A DNA stretch of 41,642 nt from Oscillospiraceae bacterium (lineage in GTDB: Bacteria; Bacillota; Clostridia; Oscillospirales; Ruminococcaceae), in contig JAJQHD010000043.1 of NCBI GenBank assembly GCA_021199855.1, forward strand, positions 1-41,642, in the 5' to 3' direction. The stretch's first letter is position 1, and every line of letters starts with the position of its first letter. The notes beneath the pieces are model-generated. The model was not told where the DNA came from. It worked only from the letters and a program-made list of their open reading frames with translations, and did no database searches. Shown piece by piece: positions 1 through 41,642 of this stretch. The translations under genes were made by a program, and so were the position numbers.

Positions 1-32
1 ATCTTCGTTGGATTTTCTCTTTTTCTTGGGTC

Positions 33-52
33 ATATCAGTTTAACACGGACA
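33..52. repeat. 20-bp inverted repeat, left copy
   Basis: This 20-base word is the exact reverse complement of the last 20 bases of the window (41623-41642). Read outward, both copies start TGTCCGTGTTAAAC, and the match stops sharply at TGTCC on the inner side. That pattern fits the terminal inverted repeat of an insertion sequence beginning just outside each end, but no transposase is visible here. It could also be a shared regulatory word. The rest of 1-92 shows no gene and no convincing terminator. Confidence 0.6.
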
Positions 53-92
53 AAACTTTGGCAAATCCGAAATATTTCTTTTGAATTTTTTA

Positions 93-1148
93 CTAGACCG
101 TTGATTCTCCCGAAGCAACCATCACTACAATTATCATAATCGCAAAGAATATAACCGTCAACGCTACAACGGAGCCGACTGCATATGCCATCGAAGTTCC
201 GCCCTTAGTCATGAGCGCTTCGCGCTGCGAATTATACTCAACAACTCCGTTTTTGATACTGTCAAGGTCTGATTTTGCTTTTCTGTAGTAGATGTAATTT
301 GCAAACAGCCCGGCAAAGATGCTCAAAACGTATGAAAAAATTGAACATACATTATATATTACTGCAAACGATGTTGTACTGACAATTGCCTCTCCAATAA
401 TACCATAGGCATACATATAGTAGATCAACGTCGGAATAGAAAACAGTGCTGTCAAAAGAAGCATCACTGCTCCTTCGCGTATCATCTTTCTGTAGAAGAA
501 ATAAATGTGCGGGAAGAAGAAAGCAGAAAAGTTGAAAGACCACTTTTTGCCGTTTTCAAACCTTACAAACTTCGGGATGAAATACGGGCTGTTGGATCCG
601 ACATAGTCGGAATACTCTGCAACCGTGTGGTTGCCTATAGCATAATCGGCACTGTATGCACCGTTTCCATAGAACGGAAATCCGCCTCTCATGCCACCCA
701 TATAGGGATTTCCGTATGGACGACCGTAGCCGTTCTGATTCTGGTAATTGTTGTTCTGGTTCTGATAGTTTCCGTTCTGATAGCCACCATTCTGATATCT
801 GCCATTACCATACGGATTCTGATTGTTTCCCGTATTTGCTCCTTGATATCCTCCGGAAACCTTCTCCATATTGACAGGAGCGCCGCAGTTGCAGCAGAAT
901 GTCGCCCCAAATTCATTTTCAGCACCACAGTTGGGACATATGATCTTCTTGTTCTCAGCCTGAGAATTATCAACTGTTGGTTGCCAGCTCTCGCCGGTTT
1001 CGTGGAGATGAGTGTTGGTGCACCTTCCTTCGCTTATATAACAATCTCTATGATACGGAGAACCGCACTCCGGACAAACTACTATATCGTCTGTTTTAGT
1101 TAATATCCTGCCACAAGATGAGCATGGCTGACCTACATAAATTGGCAT
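93..1148 (-). CDS. RING-like zinc-finger/zinc-ribbon membrane protein (DUF2628-like C-terminus)
   Basis: The product has 351 residues and unknown function. The N-terminus resembles the prokaryotic RING-finger family, with metal-ligand candidates C9, C12, C25, C28, H33, C36 and C43. A zinc ribbon follows (C71/C74 and C85 or C86/C88). Residues about 100-175 are a low-complexity stretch dominated by Asn, Gln, Gly and Tyr. The C-terminus resembles DUF2628: the FSAFFFPHIYFFYRKM segment and then about three membrane helices. It therefore looks like a membrane-tethered cytoplasmic zinc-binding adaptor. The ATG at 1148 has an AAAGGAGAG site just upstream. It is transcribed alone and divergently from lepA. 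Domain calls are made by eye; the partner or substrate is unknown. Confidence 0.85.
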   Translation of the reverse strand: MPIYVGQPCSSCGRILTKTDDIVVCPECGSPYHRDCYISEGRCTNTHLHETGESWQPTVDNSQAENKKIICPNCGAENEFGATFCCNCGAPVNMEKVSGGYQGANTGNNQNPYGNGRYQNGGYQNGNYQNQNNNYQNQNGYGRPYGNPYMGGMRGGFPFYGNGAYSADYAIGNHTVAEYSDYVGSNSPYFIPKFVRFENGKKWSFNFSAFFFPHIYFFYRKMIREGAVMLLLTALFSIPTLIYYMYAYGIIGEAIVSTTSFAVIYNVCSIFSYVLSIFAGLFANYIYYRKAKSDLDSIKNGVVEYNSQREALMTKGGTSMAYAVGSVVALTVIFFAIMIIVVMVASGESTV

Positions 1149-1182
1149 TGGCTCTCTCCTTTCTACTTTTCGTACTAATCTA

Positions 1183-1210
1183 AGTATAACACGTTTTTTT
1201 GAGATTGCAA
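1183..1210 (-). promoter_or_regulatory. Sigma-A-type promoter of the zinc-finger membrane protein
   Basis: On the minus strand TTGCAA (1205-1210) and TATACT (1183-1188) are 16 bases apart. They lie 35 bases upstream of the start at 1148. Confidence 0.6.
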
Positions 1211-1322
1211 ACGAATTGATAAACTTTCATTTCGATTTCACCGAATATGCAAAATGATGCATAATTTTGTGTCTCAGCTTTCATCAATTCTGACTATAGT
1301 GAAAAAATTGCAAATAACGAGG

Positions 1323-1351
1323 TTTACACATGAGCTGAAATGTGCTATAAT
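1323..1351 (+). promoter_or_regulatory. lepA promoter
   Basis: TTTACA (1323-1328) and a perfect TATAAT (1346-1351) are separated by 17 bases. The predicted transcript starts near 1358 and leaves a leader of about 37 bases before the ATG at 1395. Confidence 0.8.
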
Positions 1352-1394
1352 AGATGTCTATGAATAACGATTAGAAAGAAAGGTGTGGGCGGCA

Positions 1395-3209
1395 ATGGAC
1401 AGCATTGAGCAGGAAAATATAAGAAACTTTTGCATTATCGCACACATAGACCATGGGAAGTCTACCCTTGCGGACAGGATTCTTGAACTGACAGAAACTG
1501 TCGCATTAAGGGATATGTCAGATCAGCTTCTTGACAACATGGATATAGAACGCGAAAGAGGAATCACTATCAAGGCTCGCGCCGTTCGTCTCAACTACAA
1601 GGCTGACAATGGCAAGACATATGTATTCAATCTCATTGACACTCCTGGTCATGTCGATTTCAACTATGAAGTTTCCCGTTCCTTGGCAGCTTGCGAAGGT
1701 GCAATTCTTGTTGTAGACGCTTCTCAGGGAATCGAAGCTCAGACGCTTGCGAATACCTACTTAGCACTTGAACACGACATCGAGATTCTGCCAGTTATAA
1801 ACAAAATTGATTTACCAAGTGCAAATCCGGAGGGCGCAATCGCTGAGATTGAAAACGTAATCGGGCTTCCGGCGGAAGATGCTCCGAGAATTTCGGCAAA
1901 GCTGGGAATCAACATACGTGAAGTTCTGGAAAGAGTTATCACTGACTTCCCTGCCCCGAAGGGCAACCCGAACGCTCCGCTTCAATGTCTGATATTCGAC
2001 AGCTATTACGATTCATACAAAGGCGTTATTATATTTGTCAGGGTCAAGCAAGGTACCCTGAACGACGGCGATACAATTCGTCTGATGGCGACTGGCTCTG
2101 AATTCCAGACTGTGGAAATTGGCTATATGGGAGCTACTGAGCTTATACCTTCCGGCTGTCTGAAAGCCGGAGAAGTTGGCTATATTGCGGCTTCTATAAA
2201 GAGTATTCGTGATACAAAGGTCGGTGACACGGTTACCAATGCCGCAAATCCTTGCGACAAGGCTCTTCCCGGGTATAGAAATGTCCAGTCTATGGTCTTT
2301 TCCGGAATTTACCCCGCTGATGGTTCCAAATATGGAGATTTGAGAGATGCGCTCGAAAAGCTGCAACTCAACGATGCTTCGCTCACTTTTGAGCCAGAGA
2401 CCTCTGTAGCATTGGGATTTGGATTCAGATGCGGATTTTTAGGGCTTCTCCACATGGATATCATCCAGGAAAGACTTGAAAGAGAATATAACTTAGATCT
2501 TATCACAACTGCGCCGTCGGTTATCTACAGAGTTACCATGATGAGTGGCGAAGTAAAATATATCGACAACCCGACAAATTATCCCGACCCGTCACTTATC
2601 AAGCTAGCAGAGGAGCCGATAATCAGTGCTCACATCTTCTCTCCGAGCGAATATGTAGGAAACATAATGGAACTCTGTCAGGAACGCAGAGGAACCTTCA
2701 AGGACATGAAGTACATTGACGACACAAGAGTCGACATCCACTATATGTTACCGCTAAACGAAGTAATTTACGATTTCTTCGATACGCTTAAATCCCGTAC
2801 AAGAGGCTATGCTTCATATGACTATGAGCCGATTGGCTATCAGGAGAGCAAGCTTGTTAAGCTCGACCTTCTTCTCAACGGCGAGATTGTAGATGCTCTT
2901 TCGTTCATTGTTCATCAGGACAGAGCTTATCCGAGGGCGAGAAGGCTCTGCGAGAAGCTCCGGGACAATATCCCTCGCCAGCTTTTTGAAATTCCGATTC
3001 AGGCGGCTATCGGCGGAAAGATAATCGCACGTGAAACTGTCAAGGCATATCGCAAGGATGTTCTGGCAAAGTGTTACGGCGGAGACATTACCCGTAAGAA
3101 GAAGCTCCTCGAAAAGCAGAAGGAAGGCAAGAAGCGGATGAGACAGCTTGGCTCTGTTGAGGTTCCGCAGGAAGCATTCATGAGTGTTCTGAAGCTTGAT
3201 TCCGACTGA
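1395..3209 (+). CDS. lepA: Elongation factor 4 (LepA), ribosome back-translocase GTPase
   Basis: This is a cytoplasmic translational GTPase that binds ribosomes and acts on stalled or mis-translocated complexes. It has 604 residues, near the usual length of about 600. Visible GTPase motifs are AHIDHGKST (P-loop, about residues 16-24), ERGITIKA (switch I), DTPGHVDF (G3) and NKID (G4). The C-terminus has the LepA-specific basic segment [20 protein letters not shown] followed by [15 protein letters not shown] chose ATG 1395 over GTG 1383: the GTG sits inside the purine-rich Shine-Dalgarno stretch, and the family N-terminus begins at MDSIEQ. It has its own promoter and no clear terminator, so some readthrough into the next gene is possible. 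Confidence 0.97.
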
Positions 3210-3248
3210 GGTAAGTATTACAATTCAAATACAAATTGCGTTGGCGGG

Positions 3249-3277
3249 TTGCATTTTTGCCGCCATACAGGTATAAT
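3249..3277 (+). promoter_or_regulatory. Promoter of the 3314 membrane protein
   Basis: TTGCAT (3249-3254) and a perfect TATAAT (3272-3277) are 17 bases apart. The promoter lies inside the longest possible reading frame of the following gene, which argues against the upstream start. A GGCGG/CCGCC pair (3243-3247 and 3260-3264) overlaps the -35 and could form a small hairpin. Confidence 0.65.
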
Positions 3278-3313
3278 CTTCCTAGCAACTGTTCTGAAAG
3301 GAGCGATGACCGC

Positions 3314-4177
3314 TTGGAAAAACTCACCATCTCAAATAAATATGTACGGTTCGGCATATCCTGCTTCAACCTTCTATTTCTTCTTCTTGTAAGTGTCCTG
3401 GCAATGTGGACATTTCTCTACACGATTGAGCTAAAGAACGCAACGACATTCTATGTCGTCTACATTGCATTGAACATTATCTTCTTTGTCCTTATGATGA
3501 TGACGAGAAATCAGTTCTTCACAAGAATAGTGTCGCTACTATTGCTGATTCCGGTATTCATCCTTGTGCTGTTCAGTTCGTCAACTCCGGCGCTGTTTAT
3601 CCCACCGTTTGTTGTCGGAGTTCTGATGTTCTTTATCTGCGGTGCTGGAGATACTCCGAAGATAATCTGGGGTTCATTCTATCTTATTCTCTTCATCGTA
3701 GGAATTATTGTATTCTACATCATAAGCACCCTTTTTGGCGGCTCTGCAATTGAAACAATTCTTGACTCATCCGTCACTGACACGGCAATCACCGAAGAGT
3801 ATGACATGGACAAAATCGCCGAGCTCAACGCAAACAGCGTCTCCCCCGACGGGAAGTATCGTTACTACATCATAGATGTTCAAGACAACGACCGAGGCAA
3901 GGTAATCATCATTGTCGAGCCAAATGACATGGACATTAACTACCGATTCTTCACCCTCGTTGAGGAGGGCTATTCCGTGAGAATTGCGAAATACTCCACC
4001 AGAGGCGTTACGCCTGACATCGAATGGGTTGTGAATGAGGACTACAGCGAATCCGGCGAAACGACTGCCGCCTCCTACAAGCTGAGGTATCGGTTCGGAG
4101 AAAACGCTGAATGGAAAACCTCTACCATCACCATTCCGACCAGTAAAAACTATCTGACGTTCCTTAATGTGGACTGA
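3314..4177 (+). CDS. Polytopic membrane protein with extracytoplasmic C-terminal domain, unknown function
   Basis: I do not recognise this family. From a TTG start at 3314 the product has 287 residues (MEKLTISNKY). About five hydrophobic helices fill residues 12-145. A soluble, probably extracytoplasmic domain follows (about 160-287), with a segment near NSVSPDGKYRYYIIDVQD and strand-rich sequence. The open frame reaches back to 3236, but a promoter lies inside that extension. The GAAAGGAG site at 3296-3303 is 10 bases from TTG 3314. The out-of-frame ATG at 3306 is too close to that site. A hairpin terminator follows, so this is a single-gene unit. Confidence 0.75.
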   Translation: MEKLTISNKYVRFGISCFNLLFLLLVSVLAMWTFLYTIELKNATTFYVVYIALNIIFFVLMMMTRNQFFTRIVSLLLLIPVFILVLFSSSTPALFIPPFVVGVLMFFICGAGDTPKIIWGSFYLILFIVGIIVFYIISTLFGGSAIETILDSSVTDTAITEEYDMDKIAELNANSVSPDGKYRYYIIDVQDNDRGKVIIIVEPNDMDINYRFFTLVEEGYSVRIAKYSTRGVTPDIEWVVNEDYSESGETTAASYKLRYRFGENAEWKTSTITIPTSKNYLTFLNVD

Positions 4178-4193
4178 TTCTGATAATTATCAT

Positions 4194-4222
4194 CCCCAAA
4201 GCTTCGGCTTTGGGGAAATTTT
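4194..4222 (+). terminator. Intrinsic terminator after the 3314 gene
   Basis: A 9-bp perfect stem, CCCCAAAGC/GCTTTGGGG (4194-4202 and 4207-4215) with a TTCG loop, is followed by a short, weak T tract. Confidence 0.75.
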
Positions 4223-4255
4223 GCAGAATAAATCCTAAAAACGTCGGAATTAGTC

Positions 4256-4284
4256 TTGACATAGCTTGAAAAAAGTGGTACTAT
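4256..4284 (+). promoter_or_regulatory. Promoter of the FtsX-type permease
   Basis: Consensus TTGACA (4256-4261) and TACTAT (4279-4284) are 17 bases apart. A GGCGGGG stretch (4303-4309) precedes ATG 4319. Confidence 0.8.
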
Positions 4285-4318
4285 AAAAGCAGAAAAGAAA
4301 AATGGCGGGGTAACAATT

Positions 4319-6541
4319 ATGGTTAAGAATATGCTTTCACTTGCAATTCAGGGAATGAGGCGAAGAAAAAGGCAGTCTATGCTGATTTTCTTCGTTTTAC
4401 TCATTTCTTTTGCATTTGCTATCATGCTTCTGAGTTATTCGAGCAGTATTTCATCGACCAATTCCCAGCTTCGTCTTGATACATACGGCTCGTGGTATGG
4501 GGCAATTACCGACGGTGTCAACAGTGATCTTGAGTATCTTGAAAGCACTGAATGGGTTGAGGATATTGGCACCAGTGTCAATTACGATATCGCATCGGTG
4601 ATTATTGGCGACAACATTATGGGGTCATTGCGCCTTGGAACAGTTGATGATTCTATGCTCGATATGGGCATAACCTTGGAAAGTGGAAGGCTCCCCAAGG
4701 CAAGCAACGAAATTGCTATAGAATCGACCGAGCTTACTGAACTCGGCTTAGCTTCTGCTTCTTCAATAACCCTGAGATTTACTTTTTATTCAGAATCCGG
4801 CGAAGAATCTACGGTTCTAGAAAAGACCTATAGGATTGTCGGAGTAATCAAGCAGTACACAAGTCTCTGGGACACTGACGCTACACTCAACGAAGCTATT
4901 CTCTCGGAAGAGGGCATAAACGAGCTATTAGCAGAAGCCGAAGAGTCTCTTGGCTCAAAGGCAAGCGTTTCTCCCGAGTATACATACTTCTTCACCGTCA
5001 GTTCCGGCTACGAAAGCACATTTGAATCGAAAGCCAACAGTTATCTATGGAGTGTAAGAGAGGGAACAAACGTAAGATATGTCCAGGTAAACTCAGTCAT
5101 ATCTATGGAAGCAGAAGAGGCTCAGCTCAATACATTCTATGTCTGGCTCGTTCTTGCTGTAACCCTGTTGGCAGTCGTAATGATTTATATATTGCAGATG
5201 CAATCTGATGTCAAAAAGATTGTAAGGCTCAGGAGCATCGGTTCAACTAAAGGTCAGGTTAGATTGCTTATTCTCATGGAAGCCCTTATGCTCTGCGTCC
5301 CGGCTCTTCTTTTGGGAACTTTGCTCGGACTTCTCGGAATCAAGGCACTTTTGGGACTGAGTGTTTATTCCGGCTCGGTTAATATTGCGGTAAGTCTCCC
5401 GTGGAATTATCTTCTCACCTCTGCTACCGTCTGGATTGTGGGAGTGCTCCTCGTCAGAATGCTCACAATTCAGGTTGCCCTCGCAACTCCTCTAACAGGC
5501 AGAATGGGAATGCAACGCAAGAAGTCGAACTTCTACAGCAAATTCCGCCGTGTTCTCATCATGCTCATGGCAATTCTCCTCTCAATGTCAACACTTTTCA
5601 CCATAGTAAACGTAGCCGAGCCTCTCAATAACTATCAGGAATGGACTTCCAAGTGGTCATATTGCTTCTACCCTGCCTATCGCCACAATAACATCGCCGT
5701 ATACCTTGATGACAGCATACTTTCTGAGATTTCCTCCACACCCGGAGTCACCGATGTGGTTGCTTTCTCAAGCTTCTATTCTGTTACAACGTCAGATGAT
5801 AGCGAAGCAAAGCGAGTAAATGTGATTGTCATGGATTATGAAGATGTAGCAAGGTTTCTTGACGTATCCGAAGTCGATGAGTTATCCTACGAAAACGGCG
5901 AATCGGTTATAGCTCAGAACATTGAAGACGAAAGCTATATTCCCGAAACCGGAGATACCATAACAGTCAATATTGACTATGCAAATAGTATGGCTGTTTA
6001 CGATTATGCTCTCAATGAAGATTCAACGGATCTAGTAAGCATATCGGTAAATATCGCTTCTTCTCAGACCGTTCCAACTCTATTTGATACGTTGCCATAC
6101 ACTATGGAATTTATCTCTGATACATACGGGATCGCCGGAAATCCCGAAGCTATATTTGGTTCAAGCTATGTAATATGCTCAAGAACGCTTCTACAGAATA
6201 TTCTTAACGAAATTCCAGAAGGCACAATCTGGGAAATTTTCGATGGCGGTGCAATGTTCTATCACGGTCAGAGTGAGGCTAAGTATTATCAGGCGTTAGT
6301 ATATACAGATACGAACGCCGAAAACCTCGCTACCGACACCGCAATGTCGAATATTCTGAAGCTGACCAAAGACCAAACAAATTATATACAGGATAGTTAC
6401 TACTACAAGCTCAACAGCCGTAGAGAAATCAACTACGCCAACGCTCAGGTTTATCAGCAATCTATCAATCATGATTGTTGTGAGTGGCATGTGCATAGCG
6501 ATTGTGGTGCTGCTGATTCTTGTGAGCACTCTGAGGCTTGA
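4319..6541 (+). CDS. FtsX/MacB-type ABC permease, N-terminal part of a frameshifted gene
   Basis: This ORF encodes an FtsX-family permease of the inner membrane. A first helix at about residues 17-40 (LIFFVLLISFAFAIMLLSYS) is followed by a large extracytoplasmic domain of about 220 residues. Three helices (about 275-385) and another helix (about 415-435) precede a second ectodomain. The last about 25 residues (rich in Cys, His and Glu) are unlike the family. The expected final membrane block lies in the +1 frame at 6471-6899, so the gene is interrupted near 6455-6471. The intact product would be about 859 residues. No ATPase gene is adjacent, so it is either an orphan or has a distant partner. 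Confidence 0.85.
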   Translation: MVKNMLSLAIQGMRRRKRQSMLIFFVLLISFAFAIMLLSYSSSISSTNSQLRLDTYGSWYGAITDGVNSDLEYLESTEWVEDIGTSVNYDIASVIIGDNIMGSLRLGTVDDSMLDMGITLESGRLPKASNEIAIESTELTELGLASASSITLRFTFYSESGEESTVLEKTYRIVGVIKQYTSLWDTDATLNEAILSEEGINELLAEAEESLGSKASVSPEYTYFFTVSSGYESTFESKANSYLWSVREGTNVRYVQVNSVISMEAEEAQLNTFYVWLVLAVTLLAVVMIYILQMQSDVKKIVRLRSIGSTKGQVRLLILMEALMLCVPALLLGTLLGLLGIKALLGLSVYSGSVNIAVSLPWNYLLTSATVWIVGVLLVRMLTIQVALATPLTGRMGMQRKKSNFYSKFRRVLIMLMAILLSMSTLFTIVNVAEPLNNYQEWTSKWSYCFYPAYRHNNIAVYLDDSILSEISSTPGVTDVVAFSSFYSVTTSDDSEAKRVNVIVMDYEDVARFLDVSEVDELSYENGESVIAQNIEDESYIPETGDTITVNIDYANSMAVYDYALNEDSTDLVSISVNIASSQTVPTLFDTLPYTMEFISDTYGIAGNPEAIFGSSYVICSRTLLQNILNEIPEGTIWEIFDGGAMFYHGQSEAKYYQALVYTDTNAENLATDTAMSNILKLTKDQTNYIQDSYYYKLNSRREINYANAQVYQQSINHDCCEWHVHSDCGAADSCEHSEA

Positions 6542-6899
6542 AACTGAAAGTGAAAAGAAGAGATACGGCATCCTGCAGGCAATCGGCATGTCCAAGAAAC
6601 AGAGAAATCTTGAAATAATACGAAAGTCGGCTGTAAGAGGAATTATTTCTGTAATAATGTCCGTAGTCTGCTACTTAGGATACTATCTGATCATCAACGC
6701 TTCTATGCTGACTGAGAGTACGAGTCCTATAACAGTGCTTGGAACGCTGTTTGAATCTCTTGCTGTTTACGGACTGACTGCTCCGGTGATTGCACTTATT
6801 TTAATTGTGCTGTTCTTAGCGGTGTTCCTCATTTGCTTCATTTCAAAGCTTGGGCTCAATAAATTCAGTATTATGGACATGCTGCATACTGAAAACTAA
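6471..6899 (+). CDS. FtsX-type permease, C-terminal fragment (shifted frame)
   Basis: These 142 residues are the missing C-terminal FtsX domain of the preceding gene. A helix (MIVVSGMCIAIVVLLILVSTL) leads into the typical loop LETESEKKRYGILQAIGMSKKQ and then two more helices ending at LNKFSIMDMLHTEN. No separate Shine-Dalgarno supports independent translation. The frame is open upstream of ATG 6471 and overlaps the 4319 ORF by 71 bases. Removing one base around 6470 would join the two frames smoothly. I see no stop codon or obvious slippery site at the junction, so a mutation or sequencing error is likelier than programmed frameshifting. Confidence 0.8.
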   Translation: MIVVSGMCIAIVVLLILVSTLRLETESEKKRYGILQAIGMSKKQRNLEIIRKSAVRGIISVIMSVVCYLGYYLIINASMLTESTSPITVLGTLFESLAVYGLTAPVIALILIVLFLAVFLICFISKLGLNKFSIMDMLHTEN

Positions 6900-6912
6900 A
6901 TTTACACAAAAT

Positions 6913-6944
6913 AAACCGGCGAAGAATTCTCCGCCGGTTTTGTT
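6913..6944. terminator. Bidirectional intrinsic terminator
   Basis: A 9-bp stem, AAACCGGCG/CGCCGGTTT (6913-6921 and 6932-6940), has T-rich tails on both strands. It sits between the convergent permease and alcohol dehydrogenase genes and can serve both. Confidence 0.85.
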
Positions 6945-6956
6945 ATACTTGAAAGA

Positions 6957-8105
6957 TTACATAAGGCTCTTGTAGAGCTCAGTGATTTCCTCGACACTGG
7001 TGTCTCTCGGATTGCCGGGACGGCAAGCGTCTGCATAAGCGGACTCTGCGAGGAACTGGATGTCCTCTTCCTTTAAGATGCCCTTGAGGTTCTCGGGAAT
7101 TCCGACGTCATGAGAGAGCTTCTTGACCTCTGCGATAGTGGCAAGAGCGGCTTCGTCATCGTCCATAGCGTCGATGCCGGCTACGCACATAGCCTTGCCG
7201 ATTGCACGATATCTCTTTCCTGCAACAGGGAGATTGTACTCAAGACCGGTAGGAAGAATGATTGCGCAGGCAACACCATGCGGGGTGTCATAAAGAGCGG
7301 AAAGACCGTGAGCCATGCTGTGAACTACGCCCAAGCCTACGTTTGAGAAGCCCATGCCGGCGATGTACTGACCAAGAGCCATACCTTCCCTGCCCTCGGG
7401 AGTGTTCTCGACAGCTCCTCTTAAGTTTGCAGAGATGAGTCTGATGGCTTCGAGGTGGAACATGTCACTAATGGTGCAGTGAGCCTTAGTGATGTAGCCT
7501 TCGATAGCGTGAGTGAGAGCATCCATACCGGTAGCGGCAGTGAGGCTCTTTGGCATGGTGGACATCATGTCAGGATCAACTACTGCAACCTCAGGGATGT
7601 CGTTGGTGTCGACACAGACGAACTTGCGCTTCTTCTCAACATCGGTGATAACATAGTTGATGGTGACCTCTGCAGCGGTTCCAGCGGTAGTAGGAACAGC
7701 GATAGTAAATACTGCATGATTCTTGGTGGGAGCAACGCCTTCAAGGCTTCTTACATCTGCAAATTCAGGATTCCTTGCGATAATGCCAATGGCCTTAGAG
7801 GTATCCATTGCGGAGCCACCGCCGATGGCGATAATGCTGTCAGCACCGGAAGCATTGAAGACGCTTACACCGTGCTGGACATTCTCGATAGTCGGGTTAG
7901 CCTTGATGTCGCTGTAAACATCATAAGGGAAGCCGTCAGCGTCAAGAAGAGCTGTTACCTTTCCGGTAACGCCGAACTTGATTAAATCCGGATCACTGCA
8001 AACCAAAGCCTTTGTGCAACCGTGGGATTTGAGCTCACCCAGGATGTTTTCGATTGCTCCGTGTCCGTGGTAGGAAACGGAATTCAGTACAATACGATCT
8101 GCCAT
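6957..8105 (-). CDS. fucO: FucO-type iron-dependent alcohol dehydrogenase (lactaldehyde reductase family)
   Basis: This is a cytoplasmic group III, Fe(II)-dependent NAD(P) oxidoreductase that interconverts short aldehydes or diols and alcohols. Its 382 residues align along their length with Escherichia coli FucO as I recall it: PEFADVRSLEG and TAGTAAEVTINYVITD, then ATGMDALTHAIEGYIT and MGFSNVGLGVVHSMAH. The nucleotide-binding GGGSAMD is at 95-101, and likely iron ligands are D195, H199, H262 and H276. The substrate cannot be fixed from sequence. No fucose or rhamnose genes are nearby, so a general fermentative aldehyde reductase is equally possible. ATG 8105 is preceded by AAGGAGTG. It has its own promoter and terminator. 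Confidence 0.93.
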   Translation of the reverse strand: MADRIVLNSVSYHGHGAIENILGELKSHGCTKALVCSDPDLIKFGVTGKVTALLDADGFPYDVYSDIKANPTIENVQHGVSVFNASGADSIIAIGGGSAMDTSKAIGIIARNPEFADVRSLEGVAPTKNHAVFTIAVPTTAGTAAEVTINYVITDVEKKRKFVCVDTNDIPEVAVVDPDMMSTMPKSLTAATGMDALTHAIEGYITKAHCTISDMFHLEAIRLISANLRGAVENTPEGREGMALGQYIAGMGFSNVGLGVVHSMAHGLSALYDTPHGVACAIILPTGLEYNLPVAGKRYRAIGKAMCVAGIDAMDDDEAALATIAEVKKLSHDVGIPENLKGILKEEDIQFLAESAYADACRPGNPRDTSVEEITELYKSLM

Positions 8106-8164
8106 AAATAAAACACTCCTTAAAATCTTTTTCGACGAGGCTCGTCACCTCATCACATGTTATA

Positions 8165-8193
8165 ATTATACACTGTTTTCGCCATATAATCAA
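8165..8193 (-). promoter_or_regulatory. Promoter of the alcohol dehydrogenase
   Basis: On the minus strand TTGATT (8188-8193) and TATAAT (8165-8170) are 17 bases apart. Confidence 0.75.
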
Positions 8194-8214
8194 CAGTATT
8201 TCGCTGAAAATAGC

Positions 8215-8250
8215 ATAAAAATTCGGTGAGAAATTCAGATTCCCACCGAT
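8215..8250 (-). terminator. Intrinsic terminator after the GH8 gene
   Basis: On the minus strand the stem ATCGGTG/CACCGAAT (8244-8250 with 8221-8227) is followed by TTTTTAT. It begins 6 bases after the GH8 stop codon and isolates the GH8 operon from the alcohol dehydrogenase promoter. Confidence 0.75.
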
Positions 8251-8255
8251 GTATT

Positions 8256-9416
8256 TTACCACTGGCGATAGCGTCCGCTGAGCATGAGAAGTGCAAAGAA
8301 GTAGAGGCAGTTGTCGTAGTAGCGGCGGTTGCCTGTCCGCAATGGCGTGTTCCAGAATTTCAGGACACATCTCTTGGCACGTTCTATGACTTCTTCAGAA
8401 GCGCCTTCCTGCCATGAAGCAAGTGATGCGGCAGCGTTTGAAGCGATTATACCAACCGGGTGCATAGCCTCTTCATCAAGAAGCGTGCCGTCTCTTAGCG
8501 GAACTCTGTGCCAGTTATCGCCCAGGCTTTCAAAGAAAGCCTGTACTTTTGCGGCATTTTCGCACTGCCATGGGTCGACAGCATTCCAGGAGGTATCAAG
8601 TGCCATATTCATGACGGTTCTGTACGAGTCAGAATAGTAGCGATAGAACGCCTGTGGATTCCAGAAGGGCTTATCCTCCGGAAAAGTCATTGGTTCGCCG
8701 GAATAGGCTGAATAATCAGCACAAAGACCGGTTACAGGGTGGCAGGCGTGATGGAGAAATTCCCTCGAAGCGTCAGCCGCCTTTTTCCAGAAATCACGAT
8801 CACGCTCGTCACAGTTTTCAGTGAACAGGTCATAGAAATGTGGAAGATGATATGACGGGTCGGTAAAGTCAACCTCGACTATGAATTTGATGAGGTGGTT
8901 GTCTAAGTCCCACATGGTCTGACCAGGCTTATTGCCATCGCCATTGCGATGAATGCAGTCACGTAGAATCTGACGAGCCCACTCGGAGTAGTTATGTATT
9001 CCCTCCCCGTCTCCCCAGCGGTGGGAAGCGAAGATTAAAGCCATTGCGAAATATTCTTCTCCATCCGGTGCTGGACCGTAGGCGTTTTTAGTGCCATCGG
9101 GAGCACAGGACCATGCGAAATAGCCGGCACATCTGCCTTCATAGAGGTACATATTCGTCATCGACCACTTCCAGATTCGGTCGAAGATGTCCTGTCTGTC
9201 CATCTGAACCGCCATCATCATACCGTAGGACATTCCTTCGGTTCTCGCGTCGATGTTGCCGGTGTCCTCCATGTAGCCCATGCCGTCGGTTGTCTCACGA
9301 TAGATGCTCACGTCACGTGGTGCGAAAAACATCGTCTCAAATGATTCGTTGATTCTTTTGTCGATTTCTTGCTCTGAGATTCCGAGCTCAGATAAAATGT
9401 TGCGATATTTCTTCAT
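8256..9416 (-). CDS. GH8 reducing-end xylose-releasing exo-oligoxylanase (Rex-like)
   Basis: This 386-residue protein has no signal peptide, so it should act inside the cell on imported xylo-oligosaccharides, releasing xylose from the reducing end. Length and sequence fit the Rex branch of glycoside hydrolase family 8. The catalytic acid is expected to be E60 in RTEGMSYGMM, and D263 in YSDSYRTVMN is the expected base. Conserved WKWSMTNMYLYEG and SHRWGDGEGIHNY segments are present. ATG 9416 has AAAGGAAC upstream and lies 24 bases after the DUF1292 gene, so the two form one operon. No xylosidase or sugar transporter is nearby, and the link with the FucO-type enzyme is only positional. Confidence 0.92.
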   Translation of the reverse strand: MKKYRNILSELGISEQEIDKRINESFETMFFAPRDVSIYRETTDGMGYMEDTGNIDARTEGMSYGMMMAVQMDRQDIFDRIWKWSMTNMYLYEGRCAGYFAWSCAPDGTKNAYGPAPDGEEYFAMALIFASHRWGDGEGIHNYSEWARQILRDCIHRNGDGNKPGQTMWDLDNHLIKFIVEVDFTDPSYHLPHFYDLFTENCDERDRDFWKKAADASREFLHHACHPVTGLCADYSAYSGEPMTFPEDKPFWNPQAFYRYYSDSYRTVMNMALDTSWNAVDPWQCENAAKVQAFFESLGDNWHRVPLRDGTLLDEEAMHPVGIIASNAAASLASWQEGASEEVIERAKRCVLKFWNTPLRTGNRRYYDNCLYFFALLMLSGRYRQW

Positions 9417-9440
9417 TTAATGTTCCTTTCAAAAGCGCAA

Positions 9441-9719
9441 TCAGGACTCAGATTGCTCCTTGCTTCTCTCGTATTCCCGAAGCTTTGACTCCAAGATTGC
9501 CCATTCCTCCTCGGTTTCAATCGGATGGAAAGTGAGAGTTTTGTCATCAGGGTCGAAGATTGAGGCGAAAACCTCGATGTCTCCGTTTTCGTCGTATGTA
9601 TTCTCGGTATAAACGATGTAGCAACGATTGGTTGCAGTGTTTTTGAAGGTGAATAAAACGTCACAATCGATGATTTCGTCGTTTTCGCCGAGCGCAGTTA
9701 TAATAGCTCTGTCAGCCAT
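9441..9719 (-). CDS. DUF1292 family small protein
   Basis: This 92-residue acidic protein of the DUF1292 (YrzB-like) family has unknown function. The typical core is present: ITALGENDEIIDCDVLFTF, then YIVYTENTYDENGDIEVFASIFD and EEEWAILESKLREYE. It has no signal peptide or membrane helix. ATG 9719 is preceded by a strong AAAGGAGG site. It is the first gene of a two-gene operon with the GH8 enzyme. DUF1292 proteins are more often linked to housekeeping genes, so no metabolic connection should be assumed. Confidence 0.88.
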   Translation of the reverse strand: MADRAIITALGENDEIIDCDVLFTFKNTATNRCYIVYTENTYDENGDIEVFASIFDPDDKTLTFHPIETEEEWAILESKLREYERSKEQSES

Positions 9720-9752
9720 TTTAGAGCCTCCTTTTCTAAGCCATTAGGGTAT

Positions 9753-9780
9753 ATTTTAGCATATATTTCGGGATTGTCAA
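9753..9780 (-). promoter_or_regulatory. Promoter of the DUF1292-GH8 operon
   Basis: On the minus strand consensus TTGACA (9775-9780) and TAAAAT (9753-9758) are 16 bases apart. The promoter is back-to-back with a plus-strand promoter at 9804-9832. Confidence 0.75.
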
Positions 9781-9803
9781 GAGGTTAAATTGCAAATTTG
9801 CCC

Positions 9804-9832
9804 TTGACAGCAATTCCGACATATTATACAAT
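9804..9832 (+). promoter_or_regulatory. Distal promoter (P1) of the Spo0A-like gene
   Basis: TTGACA (9804-9809) and TACAAT (9827-9832) are 17 bases apart. The leader would be about 105 bases and would carry the 0A box as transcribed sequence. Confidence 0.6.
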
Positions 9833-9854
9833 ATTTTTATTAAAAATTTTTGAT

Positions 9855-9861
9855 TTCGACA
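9855..9861 (-). promoter_or_regulatory. Exact 0A box (Spo0A operator) upstream of a Spo0A-like gene
   Basis: The minus strand reads TTTTGTCGAAAT, containing the exact Spo0A box TGTCGAA with the A/T flanks of the Bacillus consensus. It lies about 44-50 bases upstream of the expected P2 transcription start, near where Spo0A contacts activated promoters. TGTCGAA also occurs inside several coding regions here by chance, so location and flanks carry the argument. Confidence 0.55.
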
Positions 9862-9889
9862 AAATATGACTTTATGTTTGCGGATTATG

Positions 9890-9898
9890 TGGTATAAT
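9890..9898 (+). promoter_or_regulatory. Proximal extended -10 promoter (P2) of the Spo0A-like gene
   Basis: An extended -10, TGGTATAAT (9890-9898), has no good -35, as expected for an activator-dependent promoter. A small hairpin GACGA/TCGTC (9909-9922) lies near the 5' end of the transcript. GGAGG precedes ATG 9945. Confidence 0.6.
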
Positions 9899-9944
9899 AT
9901 AAAAAAAGGACGAAAAATCGTCTGGATTCAGTGGAGGTAACACT

Positions 9945-10457
9945 ATGAGCATAACATTATATTTATCAGCAAAAATCGATGAATCGCAGGCTGAAGCGTT
10001 TGAAAGTGCCCTCAATCAGCTGAGTGACCAATTTCTACTTGAATACAATTTGTATGAAGATTCAGAAAATTCACTGATTGTCTGTAGAAAAACGTCAATC
10101 AATTCATATCTGTCGGACTTATTCGTTTGCTTCGGTATGCCTGCAAGCTGTAAGGGCAATATATACCTCAAAGAGATAATAAGTCTCGTTCTGAGCGACT
10201 CTACATATCTCAATCGCAATATTACTTCAAAGTTATATCCTGAGGTTGCCGCTATGTATAACACAAACGCCGCCAGTGTTGAGAGAGCGATCCGACATGC
10301 GATTTCTTCTACGTGGAACAAAGGAAATTACGAGTATCTGAATAAAGTTTTCGGATATATTACTTCCTCTTCGTCCGGAAAGCCTACTAACGCGGAGTTT
10401 ATTGCAAGAGTCTTGGAACTGGTCAAAGCAAACGCATTCAAATCAGAATCGGCATGA
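9945..10457 (+). CDS. Receiver-less Spo0A C-terminal DNA-binding-domain protein
   Basis: Residues about 63-165 match the sporulation factor Spo0A output domain: FGMPASCKGNIYLKEII, then LYPEVAAMYNTNAASVERAIRHAI and FGYITSSSSGKPTNAEFIARV. SVERAIRHAI includes the DNA-recognition helix. Spo0A normally carries an N-terminal phosphorylated receiver. Here it is replaced by about 60 residues with no recognisable domain, so control by phosphorelay is unlikely. The product has 170 residues and starts at ATG 9945 with a GGAGG site. An exact 0A box in its promoter suggests autoregulation or control by true Spo0A. The next gene follows after 41 bases without a terminator. Its targets and any role in sporulation are unknown. 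Confidence 0.9.
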   Translation: MSITLYLSAKIDESQAEAFESALNQLSDQFLLEYNLYEDSENSLIVCRKTSINSYLSDLFVCFGMPASCKGNIYLKEIISLVLSDSTYLNRNITSKLYPEVAAMYNTNAASVERAIRHAISSTWNKGNYEYLNKVFGYITSSSSGKPTNAEFIARVLELVKANAFKSESA

Positions 10458-10498
10458 TTTAGCAAGCGCTGATATTTGCGCAAAACGGAAGTGAGCAT

Positions 10499-10930
10499 TT
10501 GAAAAAGTCGGAAAATCTCTCTGGCAAGAAGAAAATGAAGCACCGCAACCTAACAGCAATCATAGTGGGGTTTGTGTCTTTCTGCGTTTTGTTCTTTGGC
10601 ATGTCTCTCGTGCGCGAAAATAACGAGATATCCACAAGCGATTTCCCGACTCTTTCCACCATGACTCAATCTGCAGAAGCTGTCACAACTTCTGAACCAG
10701 ATACGACTGATATTGCAATTACAACCTCTCCAGAAATAGCTTCAGATGATTCTTCAACAACAGATGCGACTGAGTCGGTGTATGTTCTCAACACCAGCAC
10801 AAAGAAATTCCACCGTCCCGATTGCAGACATGTCGGTTCTATCAAGGATGAAAACAAGGAAGAATACAACGGCAACAGAGAAGACCTCATCGAACAAGGC
10901 TATTCTCCATGTGGGACATGTAATCCGTAA
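10499..10930 (+). CDS. Membrane-anchored protein with Ada-like zinc-binding mini-domain
   Basis: The product has 143 residues from a TTG start at 10499 supported by GGAAGTGAG. A basic N-terminus and one helix (about 18-38) anchor it. A Ser/Thr-rich linker (about 45-93) leads to a C-terminal mini-domain: YVLNTSTKKFHRPDC, then YNGNREDLIEQGYSPCGTCNP. This resembles the small Ada-type metal-binding module found at the ends of secreted nucleases and other surface proteins, with candidate ligands C109, C138, C141 and a His. No catalytic domain is attached. It is probably co-transcribed with the Spo0A-like gene. An ATG at 10535 is a weaker alternative start without a good ribosome site. Confidence 0.78.
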   Translation: MKKSENLSGKKKMKHRNLTAIIVGFVSFCVLFFGMSLVRENNEISTSDFPTLSTMTQSAEAVTTSEPDTTDIAITTSPEIASDDSSTTDATESVYVLNTSTKKFHRPDCRHVGSIKDENKEEYNGNREDLIEQGYSPCGTCNP

Positions 10931-10952
10931 ATTTTACTGTAAGTACACAGCT

Positions 10953-10985
10953 AAAGCCCGGGAGGCACACTTCCGGGCTTTGATA
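10953..10985. terminator. Bidirectional intrinsic terminator
   Basis: The stem AAAGCCCGG/CCGGGCTTT (10953-10961 and 10973-10981) sits between the convergent Ada-like gene and the first ABC exporter, with A/T-rich tails both ways. Confidence 0.8.
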
Positions 10986-10998
10986 TTTCATGATATTC

Positions 10999-12780
10999 TC
11001 ATTCTCTGACGTAATTTTCTGCTTGTTTGGTGAACATTTCGCAGTAGTGACCGTTCTTTGCCATCAGTTCGTCGTGGGTGCCGGATTCGACTATTTTGCC
11101 GTGGTCGAAGACGTATATCTTGTCGGCATCACGGATGGTCGAGAGACGGTGGGCTATGATGATTGTGGTCGCTTTGTTGGCGGCACTGAGGATTGCTTCG
11201 CTCATCTTGTACTCGGCAATCGGGTCGAGTGCGGAGGACGGCTCATCCAGAAGAAGCAGGCTGAAATCTCTGCTCATGACTCTTGCAAGTGCGACCTTCT
11301 GGGCTTCGCCACCGGAGAGGAGGATTCCGTCCTCATAAAACTCACGTGTAAGCTCAGCATTATAGTCGGTCTTGTTCTTCTTTGTTACTTCATCAAGTCC
11401 AAGCTTTTCGGCGGTTTCAATCATCGACTTCTCGGAAATATTCCCGTAAAGCAAAATATTGTTGGCGAGGCTCATGGCATAGATATTGGTGTTCTGGAAA
11501 GCAACGCCTATCTGCTGCCTCAGAGCGTGGATGTCGTAATCCTTGATTGGCTTGCAGTTTACGAGGATTTCGCCATCCTTAACGTCATAGAGCCTCAGAA
11601 GAAGCTTGACAAAGGTGGACTTCCCTGCTCCGTTTTCGCCGACTATCGCTATCTTTTCGCCGGGGTTAATCTTAAGATTTAAGCCGGAAAGCGAGAACTC
11701 CGAATTCTCGTATGAAAAGCCAACATCTTTGAGTTCCAGGGAGAAATTGCCGGTTTCGGGCTTTGCTTTCGCTTCGTCCTGAACCTCTATTTCCGACTTC
11801 ATGTTGAAGAAGTTGCGGATTTTCTCGACATTCATTGAGAGGACATTGGCATCGCTCAGAACAAACGTGAGGTTGTGGATTCGGGTGTCAAGGCGATAGA
11901 ACGAGAGCATCAGGGTCATATACATACCGACCTCGGTGATTCTGCCGGAGATAATGCTTCTGACGATGTACAGAACGACCACAAGCTCGGTGACGGAGAA
12001 AACAAGCTCCTGGCAGTTATAAAGCATTTCGATTTTCCAGGCGTAAGAGCCGACGACTTTTACCTTCTTTTCTCCGGTTTTGCGATGTTCGGCGAGAACT
12101 TTTTCTCCGAGAGGTGTTGACTTGACATCTGCGGCATAGTCCTTCATATAGAAAAGCCTGTGGAAATAGCCGAGCCTGCGCTCAGTGGGAACGAGTTTAT
12201 CTTTCTCATGAATCTGCATCTTGTTCGCCAGGACATTGATTCTCGAAATAATGAGCATCTCCAGGATTTCGGCAAGAAGAATCCAAGGTCCAAGCGTTGC
12301 GATTATCGAAACAAGAACCACAAGGCTGAGGATGCACTGGAAGAAGTCGATAAGAAGCTGACGTGCGGCTTCCATCTGGTTGGAATACTCATTGACTGCC
12401 CAGGCGTAATTGTCGTAATACTCAGGAGAGTCAATATAGTGGTAGTCAAGCTTCATCGCCTTGCGGTAGATTTCCTGATTGGCTTCAATCTCAACCACGG
12501 CTTTTCTCTTATTAAAGTAAGCCCTCGCAAGCTTTCTGACGGCATTATTCAGAAAAGACGCGCCACAGATAAGAGCGGCAACAACCGCAATAGCCGAAAA
12601 CGCCCGACCGGCATTCAGCATATTGATGATAATCTCCGGGAACCAGACATAAATCAGGTCGTCAATCGGCGTATAGATGGCTGAAATGCAGACCGAAAGG
12701 ATGATATAGAGCTTCCCATACTTCCAGAACGGCTTGCAAATCCAGACGATGTTTCCGAGGGTGGATTTTAGATTTTTCAT
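10999..12780 (-). CDS. ABC exporter, fused membrane and ATPase domains (exporter 1)
   Basis: This 593-residue half-transporter has six membrane helices in residues about 20-310 and a C-terminal nucleotide-binding domain. Walker A GENGAGKST is at 381-389, the Q-loop glutamine at 429, signature LSGGEAQ at 488-494, Walker B LLLLDEP at 508-514 and an H-loop in IIIAHRLS. There is no peptidase domain and no importer features. The substrate is unknown; relatives export peptides, lipids or drugs. ATG 12780 follows AAGGAAGGAA. It is a monocistronic unit with a strong promoter and a leader of about 130 bases. Its sequence is the most divergent of the four exporters, and it probably works as a homodimer or pairs with a neighbour. 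Confidence 0.92.
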   Translation of the reverse strand: MKNLKSTLGNIVWICKPFWKYGKLYIILSVCISAIYTPIDDLIYVWFPEIIINMLNAGRAFSAIAVVAALICGASFLNNAVRKLARAYFNKRKAVVEIEANQEIYRKAMKLDYHYIDSPEYYDNYAWAVNEYSNQMEAARQLLIDFFQCILSLVVLVSIIATLGPWILLAEILEMLIISRINVLANKMQIHEKDKLVPTERRLGYFHRLFYMKDYAADVKSTPLGEKVLAEHRKTGEKKVKVVGSYAWKIEMLYNCQELVFSVTELVVVLYIVRSIISGRITEVGMYMTLMLSFYRLDTRIHNLTFVLSDANVLSMNVEKIRNFFNMKSEIEVQDEAKAKPETGNFSLELKDVGFSYENSEFSLSGLNLKINPGEKIAIVGENGAGKSTFVKLLLRLYDVKDGEILVNCKPIKDYDIHALRQQIGVAFQNTNIYAMSLANNILLYGNISEKSMIETAEKLGLDEVTKKNKTDYNAELTREFYEDGILLSGGEAQKVALARVMSRDFSLLLLDEPSSALDPIAEYKMSEAILSAANKATTIIIAHRLSTIRDADKIYVFDHGKIVESGTHDELMAKNGHYCEMFTKQAENYVRE

Positions 12781-12914
12781 TTTGATTCCTTCCTTGTATG
12801 GCTATACTTCCAATAGAGATATTCGGACTACTCCATAGAAAACCATACCGTAAAATATTTACGCAGGAACCGACACAGAATTTGTTATATTTTTGCCACA
12901 ATATAACAGGAAAT

Positions 12915-12943
12915 AGTATATCATAGAATCCAGTAGCTGTCAA
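12915..12943 (-). promoter_or_regulatory. Promoter of ABC exporter 1
   Basis: On the minus strand TTGACA (12938-12943) and TATACT (12915-12920) are 17 bases apart. The long leader contains a small perfect palindrome, CGTAAA-N3-TTTACG (12849-12863), that could be an operator or a short hairpin. Confidence 0.75.
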
Positions 12944-12993
12944 GCTATTTTTAAGGGTCAACTATTATAGATAGAGAAATCGGTGAAATGGAT

Positions 12994-13280
12994 TCAATTC
13001 TCTTTTCGATTTTCTTCTTCCGCTTCCTCATTCGCCTTGACATAAAACTCCGACTGCTTGTCGAACATTTCAGTGTAGAGACCACCCTGAGCGTAAAGCT
13101 CCTTATGCGTGCCATAGCCGACCATATGTCCGTCTTGGAAGACTGCTACCTTGTCGGCGAGCTGAACTGCAGAAAGGCGATGGGTTATCAGGACGGCACA
13201 CTTGTCCTGAATCATTGAGTTGAACTGCGAGTAGATTTCGTACTCGGCGTTTGGATCAAGTGCGGCAGTAGGTTCATCCA
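12994..13280 (-). repeat. 3'-end segment shared with exporter 3
   Basis: The DNA coding the C-terminus of exporter 2 is very similar to 17673-17943 in exporter 3; by eye only about one base in ten differs. The rest of the two genes is far less similar. Confidence 0.7.
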
Positions 13281-14826
13281 AGAGATAGATTTCGCCTCCG
13301 TGATACTGTGCTCTTGCGATTGCAATACGCTGTACTTCCCCTCCCGATGGCTTGAAGCCTTCTTCGTCAACAAGTTTTCCGACATACGTGTCATAACCCT
13401 TCGGCAACTTCTCCACCAACTTTGAAAGACCACACCGCTTGCAGACCTCGTCAAGACGTTCACCGTCGCACGGCTCGCCAGTAAGTGTAATATTCTTCTC
13501 CAGTGGCAACTCATACTCAACGTAATCCTGAAATACTGGTGCGAACAACCTCTGATACTTTTCGTAATCATACTCGTTTATGTTTTTGCCGTTAAGCAAA
13601 ATCTCTCCCTCGGTCGGCGTATAAAGCCTTGTGAGAAGCTTTATGAATGTTGATTTTCCAGCACCGTTTTCTCCGACAACGCAGAGATGCTCTGAGCCTT
13701 TGAGTGTGAGATTCAGATTTTTCAAAGCATATACTTCACTACCGGGATATTTGAATGAAACATTCTTAAATTCGATTGTAGAGTCCTTGCCATAGACAGG
13801 TGTTTCAGTTCCGCAACCATATCCCTTTCTTGGAAGCGACATAAATTCGAGATACTCCTGAACATCGAGGCTTTTAGCCGACAGCGACAGATATGTATTG
13901 AATACATTAGACAAAGCCGATGAGAACTGGCTGACAGCCGAAAGATATATTGTCATGCTACCTATTGCAAGTGAATAGTATATGACTCTGATAATGAGAT
14001 AGGCATACAAAACAACCTGTTGCACAAGCGAGGTAATGGTATAGACAATACCTCCGGTTGACCATGAGCGTTTGCCTCGGATGATAACATCAGCGAACTT
14101 ATACTTATTTTCTCTGAAAAGGCTTATGAGATATTCTCCCGCTGAGAAAAGCCTGTTTTCTTTTCCATACTCCTGCTCAAACATCATGTAGGTTATTCCC
14201 CAGTCACGGTTTGCATAATACGCATTTTCCTTATTCAGCTCAAATTGCTTCGTATTAAGCTTCTTCGTAACTGCCGAGTTAATAAGCACCATAGCCAATA
14301 CCAGAACAACTATCAGTGGATGCAATGTTGCAATAATAGATGAAATTGCAATAAGAGTGAAGACTGCTGTAACCGCTTTGAATATCAGATCGACATAATT
14401 CAGAATATCGCTCAAGGTATCGTTGGCACGATTCTTCATAACGATAATGCTGGGATTTTCAAAATCTTCATAGTCCATCGTCATCAGATGGCGATAAAAA
14501 TCTGAATCAAAGCTGATGTCCAAGTCCCATCTGATTTTATTGAGCCAATAATCGCCCCATGAATTAACAACATAAGCGATTAACGAATTTAAAACCAAGA
14601 GACCGACGCACAGAACCACCATACTGATGCTGTCACCGTCAACAAGTGCATTGATAATCCATCCGGGGAGTACCGTGTACATAACTGTTATCAATGCCTG
14701 TAGCACTGATATTAAGCCTTTGAGGAAAAGATATAGCTTTCCTTTAGGCGTTCCCACAACGAAGGACAGCACAAACTTTGTACACTTCCATGTGTTCTTT
14801 ACTTTTTGATCGTCGGGCTTTTTCAT
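12994..14826 (-). CDS. ABC exporter, fused membrane and ATPase domains (exporter 2)
   Basis: This 610-residue half-transporter has membrane helices in residues about 30-310. Walker A GENGAGKST is at 385-393, the signature is PSGGEVQ (493-499; Pro replaces the usual Leu) and Walker B IYLLDEP is at 513-519. It lies 28 bases after the lipoprotein gene with an AAAGGAAAG site, so it closes the sigma/anti-sigma/lipoprotein operon. The last about 80 residues are almost identical to exporter 3, while the membrane domains are diverged, pointing to duplication with gene conversion of the 3' end. The transported substrate is unknown. Membership in a sigma operon suggests stress or envelope-signal control. 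Confidence 0.92.
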   Translation of the reverse strand: MKKPDDQKVKNTWKCTKFVLSFVVGTPKGKLYLFLKGLISVLQALITVMYTVLPGWIINALVDGDSISMVVLCVGLLVLNSLIAYVVNSWGDYWLNKIRWDLDISFDSDFYRHLMTMDYEDFENPSIIVMKNRANDTLSDILNYVDLIFKAVTAVFTLIAISSIIATLHPLIVVLVLAMVLINSAVTKKLNTKQFELNKENAYYANRDWGITYMMFEQEYGKENRLFSAGEYLISLFRENKYKFADVIIRGKRSWSTGGIVYTITSLVQQVVLYAYLIIRVIYYSLAIGSMTIYLSAVSQFSSALSNVFNTYLSLSAKSLDVQEYLEFMSLPRKGYGCGTETPVYGKDSTIEFKNVSFKYPGSEVYALKNLNLTLKGSEHLCVVGENGAGKSTFIKLLTRLYTPTEGEILLNGKNINEYDYEKYQRLFAPVFQDYVEYELPLEKNITLTGEPCDGERLDEVCKRCGLSKLVEKLPKGYDTYVGKLVDEEGFKPSGGEVQRIAIARAQYHGGEIYLLDEPTAALDPNAEYEIYSQFNSMIQDKCAVLITHRLSAVQLADKVAVFQDGHMVGYGTHKELYAQGGLYTEMFDKQSEFYVKANEEAEEENRKEN

Positions 14827-14854
14827 GTTTATCTTTCCTTTCTTATGCTAACAA

Positions 14855-16342
14855 TCAGAACAGCTCCGTTGCCATTATTTCGATGTCTTCCGGGGTCATA
14901 TAGTAGACGTATTCTTCAAGTGAATAACTCGATTCTTCCTCATTAAGTCTCACTCTTATGCCTCTCTCCGAGGTTGACGCAAGAGTTGTTATATACGGCT
15001 CTTCAAAAGGCAAGGTAAAATCGACTGCGATAATGTCGCCGGTGGCGACTTCCAGAACATATACCCTCATTTCAGGCAACGACAGCTTGGTGTAGCTCTC
15101 AGTAAAGAAGATGAAATCATCCGTGACACCATAGGTCACCGAAATATTAGTCCCTTTGGCTATCACCTTGACGCTATCATCTCTGATTTCGCAGACATAG
15201 GACGTCATGTCATCACCTGCTCTGAAAGCGATGTAGTTGCCGGTTCTCTCGACATCGTACATTGTATCAGGACTGACGATATTATCGAGCCCGACAATAT
15301 CGGATACGTCGACGTCATCTTCTTCGGGAGGATACGACATATTGGTCTCTTCAAGCTCTATGAGCTCAGTAAACTCGCCTGCCCCAATGTCGTAAACCGC
15401 CGAATATCTCTTCTCCTCCTCGACATCCGAATATGTCCCATAGGCATAGTTGCCGTTAATGTCGCTGACAGCGAAGCTGTGCTTCATGAAGCTATGAAAC
15501 CACTCATCCGTGTCAGACTCCACGGCTTCTACATCCTCCGGCAGAATCAACGATTGACTGTTGACGTCCTCGTAGTATTCGTCGTAGTCTGAAAGCCCGG
15601 CAGTTTCTTCTTTATCAATTGTGCCGTTTACCATATCGATAGTCCAAACGCTTCCGTCTGTAAGACTGCTAAAAGTGATGATTCCGTTTTCCTCATACAC
15701 CTTGTTGAAGCTCACCTGCTCTGTGATTTCATATTCAGTCAATTCGTTCAAAGCGAGATTGTTCACAAATATCGCACTGTCGGTTTTGTAAACTGCATAC
15801 CTGTTGCTGACGCAGACAAAGATGTCAGATGGAAGATTCAAGGTTTCAAGTGTGTTGTCGGTGAGATTAAGCTTATAGAATTCCCCTTCTTCGGTCGAAA
15901 ACATCAGGGTTTCGTTATCAATCCAATTGATATAGCCGACTGTCGGGGAAAGCTCACCCAATTCAAGTCTGTACTCGCTGGCACTCAGCAAATCCACAAT
16001 CCAGATGCCCGGGTTCAGGGACATTTCACCATTTTCGGCGTACTTGTTCGACCAGTAGGCAATTGCAGTGAAATTGTCGTTGACGGTCGGGACATCAAAC
16101 CACACTATCATGTCCCACTTTCCGTTAAGCGTCTCGTACTCCTCATAGGTAAAGCCATAGGCAGAGTCGGACAACATTGGCGACGAAGTGCCAGTGTCAG
16201 AGTCGTAGACATAAATCTGATTCTCGGAGTAATCGGCAAACATGGACAGGCTATCGTTTACTCCACCCGAAGAATCTTCCTTAGCAGTGCCGCAAGATAC
16301 CAAAAGCATAAGAGCAAGAGTTATTGCGATTAGTTTTTTCAT
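14855..16342 (-). CDS. Lipoprotein with beta-propeller-like repeats, sigma-operon member
   Basis: This is a lipoprotein of 495 residues. The signal peptide MKKLIAITLALMLLVSC has a lipobox with the acylated Cys at 17. The mature part is acidic and built of repeated strand-rich units such as NGKWDMIVW, IWIVDLLSASEYRLELG and FYKLNLTDNTLETLNL, resembling a WD/YVTN-like propeller. No catalytic motif is visible. I chose ATG 16342, which has GAAAGGAGC 7 bases upstream, over the TTG at 16360. It lies 14 bases after the anti-sigma gene and 28 before exporter 2. It may sense or bind the exporter's ligand outside the membrane; that is inference from position. Confidence 0.88.
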   Translation of the reverse strand: MKKLIAITLALMLLVSCGTAKEDSSGGVNDSLSMFADYSENQIYVYDSDTGTSSPMLSDSAYGFTYEEYETLNGKWDMIVWFDVPTVNDNFTAIAYWSNKYAENGEMSLNPGIWIVDLLSASEYRLELGELSPTVGYINWIDNETLMFSTEEGEFYKLNLTDNTLETLNLPSDIFVCVSNRYAVYKTDSAIFVNNLALNELTEYEITEQVSFNKVYEENGIITFSSLTDGSVWTIDMVNGTIDKEETAGLSDYDEYYEDVNSQSLILPEDVEAVESDTDEWFHSFMKHSFAVSDINGNYAYGTYSDVEEEKRYSAVYDIGAGEFTELIELEETNMSYPPEEDDVDVSDIVGLDNIVSPDTMYDVERTGNYIAFRAGDDMTSYVCEIRDDSVKVIAKGTNISVTYGVTDDFIFFTESYTKLSLPEMRVYVLEVATGDIIAVDFTLPFEEPYITTLASTSERGIRVRLNEEESSYSLEEYVYYMTPEDIEIMATELF

Positions 16343-16356
16343 AATTATTGCTCCTT

Positions 16357-17061
16357 TCAATCATATACTACGCTTTCAGCGATTTGCACTAAAACGTCAA
16401 TGTCAATTTGTGCAGAAATACTAAAGATATAACCGTCATCAATCCACACAACAGTATTCAGTCCGTATTCATCAAGCGTCTGATAGCAGTAATATTGGAT
16501 GCCGTCAATCAGATATTCGGAAACAGTACTGTTTTCATTGTCGGTAGAAAAACTGGTTCCGTCCGTAGCCAGGCTGTAGTTAAAGTTTAACCGTTGACCG
16601 TCATAATCCTCATAAGTTACTTCTACATTGATGTCGCCATAGTATACCGTTCTCAGCTTATAGCCGTCAGGAATGTAATCTGGTCTAATTTCGGCATTGA
16701 AAGTCATATCTTCCGAACTATCAGCGAAAGAATACTTGTCGTACCCATCAAAAACCTGCTTAAATACCTGATTTACTGCAGCATAAACAGGTGGCTGAGT
16801 GAGAAGCAGGCAGAATACAACGCCGAGAGTGCAAGCAACCGTTACAAGCGAGCGAGATGTAACTTTCAAGGCGGTTCTTCTGCGCTTTTCGCTATCTATT
16901 TTTCTTGTAGCTTTTCTTATGTTCTTTGAAAACCTTTCGCTGAACTCATGATTCTCGGATTCCGCTGTCAGTGTTTCAGATTCTTCACTAAGCTTTTTTG
17001 TGAGTCCATCACGCAAGAGTATTTCAAATATTTCGTCGCTGTTAGTGCATTTCTTCTCCAT
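16357..17061 (-). CDS. Membrane anti-sigma factor (DUF4367-like)
   Basis: The product has 234 residues with a cytoplasmic N-terminal region (1-70) ending in basic residues and a single membrane helix (about 71-88). The extracytoplasmic domain starts with PVYAAVNQVFKQVFDGYDKYSF and continues with PDYIPDGYKLRTVYYGD, typical of DUF4367/DUF4179 anti-sigma proteins. Such proteins hold a cognate ECF sigma factor at the membrane until a surface signal arrives. The gene overlaps the sigma gene by 20 bases, indicating translational coupling and a cognate pair. No regulated-proteolysis site can be assigned by eye. Confidence 0.85.
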   Translation of the reverse strand: MEKKCTNSDEIFEILLRDGLTKKLSEESETLTAESENHEFSERFSKNIRKATRKIDSEKRRRTALKVTSRSLVTVACTLGVVFCLLLTQPPVYAAVNQVFKQVFDGYDKYSFADSSEDMTFNAEIRPDYIPDGYKLRTVYYGDINVEVTYEDYDGQRLNFNYSLATDGTSFSTDNENSTVSEYLIDGIQYYCYQTLDEYGLNTVVWIDDGYIFSISAQIDIDVLVQIAESVVYD

Positions 17062-17593
17062 AATACTCCTCTAACTTCTTTTGCAGTATTTTCTTCCCAC
17101 GTGACACACGAGAAATTACAGTGTTTTTAGGAACGCCTAACATCTTCGAAATCTCCTCACTGCTATAGCCCATTACAAGTTTCAACGTAAGCGCATCGCT
17201 ATAGATGTCGTCAAGGTCATTTATCAGCTTCAGGAGATACTCATATCCATCATCTGAAATAACCTTGTTCAAAACGCTCATGCTCATGTCTGGGATGTCT
17301 TCATCAAGCTCATCTGAGACTGCGCCGTGTTCGCTTTTGAGCATATTGAGTGAAGTGTTCCTAACTATAATAACAATAAAATTTCGGGTTTGAATGCAAT
17401 CTGGAGAAGAAATTTTTGAAATATTTTTTGCAACTTTCAAAAAGCTTTCCTGCACAGCCTCCTCTGCAATAGATTCGTTGTGCAAGATTGACATAGCTTT
17501 TCTGAACATCATGTTCTTGTACAGATTATATACATCCGTGAACTTTTCCTTATCGCTTGGCTCGTCAATGAGAGCCAGATATATTGTCAGCAT
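17042..17593 (-). CDS. ECF-type sigma-70 factor
   Basis: This 183-residue alternative sigma factor has only regions 2 and 4. Region 2 covers about residues 15-85 (YNLYKNMMFRKAMSILHNESIAEEAVQESFLKVAKN). Region 4 covers about 125-180, with the helix-turn-helix YSSEEISKMLGVPKNTVISRVSRGKKIL. It should direct RNA polymerase to envelope-response promoters when freed by the overlapping anti-sigma protein. ATG 17593 follows AAAGGGTG. It heads the operon sigma, anti-sigma, lipoprotein, ABC exporter 2. A sigma-A-like promoter lies upstream; I could not identify a self-recognised ECF promoter. Confidence 0.92.
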   Translation of the reverse strand: MLTIYLALIDEPSDKEKFTDVYNLYKNMMFRKAMSILHNESIAEEAVQESFLKVAKNISKISSPDCIQTRNFIVIIVRNTSLNMLKSEHGAVSDELDEDIPDMSMSVLNKVISDDGYEYLLKLINDLDDIYSDALTLKLVMGYSSEEISKMLGVPKNTVISRVSRGKKILQKKLEEYYGEEMH

Positions 17594-17649
17594 AAATACA
17601 CCCTTTCATCGATTTTTAACTCATAGCTGTTTCTCCTTTTCTAATTAAT

Positions 17650-17676
17650 ATTATATCTCCTGAATATTTTTGTCAA
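17650..17676 (-). promoter_or_regulatory. Promoter of the sigma/anti-sigma/lipoprotein/exporter operon
   Basis: On the minus strand TTGACA (17671-17676) and TATAAT (17650-17655) are 15 bases apart, shorter than ideal. The -35 overlaps the stop codon of exporter 3, so no terminator separates the two units. A two-codon mini-ORF (ATG AGT TAA) lies in the leader. Confidence 0.6.
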
Positions 17677-17943
17677 CCCTTTTCCTCATTTGCCGCCTTG
17701 ACATAAAACTCCGACTGCTTGTCGAACATTTCAGTGTAAAGCCCACCCTGGGCATAAAGCTCCTTATGTGTTCCATAGCCGACTATGTGTCCGTCCTGGA
17801 AGACTGCTACCTTGTCGGCGAGCTGAACAGCGGACAGGCGATGAGTTATCAGGACAGCACACTTGTCCTGAATCATCGAGTTGAACTGTGAATAGATTTC
17901 ATACTCAATATTCGGGTCTAATGCCGCTGTGGGTTCGTCAAGA
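17673..17943 (-). repeat. 3'-end segment shared with exporter 2
   Basis: This is the partner of 12994-13280. It codes the region from YEIYSQFNSMIQDKCAVLITH to the conserved tail KELYAQGGLYTEMFDKQSEF. Confidence 0.7.
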
Positions 17944-19496
17944 AGGTAAATCTCGCCGCCGTGGTACAAGGCTCTTGAAATTGCTACTCTTTGACCCTCG
18001 CCGCCTGAAAGGTCGATTCCAGACTCGTCAACATACTTGTTGACCTGAGTGTCATAGCCTTTCGGGAGCTTTCTCACCAAGTCGATGATTCCTGTCTTGT
18101 TGCAGACTTCGTCAAGAAGCTTCGGGTCTTCCTCATGCCCAAGAATTATATTTGCTTTCAGGCTGAGAGAATAGGTGATGAAGTCCTGAAATACCGGCGA
18201 GAATAGTCTCTGATACTTCTTGTAGTCGTACTCGTTGATGTTAATGCCGTTCAGGAGTATTTCGCCCTTGTCCGGGAAGTAAAGTCTTGTGAGAAGCTTG
18301 ATAAACGTGGTCTTTCCGCTTCCGTTTTCGCCTACTATGCAGATTCTGTCACTACCCTTGAATTTGAGGCTGAGATCCTTGATAACATAGTTTTCACTGC
18401 CGGGATACCTGAACCAGACGTTTCTGAACTCTATTGTGGAATCCTTTGTGAAAACAGGCTCCTTTGTGCCGGTCATATACTGCTTCGGCTCGAGGTTGAA
18501 GAAGGCTATCATCTCGTCGATATTAAGGCTTTTGCGAGAAAGTTCGAGATAGGTCGAGAAGACGTTTGTAAGTGCAGAAGCATATGACTCGGTTGTCGTT
18601 ATGTAGATAGTCATCGAACCTACAGACAAGCCTCTGAAAAGTACATTGAAGATAAAGTAAGCATACAGAAGCGTTTTCTGAATCAGAGCAGTTATTCCCT
18701 GCAAGAATCTCAGCGACTGTGAGTTTTTAATCATCTTCAGCTCGACTTTGTTTGATTCACCCTTGCTCTCTTTCCAAAGCCTCATGAAGTAGTCTTTAAG
18801 ATCGAAAAGGCGCATTTCCTTGGCATTGGTGAAGTTTGCAAGCATGAACGGATAGAGCCACTGTATTCTGTCAATCTTGTGCATTATCTTGCTGAGTTCA
18901 AAAGCTATTCCGTTTGCGTGCTTGGTCATCCTCGAATTTATCCAGATGATAACTGCGATTACAACGATAATCAACGGGTTCAGGGTGCTGATAATAGCGG
19001 ACAGCGTGACGATGCTGACAAGTGCCGACAGGAAATTGCCGAAGCGGTCAACAACGCTTACGATTGAGCCAAGGGTTTCCTCCGCTCTTTCCTGCAAATT
19101 CTGAATTTCAGGGCTTTCGAGCGTTTCATAGTCCATTCTTGCGATGTGATTATATAGATACTCGTTTGTACTGAAATCAAGCCGCTGTTCTGCCTTTTCC
19201 CTTTGATAGCTCAGAAGGCTGTTGATTCCTGTATTTGCAAGCGGCAACAGCACCATCAATGCAACATAGGTGATGATAACACTCATCCTGCACTCGCCGG
19301 TAAGCTCGTTGATAATCAAGCCTGGAAATATGATTGTTATATTCCACACAAGGGCATTGAGTATGCTTGTGAAGTAGTAAATCGAGATATACTGCTTACC
19401 TCCGTCCTTGTGCCATATGAATGACAGTATGTACCACGTGGATTCGACAGTGTGCAGGAATCCCTGCTGGTCTTTTTTATCTTTCTTTTTGAACAT
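17673..19496 (-). CDS. ABC exporter, fused membrane and ATPase domains (exporter 3)
   Basis: This 607-residue half-transporter has a Lys-rich N-terminus (MFKKKDKKDQQ), membrane helices in the first about 310 residues and a full nucleotide-binding domain. That domain has Walker A GENGSGKTT, the signature LSGGEGQRVAISRA and Walker B IYLLDEPTAALDP. I chose ATG 19496: AAGAGGAG is just upstream, inside the last codons of exporter 4, whose stop lies 1 base before this ATG. The open frame extends to 19565 but would overlap that gene. The tight spacing suggests exporters 3 and 4 form a heterodimer. The substrate is unknown. Confidence 0.92.
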   Translation of the reverse strand: MFKKKDKKDQQGFLHTVESTWYILSFIWHKDGGKQYISIYYFTSILNALVWNITIIFPGLIINELTGECRMSVIITYVALMVLLPLANTGINSLLSYQREKAEQRLDFSTNEYLYNHIARMDYETLESPEIQNLQERAEETLGSIVSVVDRFGNFLSALVSIVTLSAIISTLNPLIIVVIAVIIWINSRMTKHANGIAFELSKIMHKIDRIQWLYPFMLANFTNAKEMRLFDLKDYFMRLWKESKGESNKVELKMIKNSQSLRFLQGITALIQKTLLYAYFIFNVLFRGLSVGSMTIYITTTESYASALTNVFSTYLELSRKSLNIDEMIAFFNLEPKQYMTGTKEPVFTKDSTIEFRNVWFRYPGSENYVIKDLSLKFKGSDRICIVGENGSGKTTFIKLLTRLYFPDKGEILLNGININEYDYKKYQRLFSPVFQDFITYSLSLKANIILGHEEDPKLLDEVCNKTGIIDLVRKLPKGYDTQVNKYVDESGIDLSGGEGQRVAISRALYHGGEIYLLDEPTAALDPNIEYEIYSQFNSMIQDKCAVLITHRLSAVQLADKVAVFQDGHIVGYGTHKELYAQGGLYTEMFDKQSEFYVKAANEEKG

Positions 19497-19497
19497 A

Positions 19498-21318
19498 TTA
19501 CTCCTCTTCTTTTGCATTGATATAGAACTCTGCCTGTTTATCGAACATCTCTGTGTAGAGCCCACCCTGAGCGTAAAGCTCCTTATGCGTGCCGGATTCT
19601 ACTATGTTGCCGTCCTGGAAGACAAGAATTTTCTCGGCTAACTGGACTGCCGCCATTCTGTGAGTTATCAGGACTGCCGTTCTGTCTGTAATCATTTCGG
19701 TGAATTTGGTGTAGATTTCATACTCGGCAAACGGGTCTAATGCGGCTGTGGGTTCGTCCAAGATATAGATAGGCGCATCGTGGTATATCGCTCTTGCTAT
19801 GGCTATCTTCTGGTCTTCACCGCCTGAGGGTTCAAAGCCGGTGGGGTCGATATTCTTTCCGACATATGTATCCACGCCCTTTTCCAAGCTGTCAACCAAA
19901 GGCTTTATTCCGGCTCTTTCTATTGCATTATTCAGCTTGTCAGTGTCATAGTTTTCCTCACAGGCTATGCAAAGCGAAAGAGGCATATTGAAACGACAGA
20001 AATCCTGAAATACGGGAGCAAACAGTCTCTGATACTTGACGTAATCATAATCCATTATGTTGATGCCATCAAGAAGAATCTCGCCCTCGGTGGGAACATA
20101 CAAACGGGTGAGAAGCTTAACGAAGGTTGATTTGCCGGAGCCGTTCTCGCCAACTATGCAAAGCTTCTGGTCGCAGGGAATCTTAACGCTGAGGTGTCTT
20201 AATGCGTAGCGTTCGCTTCCCGGATATTTGAAGGATACGTCTCTGAACTCAATAACAGAATGTTTATCATACAGAGGCATTTTGTTACCGTTATTTTCAA
20301 GCATGGTGGGCTGGGAGCGAAATGCTTTCATTTCATCAACATTCATCGAATACGAAGATATTTCAAGATAAGCGTTGAAGATTCCGCTTACAGCACTTGA
20401 GAACTGGCTTGCCGCAGACATAAAGATTGTCATGGAACCGAGTGCCAGGTCATCAAACAGAACCTTGAGTATTGCAACAAGATACAAAACCGCTTCCTGA
20501 ACGGCACTTGTGACTGCGTGAACCATTCTCCACCTTGCACCGAATTTATCCTGTTTCTTCGACACATCATCCTGCCTCCTGCCGATACGGGTATAACGGT
20601 TGACGAAGAAATCCTTTAGTCTGAATATACGGACTTCCTTACCTCTTGAGTGATTTGTGAGGTTATAAAATTCATTCCAATATTCATTGCTGAGTTTGCT
20701 TTGCTCCAAGCCGAAGTTGTAATTCGCAACATTGATTTTCTTTGTGACAACTGCGTTGATAGCGATTATAGCCAAGAGAACTATGATCACTGCCGGATTC
20801 AGATATACGATTATTGAAGTTACCGCAAGAATCTTTACAAACGAGTTGATGAGCCTGAGAATATAGCTGAACATATCGAGAGGAGCACTCGGTGCGTGCA
20901 TTCCGATTCGTTCAAGCTGAACTGCAATCTGCGGGTCTTCAAGCGAGGCATATTCCATGTCAGCAACATATGACTGAAGCTCTCCTTGAAAAGCACGGCG
21001 AAGCTCACGATAAAGTTCACTTGCCTTTACACGCAAGGTCATTTCTTTGAGATGGTTCAAAAGAGGAACCGCCACCAAAACAGATGCAAGCAATACGATC
21101 ACTTTAATATCCCTGTCAGCAGACAGTTCGTTGATGATAAGACCGGGGATTATCATATAGACCACCGGCACCAAGGCGTCCAACACGGTAAGAAGTATTT
21201 GCAGGAAGATATAGAGCGCACTGTGCTTCTGACCCTTGAAGTATTTCATCAGGTAGACTATACTGTCCCAGCTTCGGCGAAAATCTTTCGTTACGGATAG
21301 TTCACTGAGTTTTTTCAT
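19498..21318 (-). CDS. ABC exporter, fused membrane and ATPase domains (exporter 4)
   Basis: This 606-residue half-transporter opens a two-gene operon with exporter 3. Membrane helices lie in residues about 30-310. The ATPase part has Walker A GENGSGKST, the signature PSGGEDQKIAIARA (Pro in place of Leu, as in exporter 2) and Walker B IYILDEPTAALDP. ATG 21318 follows GGAGAG. Its promoter is followed at once by a terminator-like hairpin in the leader, so expression may be attenuated. The XRE/TPR regulator lies directly upstream on the same strand and is the natural candidate regulator. The tail HKELYAQGGLYTEMFDKQAEF is shared with exporters 2 and 3. Confidence 0.92.
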   Translation of the reverse strand: MKKLSELSVTKDFRRSWDSIVYLMKYFKGQKHSALYIFLQILLTVLDALVPVVYMIIPGLIINELSADRDIKVIVLLASVLVAVPLLNHLKEMTLRVKASELYRELRRAFQGELQSYVADMEYASLEDPQIAVQLERIGMHAPSAPLDMFSYILRLINSFVKILAVTSIIVYLNPAVIIVLLAIIAINAVVTKKINVANYNFGLEQSKLSNEYWNEFYNLTNHSRGKEVRIFRLKDFFVNRYTRIGRRQDDVSKKQDKFGARWRMVHAVTSAVQEAVLYLVAILKVLFDDLALGSMTIFMSAASQFSSAVSGIFNAYLEISSYSMNVDEMKAFRSQPTMLENNGNKMPLYDKHSVIEFRDVSFKYPGSERYALRHLSVKIPCDQKLCIVGENGSGKSTFVKLLTRLYVPTEGEILLDGINIMDYDYVKYQRLFAPVFQDFCRFNMPLSLCIACEENYDTDKLNNAIERAGIKPLVDSLEKGVDTYVGKNIDPTGFEPSGGEDQKIAIARAIYHDAPIYILDEPTAALDPFAEYEIYTKFTEMITDRTAVLITHRMAAVQLAEKILVFQDGNIVESGTHKELYAQGGLYTEMFDKQAEFYINAKEEE

Positions 21319-21350
21319 ATTTATCTCTCCATTTCAGTATAGATATTCAA

Positions 21351-21391
21351 AAAAGCACCCGACAAAGCTAAATTTGCTTTGTGGATGCTTT
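21351..21391 (-). terminator. Terminator-like hairpin at the 5' end of the exporter 4-3 transcript
   Basis: On the minus strand GCATCC-ACAAAGC pairs with GCTTTGT-GGGTGC (one bulge) and is followed by a run of T. It can end transcripts from the XRE gene. It also begins almost exactly where the exporter promoter (21393-21421) should start transcription, so it may be an attenuator. Confidence 0.8.
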
Positions 21392-21392
21392 A

Positions 21393-21421
21393 ATTGTAAC
21401 ATCGATTTTTTAGAGGGTCAA
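21393..21421 (-). promoter_or_regulatory. Promoter of the exporter 4-3 operon
   Basis: On the minus strand TTGACC (21416-21421) and TACAAT (21393-21398) are 17 bases apart. Confidence 0.7.
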
Positions 21422-21457
21422 GATACCGGGGTATGACTGTTAGTCACATTAAAACGG

Positions 21458-22375
21458 TTAACCGAAATTCTCGTCCAAAAATGCTTTATAGAGATTCGTA
21501 TATGCCGGAATGACGTTATAGACTCTACTCGTCAGATAGGCATCGGACGCCATCTGTCTTGCCTCTTTATAGCTGTCGTCGCCGCCTTTTTTCAGAAGGC
21601 AGACGGCTATGTTATACATACAGCTTGAAATAGCTTCGCTGATTTCGTTAAGTCTCTTTCCGTTTTCAAAGCCCTCGCGAGCTATCTCAAGGGCTTCCTC
21701 ATAGTCACCTTTACCAATCAACATTTCAGCAAGGTTGTTGCAGGTAAGTGTCAGGCTTCGTGCCGCACGGGTTCTGTCCATAAGAACATCCGAAAGATAC
21801 TTTTTAAGGCAGCGGTTTATCGTGATTGCGGTGTCGCAGTTACCTAGTAAATAGTAGCAATTGGCAATCACCGTCAGGACATAAAACTCGGAATCGGTAA
21901 AGTACTGCGGCAGATTCTCCGGATTATAGTCCGTAATTGTGTAGCGGATTATCTTCTCGAAGCTGTCGAGCTTTTGCTTACAGCTTATTCCGACGGTTCT
22001 TTCAGTAAGCAGAGTTTCGCACCGGTCGAACTCCTGCTTTGTTGTTGTCGGAAAGTTGTCATAATCACTTTCAATCTCCGAAAGAAGTTCCGCAGCCTTA
22101 TCAGTGTTATTTGAAAGAACCATATTTGTGGCTTGACGAATGGTCTGGATATAGCGATAGTTGGTTGTTGTTATCAGGTCGCCGTCGAAGACGTTGTGCA
22201 TACCGAGTCGTTCGAGAATCAGTGCCAATGTCTCGGGATAGAACTGCTTTAAATCGTTTTCGACCTTGTAGAGCATGGAAACGGTGCAGATACCGTGGCA
22301 GATATCCTCACGAGTGGCGCCGAGCTCCTCACGTCGGTTTTTGATTATCTCTCCTATAATTGTTCCTGCGGTCAT
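21458..22375 (-). CDS. XRE-family regulator with TPR-like C-terminal domain
   Basis: The product has 305 residues. The N-terminal helix-turn-helix (about 6-62, IIGEIIKNRREELGATREDICHGI) is of the XRE/Cro type. The remainder is helical with TPR-like pairs, for example NNLAEMLIGKGDYEEALEIAREG and SCMYNIAVCLLKKGGDDSYKEARQMA. This architecture matches Rgg/PlcR-like (RRNPP) regulators that bind short signal peptides, but no signal-peptide gene is visible beside it. It lies between the lipoprotein/exporter operon and exporters 4-3 and may control either. ATG 22375 has only a modest GAGGGA site, while the promoter is good. Confidence 0.85.
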   Translation of the reverse strand: MTAGTIIGEIIKNRREELGATREDICHGICTVSMLYKVENDLKQFYPETLALILERLGMHNVFDGDLITTTNYRYIQTIRQATNMVLSNNTDKAAELLSEIESDYDNFPTTTKQEFDRCETLLTERTVGISCKQKLDSFEKIIRYTITDYNPENLPQYFTDSEFYVLTVIANCYYLLGNCDTAITINRCLKKYLSDVLMDRTRAARSLTLTCNNLAEMLIGKGDYEEALEIAREGFENGKRLNEISEAISSCMYNIAVCLLKKGGDDSYKEARQMASDAYLTSRVYNVIPAYTNLYKAFLDENFG

Positions 22376-22413
22376 ATGTAAAATCCCTCTTCCAGATAAA
22401 ATAGGCTATTCAC

Positions 22414-22442
22414 AGTATAGCACAATCGGAGGGTTCTTGCAA
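22414..22442 (-). promoter_or_regulatory. Promoter of the XRE/TPR regulator
   Basis: On the minus strand TTGCAA (22437-22442) and TATACT (22414-22419) are 17 bases apart, immediately after the permease stop codon. No terminator separates the permease from this promoter. Confidence 0.7.
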
Positions 22443-22454
22443 GATAGGAGATTC

Positions 22455-24521
22455 TTATTGAAAAACAGTCCGTGTAAGCCACTGTATTTCCCTATTCCCG
22501 CTTATCGGCACACAAAGATACTTTGCAGCATCCGCGCCGGCGAGGTAGATTACTATCGGCAGGCAGAAAAGGGCGAGGGCGACAACCATCGCGGTTGTCG
22601 GGCTCTGGCACTTCGACGAAATCCAGAGTAGCAGAAGCGAGAAGAGAATCAGCACCGCCGTTCTGTAAGTAAGAAGTATCACAAGATAGCCCAATACCGG
22701 GATTTCTCCGAGGGTGAGCATATCGCTGATGCAGTTCACACCTGCTGTGATGCCGTCTGTGCCGTATGCAGAAAGAATCTGAGCAAAGTACGGGATATTC
22801 ACGCTGAAGCTCACGGTAATAGCAAGCAAAATCGCAATAATACAGTTATGCCGGTAGTAGGTCTTCCTGCCGGCTTTTGTCGTGTAAAGGACAAAGCCGA
22901 TCCGACAGCGGTTGTCATAGGCGACAATCGGCGAGAGCATCAGGCAGAGTGCGGCAACGGCAATCAGTCCGAGAATATAATCCTGTCTGAGGGTATCCAG
23001 TCCGAAAATGAGGCGGTAGCCGGTCTGATAAAACATGTCGTCGGTACCCTTGCCTATCGAGACGAGATACTCATACTGGCTTTTCGCCTTTTCAAAGCCT
23101 CGTTCAGCATAATCGGAATCGAAATTTGCGGGTTCAGTGGCTATAAACTCCACTGCTTCGTCGTCGGTCATCTCGGAAATTTGGGTGCAGTAATAGAGAT
23201 AATAATTGTCATCTGGGTTGTAGGGTTTGGAGTAGTTGAACGCCGTATAGAGCTGAATCGCGAGGACTGCCGCTATTATCACTGCACCTTTGTGCATGAC
23301 GAGAGCTTTGTAGGCAGTATAGCTGAAAAGTCTTTTGGGGACACGCTTCGCGAAAGCCGAGGCGGAGCTTCTCTTTATCTCCGAGATGCTGATTGATGAA
23401 TAGAGGCGGCAGACCACAACCGTAACTATCACAAGACCGATTACTATGCAAATCATAGTGCAGGCGAACAGGCTCACGGGATAGCCGAAGAAGTTGATGT
23501 TTGTGTAGGTTTTGAAGAAGTTCCTCGACTGAGTGAGTGCGACCAGGTTTATATATTTCAGCGGGGAGAAAATCGAGTTGCCTGAGACGATGGCATAGAG
23601 ACTTGTCTCAACTGCGGCTATAGCAATCGTCACAAGATACGCCATGATGTTTGAAAGCCTTATGAACAGAGCGGAAATTATCAAAGCGCAGAGGGTCAGG
23701 GCGAAAAGCTTTATTATGAAGCTGTAAACCAGCAAATCTCCAGCGGTTATGGCGAGATTACAACCTAAGTAACCTTCGAGGGACTGCACCGCACGGCTCA
23801 GATCTCCCAGTCCGCAACGATATTCGCCTATAGCCAAATCGCTCAGATACATGATTCCGAAAGTTGCGAAGCATACTGTGAAGACAACTGCAGACTTTGC
23901 AAGTGCAAGCCTTGCTCTGCCGTTTTTCAGAGGCTTTATTAGAGCCACGACGCCGGATTCCCTGTCTTTGTAGAATACGGCTGTGATACAAGCAAGGAGC
24001 GAGAACATCACGAGTATATCGGTAGCCACATTGTCGGTCGCCAGAAGAACTCCGTCAGACGGGGCATAGGTCGGCGTGACGTTCCGGACGGCTTCATATG
24101 CCGACGGAGTTTTTATTATATTCCGATAGGAAAAACTGTCGGAGTCGGCGAAAATCGAAACCGAAGTCATCGTTTCGGAAGTAGTATTGATTTCGGCGAG
24201 ATAGTCCTGATAACCTAAAATCTCTTCAAGCCGGGAGATTTCGCCGCTCAGAATAGACATATCCTGCCAATAGTATTCGCAATAGACCGGCTCGGCTGTC
24301 TGCCGGACGGTCTCGTAGAGTTCTTCACTATATTCTAGAGTTTCCTCGGCGGTCATGCCTCTTACGTCTTCAAGATAGGCTTTATACTCAGCATCTGAGA
24401 AGTTGCCGAAGCTCTTGGTAGAGGCAATATAGACATTCAGGAGAATCGCAGCTACTGTCACTAAGAGAAACGCCTTGTTGTGAGAGAGCTTGTAAAGTTC
24501 GTTTTGAAATATTCTCATCAC
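22455..24521 (-). CDS. ABC-2 type permease, last gene of the lipoprotein operon
   Basis: This 688-residue integral membrane protein has two similar halves. Each starts with a cytoplasmic segment and helix (NELYKLSHNKAFLLVTVAAILL; TAYKALVMHKGAVIIAAVLA), then an extracytoplasmic loop and about five or six helices. This is the ABC-2 export type, not a solute-uptake permease. It should pair with the ATPase encoded just upstream. GTG 24521 gives a 4-base overlap with the ATPase stop; ATG 24518, one codon later, gives a TGATG arrangement, and either is possible. The substrate is unknown. The seven lipoproteins upstream presumably work at the outer face of this transporter. Confidence 0.88.
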   Translation of the reverse strand: MMRIFQNELYKLSHNKAFLLVTVAAILLNVYIASTKSFGNFSDAEYKAYLEDVRGMTAEETLEYSEELYETVRQTAEPVYCEYYWQDMSILSGEISRLEEILGYQDYLAEINTTSETMTSVSIFADSDSFSYRNIIKTPSAYEAVRNVTPTYAPSDGVLLATDNVATDILVMFSLLACITAVFYKDRESGVVALIKPLKNGRARLALAKSAVVFTVCFATFGIMYLSDLAIGEYRCGLGDLSRAVQSLEGYLGCNLAITAGDLLVYSFIIKLFALTLCALIISALFIRLSNIMAYLVTIAIAAVETSLYAIVSGNSIFSPLKYINLVALTQSRNFFKTYTNINFFGYPVSLFACTMICIVIGLVIVTVVVCRLYSSISISEIKRSSASAFAKRVPKRLFSYTAYKALVMHKGAVIIAAVLAIQLYTAFNYSKPYNPDDNYYLYYCTQISEMTDDEAVEFIATEPANFDSDYAERGFEKAKSQYEYLVSIGKGTDDMFYQTGYRLIFGLDTLRQDYILGLIAVAALCLMLSPIVAYDNRCRIGFVLYTTKAGRKTYYRHNCIIAILLAITVSFSVNIPYFAQILSAYGTDGITAGVNCISDMLTLGEIPVLGYLVILLTYRTAVLILFSLLLLWISSKCQSPTTAMVVALALFCLPIVIYLAGADAAKYLCVPISGNREIQWLTRTVFQ

Positions 24522-25246
24522 ATATCACCGTACAACTGCATATACAGCCCTTCGAGAGTCTTCTCGCCGTCTGTGACCTGAGCCGTCAGCTCGTCCACCG
24601 TTCCGCTGTCGATGAGTTCACCCGATTTCAAGAGCAGAATGCAGTCGGCGATGGTCTCAATGTCCGAAACTATGTGGGTCGAAATGATGACTATCATGTC
24701 TTTTGAAAGTGAGGAGATAAGATTCCTCGTCAGAACCCTCTGCTTCGGGTCGAGACCGGCTGTCGGCTCATCCAAGATGAGAAGATGCGGGCTTCCGAGA
24801 AGCGACTGAGCAATCAGCGCACGCTGTTTCATTCCGCCGGAAAAGCCTCCTATTTTCTTGTTGGCAACGTCTGAGAGCTCAACAAGCTCAAGAACCCTTG
24901 CGATTTCGCCGTCAATCTCAGACTTTTCGATTCCTTTGAGTACCGCTATGTAGCCCATGAAGCGTTTCAGGGTGAACGACGGATAAAGCTCCTGATGTTG
25001 CGGCATGAAGCCGATTTCGGAGCGGTATTTCGAGCCGAGGTCATGGATATTTTCGCCGTTCCATAGAATCTCCGAGCCTTTGTCGGGGTCAAGATTCTGA
25101 GTCAGGATGTTCATAAGGGTTGACTTCCCTGCCCCATTCGGTCCCAATAGCCCATAGATGCCGTCGGAGAAGTCGAAAGAGAAGTCTTTCAAGGCATGCT
25201 TGGTGCCGTAGTGCTTGTTGAGGGTTGATATTTTAAGGGTGTTCAT
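24518..25246 (-). CDS. ABC transporter ATP-binding protein (CcmA-like), partner of the ABC-2 permease
   Basis: This is a cytoplasmic ATPase of 242 residues from ATG 25246. Walker A GPNGAGKST is at 35-43, the Q-loop is GFMPQHQELYPSF, the signature is FSGGMKQR, Walker B is LLILDEPTAGLDP and the H-loop is IISTHIVSD. The TAGLDP motif and short length are typical of ABC-2 exporters of drugs, peptides or lantibiotics. The ATG overlaps the TGA of the preceding lipoprotein gene (ATGA). Its Shine-Dalgarno GGAGGG is made by the Trp-Arg codons at the end of that gene. I prefer this start to one at 25264 inside the previous gene. Confidence 0.93.
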   Translation of the reverse strand: MNTLKISTLNKHYGTKHALKDFSFDFSDGIYGLLGPNGAGKSTLMNILTQNLDPDKGSEILWNGENIHDLGSKYRSEIGFMPQHQELYPSFTLKRFMGYIAVLKGIEKSEIDGEIARVLELVELSDVANKKIGGFSGGMKQRALIAQSLLGSPHLLILDEPTAGLDPKQRVLTRNLISSLSKDMIVIISTHIVSDIETIADCILLLKSGELIDSGTVDELTAQVTDGEKTLEGLYMQLYGDM

Positions 25247-27204
25247 TGCTGTGATTCCCTCCATTCTGCATACTGCCTATTAGCTTCAGCAATAATGTCT
25301 TCTATGCCGGCTTCTTCAAGTGTTTCACGATATTCAGCCAGATATTCTTCAAAAGTAAGATTGCTATAGTTAAGCATGTTCTTTCCGTAAACGCATGTTA
25401 CGGCTCGAACCTCTATACATTGCTGATAAACTTCGGAGTCGTCAAAAACAAAGTCGAAGTCTTCACTGACATAGGCATTTTCGAGCGATTCAAGATAGGT
25501 TTCGCTGATATATAAGGATTCATCGTATGTTGGGATGCACAGAAGCAAATTTGCAAACTGTTCATAGGCGGTTTGGTAGTATGTATCTGGCTCGATTTTG
25601 CCGTTTTCAAGGATGTAATCTTCATAGTTAGCATAACACATTCGGTTGTTCAGCTCCTCATCGGTGAGCATTGTCGCTATGAAATCAAACGCCATATCCT
25701 GATTTTCGCTTGTACTGCTCACACCTAAGGCATTGCTGTTTCTTGTCAGCGAAACGCTCTCATCATAAACGACATAAACGGGAATATATATTCTGTTGCG
25801 ATCCGAATCAGTGCCAAACGGAAGATCGAATATATCTCCATTGTCTGCGGGAAGATACACGGTGTTCTCAAAAGCGAAGAAAGAGTTGAAAAACGAATAC
25901 TCTCTCACATATCCTTCAAGATTCAGGCTGTACATCATCTCAATGTAGCTGACAAATTCCTCATTATCCAGCCAGCTCTTTGCGGTCTTCTCTTCCTCGT
26001 CCCAATAAACTCCTGTTGTAAGTACCTGAGAATCAACATAGTAAGACGTCTGGTAATTAGAGTAGGTCATGATGGATGTTACGCTTGGTTCTTCCGAAGC
26101 TATTTGCTCAAGTATATCCATCTGCTCAGTGAGCGGTTTCTCCAGATCATAGCCATATTCATCTGCAAGCTCGACGTTCAGATACAGGCATTTCTGATAA
26201 CTCAGCGAGCCGTTGCAGTTTATGCCATAGACTGTTCCATTGTATCTGAGTGAAGTCCACAGATTCTCCGGCATCATCGAGTAAAGAGCCTGACCAACTT
26301 CTGTCGATTCAAGATAGTCATCTAAAGGCAAAAGCAAATCATCCCGTATGCAGTAGTAATATTTATCGGTACTGATAATATCTACTTGCTCACCACTATC
26401 CACCAGAGTCTTAAGACTGCTATAGTAATCGACTGAGCCGTAGTTACTCGGATAGTAGTCGCTGTAGATAACATTCAAGTCTATGGTTTCAAAGTAAACA
26501 ACATAGTCCTTGCCGATACTGTCCAAGTATTCGTTTACTGCGTTTTGAATATTAACGCTATAAGAGTTCCCTATCATCGCCACGACAAGTACTGTCTTTT
26601 CTGGGTACTCCGCCTGAAGGTCATCTTTGGTCATGCCATAGGACTGAGGATAAAAGGATATGTCTGTATGGCGGTTTCCGTCTTCGTCAGTATATGTTTC
26701 TTGAACCTCGATTTCTCCATCCTCATTTATCCACGAGGTAATATAGTATTCGTCTTCACTTTCGGGAACGGTTGTGACGGCGGTAGTTGTAGCCTCTGTT
26801 GTGGACTCATATCCTATAAGCTCATCTTCCGCAATTTTTACATAGCAATAGTCATCGTCAAGATACTTCAGAACAAAGCCATCGTCGGCATGGTAAACAA
26901 CCGAATATGAGTAATTGTCGTCAAGATTAAGGCTATACTGCTTTCCTGTTAAGATTTCGATTGCAACCCCAGACCATGTATCGAAGATATAACCGCCGCA
27001 GACTTCATAGGAACCGGAACCGACTTCTATCTCTTCACCGTTCGGAGTGAGGACGGTTTTGCCGGTGTCGCCGTTCAGAATAAGATAGCCGTTCGACCAT
27101 TCGGAGATATTTGTTATGTCGCTTTCTGAAAACTCGCCGGTCTCAATGTTATACATATAGTAGTCGTAGTTATACCAGTCGGTATTCTTGTAGTCGTCCT
27201 GCAT
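25243..27204 (-). CDS. A-B fusion lipoprotein, part after an in-frame amber codon
   Basis: This 653-residue ORF is the remainder of the gene starting at 27885. The frame is continuous across TAG 27247-27249 except for that codon. Residues 1-about 130 are the C-terminal half of an A-type domain, ending at KIAEDELIG. A Thr-rich linker (TTEATTTAVTTVPESE) joins directly to a complete B-type solute-binding-like domain without its own signal peptide. That domain includes EYPEKTVLVVA, NEYLDSIGKDYV, LADEYGYDLEKPL and the C-terminal ANRQYAEWRE. Elsewhere in the operon A and B are separate genes, so a deletion has fused them here. ATG 27204 is internal and lacks a convincing ribosome site. Unless the TAG is read through, this part is probably not made. 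Confidence 0.7.
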   Translation of the reverse strand: MQDDYKNTDWYNYDYYMYNIETGEFSESDITNISEWSNGYLILNGDTGKTVLTPNGEEIEVGSGSYEVCGGYIFDTWSGVAIEILTGKQYSLNLDDNYSYSVVYHADDGFVLKYLDDDYCYVKIAEDELIGYESTTEATTTAVTTVPESEDEYYITSWINEDGEIEVQETYTDEDGNRHTDISFYPQSYGMTKDDLQAEYPEKTVLVVAMIGNSYSVNIQNAVNEYLDSIGKDYVVYFETIDLNVIYSDYYPSNYGSVDYYSSLKTLVDSGEQVDIISTDKYYYCIRDDLLLPLDDYLESTEVGQALYSMMPENLWTSLRYNGTVYGINCNGSLSYQKCLYLNVELADEYGYDLEKPLTEQMDILEQIASEEPSVTSIMTYSNYQTSYYVDSQVLTTGVYWDEEEKTAKSWLDNEEFVSYIEMMYSLNLEGYVREYSFFNSFFAFENTVYLPADNGDIFDLPFGTDSDRNRIYIPVYVVYDESVSLTRNSNALGVSSTSENQDMAFDFIATMLTDEELNNRMCYANYEDYILENGKIEPDTYYQTAYEQFANLLLCIPTYDESLYISETYLESLENAYVSEDFDFVFDDSEVYQQCIEVRAVTCVYGKNMLNYSNLTFEEYLAEYRETLEEAGIEDIIAEANRQYAEWRESQQ

Positions 27205-27246
27205 GATGTCCTCGATCGTCGGCTCGTCGCCTTTGAGGTAGCTATA

Positions 27247-27885
27247 CTAAAGATAGATTTTGCCGTTATATTCGCCATAGACCCAGTCCTCGCCACCATC
27301 ATATGAGCCTACCTCCGCTATTTCGGTATACTCGCCGGAGGAAAGGGAGTAGCTGCAGAAATATATCGTCCTCTGGTTGGTACTTGTGCCGTAGGCATCA
27401 TAAACGCTTTCTTCGGAACAGAAATAGATAGTGTCGCCGGCAAGGACTATTCTTTCATAGACGTTTACAGTTCTGTTCGAGACTGTTTTGAGCCTCACGC
27501 GTGAAGTCCCGTCGGTCTCTGCACTGTAAATCGAGAAGTAATTTTCATAGCCGTCATCGCCCATTGAAACGCCAGTCACGAAATAGTAGAGTTTGCCCTC
27601 ATATAAAAACGGGTGGTTGTACATTCCGAAGGACGGGCAGGTGTCAGAATCGGTATGGGTGCAGTTCGGATAAGGACAGACAATAACCGACACCATGCTC
27701 TCAAAATCCACGAAGTGAAGCCTTGACAAGGAATCGACAAACAGCTCCCCGCCTTCGCCGACATCCGTATACTCGCTTATAACCCGTGAAGTAGATTCGG
27801 CTTTCTTTGTGTCACTGTCTCCGCAAGAAGTGAACACAGATAGACAAAGTGTAATTGCAATAATTACTGATAACAGTTTTTTCAT
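27247..27885 (-). CDS. A-type lipoprotein, N-terminal part ending at an in-frame amber codon
   Basis: These 212 residues start at ATG 27885, which overlaps the previous stop as ATGA and follows AAGGAG. The lipoprotein signal is MKKLLSVIIAITLCLSVFTSC, with Cys21 acylated. The A-type hallmark CPYPNCTHTDSDTC spaces C70, C75, H77, D79 and C83. Propeller-like strands follow up to GEYNGKIYL and then TAG. The intact paralogue at 31069 continues IYISYSY where this gene reads IYL-stop-YSY. A single C-to-A change from a TCG serine codon would create the stop, and the homologous frame resumes at once. It is therefore a recent nonsense allele, a recoded codon or a sequencing error. Confidence 0.75.
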   Translation of the reverse strand: MKKLLSVIIAITLCLSVFTSCGDSDTKKAESTSRVISEYTDVGEGGELFVDSLSRLHFVDFESMVSVIVCPYPNCTHTDSDTCPSFGMYNHPFLYEGKLYYFVTGVSMGDDGYENYFSIYSAETDGTSRVRLKTVSNRTVNVYERIVLAGDTIYFCSEESVYDAYGTSTNQRTIYFCSYSLSSGEYTEIAEVGSYDGGEDWVYGEYNGKIYL

Positions 27886-29444
27886 GGGTTTGTCTCCTTC
27901 CATTCAGCATACTGCCTGTTCGCTTCATCCAAAATCGTTTCAAGTCCTGCATCATCAAGTCTCTTCTCCAAGTCTGAAAGAAAGTCGGAAAATGTCTCAT
28001 AGGAATCTGAGACTATCATATCGTTTATATCAACAATCATTATCGAGCGGAGTTCCTTGACTTCGTTTTTTACTGCTGAATCGTCAAAAGCAAATTCGAG
28101 AGATGAGTTTGCGGGAACGGCGGACATCAATTCAGAAATAGCGTCAGCTTCAAGAATAAAATGCTCACCATAAGTCATTTCTTCGTAAGCCGGATGGCAA
28201 ATAAGCCAATTTGCAAATCGCATTGTACTTACGGATTCATAGACTGTAACAATCCCATTCTCCATAGTGTAATCATCCTCCGTCCCGAATGACAGAAGAT
28301 TGTTCAGGTATTCATCTGTCTGAGATGTGGCAAGAAGGTCAAAAGCCATGTCTTTATGCTTTGAGTAGGCGCACACGCCGGTAGCAGTCTGAGATTTCCT
28401 GTAGCCTATATCATCAAGCTTGCATCTGATAACTTCATATGTTGACATACCAAACGATGCAAGGCTATCCATTGGTTCCCCGTGGGTTTCAATTATGTTT
28501 GCAAATACACCGGACTTGTAACTGGCATTACCTTGTGCAATCGAGGTATAAGCAAGACCGTCCTGATAGAACGAGAAACAGCTTTGCAGAAATGAGATGT
28601 ACTCCTGATTTTCAAGAGCGCTTATAATGCTGTCTGTAGCTTCGTCATAGTAGCCGACGGAAGCAAAATCATAGGGATCAGACGGGAAATAAGCCCAAGG
28701 AGTTACCAAGCCGGTCAAAAGCCCGATGCAATTCTCCGCATTAACTATTTCTTCCACTAAGTCCTTTTGCTCAAATATAGACTTTTCCGTGTCAAAGCCA
28801 TATTTTTCGACAAGTTCTTTATTATACTCGATGTAGGTATACACAGATAAGCAGCTCAGATTATTGTCAATTCCATACACTGAGCCGTCAAACGTCAATG
28901 ACTTCCAATAGTTCTCCGGCATGAGGTCGTAAAGCTTCTGACCTGCTTCTGTTCGAGACAGGTACACGTCAAGATTTTCAAATAATCCGGCTTCAACAAA
29001 GCTTGTATACGGAGAGATTCCCCAAGAGTCGTCTGAGAGCATACCTCCCGCATAAATTATATCGACAGGTTCATCATTTTCAATCTTACTGATGATAGTG
29101 TCAATATACCGTTCATCGCTTTCCGAAGTCTGAAGTGACTGCGGCAAAAAACATACGACGTAGTCCTTGCCCAAGCTTATGAGATATTCGTTGACTTCTT
29201 CAACAGGAACAATCCCGGTGCCGAAAAGCACCTGCCAGACCAGTACAGTTTTATCCGGATACAACTCCTGTACTTCATCATAGGAGACATAATTACTGCC
29301 GCCAGCCATCCAGAATGTCGTGAATGTTTTTGAAGAAGAGTCTTCATCAGTAGCTTCGCTTTCGGAATCGCCATGCGTTCCGCATGAAGTAAGAATAGAA
29401 AATATAATTGCAAATGAGATGATGCTTATAAACCTTTTATTCAT
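27882..29444 (-). CDS. B-type solute-binding-like lipoprotein
   Basis: This lipoprotein has 520 residues from ATG 29444 (overlapping the previous TGA as ATGA). The signal MNKRFISIISFAIIFSILTSC has Cys21 as acylation site. Family hallmarks are VQELYPDKTVLVWQ, EVNEYLISLGKDYVVCF, ENYWKSLTFDGSVYGID, YGFDTEKSIFEQKDL and the C-terminal NRQYAEWKE. The overall layout suggests the extracellular solute-binding fold of ABC uptake systems, but the operon encodes an exporter and no importer. Its last codons (TGG AAG GAG) supply the ribosome site of the next gene. The ligand is unknown. Confidence 0.86.
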   Translation of the reverse strand: MNKRFISIISFAIIFSILTSCGTHGDSESEATDEDSSSKTFTTFWMAGGSNYVSYDEVQELYPDKTVLVWQVLFGTGIVPVEEVNEYLISLGKDYVVCFLPQSLQTSESDERYIDTIISKIENDEPVDIIYAGGMLSDDSWGISPYTSFVEAGLFENLDVYLSRTEAGQKLYDLMPENYWKSLTFDGSVYGIDNNLSCLSVYTYIEYNKELVEKYGFDTEKSIFEQKDLVEEIVNAENCIGLLTGLVTPWAYFPSDPYDFASVGYYDEATDSIISALENQEYISFLQSCFSFYQDGLAYTSIAQGNASYKSGVFANIIETHGEPMDSLASFGMSTYEVIRCKLDDIGYRKSQTATGVCAYSKHKDMAFDLLATSQTDEYLNNLLSFGTEDDYTMENGIVTVYESVSTMRFANWLICHPAYEEMTYGEHFILEADAISELMSAVPANSSLEFAFDDSAVKNEVKELRSIMIVDINDMIVSDSYETFSDFLSDLEKRLDDAGLETILDEANRQYAEWKETNP

Positions 29445-31072
29445 TTTCTCTCCTTCCATTCGGCATACTGCCTGTTTGCTTCGGTGATTATGTCGTTTAT
29501 ACCGGCTTCTTCAAGAAGCACGCGAAAATCGGAAAGATACTCGTCAAAGTCGGTGTAATCCGTGAGGCGGTTGTATGTCATCTCGCCCATCACGCCGAGA
29601 ACATCCACGCACTGCTGGAACACCTCGCTGTCGTCAAACACGAAATCGAAATCTTCGTCAATACAAGCATTTTCAAGAGCTGTCTTGTATACTTCGGCAA
29701 TGTCAGGCGTCTGCAAAGTGTTCGGAACGCTCAGCAAAAGATTTGAGAACTGATCACAAGCGTAATAGAACAGGTTATGATTTATTCGTCCGTCGCTGTA
29801 CATCTCAGATTCGTAATCGGCGTAGCACATGCGATTGTTGAGCTCTGCATCAGTAAGCATAGTTGCAATGAAATCGAAGGCCATATCCTGATTCTCGCTT
29901 CTGCTGCTCACTCCCAAGGCATAGCTATTTCTAGTGAGAACAGGTTGATAGTCGTCATATACCGCATACACCTCTTTATATATGGCGTTGCCATCATCGT
30001 CCTCGTAGCCTGTCCAATAATTGAAGACTTCGCCGATTTCCATAGGATAATCCACCGTACATTCAAGAGCAAAGTATGATTCGGTGTATGATGCTGTCGA
30101 TAATCCTTCATTGTAGAGGGTAAATGCCGTTTGCAAAGTAGAGATATAGTCTTCGTCGTCAAGCCAGCTTATTGTGGTTTTGTTTTCTGCGTCCCAATAT
30201 ACTCCTGAAGTCAGCTCGTTTTTGTCAGCATTGCAATCTACCATCAGTGTCGAAAAGAATGAATAAATGGTCTTGTCCACGCTTTCGCTTTGGATAGTCT
30301 CAAGCAAGTCAAGTTGATCAGTGAGTGGCTTTGAAAAATCGTAGCCGTATTCATCAGCTAAAGCTGCATCTACAAGATAAGCATGTGTTGGCTTTATGGA
30401 GCCATTGCAATTGATTCCGTAAATAGCGCCATTGTAGTTGTAAGCTCTCCAGAGGTTTTCTGGCATCATCGAATAGAGAGTCTGACCGACCTCGGTCGAT
30501 TCAAGATAATCATCCAAAGGCACCAGCATATCGTCGCGAATACTGTAGAAATAGTTGGTCGTGCTGATGATGTCAATCTGTTCCCCACTTTCAACTTTCG
30601 ATTTCAGATCGCTGTACCAGTTGCTGAGTCCGACATTCGAACAATAATCGCTGTAAATTGGATTATTCTCGGTGAAGTCGAAGCATATGACATAATCCTT
30701 GCCGAGTTCATTAAGATACTCGTTGACTGCCTTTGTTATGTAGTAATATCCGTTTTTGCCGACACATGCAACAACGAGAACCGTCTTGTCGGGATATTCC
30801 GTCTGAACCTCCTCATATGTCTGAATATCAGGCGATTTTGAGTATTGCATGGTGCTCCCGTCTTCAAATTCTTCGTAGTACTGTATGTAACCGTCATCGT
30901 CCATCCACGAGGTGATGTAATACTCGTGAGTAGTGGCTTCGGTGGTGGTTGTGACAGCAGAAGTCGTAGTAGCCGCCGTTGTGGTTTCGCTTTCCTGCAA
31001 GGGTTCGCTTACGCAACTGCAAAGGGAAAATGCAAGCGATGCGGCTAAGATAAGGGATAGTAATTTTTTCAT
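29441..31072 (-). CDS. B-type solute-binding-like lipoprotein
   Basis: The product has 543 residues with the signal MKKLLSLILAASLAFSLCSC and a long Thr-rich linker (about 28-48). The B-type domain shows VQTEYPDKTVLVVA, NEYLNELGKDYVICF, ENLWRAYNYNGAIYGIN and ADEYGYDFSKPLTDQLDLL, then SENQDMAFDFIATMLTDAELNNRMCY and the tail EANRQYAEWKERK. It is closest to the B half of the fusion protein, sharing EYYITSW and the PLDDYLESTEVGQ segment, which suggests recent duplication. The ATG overlaps the preceding stop as ATGA. Function is unknown; it is probably a surface ligand-binding subunit. Confidence 0.87.
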   Translation of the reverse strand: MKKLLSLILAASLAFSLCSCVSEPLQESETTTAATTTSAVTTTTEATTHEYYITSWMDDDGYIQYYEEFEDGSTMQYSKSPDIQTYEEVQTEYPDKTVLVVACVGKNGYYYITKAVNEYLNELGKDYVICFDFTENNPIYSDYCSNVGLSNWYSDLKSKVESGEQIDIISTTNYFYSIRDDMLVPLDDYLESTEVGQTLYSMMPENLWRAYNYNGAIYGINCNGSIKPTHAYLVDAALADEYGYDFSKPLTDQLDLLETIQSESVDKTIYSFFSTLMVDCNADKNELTSGVYWDAENKTTISWLDDEDYISTLQTAFTLYNEGLSTASYTESYFALECTVDYPMEIGEVFNYWTGYEDDDGNAIYKEVYAVYDDYQPVLTRNSYALGVSSRSENQDMAFDFIATMLTDAELNNRMCYADYESEMYSDGRINHNLFYYACDQFSNLLLSVPNTLQTPDIAEVYKTALENACIDEDFDFVFDDSEVFQQCVDVLGVMGEMTYNRLTDYTDFDEYLSDFRVLLEEAGINDIITEANRQYAEWKERK

Positions 31073-32139
31073 GATGTGATCTCCTCTCTGATAAGCTCAG
31101 AAGCTTCGAGCCTGATGAATTCGTTGTTCAATGAGTCCTTCAGGATGTATGCCCCGTCGAGATAATACTCGACATTGTATCTGGTTTCAAGCGGAAGCTT
31201 CGACTCGTAGTGTGTGCCTGTTTCAAGATCAATTATCAATCCATAGTATAGGTGGAAAGCGTAGTCGTTGCACACCTGAAGTGCGACTTTGTTTCCGATG
31301 TCATACTCTTCCCCGTTCGGAGTTCTGATTATAGCTTCAGTAAGGTCGTCATTATAAACTATAAGATAGCCGTCCAAGGCTTTCCAGACTGCCTCATCAT
31401 TTTCGGAAAGCTCACCTGTGGACAAATCGAACTTGTAATATTCCAAGACAGATTCAGGGAATATGTGGTCGATATACAGCGCATCGAGTTCTTCATCGGT
31501 CAGTTCGTGGTCATAGTAAGAATAGCTTATATAAACGATGCCGTTTGCTTCACCCTTGATACTCGCACCGGCGTTGTAGCCTTCGCCTATTTTTACTACC
31601 TCGTTGAACTTGCCGGTTTCAAAGTCATATGAAATCAAAGAAACACTCACATAATCTTCAGTAGTGCCGTAATCGTTGAAGGCCGTCTGCTTTGCGGTCA
31701 TATAGATAGTGTTTTCGACAACGAGTGCCGGATTATAGCCTGCAATTTCCCAGTCGGTAAAGGTTTCAAGGGCAATGCGATTGGTGCCATCAATGTCGCA
31801 ACGATAGGCAGTAATTGTCTCGGAATAAGTGCCATTTGTGTATTTGAAGTAGTACATCTTACCATCAAATACAGTTGGATAGCATGACAGCCCATAGGAC
31901 GAGCAGGTGCTACTATCAGCATGAGTGCAGTTTGGATAAGGGCAGACGATAGTGGATTGCATTGTCACGAAATCGCAGTAGTTCAGCCTCGTATAAGAAT
32001 CATAGTAGAACTCGCCGTTGTTGTAGATGTTTGTTTCAAGGCTTACCATATGGGAAACGGGATATTCGTCGGCTGATGAACTTTTGCAACCGCAAAGCAT
32101 AATTACAAGCGCCAGGACCAATACAAACAATCTCTTCAT
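31069..32139 (-). CDS. A-type lipoprotein with Cys/His motif and propeller-like domain
   Basis: This 356-residue lipoprotein has the signal MKRLFVLVLALVIMLCGC. The A-type motif is C66, C71, H73, D75 and C79 (CPYPNCTHADSSTC). Strand-rich repeats follow, such as GKMYYFKYTNG, NTIYMTAKQ and NGIVYISYSYYD, resembling a DUF5050 or beta-propeller fold. The Cys/His set looks able to bind a metal or form disulphides, but this is untested. ATG 32139 overlaps the previous stop. The stop overlaps the start of the following B-type gene, with GAGGAGATC as ribosome site. It is the intact reference for the amber-interrupted paralogue. Confidence 0.85.
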   Translation of the reverse strand: MKRLFVLVLALVIMLCGCKSSSADEYPVSHMVSLETNIYNNGEFYYDSYTRLNYCDFVTMQSTIVCPYPNCTHADSSTCSSYGLSCYPTVFDGKMYYFKYTNGTYSETITAYRCDIDGTNRIALETFTDWEIAGYNPALVVENTIYMTAKQTAFNDYGTTEDYVSVSLISYDFETGKFNEVVKIGEGYNAGASIKGEANGIVYISYSYYDHELTDEELDALYIDHIFPESVLEYYKFDLSTGELSENDEAVWKALDGYLIVYNDDLTEAIIRTPNGEEYDIGNKVALQVCNDYAFHLYYGLIIDLETGTHYESKLPLETRYNVEYYLDGAYILKDSLNNEFIRLEASELIREEITS

Positions 32140-33257
32140 GCTATCTCTTCCCCTATCAGTTCACTTTCCTCAATCTTTACATACCCATCATCCTGCCTGA
32201 TGATATAGCTTCCGTCGAGGTACCAGACGACCCAGCCGTCATAGTCGCTGACGGTGTATCTCTTGCCGGTTTTAAGATTGATGCACTCGCGGTCAGTGCC
32301 GCCGGAGAAAAGCATGTCGTTCACTACACTATAGGATGACATTCCAAGCGGGGTGAAATTTTCGTAAATGCTCTCGTTGCCCTTGGAGTCGAAAACGGTC
32401 ACTGTTGTGCCGCTGATGGCGATGAAATAGTTGCTGTCAACAACGAAGTTGTCATAGCTGTCGTCGGAGCCGGGCATATCCCAATCGACAAAGCTTTCCG
32501 AGGCGATGTCATAGCAACAGTAGTGGTTCTCATAAAGAGCCGTGAACTCGTCCCAGTGCTCCGTCATATAGTCGAAGTCTTCCCATTTCTCGTCCCAAGG
32601 CTCATCAAGGGCGTTCTCAGTCAGGTAGATTTTGCCGTTATATTCGCCGTAGATTGTCGCTCCGCCGTCATAGCCGGAGTCGAGTTCTCCCAAGCAATAA
32701 AAGCTCTCGGTGGAATAGTCAAACCGATAGAGCCAGAAAGTCTCGTTGCCGGTGGCGATGAAGTTGACTGCGTCAAACTCCGACTCCGTGCCGACAAAAT
32801 AGAGGCTGGTCCCGACCAGAAGTGCCTTTTCCGAATGGTAAAGCTCGATATTCTCGGCAGTCGTGACTTTTCTGCGGTTGGAGCCGTCGATAGAAGCCGA
32901 GTAGGCGACAAGATTATTCTGCGGCAAGCCGTCGCTGTTCGTGACGGTCTCCTGCACGAAATAGTAAAGCCCGCCGTTTACCGCTACGGGATGATTTATG
33001 ATGCCGAAAGCTGTGCATTCTTCCGAATCATTATGAAGACAGTTAGGCTTCGAGCAGATATATGTGTAAGCCATGGTTGTGAAGTCGATATACATAAGCT
33101 TCTCACCGTCCTCGTAAAACTCGCCGTTGTTATACAGATTCGAGAAGACATAAACCGCCGACGACTCCTCATATCCGTCAAGAGTCTCCGTTGTAACTCT
33201 GCTCCCGCAGGAAGTAAGCATCAGCACCGCCAATAGTACCGCTACAATTTTAATCAT
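32136..33257 (-). CDS. A-type lipoprotein with Cys/His motif and propeller-like domain
   Basis: This 373-residue lipoprotein has the signal MIKIVAVLLAVLMLTSC with Cys17 acylated. The motif C68, C73, H75, D77 and C81 reads CSKPNCLHNDSEEC. Strand repeats include GGLYYFVQE, TSLYFVGTE and NGKIYLTEN, and the end LDGSYIIRQDDGYVKIEESELIGEE matches the other A-type proteins. The start codon overlaps the upstream gene by 8 bases, the longest overlap in the operon, and uses GGAGGG inside its last codons. It may be a surface sensor or accessory subunit of the exporter; that is inference from position. Confidence 0.85.
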   Translation of the reverse strand: MIKIVAVLLAVLMLTSCGSRVTTETLDGYEESSAVYVFSNLYNNGEFYEDGEKLMYIDFTTMAYTYICSKPNCLHNDSEECTAFGIINHPVAVNGGLYYFVQETVTNSDGLPQNNLVAYSASIDGSNRRKVTTAENIELYHSEKALLVGTSLYFVGTESEFDAVNFIATGNETFWLYRFDYSTESFYCLGELDSGYDGGATIYGEYNGKIYLTENALDEPWDEKWEDFDYMTEHWDEFTALYENHYCCYDIASESFVDWDMPGSDDSYDNFVVDSNYFIAISGTTVTVFDSKGNESIYENFTPLGMSSYSVVNDMLFSGGTDRECINLKTGKRYTVSDYDGWVVWYLDGSYIIRQDDGYVKIEESELIGEEIA

Positions 33258-34845
33258 AGTTGTTTACCCTCCATTCGGCATACTGCCGATTGATTTCTTC
33301 CAGAAGCTCATCAATCCACGCTTCTTTAAGCTCGGATTGCAAGGCGGCGAGGTCTGCCTCGACTGACGAATAATACAAATATGAGTGATTCTGCACTGTT
33401 TCCTGAACAGAACTGTAGAGTTCTTCATAGCCTCTGACGTCAAAAGCGAAGCCTACTGCTTCACTTGCATCTGCCGGTTGAGCGTTTTCCAGAATCTCCG
33501 CAAACAGTTCGTTCATATCTTCTGGCATATCGCCGTAGGAATCGGTTATCAGCGGATTGGCGAAGCGGTAATTTATCAGATACGGCGCATCTTCACTGTT
33601 GCCGAACGAGAGAAGATTGTTGAGGGTGCTGTCGGTCTGACTTTGGAGGATGAAGTCAAAGGCTTCAGTTCTATGCTCCGAGCTGGAATAGATGCTAACT
33701 CCTCCTGCGGAGGATGAGGTGTAGGTAAAACTTGTATTGTCGGCAACGGTGGTGAAATCGGAATAGGTGTCGTCGCCGGTTTCAAACTGGGTCTGTTCGC
33801 CTGTGAAGGATTTTCCCAAGTTGAGGGAATAGGTGCTTGTCGATATGCCATAGCTTGCAAGATACATTCCGGTGTAGTTTTCGGCATCGTCAAAGATAAG
33901 TCCACTGTCTTTGAGTTTATACCAGAGCTCAAGGCTTTTAGAGAAGCTGTCGCCGTCTGCGAGATTGACAATTCCGTCATCATAGGAAGTGCCTATTATT
34001 CCGGCAAAAACAAACTCTTTGTAAAGGCTCGAATAATTGACCTTGACTCCACGGCAGTTTTCTTCGGTCATAATGGTCTCTATGAGATCAAGCTGTTCAA
34101 ACAGCGATTTATCGTAGTCCCAGCCGTACTTGTCGGCAAGCTCAGTGTTGATGAGATAGTAGTTTGTGTCGTTTCTTCTCACTCCGAGACTGAAGCCACC
34201 GAAGCCGTAGATAGTGCCGTTCACCTTGAAGGATTCCCAATATTCTTCAGGAAGCGAGTTGTAATACTCTGTCGCCTCCTCAGAACTTTCAAAGTAGCTT
34301 TCAAGTGGCTCATAGATTCCGTTCAAAGCATTGTAATAATAAGCTGTGATAATCGGCTCGTCGAAACTTGTAACCATAACCGTCAGAATGTCCGCTTGCC
34401 CGCCGGATTCTAGATAATCAGTAAAGCAGTCGAGCATGGAGTCATAGTCTCCGTTATCGTACTTGACTGTTGCCGCAGTCATGTTTAAGGGATAGTAGCA
34501 GAGAACATACTCCTTGCCGATGGAGTCAAGATACTCGTTGATTTCATCTATAGAAATCTCAATTTCGAGACTGCTGTCAGCCGTCAGAGCAAATCCGACC
34601 CACACGAGGACTGTTTTATCGGGGTATTCGGCTTGGATTTCTTCGGCGGTCTTGTAGGAATAGAGGGTGAATGCAGAATAGATAGCATCGTTGTCAATCT
34701 CACTGGTTTCGCCGGTGGTTTGCTCGGTTGTAGAAGCTATTGTAGCCACCGTTGTGGTTTCACCTTCCTGCAAGGTTTCGCTTCCGCAACTGCAAAGAGA
34801 AAACGCAAGCGATGCGGCTATGATAAGAGACAGTAATTTTTTCAT
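33250..34845 (-). CDS. B-type solute-binding-like lipoprotein
   Basis: The product has 531 residues from ATG 34845. The signal MKKLLSLIIAASLAFSLCSC is nearly identical to that of the gene at 29441, including at DNA level. A Thr-rich linker precedes the B domain: IQAEYPDKTVLVWVGF, then INEYLDSIGKDYVLCYYP, EEYWESFKVNGTIYGFGG and the tail EINRQYAEWR. It is closest to the TGA-interrupted paralogue upstream. It shows the conserved VLVW in which that paralogue has lost the Trp codon. Start and stop both overlap neighbouring genes. Confidence 0.87.
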   Translation of the reverse strand: MKKLLSLIIAASLAFSLCSCGSETLQEGETTTVATIASTTEQTTGETSEIDNDAIYSAFTLYSYKTAEEIQAEYPDKTVLVWVGFALTADSSLEIEISIDEINEYLDSIGKEYVLCYYPLNMTAATVKYDNGDYDSMLDCFTDYLESGGQADILTVMVTSFDEPIITAYYYNALNGIYEPLESYFESSEEATEYYNSLPEEYWESFKVNGTIYGFGGFSLGVRRNDTNYYLINTELADKYGWDYDKSLFEQLDLIETIMTEENCRGVKVNYSSLYKEFVFAGIIGTSYDDGIVNLADGDSFSKSLELWYKLKDSGLIFDDAENYTGMYLASYGISTSTYSLNLGKSFTGEQTQFETGDDTYSDFTTVADNTSFTYTSSSAGGVSIYSSSEHRTEAFDFILQSQTDSTLNNLLSFGNSEDAPYLINYRFANPLITDSYGDMPEDMNELFAEILENAQPADASEAVGFAFDVRGYEELYSSVQETVQNHSYLYYSSVEADLAALQSELKEAWIDELLEEINRQYAEWRVNNYD

Positions 34846-35882
34846 GAATAACTCTCCCTCCATTCCGCATACTGCCGGTTGACTTCTTCCAGAAGTTCAT
34901 CAATCCCCGCTTCTTCAAGCTCGGATTTCAGGGCGGCAAGGTCTGCTTCGACTGATGAATAGCCTATATATGAGTGATTACTGGCAGTTCTTTCCACAGC
35001 CGCATATAGCTCTTCATAGCCTCTGACATCAAATGCAAAGCCTATTGCTTCGCTTTCGTCGGCGGTAGTTGCTGTTTCAAGAATTTCTTTGCATAGCTCG
35101 TTCATATCCTCTGGCATATCTCCCGAGCTGTCGGAGTATGGCAGGCTTATAAGCGGGTTGTAGAACCTGAACATGTTGAGTACCGGTTGGATGTCTGATA
35201 CCACGCCATGGACGATATTATAGTCCTCGCCCTCTATGCCATAGGTCAGAAGATTATTTAGATATGCATCAGTCTGGCTGAGAAGTATAAAATCAAACGC
35301 TTGAGACTTGTATTCAGAACCTGCATAAATCCCGATTCCGCCCAGAGCCTGAGTATAGTGGTAATCGGACATCGGCACAACTGTGTAATCAGCGGTGTTG
35401 TCTTTTGAATCGACTATCTTCTGAATATGAGACCTTATTTCAAACCTCAGCGGATTAATATAAATGAAGCAATCGTCAAGCCCAACGATGTCGTAATTTT
35501 CGAGAACTTGGGCGTTTTTCAACTCATACATCATTTCAAGATAAGCTTCCAATTTGTCGCTGTCTGCAAGGCTTACTGCAACGCCGTTTTCACTGTCGAA
35601 AGAAATGCCGTCCATGTAAATGAATCGATCGATAAGATATGCCGAAGAATAGCCGGCTGAAACTCCCGCACAACCCTCGGACTGCATTACCTCTTCTATG
35701 ATATCAATCCGTTCGGTTATAGTCTTGTCAAAATCCCAACCATATTTTTCGGCAAGCTCGGTGTTGATATAGTAGTAGCAATCTGCTCTCGCGCCGACTT
35801 CATATCCGCCAAAGTTATAGAGATTGCCGTTCACCCTGAATGAATCCCAATATTCTTCGGGAAGGGAATTATAATACGACAT
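34842..35882 (-). CDS. B-type lipoprotein, C-terminal part after an in-frame TGA
   Basis: These 346 residues are the downstream part of the gene that starts at 36509. Between TGA 36189-36191 and ATG 35882 the frame is open for 102 codons and matches the family (NDYLVSLGKDYVICFSP, IYEPLDSYFESSEEAMSYYNSLPEEYW), so the true domain begins well before this ATG. The rest shows VNGNLYNFGGYEVGAR, AEKYGWDFDKTITERIDII and the tail EVNRQYAEWRE. ATG 35882 is internal, without a good ribosome site, and would lack a signal peptide. The last codons (TGG AGG GAG) form the ribosome site of the next gene. Confidence 0.7.
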   Translation of the reverse strand: MSYYNSLPEEYWDSFRVNGNLYNFGGYEVGARADCYYYINTELAEKYGWDFDKTITERIDIIEEVMQSEGCAGVSAGYSSAYLIDRFIYMDGISFDSENGVAVSLADSDKLEAYLEMMYELKNAQVLENYDIVGLDDCFIYINPLRFEIRSHIQKIVDSKDNTADYTVVPMSDYHYTQALGGIGIYAGSEYKSQAFDFILLSQTDAYLNNLLTYGIEGEDYNIVHGVVSDIQPVLNMFRFYNPLISLPYSDSSGDMPEDMNELCKEILETATTADESEAIGFAFDVRGYEELYAAVERTASNHSYIGYSSVEADLAALKSELEEAGIDELLEEVNRQYAEWRESYS

Positions 35883-36188
35883 TGCTTCCTCGGAACTCTC
35901 AAAATAGCTGTCAAGCGGTTCATAAATCCCATCGTAGATATTGCTGTAGTAAGCGTGGATTAGTCCGTTTCCAACAGTTAGTGAACAGCGGGTAAGTATA
36001 TCAACCTGTTCACTCGACTCAAGCTGTTCTATATACGCATCCCTTGCATCGTCATAGTAGAGCGTGGCATTAATAAAATCAACCGGAGAAAAGCAGATGA
36101 CGTAATCCTTGCCGAGAGAAACAAGATAGTCGTTGATGGTGTCAATGGGTATGAGCCTCGTATTTTCTGCGGGATAATCATAGCCCAG

Positions 36189-36509
36189 TCAGACTAGAAC
36201 CGTCTTGTCGGGATACTTCGCCTGGATTTCGTCTGCCGATTCGTAGTAGTTAGGATAGTATTTATGTCTGTAGAGGGTTTTGCCGTTTCCGCTCACATAG
36301 GTCTCTTCTACTATCAATAAACCGTTTTCCTCTGTCCACGAAGTGACATAATATTCTTCTTCGCTTTCGGGAACGGTTGTGACGGAAGTAGTCGTAGCCG
36401 CCGTTGTGGTCTCGCTCTCCTGTGGGAGTTCTTCGGACCGGTTTCCACAGGATGTGAAAATTGTCAGGCAGAGTATGATTGCTAATATCAGTGAGAATAA
36501 TCCTTTCAT
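36189..36509 (-). CDS. B-type lipoprotein, N-terminal part ending at an in-frame TGA
   Basis: These 106 residues open the nine-gene operon. The signal MKGLFSLILAIILCLTIFTSC (Cys21 acylated) is followed by a Thr-rich linker (about 34-48) and the family start IQAKYPDKTVLV, then TGA. Two paralogues have Trp at this exact position (VLVW), so one G-to-A change turns TGG into TGA. Reading resumes in the same frame immediately after, and the intact product would be 555 residues. It is a nonsense allele, a readthrough codon or a sequencing error. No selenocysteine-type hairpin was identified. I could not place a good promoter; a weak TATTAT lies about 25 bases upstream of the start. Confidence 0.72.
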   Translation of the reverse strand: MKGLFSLILAIILCLTIFTSCGNRSEELPQESETTTAATTTSVTTVPESEEEYYVTSWTEENGLLIVEETYVSGNGKTLYRHKYYPNYYESADEIQAKYPDKTVLV

Positions 36510-36551
36510 GGTGAGCCGCCTTTCGTGGGTATTCTTATAATAATAGACACT

Positions 36552-36622
36552 TACAGCAGGAATTTGGGTTCACATGTGGGCATAAAAAATTCCCTGCCGT
36601 ATTTCTACAGCAGGGATTTTTT
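36552..36622. terminator. Bidirectional terminator with a duplicated arm (possible attenuator)
   Basis: The stem TCCCTGC/GCAGGGA (36591-36597 and 36610-36616) is flanked by A and T runs and should stop transcripts from the RyR module. A second near-copy of the right arm (36552-36565, 13 of 14 bases identical to 36606-36619) could pair with the same left arm. Two mutually exclusive hairpins are thus possible ahead of the lipoprotein operon. The remaining bases of 36510-36716 hold no gene that I can support. Confidence 0.7.
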
Positions 36623-36716
36623 ATCTATTCAGTCGCACTTTTTTTGCTTGTGCCTTGCAACTACTCTTGCATGAAGCAAAAAACTATGGAGCGAAAGCCA
36701 TCGTTGTCATCATCAC

Positions 36717-36998
36717 TTAAGATTTCACAACTTTATACCCAATCTTGACAATAAGCTTGATTGTTTCGATAGCAGTGCTGCGATCATAATCCTTTTCACT
36801 TTCCGGAAGCTCAGAGTATGGGACAAGAAGCGGAGTCGTTTTCTTGACTGAATCTTTCACATCTCCATATGTCCAGCCTTCGGAAATTCGTCCCGAAGCC
36901 CAGACTTCATGCACGTTTTCAGCTATCCTTTCTGTCAAAGATAACAGTTCCTCTGAAAGAACGATGTCACTTGTATCGATAGGTTTTGGATTATACAT
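36717..36998 (-). CDS. Stand-alone RyR (ryanodine-receptor repeat) domain protein
   Basis: The whole 93-residue product is one RyR domain: YNPKPIDTSDIVLSEELLSL, then IAENVHEVWASGRISEGWTYG (about 25-45), LVPYSELPESEKDYDR (58-73) and a final helix. RyR repeats occur in animal ryanodine receptors and in bacterial proteins that often join nucleotide- or NAD-binding domains. Here it is the third gene of a channel module. ATG 36998 lies 5 bases after the preceding stop, with AAGGAG overlapping it, so translation is coupled. A soluble ligand-sensing subunit is plausible. The module ends with a terminator, which separates it from the lipoprotein operon. Confidence 0.9.
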   Translation of the reverse strand: MYNPKPIDTSDIVLSEELLSLTERIAENVHEVWASGRISEGWTYGDVKDSVKKTTPLLVPYSELPESEKDYDRSTAIETIKLIVKIGYKVVKS

Positions 36999-37003
36999 CG
37001 TCG

Positions 37004-39343
37004 TTACTCCTTGCCAATGTTCTCTAAGATCTTGTCTTCTGCCGGATAATCATAATATTTAAAGCGCTTCATTACAGGTCTGTTCGGATCAATTCTGACG
37101 CTTTCGTCATATATATCATATACTAACGCATCAAGCAAATCAAGATCCCTTGCATCACTTTCCTTGATGATGTTACCATTATCATTTTTGAATGTCGCTC
37201 TCAGACCGCTATGGTCGCATTCAACAAGGCAGGGATGTAGCTTCAGTTCCATTTGCTTATGATCTCCAGACGACTCATAGTAAGCCGCAAAATCGTCAGT
37301 ATGCCTGTAGCCTTTGACTCTGGTAAAAGCACACCATCTTCTGTGTTCGAGCCAGGCTAACTCATCGAGCAATTCTGCATTCTCACCCGTTCTGTCAGAA
37401 GTAGCCAACTGCTGATATGACTTTCTTGCTTTTTCCATTTTGGATCTGTAATCCGAGTCCTCGATTGAGAAGTCAATCATACCCGCAGAGAACATCTTAT
37501 ACCTTCTGTGCATTGTCCGCGCTAGATTCGCCCAATACTCATATTCATCTGTGGGCTTTCTCGACCTCTTCCTGTTGTCAGCAATAAAATCGTCGTTCTG
37601 CATAGACATATAGGCGCTGTGTATCTCATTTGCAAGAATACTATAGCCGCTCATAGTGACATTTTCAACACTGTAAACCTTGTCCATGCTTCCAACGGCA
37701 CGCATATAGATATCCACATTTTTGCAGTCAGACTTAAACTGCTTCTCTTCATTCAATAAGCTTGAAAGTGCTGTGTCGTATACGACGTACGTAATTACGG
37801 TATCAGGTCCTGCGGAGTCCTTTCTTGCCTGCCTCTTTTGTGCATATTCGGGTGACAGATGATACTGCCCTACGTAGTTCTTGATTGTATTGGCAAGAGA
37901 GATATTGTCCTCATCAGAGCCCAAACAAACAAAGAAGTAATCAGTGTCGACAACACTATTGGCAGAATTACCATGTGGATTCAGGCACTCAATAAACTTC
38001 GACGATTTTACATCACACTGAAGATACCTGACATCACAATATACATCAGCCATATCGCCCTTTTTATTGATACGAAGAATCGGATCGTTCCTGATGGTCG
38101 TGTGCCTGATTTCCGGGTTTACATAGTCAATCTTATTCCAGAAAGCCTCTTCAGATTCCTCCGAAAGAATGTTGATCTTTAGATCACAATTGAGAATCTG
38201 CCCGAACCAATAGGTGGACAGGAACATTTCTGTGCCGATACTGCCAGTTCCAAGTATTGTTACGGTCAGATCTACCTTTCCGGAATCTCTCGGCTTCCCT
38301 ATCAACGGTTCATATAGCGGAATATCGCACAGCATGTTTGATACCAGATTTCTGTAGCATCTTACAGGAATAATAACCGGAAGATCGCCCGCGCTATTAT
38401 CATCCTGAGAGGCTATTTCCTGCTTGTCAAGTCCCCATGCATCAGTCAGCTTGTTTCGGATACTCCTCTCGACCTGGACATAAGCATCGCTATTAACAAA
38501 CAGGTAAATCTCAGCTCCCTTTATGCAGACATTTTCGGGGTCTGTGATCGCTGTCAATGACTTAAGGCTATCATCCTCACTGCTATCAATCAGGAAGAAC
38601 TTCTTCCTGGCACTTTTATTTAATCTTATGTGTGATAAGTCGTCCTTCAGACAGATTGCACCTATAAGCTTTGCTTCAGCAATCAATTCCGAATTCTTCT
38701 CATCATCATTGCTATATACGTCCGCAAAGATGATAACAGGTGATCTGAACGGAGCATACTTATTGTTCATATAGCTCTTTGCCAGTGCCAACGAGCCTTC
38801 GTTGAGCTCATTAAAATAGAACTTGTCCCTCCAGACAGCTATTCTCGCGCAGAATAACTTGAATCTTGGGAAAAAGCTTGCAATTATCTCCAGGACAACT
38901 GCTCCTCCGGCAACCGGTGCCAGAAGATTCAGAACAGAAGCATACCCACCGAGCAGAGATTGCATAGCTTCACCTGCTCCATAAAGTTCCCTGACCATCG
39001 CTTTGCTACTGATTATGTATGCAGTATAATCCTCATCCATACTGAATGTCTGCAATGCATGAACAAGGCTATTGAGAATTTCTTCAAACCAGGTAAGGCT
39101 TGCAAGCGATGAATCAGCTGCAACACAAGACAACTCGGGGTAATGAAGTCCGAAGTATCCAACAGCATACCTGAGACACCAGATGGAGCCGAGCATACAT
39201 GCAAGAACAGCCATAGGACTGATTATTACTCTTCTTCTGCCGATAATCCGCCTCTGAATGATTCTGAAAACGACGTAGACAATCACTACTGACAGTAGCA
39301 AAACTGATAAACATAACAGAACTGTTACCAATGTCTTAACCAC
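37004..39343 (-). CDS. Membrane Rossmann (TrkA-N-like) protein with RyR-like C-terminal segment
   Basis: The product has 779 residues. Helices lie at about 5-27, 43-62 and 138-158. The cytoplasmic part appears to hold two nucleotide-binding folds. The second has a clear dinucleotide motif, GTGSIG (365-370, in LTVTILGTGSIGTEMF), and the first begins near residue 173. The C-terminus carries ELAWLEHRRWCAFTRVKGY (about 661-679) and LHPCLVECD, the arrangement of RyR-associated bacterial proteins. It lies between the channel and the RyR gene and probably regulates the channel by sensing a nucleotide. GTG 39343 is supported by AAAGGAGG 6 bases upstream. I do not know a named close homologue. Confidence 0.82.
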   Translation of the reverse strand: MVKTLVTVLLCLSVLLLSVVIVYVVFRIIQRRIIGRRRVIISPMAVLACMLGSIWCLRYAVGYFGLHYPELSCVAADSSLASLTWFEEILNSLVHALQTFSMDEDYTAYIISSKAMVRELYGAGEAMQSLLGGYASVLNLLAPVAGGAVVLEIIASFFPRFKLFCARIAVWRDKFYFNELNEGSLALAKSYMNNKYAPFRSPVIIFADVYSNDDEKNSELIAEAKLIGAICLKDDLSHIRLNKSARKKFFLIDSSEDDSLKSLTAITDPENVCIKGAEIYLFVNSDAYVQVERSIRNKLTDAWGLDKQEIASQDDNSAGDLPVIIPVRCYRNLVSNMLCDIPLYEPLIGKPRDSGKVDLTVTILGTGSIGTEMFLSTYWFGQILNCDLKINILSEESEEAFWNKIDYVNPEIRHTTIRNDPILRINKKGDMADVYCDVRYLQCDVKSSKFIECLNPHGNSANSVVDTDYFFVCLGSDEDNISLANTIKNYVGQYHLSPEYAQKRQARKDSAGPDTVITYVVYDTALSSLLNEEKQFKSDCKNVDIYMRAVGSMDKVYSVENVTMSGYSILANEIHSAYMSMQNDDFIADNRKRSRKPTDEYEYWANLARTMHRRYKMFSAGMIDFSIEDSDYRSKMEKARKSYQQLATSDRTGENAELLDELAWLEHRRWCAFTRVKGYRHTDDFAAYYESSGDHKQMELKLHPCLVECDHSGLRATFKNDNGNIIKESDARDLDLLDALVYDIYDESVRIDPNRPVMKRFKYYDYPAEDKILENIGKE

Positions 39344-39413
39344 AGCTGTTCCTCCTTTTCAGTATACTGTTGCCCGCATATATCTATCGGATTTCTGGCA
39401 CGGAAATAACGTG

Positions 39414-41441
39414 TCAGTGCCTGCTATAAATAATCAGCTTGTCCTTCTCGGTGAGCTCAATTTCAATATCCTGCTGATTTCCAACAAACAGCCTCGTTTC
39501 ACCAGAAGAATTGACATATCCAATTACCATAGCCTTGTTGCTGTCAGGAGAGGCTTTATAAACAGCTCTTATTAGCTGCTTGGCTGTGCAACGAGGCGGT
39601 AGCTTTCTGAGGAATGTTCTGACAGGCTTGATATACAGCTCTTTGCTCTCATAAACGTCAGCATCAGATTCATCATAAGTTAAAATGTCACAATAGTACT
39701 CATAAAGAGAAACCTTTTCGCTTATCTGGGTGACCATTTTGCTGATATATCTGTTACTGATAACTACATTATTGGCACTGAAATCATGAACAACGTCGTA
39801 GTTCTTTGGATTTAGTATTTCAACAATGACATCAATACTGTTAGTGTCAAAGTCCGGGTTCTTCTGAAGCCTTTCTGAGATTATGTCCTGAACATAGATA
39901 AGGTATGTAAGAGCATTGGAGTCGATATCTTCGCTTGGCGCGTTATCATCTGAAAGAATAAGTATACTTGTGTCCCCATCATGAGAATCAACATATTGGT
40001 TGATAGCATCAGTAATCCGATCATATTCGTAAACTTCAGCTTCTACTACTGAGCTTACATAAGTGTAGTTTCTGTAGTAGTTATGCTTCTCTATGCTCTT
40101 TTTATCGTCGATTATAAGAATATCAATGATCTCTTTTTCGCCGAAACGGTTCCATTCTGCTCTGAATGCATTGAAACCGTTCATAATATCCTCACTCTTG
40201 GAATTATGCCCGATAATAATAATGTTTGTCGGTGCCATCCAGTAGTCCGGATTCACCTCAACATCAACAGGCTCAAGGTCAAACGATTCCTTCTTGTCGA
40301 TGTCTGAATCCTGTTCAGCGATATAAAACGACTCAAATCCGGTCTTTGTTTCCATAGTTGTGAGAGGAATTGCATGGCAGTTGTTCTCGAGATAATGAGA
40401 AGTTTCTCCGATTTCGTCCCACTTTTCGCTATGCGGTCTTGAATAGCATTCAGCTCCCTTATTTGAGAACAGCTCACTGTAAACTGTATTTAATTCAGGC
40501 ATAATCGAGAACTGTGACAAAATCTGACCGAGAATTTTGTTGACAGGAACAGGGATAATATTGCATTTGCCAAGCTTCTCTTTATGATAGATTATCTTGT
40601 CAACGAGATCACCAGTCCATTTATCCTCAATCTCAACGACGATAGTCTGATCATTAGCCGATTTCTCAGAAGAAGTAAGCTCTGTAACCTGAACGAGCGT
40701 CTTTATAGTGTTGGAATTGCCATGCTCAAGCTGTTCACGCCTCTCAGAATAATCATACTTACATACTGAATTCTGAACATCGCTACTAAGAATGATTATG
40801 CTCCTTGCGCTAAGGATAGATATATCATCCAGAGCCTTTGAGGAGAAAGTGTCGCCCTCACGAACGATTATGGTAAGCCTGTTTTTGACCTTTTCACGGC
40901 GGATTGTGTCTGCAATTCTGTCGGAAATCTCACGTTCAACATGCTCAGCATCGCCGTTGACAAGAATGACAATAGTCTCTCTTTTGCCCTCGTAAAGCAA
41001 GTCATTGATGATTTCAGAAGCTCTTGAATTCCAGTTCAGAATTACAGTATGCTCGGAAATTTTCAGAGGACGGTTGCCTGACTTCGAATTCTCGATAAAG
41101 CTCGAAATGGTATTGGTGACATAACCGATTACTGCGCCGGTGAATGTGATCATTCCGACTATGACGATAATTATGCAGGCGATAATCAGCCCCACGCTTG
41201 CTTCACCGATGTCAGTTATGACATAGGACACGCAACCAGCATCCAAAACCATACTTATTGTGTAAAACACCGACTGCCAGAATCCGGATTCATGCAGAGA
41301 ATCAGGTGCCAGGCAGGATATTACCACTGCGGAGATTATAAACCAAAGTACATTAAGTAGCAAAATCCCGAACAAAATTGCCCGGGATGGTCTTTTTGCA
41401 ACATAAGTGTTAATATACTCTTTTATTTTCTTGACTTTCAT
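39414..41441 (-). CDS. CASTOR/POLLUX-like ion channel with two NAD-binding (RCK-like) domains
   Basis: The product has 675 residues. Helix 1 (about 20-45), a pore loop (53-78) and helix 2 (82-112) form a minimal pore. The filter region reads LDAG (66-69), matching the xDAG filter of plant CASTOR and POLLUX rather than the GYG of potassium channels. Two Rossmann domains follow: HTVILNWNSRASEIINDLL (131-149) and NIIIIGHNSKSEDIM (406-420), resembling the CASTOR gating ring. It leads the operon channel, Rossmann/RyR protein, RyR protein. Its ion is unknown, and plant homologues carry nuclear calcium or cation currents. ATG 41441 has AAAGGAAA upstream. Confidence 0.85.
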   Translation of the reverse strand: MKVKKIKEYINTYVAKRPSRAILFGILLLNVLWFIISAVVISCLAPDSLHESGFWQSVFYTISMVLDAGCVSYVITDIGEASVGLIIACIIIVIVGMITFTGAVIGYVTNTISSFIENSKSGNRPLKISEHTVILNWNSRASEIINDLLYEGKRETIVILVNGDAEHVEREISDRIADTIRREKVKNRLTIIVREGDTFSSKALDDISILSARSIIILSSDVQNSVCKYDYSERREQLEHGNSNTIKTLVQVTELTSSEKSANDQTIVVEIEDKWTGDLVDKIIYHKEKLGKCNIIPVPVNKILGQILSQFSIMPELNTVYSELFSNKGAECYSRPHSEKWDEIGETSHYLENNCHAIPLTTMETKTGFESFYIAEQDSDIDKKESFDLEPVDVEVNPDYWMAPTNIIIIGHNSKSEDIMNGFNAFRAEWNRFGEKEIIDILIIDDKKSIEKHNYYRNYTYVSSVVEAEVYEYDRITDAINQYVDSHDGDTSILILSDDNAPSEDIDSNALTYLIYVQDIISERLQKNPDFDTNSIDVIVEILNPKNYDVVHDFSANNVVISNRYISKMVTQISEKVSLYEYYCDILTYDESDADVYESKELYIKPVRTFLRKLPPRCTAKQLIRAVYKASPDSNKAMVIGYVNSSGETRLFVGNQQDIEIELTEKDKLIIYSRH

Positions 41442-41461
41442 ATGTAGTTTCCTTTCTTTTC

Positions 41462-41490
41462 AGTATAGCAAAGTATACTGCCTCACTGAA
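41462..41490 (-). promoter_or_regulatory. Candidate promoter of the channel/RyR operon
   Basis: On the minus strand TTCAGT (41485-41490) and an extended TGCTATACT (-10 at 41462-41467) are 17 bases apart. A second TATACT overlaps at 41472-41477 with no good -35. The leader from the first would be only about 14 bases. Confidence 0.45.
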
Positions 41491-41568
41491 TTATTTAGAG
41501 CGTGAGTCTAGAAATTATCTCCAATTCTGTGAATATTTTTCACGAAATTATCACCCACGTCTAAATAA
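41490..41568. promoter_or_regulatory. Nested-repeat operator-like region upstream of the channel operon
   Basis: Outer inverted arms ATTATTTAGAGCGTG (41490-41504) and CACGTCTAAATAAT (from 41556) match except for one extra base. Inside are two direct copies of GAAATTATC (41511-41519 and 41544-41552) and a palindrome GTGAA-N5-TTCAC (41529-41543). The outer arm touches the candidate -35. This looks like a cooperative regulator site or a cruciform. Confidence 0.5.
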
Positions 41569-41576
41569 TATCATGA

Positions 41577-41635
41577 TTTAACACGCATGTCAAGAACTTT
41601 TCACAGTAATTCCCGCATTGTGTGTCCGTGTTAAA
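41577..41635. repeat. Inverted pair TTTAACACG / CGTGTTAAA
   Basis: Nine-base arms at 41577-41585 and 41627-41635 are perfect reverse complements. The right arm is part of the 20-base word shared with 33-52. The left arm is followed by a partly similar sequence, so it may be a degenerate third copy. Confidence 0.45.
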
Positions 41636-41642
41636 CTGATAT
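41623..41642. repeat. 20-bp inverted repeat, right copy
   Basis: This is the exact reverse complement of 33-52, and the window ends with its last base. Possible interpretations are given with the left copy. Confidence 0.6.

Follow-up and report, generated by a model that had tools for sequence, protein, structure and literature searches.

A putative signal-gated channel system in bacteria: a CASTOR-like channel gene beside RyR-domain genes whose relatives recur next to TIR genes

Recurrent TIR neighbours, together with adjacent channel, sensor and RyR-domain genes, suggest a putative signal-gated channel system in bacteria. TIR proteins belong to a family that makes NAD-derived immune signals. 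The system is described here from a window of 41,642 nucleotides, a complete contig of an Oscillospiraceae bacterium, in which three neighbouring genes, denoted A, B and C, are of interest. Our main reading, to which we assign a probability of roughly 45%, is that these genes form a RyR module that senses an ADP-ribose (ADPR) signal and controls a CASTOR-like channel, perhaps for defence. The observations bearing on it are the domain identities of the three products, their conserved residues, the gene layout, and the repeated association of TIR genes with B and C and of A with B.

All three genes lie on the minus strand: A at 39414-41441 (an ORF of 675 amino acids), B at 37004-39343 (779 amino acids) and C at 36717-36998 (93 amino acids). 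The three ORFs, their positions, and the gaps of 70 bases between A and B and 5 bases between B and C agree with an earlier reading of this DNA made from its letters alone (the sequence-only reading). The genes are co-directional and are likely to form one operon. Upstream of A only 201 bases remain before the contig ends, and the sequence past that point lies outside our view. A promoter-like site (TTGACA-17-TATTAT with an extended -10; 41593-41565, minus strand), which is a consensus match only, at 11 of 12 positions, stands 5' of A, and a terminator-like hairpin of 11 pairs, six of them G-C, with a T-rich tail (36616-36591, minus strand) stands about 100 bases 3' of C. The evidence from both is tempered, because shuffled sequences contain many such sites: the stretch from 36000 to 41642 has 27 promoter-like sites where shuffles give 12.8 ± 3.9, and its 4 terminator-like sites are no excess over chance, shuffles giving 3.5 ± 2.3. 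Since A is under strong purifying selection (dN 0.094 and pS 0.74 against its relative in locus L072), and since conservation holds throughout the family, we conclude that the ORFs did not arise by chance.

To judge from sequence profile and predicted fold, A is a channel subunit of the CASTOR/DMI1 type. Searched against the PDB, a profile of the A family matches only DMI1 (E 3.1e-27) and CASTOR (E 5.2e-26) at E <= 0.1. An AlphaFold2 model of A (pLDDT 85.8) likewise places the gating rings of LjCASTOR and MtDMI1 at the top of a Foldseek search (E 4.8e-25, TMt 0.77-0.80), its six best matches ranging from 4.8e-25 to 9.3e-21 and the best Slo1 match standing at 2.3e-18. The sequence-only reading had described A as CASTOR/POLLUX-like, with a two-helix pore, an LDAG filter and two Rossmann domains, and each of these features is recovered in sequence, hydropathy or model. 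Model secondary structure and hydropathy place an outer helix, a pore helix, the filter and an inner helix within residues 18-120 (41082-41390, minus strand); the selectivity-filter motif LDAGC occupies residues 66-70 (41232-41246, minus strand); and a tandem RCK gating-ring part, assigned by model, Foldseek and family profile, spans residues 131-675 (39417-41051, minus strand). LDAGC is found in 63 of 67 aligned A proteins, and the filter Asp in 66. The filter of CASTOR reads A-D265-S(A)-G, and the D265N mutant gave no current (PMC6697748). Among the calcium-site residues of CASTOR, D442 corresponds to D273 of A, a position that is Asp in 61 of 67 A proteins; D444 corresponds to W275; and E493 corresponds to E331 in the window, with Glu in just 26 of 67. 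A pattern-based scan of viral contigs with the A profile gave 123 pattern matches and no confirmed relative, which is weak evidence against carriage by phages.

B is predicted, from sequence and model, to sit in the membrane and to combine two successive RCK/TrkA-like Rossmann domains with a divergent RyR-like C-terminus. Its structure model (pLDDT 83.9) matches TrkA in Foldseek (E 3.6e-5), with Slo1 and the DMI1 ring weaker. In the model and in hydropathy, residues 2-168 (38840-39340, minus strand) form a membrane region of three long helices and a short helical hairpin, and by model and Foldseek two Rossmann/RCK-like domains follow at about residues 174-340 and 357-620 (37484-38824, minus strand), the second of which starts with GTGSIG; a relative of B in L043 lies above the TrkA_N cut-off (26.2 versus 23.8 bits). 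The RyR-like end occupies about residues 632-752 (37088-37450, minus strand) and includes E666-H667-x-R669-W670, H703 and D735. E666, H667, R669, W670 and H703 occur in all 29 of 29 B proteins and D735 in 28. When the B family profile is compared with the PDB, RyR chains are the only matches at E <= 0.1 (best 3.7e-12), and hhalign aligns the B family with the free RyR family at probability 95 and E 2.5e-8. The sequence-only reading had described B as a membrane Rossmann/RyR-like protein with GTGSIG and an EHRRW/HPCLV C-terminus; these features are present, and its assignment of a RyR-like end is upheld by profile comparison. A motif in B, LQTFSMDEDY / VDGDF, resembles a pore helix with an acidic filter, and we therefore considered B as a pore protein homologous to the membrane part of A, but set this aside because the profile comparison is too weak to support it (E 0.0053, probability 6.8).

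C, by its match to the Pfam RyR model PF02026 (E 6.2e-35; 119.8 bits against a cut-off of 27.4; model positions 1-90 of 91), is a complete free RyR domain, as had been proposed. Of the profile matches sought on the strength of the sequence-only reading, those of C to PF02026 and of the A family to DMI1 and CASTOR were found, but at E <= 0.1 Pfam returned no CASTOR/POLLUX family for A and no PF02026 match for the window's B. A relative of B in L045 falls slightly below the PF02026 cut-off (25.8 versus 27.4 bits), and B-type relatives in other genomes exceed it.

A recent preprint (PMC13232231, 2026) reports that a phage RyR domain, RyDEP, binds and cleaves 2'/3'cADPR as a form of counter-defence. 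The ligand is contacted by H75, W78, H100 and D117, which comprise a catalytic His and Asp, a stacking Trp and a phosphate-contacting His (PMC13232231). By one constant numbering offset, as opposed to an alignment with RyDEP, we take these residues to correspond to H30, W33, T55 and D72 of C, which hhalign pairs with H667, W670, H703 and D735 of B; the correspondence of RyDEP to B is thus made through the B-C profile alignment. The C-terminus of B has all four RyDEP-type residues (in 29, 29, 29 and 28 of 29 proteins), and C has three, the His, Trp and Asp, and not the phosphate-contacting His. Across free RyR proteins H30, W33 and D72 occur in 16 of 16, and position 55 is T in 12, H in 3 and S in 1; the free RyR genes of L213 and L214, missed by our ORF script, were read directly for these residue counts only. 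Given that 2'/3'cADPR is a ligand and substrate of a phage RyR domain whose contact residues B retains, and C for the most part as well, the earlier suggestion of a nucleotide-gated channel is now better founded. The absence of the phosphate-contacting His from C, and the fact that the window's B lies below detection by PF02026, count against our main reading.

The same residues bear on a different role for C. Its main task may be to soak up or hydrolyse the signal as a sponge or glycosidase, an off-switch like RyDEP that shields the cell from TIR signals of its own or of others, with B and A working on something else. Such a role would suit the retention of RyDEP's two catalytic residues and of its stacking Trp, the finding that phage RyR domains act as sponges or as a hydrolase (PMC13232231), and the free RyR genes that have no B alongside (L212, L217, L218, L219 and L264). 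However, B carries the same kind of domain, 13 of 16 free RyR proteins have a residue other than His where RyDEP has H100, and many operons place C next to B or a B-like gene, as would suit a partner subunit: directly 3' in the window, L033, L034, L043, L211, L215, L220, L221 and L260, and 5' in L038 and L265. We therefore regard this account of C as improbable.

The best clue to the ligand is one that the sequence-only reading overlooked, namely the TIR genes that recur beside B and C across other genomes. In a sample of loci that was not random (20 of 22 other genomes, plus two sets of 20 regions each, these chosen mainly by match score and contig and mostly before their neighbours were known), 17 of 56 B loci have a TIR gene at most 4 kb away, on the same strand in 16 of the 17, compared with 3 of the 68 A loci that lack B (p = 1.2e-4), where it is on the same strand in L126 only. 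Among A loci alone, TIR accompanies 4 of 8 with B and 3 of 68 without (p = 0.0017). The main TIR profile was trained in part on TIRs beside B; under a second profile, made from the source genome's own TIRs as excised with the first, the same A-loci test yields 3 of 8 versus 1 of 68 (p = 0.003). At free-RyR loci, TIR is found within 4 kb in 9 of 17 and within 200 bases in 8. The resulting operons include B-RyR-TIR (L043 and L215, and also L220 and L221, where the B-like protein is recognised solely by its RyR end), B-A-TIR (L077, L099), A-B-TIR (L122) and B-TIR-transporter-A-TIR (L103). TIR domains pass the Pfam cut-off in L037, L043, L044, L077, L099, L103, L122, L126, L211, L215, L217, L219, L220, L221 and L222, while in 7 of the 17 B loci credited with a TIR gene (L049, L262, L263, L269, L271, L272 and L277) the call comes from local profiles without Pfam. 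A putative catalytic column, which we take to be the TIR catalytic Glu, is conserved in 11 of 11 aligned TIRs. The TIR neighbours of B and C are often TIR-LRR proteins.

Genes were called by a simple longest-ORF script, and 6 of 80 A loci without a called A ORF (L086, L095, L118, L130, L137 and L145) were left out. The B-like genes of L220, L221 and L265 fall under the B threshold and hence outside the 56 B loci, and L045 and L140, being the same contig, count once for TIR linkage and twice in the 77 A genes used below for neighbour families. Three TIR candidates were rejected: a 636-aa neighbour in L223, which Pfam does not support and which was left out of the counts; a 289-aa neighbour in L213, for which a Pfam TIR match is absent; and a candidate in L125 whose match is under the TIR cut-off.

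Against our main reading, the window contains no TIR gene, its contig ending shortly upstream of A; PADLOC models match none of A, B and C at E <= 1; and TIR is absent within 4 kb of 39 of 56 B loci (including L224-L230) and 8 of 17 free-RyR loci, some of these contigs ending early. NCBIfam models gave nothing useful for A, B or C. In favour of our main reading, the source genome does have four TIR matches, all on other contigs. Two of them have a 1165-aa AAA protein some 1-2 kb away, with 64% identity to the AAA/M41 protein that two B genes flank in L043. The window's end overlaps none of three source-genome stretches carrying TIR genes. Against PADLOC models, the TIR partners give weak matches to ThsB and other TIR families, and AAA proteins match IetA (L043, 1.5e-43); we draw no conclusion from either.

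B loci without TIR also suit a second view, which we hold to be possible but rather doubtful: that the genes encode an ion-homeostasis or envelope-stress channel in which A and B are RCK-type subunits sensing cytosolic Ca2+, NAD(H) or similar metabolites. Such subunits may belong to larger membrane complexes of the FtsZl1/vWA or FtsK type, with TIR supplying one input among several that could replace one another, and with a common adenine nucleotide as the ligand of the RyR end. The retention of D273, noted above, is in keeping with this view, as are the other settings of the genes. A is in an operon with membrane family c2 (1400-1950 aa) in 19 of 77 cases and with tubulin-like family c5 in 8 of 77; A without B also occurs in FtsZl1/tubulin-like clusters and in FtsK/SpoIIIE operons with small proteins; and B appears elsewhere in kinase-fusion, DUF4062 and tubulin-like contexts. 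Tubulin-like clusters, called by local profile or clustering with Pfam Tubulin_2 checked in L042 alone, lie at or near A or B in L039, L042, L081, L083, L087, L089, L090, L106, L119, L122, L271 and L275. On the other side, the near-invariant His/Trp/His/Asp of B matches an ADPR-binding site, TIR is linked to B more than to A alone, and nearly half of the free-RyR loci have TIR within 200 bases.

It is important, too, to ask whether A belongs with B and C at all. The complete trio is seen only in the window and in none of the other loci examined, and the closest relative of A (L072, 85%) belongs to an FtsK/SpoIIIE operon that contains neither B nor C, in a genome with no B or RyR match at E <= 1e-3; both facts weigh against our main reading. 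B shares a locus with A in only 8 of 76 non-duplicate A loci. A draw of 391 genomes from the class has B in 31 and a RyR match in 27; B is present in 3 of 17 A-positive genomes (source genome included) versus 28 of 374 A-negative ones, no clear in-trans link between A and B, which again counts against our main reading. Among 50 genomes picked for holding A (50 of the 80 loci), B is found in 36 and a RyR match at E <= 1e-3 in 19, six of them with a full-length free RyR; we reject this excess as evidence and, because of the class draw, attribute much of it to clade. These figures would fit A having come to lie beside a B-C pair by chance or only recently, the three products not acting together. 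Yet A adjoins B in other, divergent loci and in both gene orders (B-A in L077, L079, L099 and L140; A-B in L122), and the window's genes are close together and co-directional, so that we consider such an accident very unlikely. The sequence-only reading had named as a refutation that homologues of the three genes never co-occur; A-B and B-C pairs do recur, though the trio does not, and the reading is not refuted on this point. Its interpretation as a whole, a nucleotide-gated channel with dedicated sensors, is partly supported.

Returning to our main reading, we infer the following scheme for the ligand, the A-B interaction, the ion, the direction of gating and the biological role. The signal would be an ADP-ribose-type nucleotide, a cADPR isomer or relative of the kind made by TIR enzymes from NAD+, and its maker would be a TIR protein (often TIR-LRR), encoded in the same operon in many relatives and in trans in the source genome. 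It would be bound by RyR-type domains, namely the C-terminus of B, with all four RyDEP contact residues, and free C, and the RCK-like domains of B would convey this binding to A and to the membrane. As a cation channel of the CASTOR/DMI1 type, A would conduct Ca2+ or some other cation, to judge from its filter. C would most likely pair with the RyR end of B, mimicking the tandem repeats of animal RyR, or would buffer or cleave the signal and so set a threshold. Ions would flow in or the membrane would depolarise as a result, plausibly in phage defence or a stress response. More speculatively, and with considerable doubt, the system may be a bacterial counterpart of the animal cADPR-RyR-calcium axis, in which a TIR(-LRR) signal is read by RyR domains (the B end and C) and a CASTOR-type Ca2+ channel opens, the window being its one-operon form.

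The RyDEP preprint ties RyR domains to TIR-made nucleotides as phage counter-defence (PMC13232231). Here they occur as host genes, repeatedly beside TIR and, for B, in some operons beside a CASTOR-like channel. A literature search of titles and abstract starts, with few subscription journals covered, found no such bacterial RyR/TIR or CASTOR channel system described. If RyR domains read TIR signals, they would be ADPR-signal receptors of a new class, coupled to a membrane effector. Bacterial RyR and TIR-LRR genes that are so far uncharacterised would then gain a testable role, and the action of cADPR on the ryanodine receptors of animals, itself debated, a bacterial counterpart.

Several known systems invite comparison. 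A or B lies inside or beside some FtsZl1 (Tubulin_2)-vWA clusters, but none of the genes of those clusters is in the window's operon, and the accessible part of the paper on them mentions neither TrkA nor ryanodine (PMC2875224). With TrkA, BK (Slo1) and GsuK, A and B share RCK folds, and one B relative exceeds the TrkA_N cut-off; A, however, is nearer to CASTOR/DMI1, and B has a RyR-like end. Like the plant nuclear Ca2+ channels CASTOR, POLLUX and DMI1, A is predicted to have a pore of two helices, whose filter is acidic and lacks TVGYG, and a tandem RCK gating ring of the same fold, with D273 for D442. Unlike them, it has two membrane helices and not four, a ring identity of 17-18%, W275 in place of D444, a counterpart of E493 in a minority of its family, and RyR-domain genes beside it. 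Thoeris is an anti-phage system in which the TIR protein ThsB is paired with an effector, ThsA (SIR2-SLOG or macro-domain). The window has no TIR gene, and neither a ThsA-type effector nor any other PADLOC model matches A, B or C at E <= 1; relatives of B and C do resemble Thoeris in placing a TIR protein and a putative ADPR-signal receptor in one operon, the partner being, in place of ThsA, a membrane/RCK protein with a RyR domain and sometimes a CASTOR-like channel. Finally, as in RyDEP and other PF02026 proteins (B. thetaiotaomicron 3nrt, the animal RyR repeats), C consists of one RyR domain in which the ADPR-pocket His, Trp and Asp are present, and B has a divergent RyR end with all four pocket residues; in contrast to RyDEP, C is encoded by the host beside a channel gene, with Thr at the H100 position, and B fuses its RyR domain to membrane and RCK parts.

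The genes A (a CASTOR/DMI1-like channel; 39414-41441, 675 aa), B (a membrane protein with RCK domains and an RyR-like end; 37004-39343, 779 aa, GTG start) and C (a free RyR domain; 36717-36998, 93 aa) are minus-strand open reading frames that close the window. By their ORF coordinates, A and B are separated by 70 bases and B and C by 5; the shared direction and short gaps therefore suggest one predicted operon. A promoter-like site lies before A (minus strand, 41593-41565; 11 of 12 consensus matches, extended -10), and a hairpin scan places a terminator-like hairpin after C (minus strand, 36616-36591). The region around the three genes has 27 promoter-like sites where 12.8 would be expected, and 4 terminator-like sites where 3.5 would be. 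The source genome comprises 2.31 Mb in 58 contigs, of which the window is one entire contig, ending only 201 bases upstream of A; profile searches of this genome at E <= 1e-3 return a single match each for RyR and A. Comparing codons, we find dN 0.094 and pS 0.74 for A against its 85% relative (locus L072), and dN 0.22 and dS 1.9 for C against its relative at L038. Judged in this way, both A and C are under strong constraint.

The sequence-only reading had proposed that A is a CASTOR/POLLUX-like pore with an LDAG filter, and this is borne out by the family profile, by Foldseek and by conservation of the filter. As a single sequence A matches CASTOR at E 0.0065, and a Pfam scan matches it to no CASTOR model. 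A profile of 67 members, compared with 177,635 distinct PDB sequences, finds only DMI1 (3.1e-27) and CASTOR (5.2e-26) at E <= 0.1. The six best Foldseek matches of the AlphaFold2 model (pLDDT 85.8, pTM 0.81) are the gating rings of LjCASTOR and MtDMI1 (best E 4.8e-25; TM-score on target 0.77-0.80; identity 17-18%), with Slo1 and GsuK ranking below them. The filter motif LDAGC is present in 63 of the 67 family members, and the filter Asp in 66. PMC6697748 gives the CASTOR filter as A-D265-S(A)-G, and describes a Ca2+-selective channel whose D265N mutant is without current. Among the gating-ring Ca2+ residues of CASTOR, numbered with an offset of 309 derived from the printed chain, D273 of A takes the place of D442 (D in 61/67 members), W275 that of D444 and E331 that of E493 (E in 26/67, window A included). 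By fold, profile and filter, A is grouped with CASTOR/DMI1, and it is predicted to work alike.

The membrane part of B is predicted to consist of three long helices and a short helical hairpin. Its model (pLDDT 83.9) contains two Rossmann domains akin to the RCK domains of TrkA, Slo1 and DMI1 (best Foldseek E 3.6e-5), and a helical C-terminus. On its own, the window's B falls short of the Pfam RyR model; its relative at L045 scores 25.8 bits against the cut-off of 27.4, and B-type proteins of other genomes pass that cut-off. A profile of 29 B members finds only RyR chains in the PDB at E <= 0.1 (best 3.7e-12), and aligns with the free-RyR family at probability 95 (E 2.5e-8). C consists of a complete RyR domain (PF02026, 119.8 bits against the same cut-off of 27.4), as had been claimed from its sequence, and a sequence search relates it to the B. 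thetaiotaomicron domains 3nrt and 4n05 and to animal RyR repeats. We regard the domain assignments of all three proteins as very probable.

The phage RyR-domain protein RyDEP, which binds and cleaves 2'/3'cADPR, has the contact residues H75, W78, H100 and D117 (2026 preprint PMC13232231). By a constant numbering offset of 45, these would fall on H30, W33, T55 and D72 of C. All 16 free RyR proteins compared keep H30, W33 and D72; position 55 varies (12 T, 3 H, 1 S). In the B-C profile alignment the same four positions are occupied by H667, W670, H703 (each 29/29 in the B family) and D735 (28/29) of B; this family, whose mean column identity is 26%, has only nine invariant columns, and three of the four positions belong to them. 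The four positions look like a conserved ligand pocket, and we infer that this pocket may bind ADPR.

We gathered neighbourhoods around B, A and free RyR genes; for A these come from the 80 top-ranking of 177 relatives, most of which are from Clostridia or families within Clostridia. Of the 56 B loci, 17 have a TIR gene no more than 4 kb from B (same strand in 16 of the 17; same strand and within 1.2 kb in 14 of the 56), whereas TIR genes occur in 3 of 68 A loci without B (p = 1.2e-4). No TIR lies within 4 kb in the other 39 B loci, nor anywhere within the window. Among A loci only, TIR genes occur in 4/8 with B versus 3/68 without (p = 0.0017), or, using a TIR profile from the own genome's TIRs, in 3/8 versus 1/68 (p = 0.003). 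Free RyR loci have a TIR within 4 kb in 9 cases out of 17, and within 200 bases in 8.

The arrangements include B-RyR-TIR operons at L215 and L043, the latter also encoding an AAA/M41 protein and a second B; B-like-RyR-TIR operons at L220 and L221, where the B-like protein is recognised through its RyR end alone; RyR-B-TIR at L265, where the B match is weak; TIR-RyR at L264; and RyR-TIR closing a tubulin-like cluster at L217. A takes part in B-A-TIR (L077, L099), A-B-TIR (L122), B-TIR-transporter-A-TIR (L103) and TIR-A (L126) operons. The TIR proteins of L037, L099, L103, L126, L220 and L221 carry leucine-rich repeats, an architecture reminiscent of plant and animal TIR-LRR receptors, and are encoded in the same operons as B, A or a free RyR. 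The column that we take to be the TIR catalytic Glu is conserved in 11/11 aligned TIRs.

The exact A-B-C trio was not found in the other loci examined. The nearest relative of A (L072, 85% identical) belongs to an operon that also encodes an FtsK/SpoIIIE ATPase and two small proteins without a Pfam match, and a profile search of that genome at E <= 1e-3 finds no B and no RyR. A shares an operon with a family of large membrane proteins in 19 of 77 A genes, and with a tubulin-like family in 8. In a class draw of 391 genomes, 31 have B, 27 have RyR and 17 have A; B occurs in 3/17 A-positive versus 28/374 A-negative genomes, which is no clear association, and its presence in 36 of 50 genomes picked for holding A is a figure inflated by that choice. 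A and B are absent from the same-genus genomes listed in an order draw (0/2), and thus the locus looks accessory.

At L072 (5757-12025), L102 and L143, A stands last in operons with an FtsK/SpoIIIE-like ATPase (Pfam-checked for L072 alone), in which small proteins of about 90-116 aa look WXG100-like; operons of this type suggest that A may be associated with type-VII-like secretion. Tubulin-like (FtsZl1, Tubulin_2) clusters hold or neighbour A, B or free RyR at L081, L083, L087, L089, L090, L106, L119, L122, L216/L217, L271 and L275, often with a 1400-1950-aa membrane protein that has weak transglutaminase or zinc-ribbon matches. Near TIR genes at L049, L211, L263 and L277 are 1359-1427-aa proteins in which a B-like region follows a longer N-terminal part, in L049 a protein kinase (Pfam E 1.5e-13); the preceding gene in L211 and L263 is presumably PP2C-like. 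Small membrane proteins, whose starts we take to be PrsW-protease-like, recur near B and TIR (L033:3241-4161, L269:9065-9928, L272:6588-7622, L077:11010-11717). A separate B subfamily (L225-L230) occurs without TIR in several related genomes, beside what we assume are SecD/SecF-like and radical-SAM-like genes, and possibly has a conserved chromosomal role. At L121:14498-15151, a 218-aa protein adjoining B gives a DprA/SLOG-like match that stays below threshold (E 0.0039); cADPR isomers activate SIR2-SLOG ThsA effectors, according to PMC11204291. Elsewhere on the window's minus strand are a run of several paralogous lipoprotein-like ORFs (25243-36509), several with a C-terminal DUF3502 and one apparently fragmented (34842-35882 and 36189-36509), and four ABC-transporter ORFs of 593-630 aa in two pairs (10999-21318).

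The window's own genome has four TIR matches, on contigs C54 (two), C6 and C25. On C54 (L064, 1225-8623) an AAA protein of 1165 aa is encoded 1-2 kb away from the two TIR genes, one of which also has Pfam TPR matches; this AAA protein shares 64% identity with the AAA/M41 protein that separates the two B genes of L043. A TIR partner acting in trans is therefore possible for A-B-C.

Because B and C are linked to TIR genes, the ADPR-contact residues are kept, and B lies beside a CASTOR-type channel, we read the module as a nucleotide-gated channel. A TIR product would be bound by the RyR domains of B (and C), binding would shift the RCK rings, and A would then pass cations, leading to membrane depolarisation or Ca2+ entry. 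We assign this whole chain a probability of 0.45. C could supply the other half of the sensor, given that it sits next to B in many operons and that animal RyR repeats are paired, or it could serve as a RyDEP-style buffer or hydrolase. Given the TIR(-LRR) partners, defence may be a natural purpose of the module.

Relatives are known for every part: CASTOR/DMI1, PF02026/RyDEP, RCK proteins and Thoeris TIRs. We did not find their combination in print, in a search whose coverage of subscription journals was thin, and a word count finds no whole word RyR in the NAD-ADPr survey PMC9503650. On this basis we place A-B-C among the nucleotide-signal systems with membrane effectors, of which it would be a variant.
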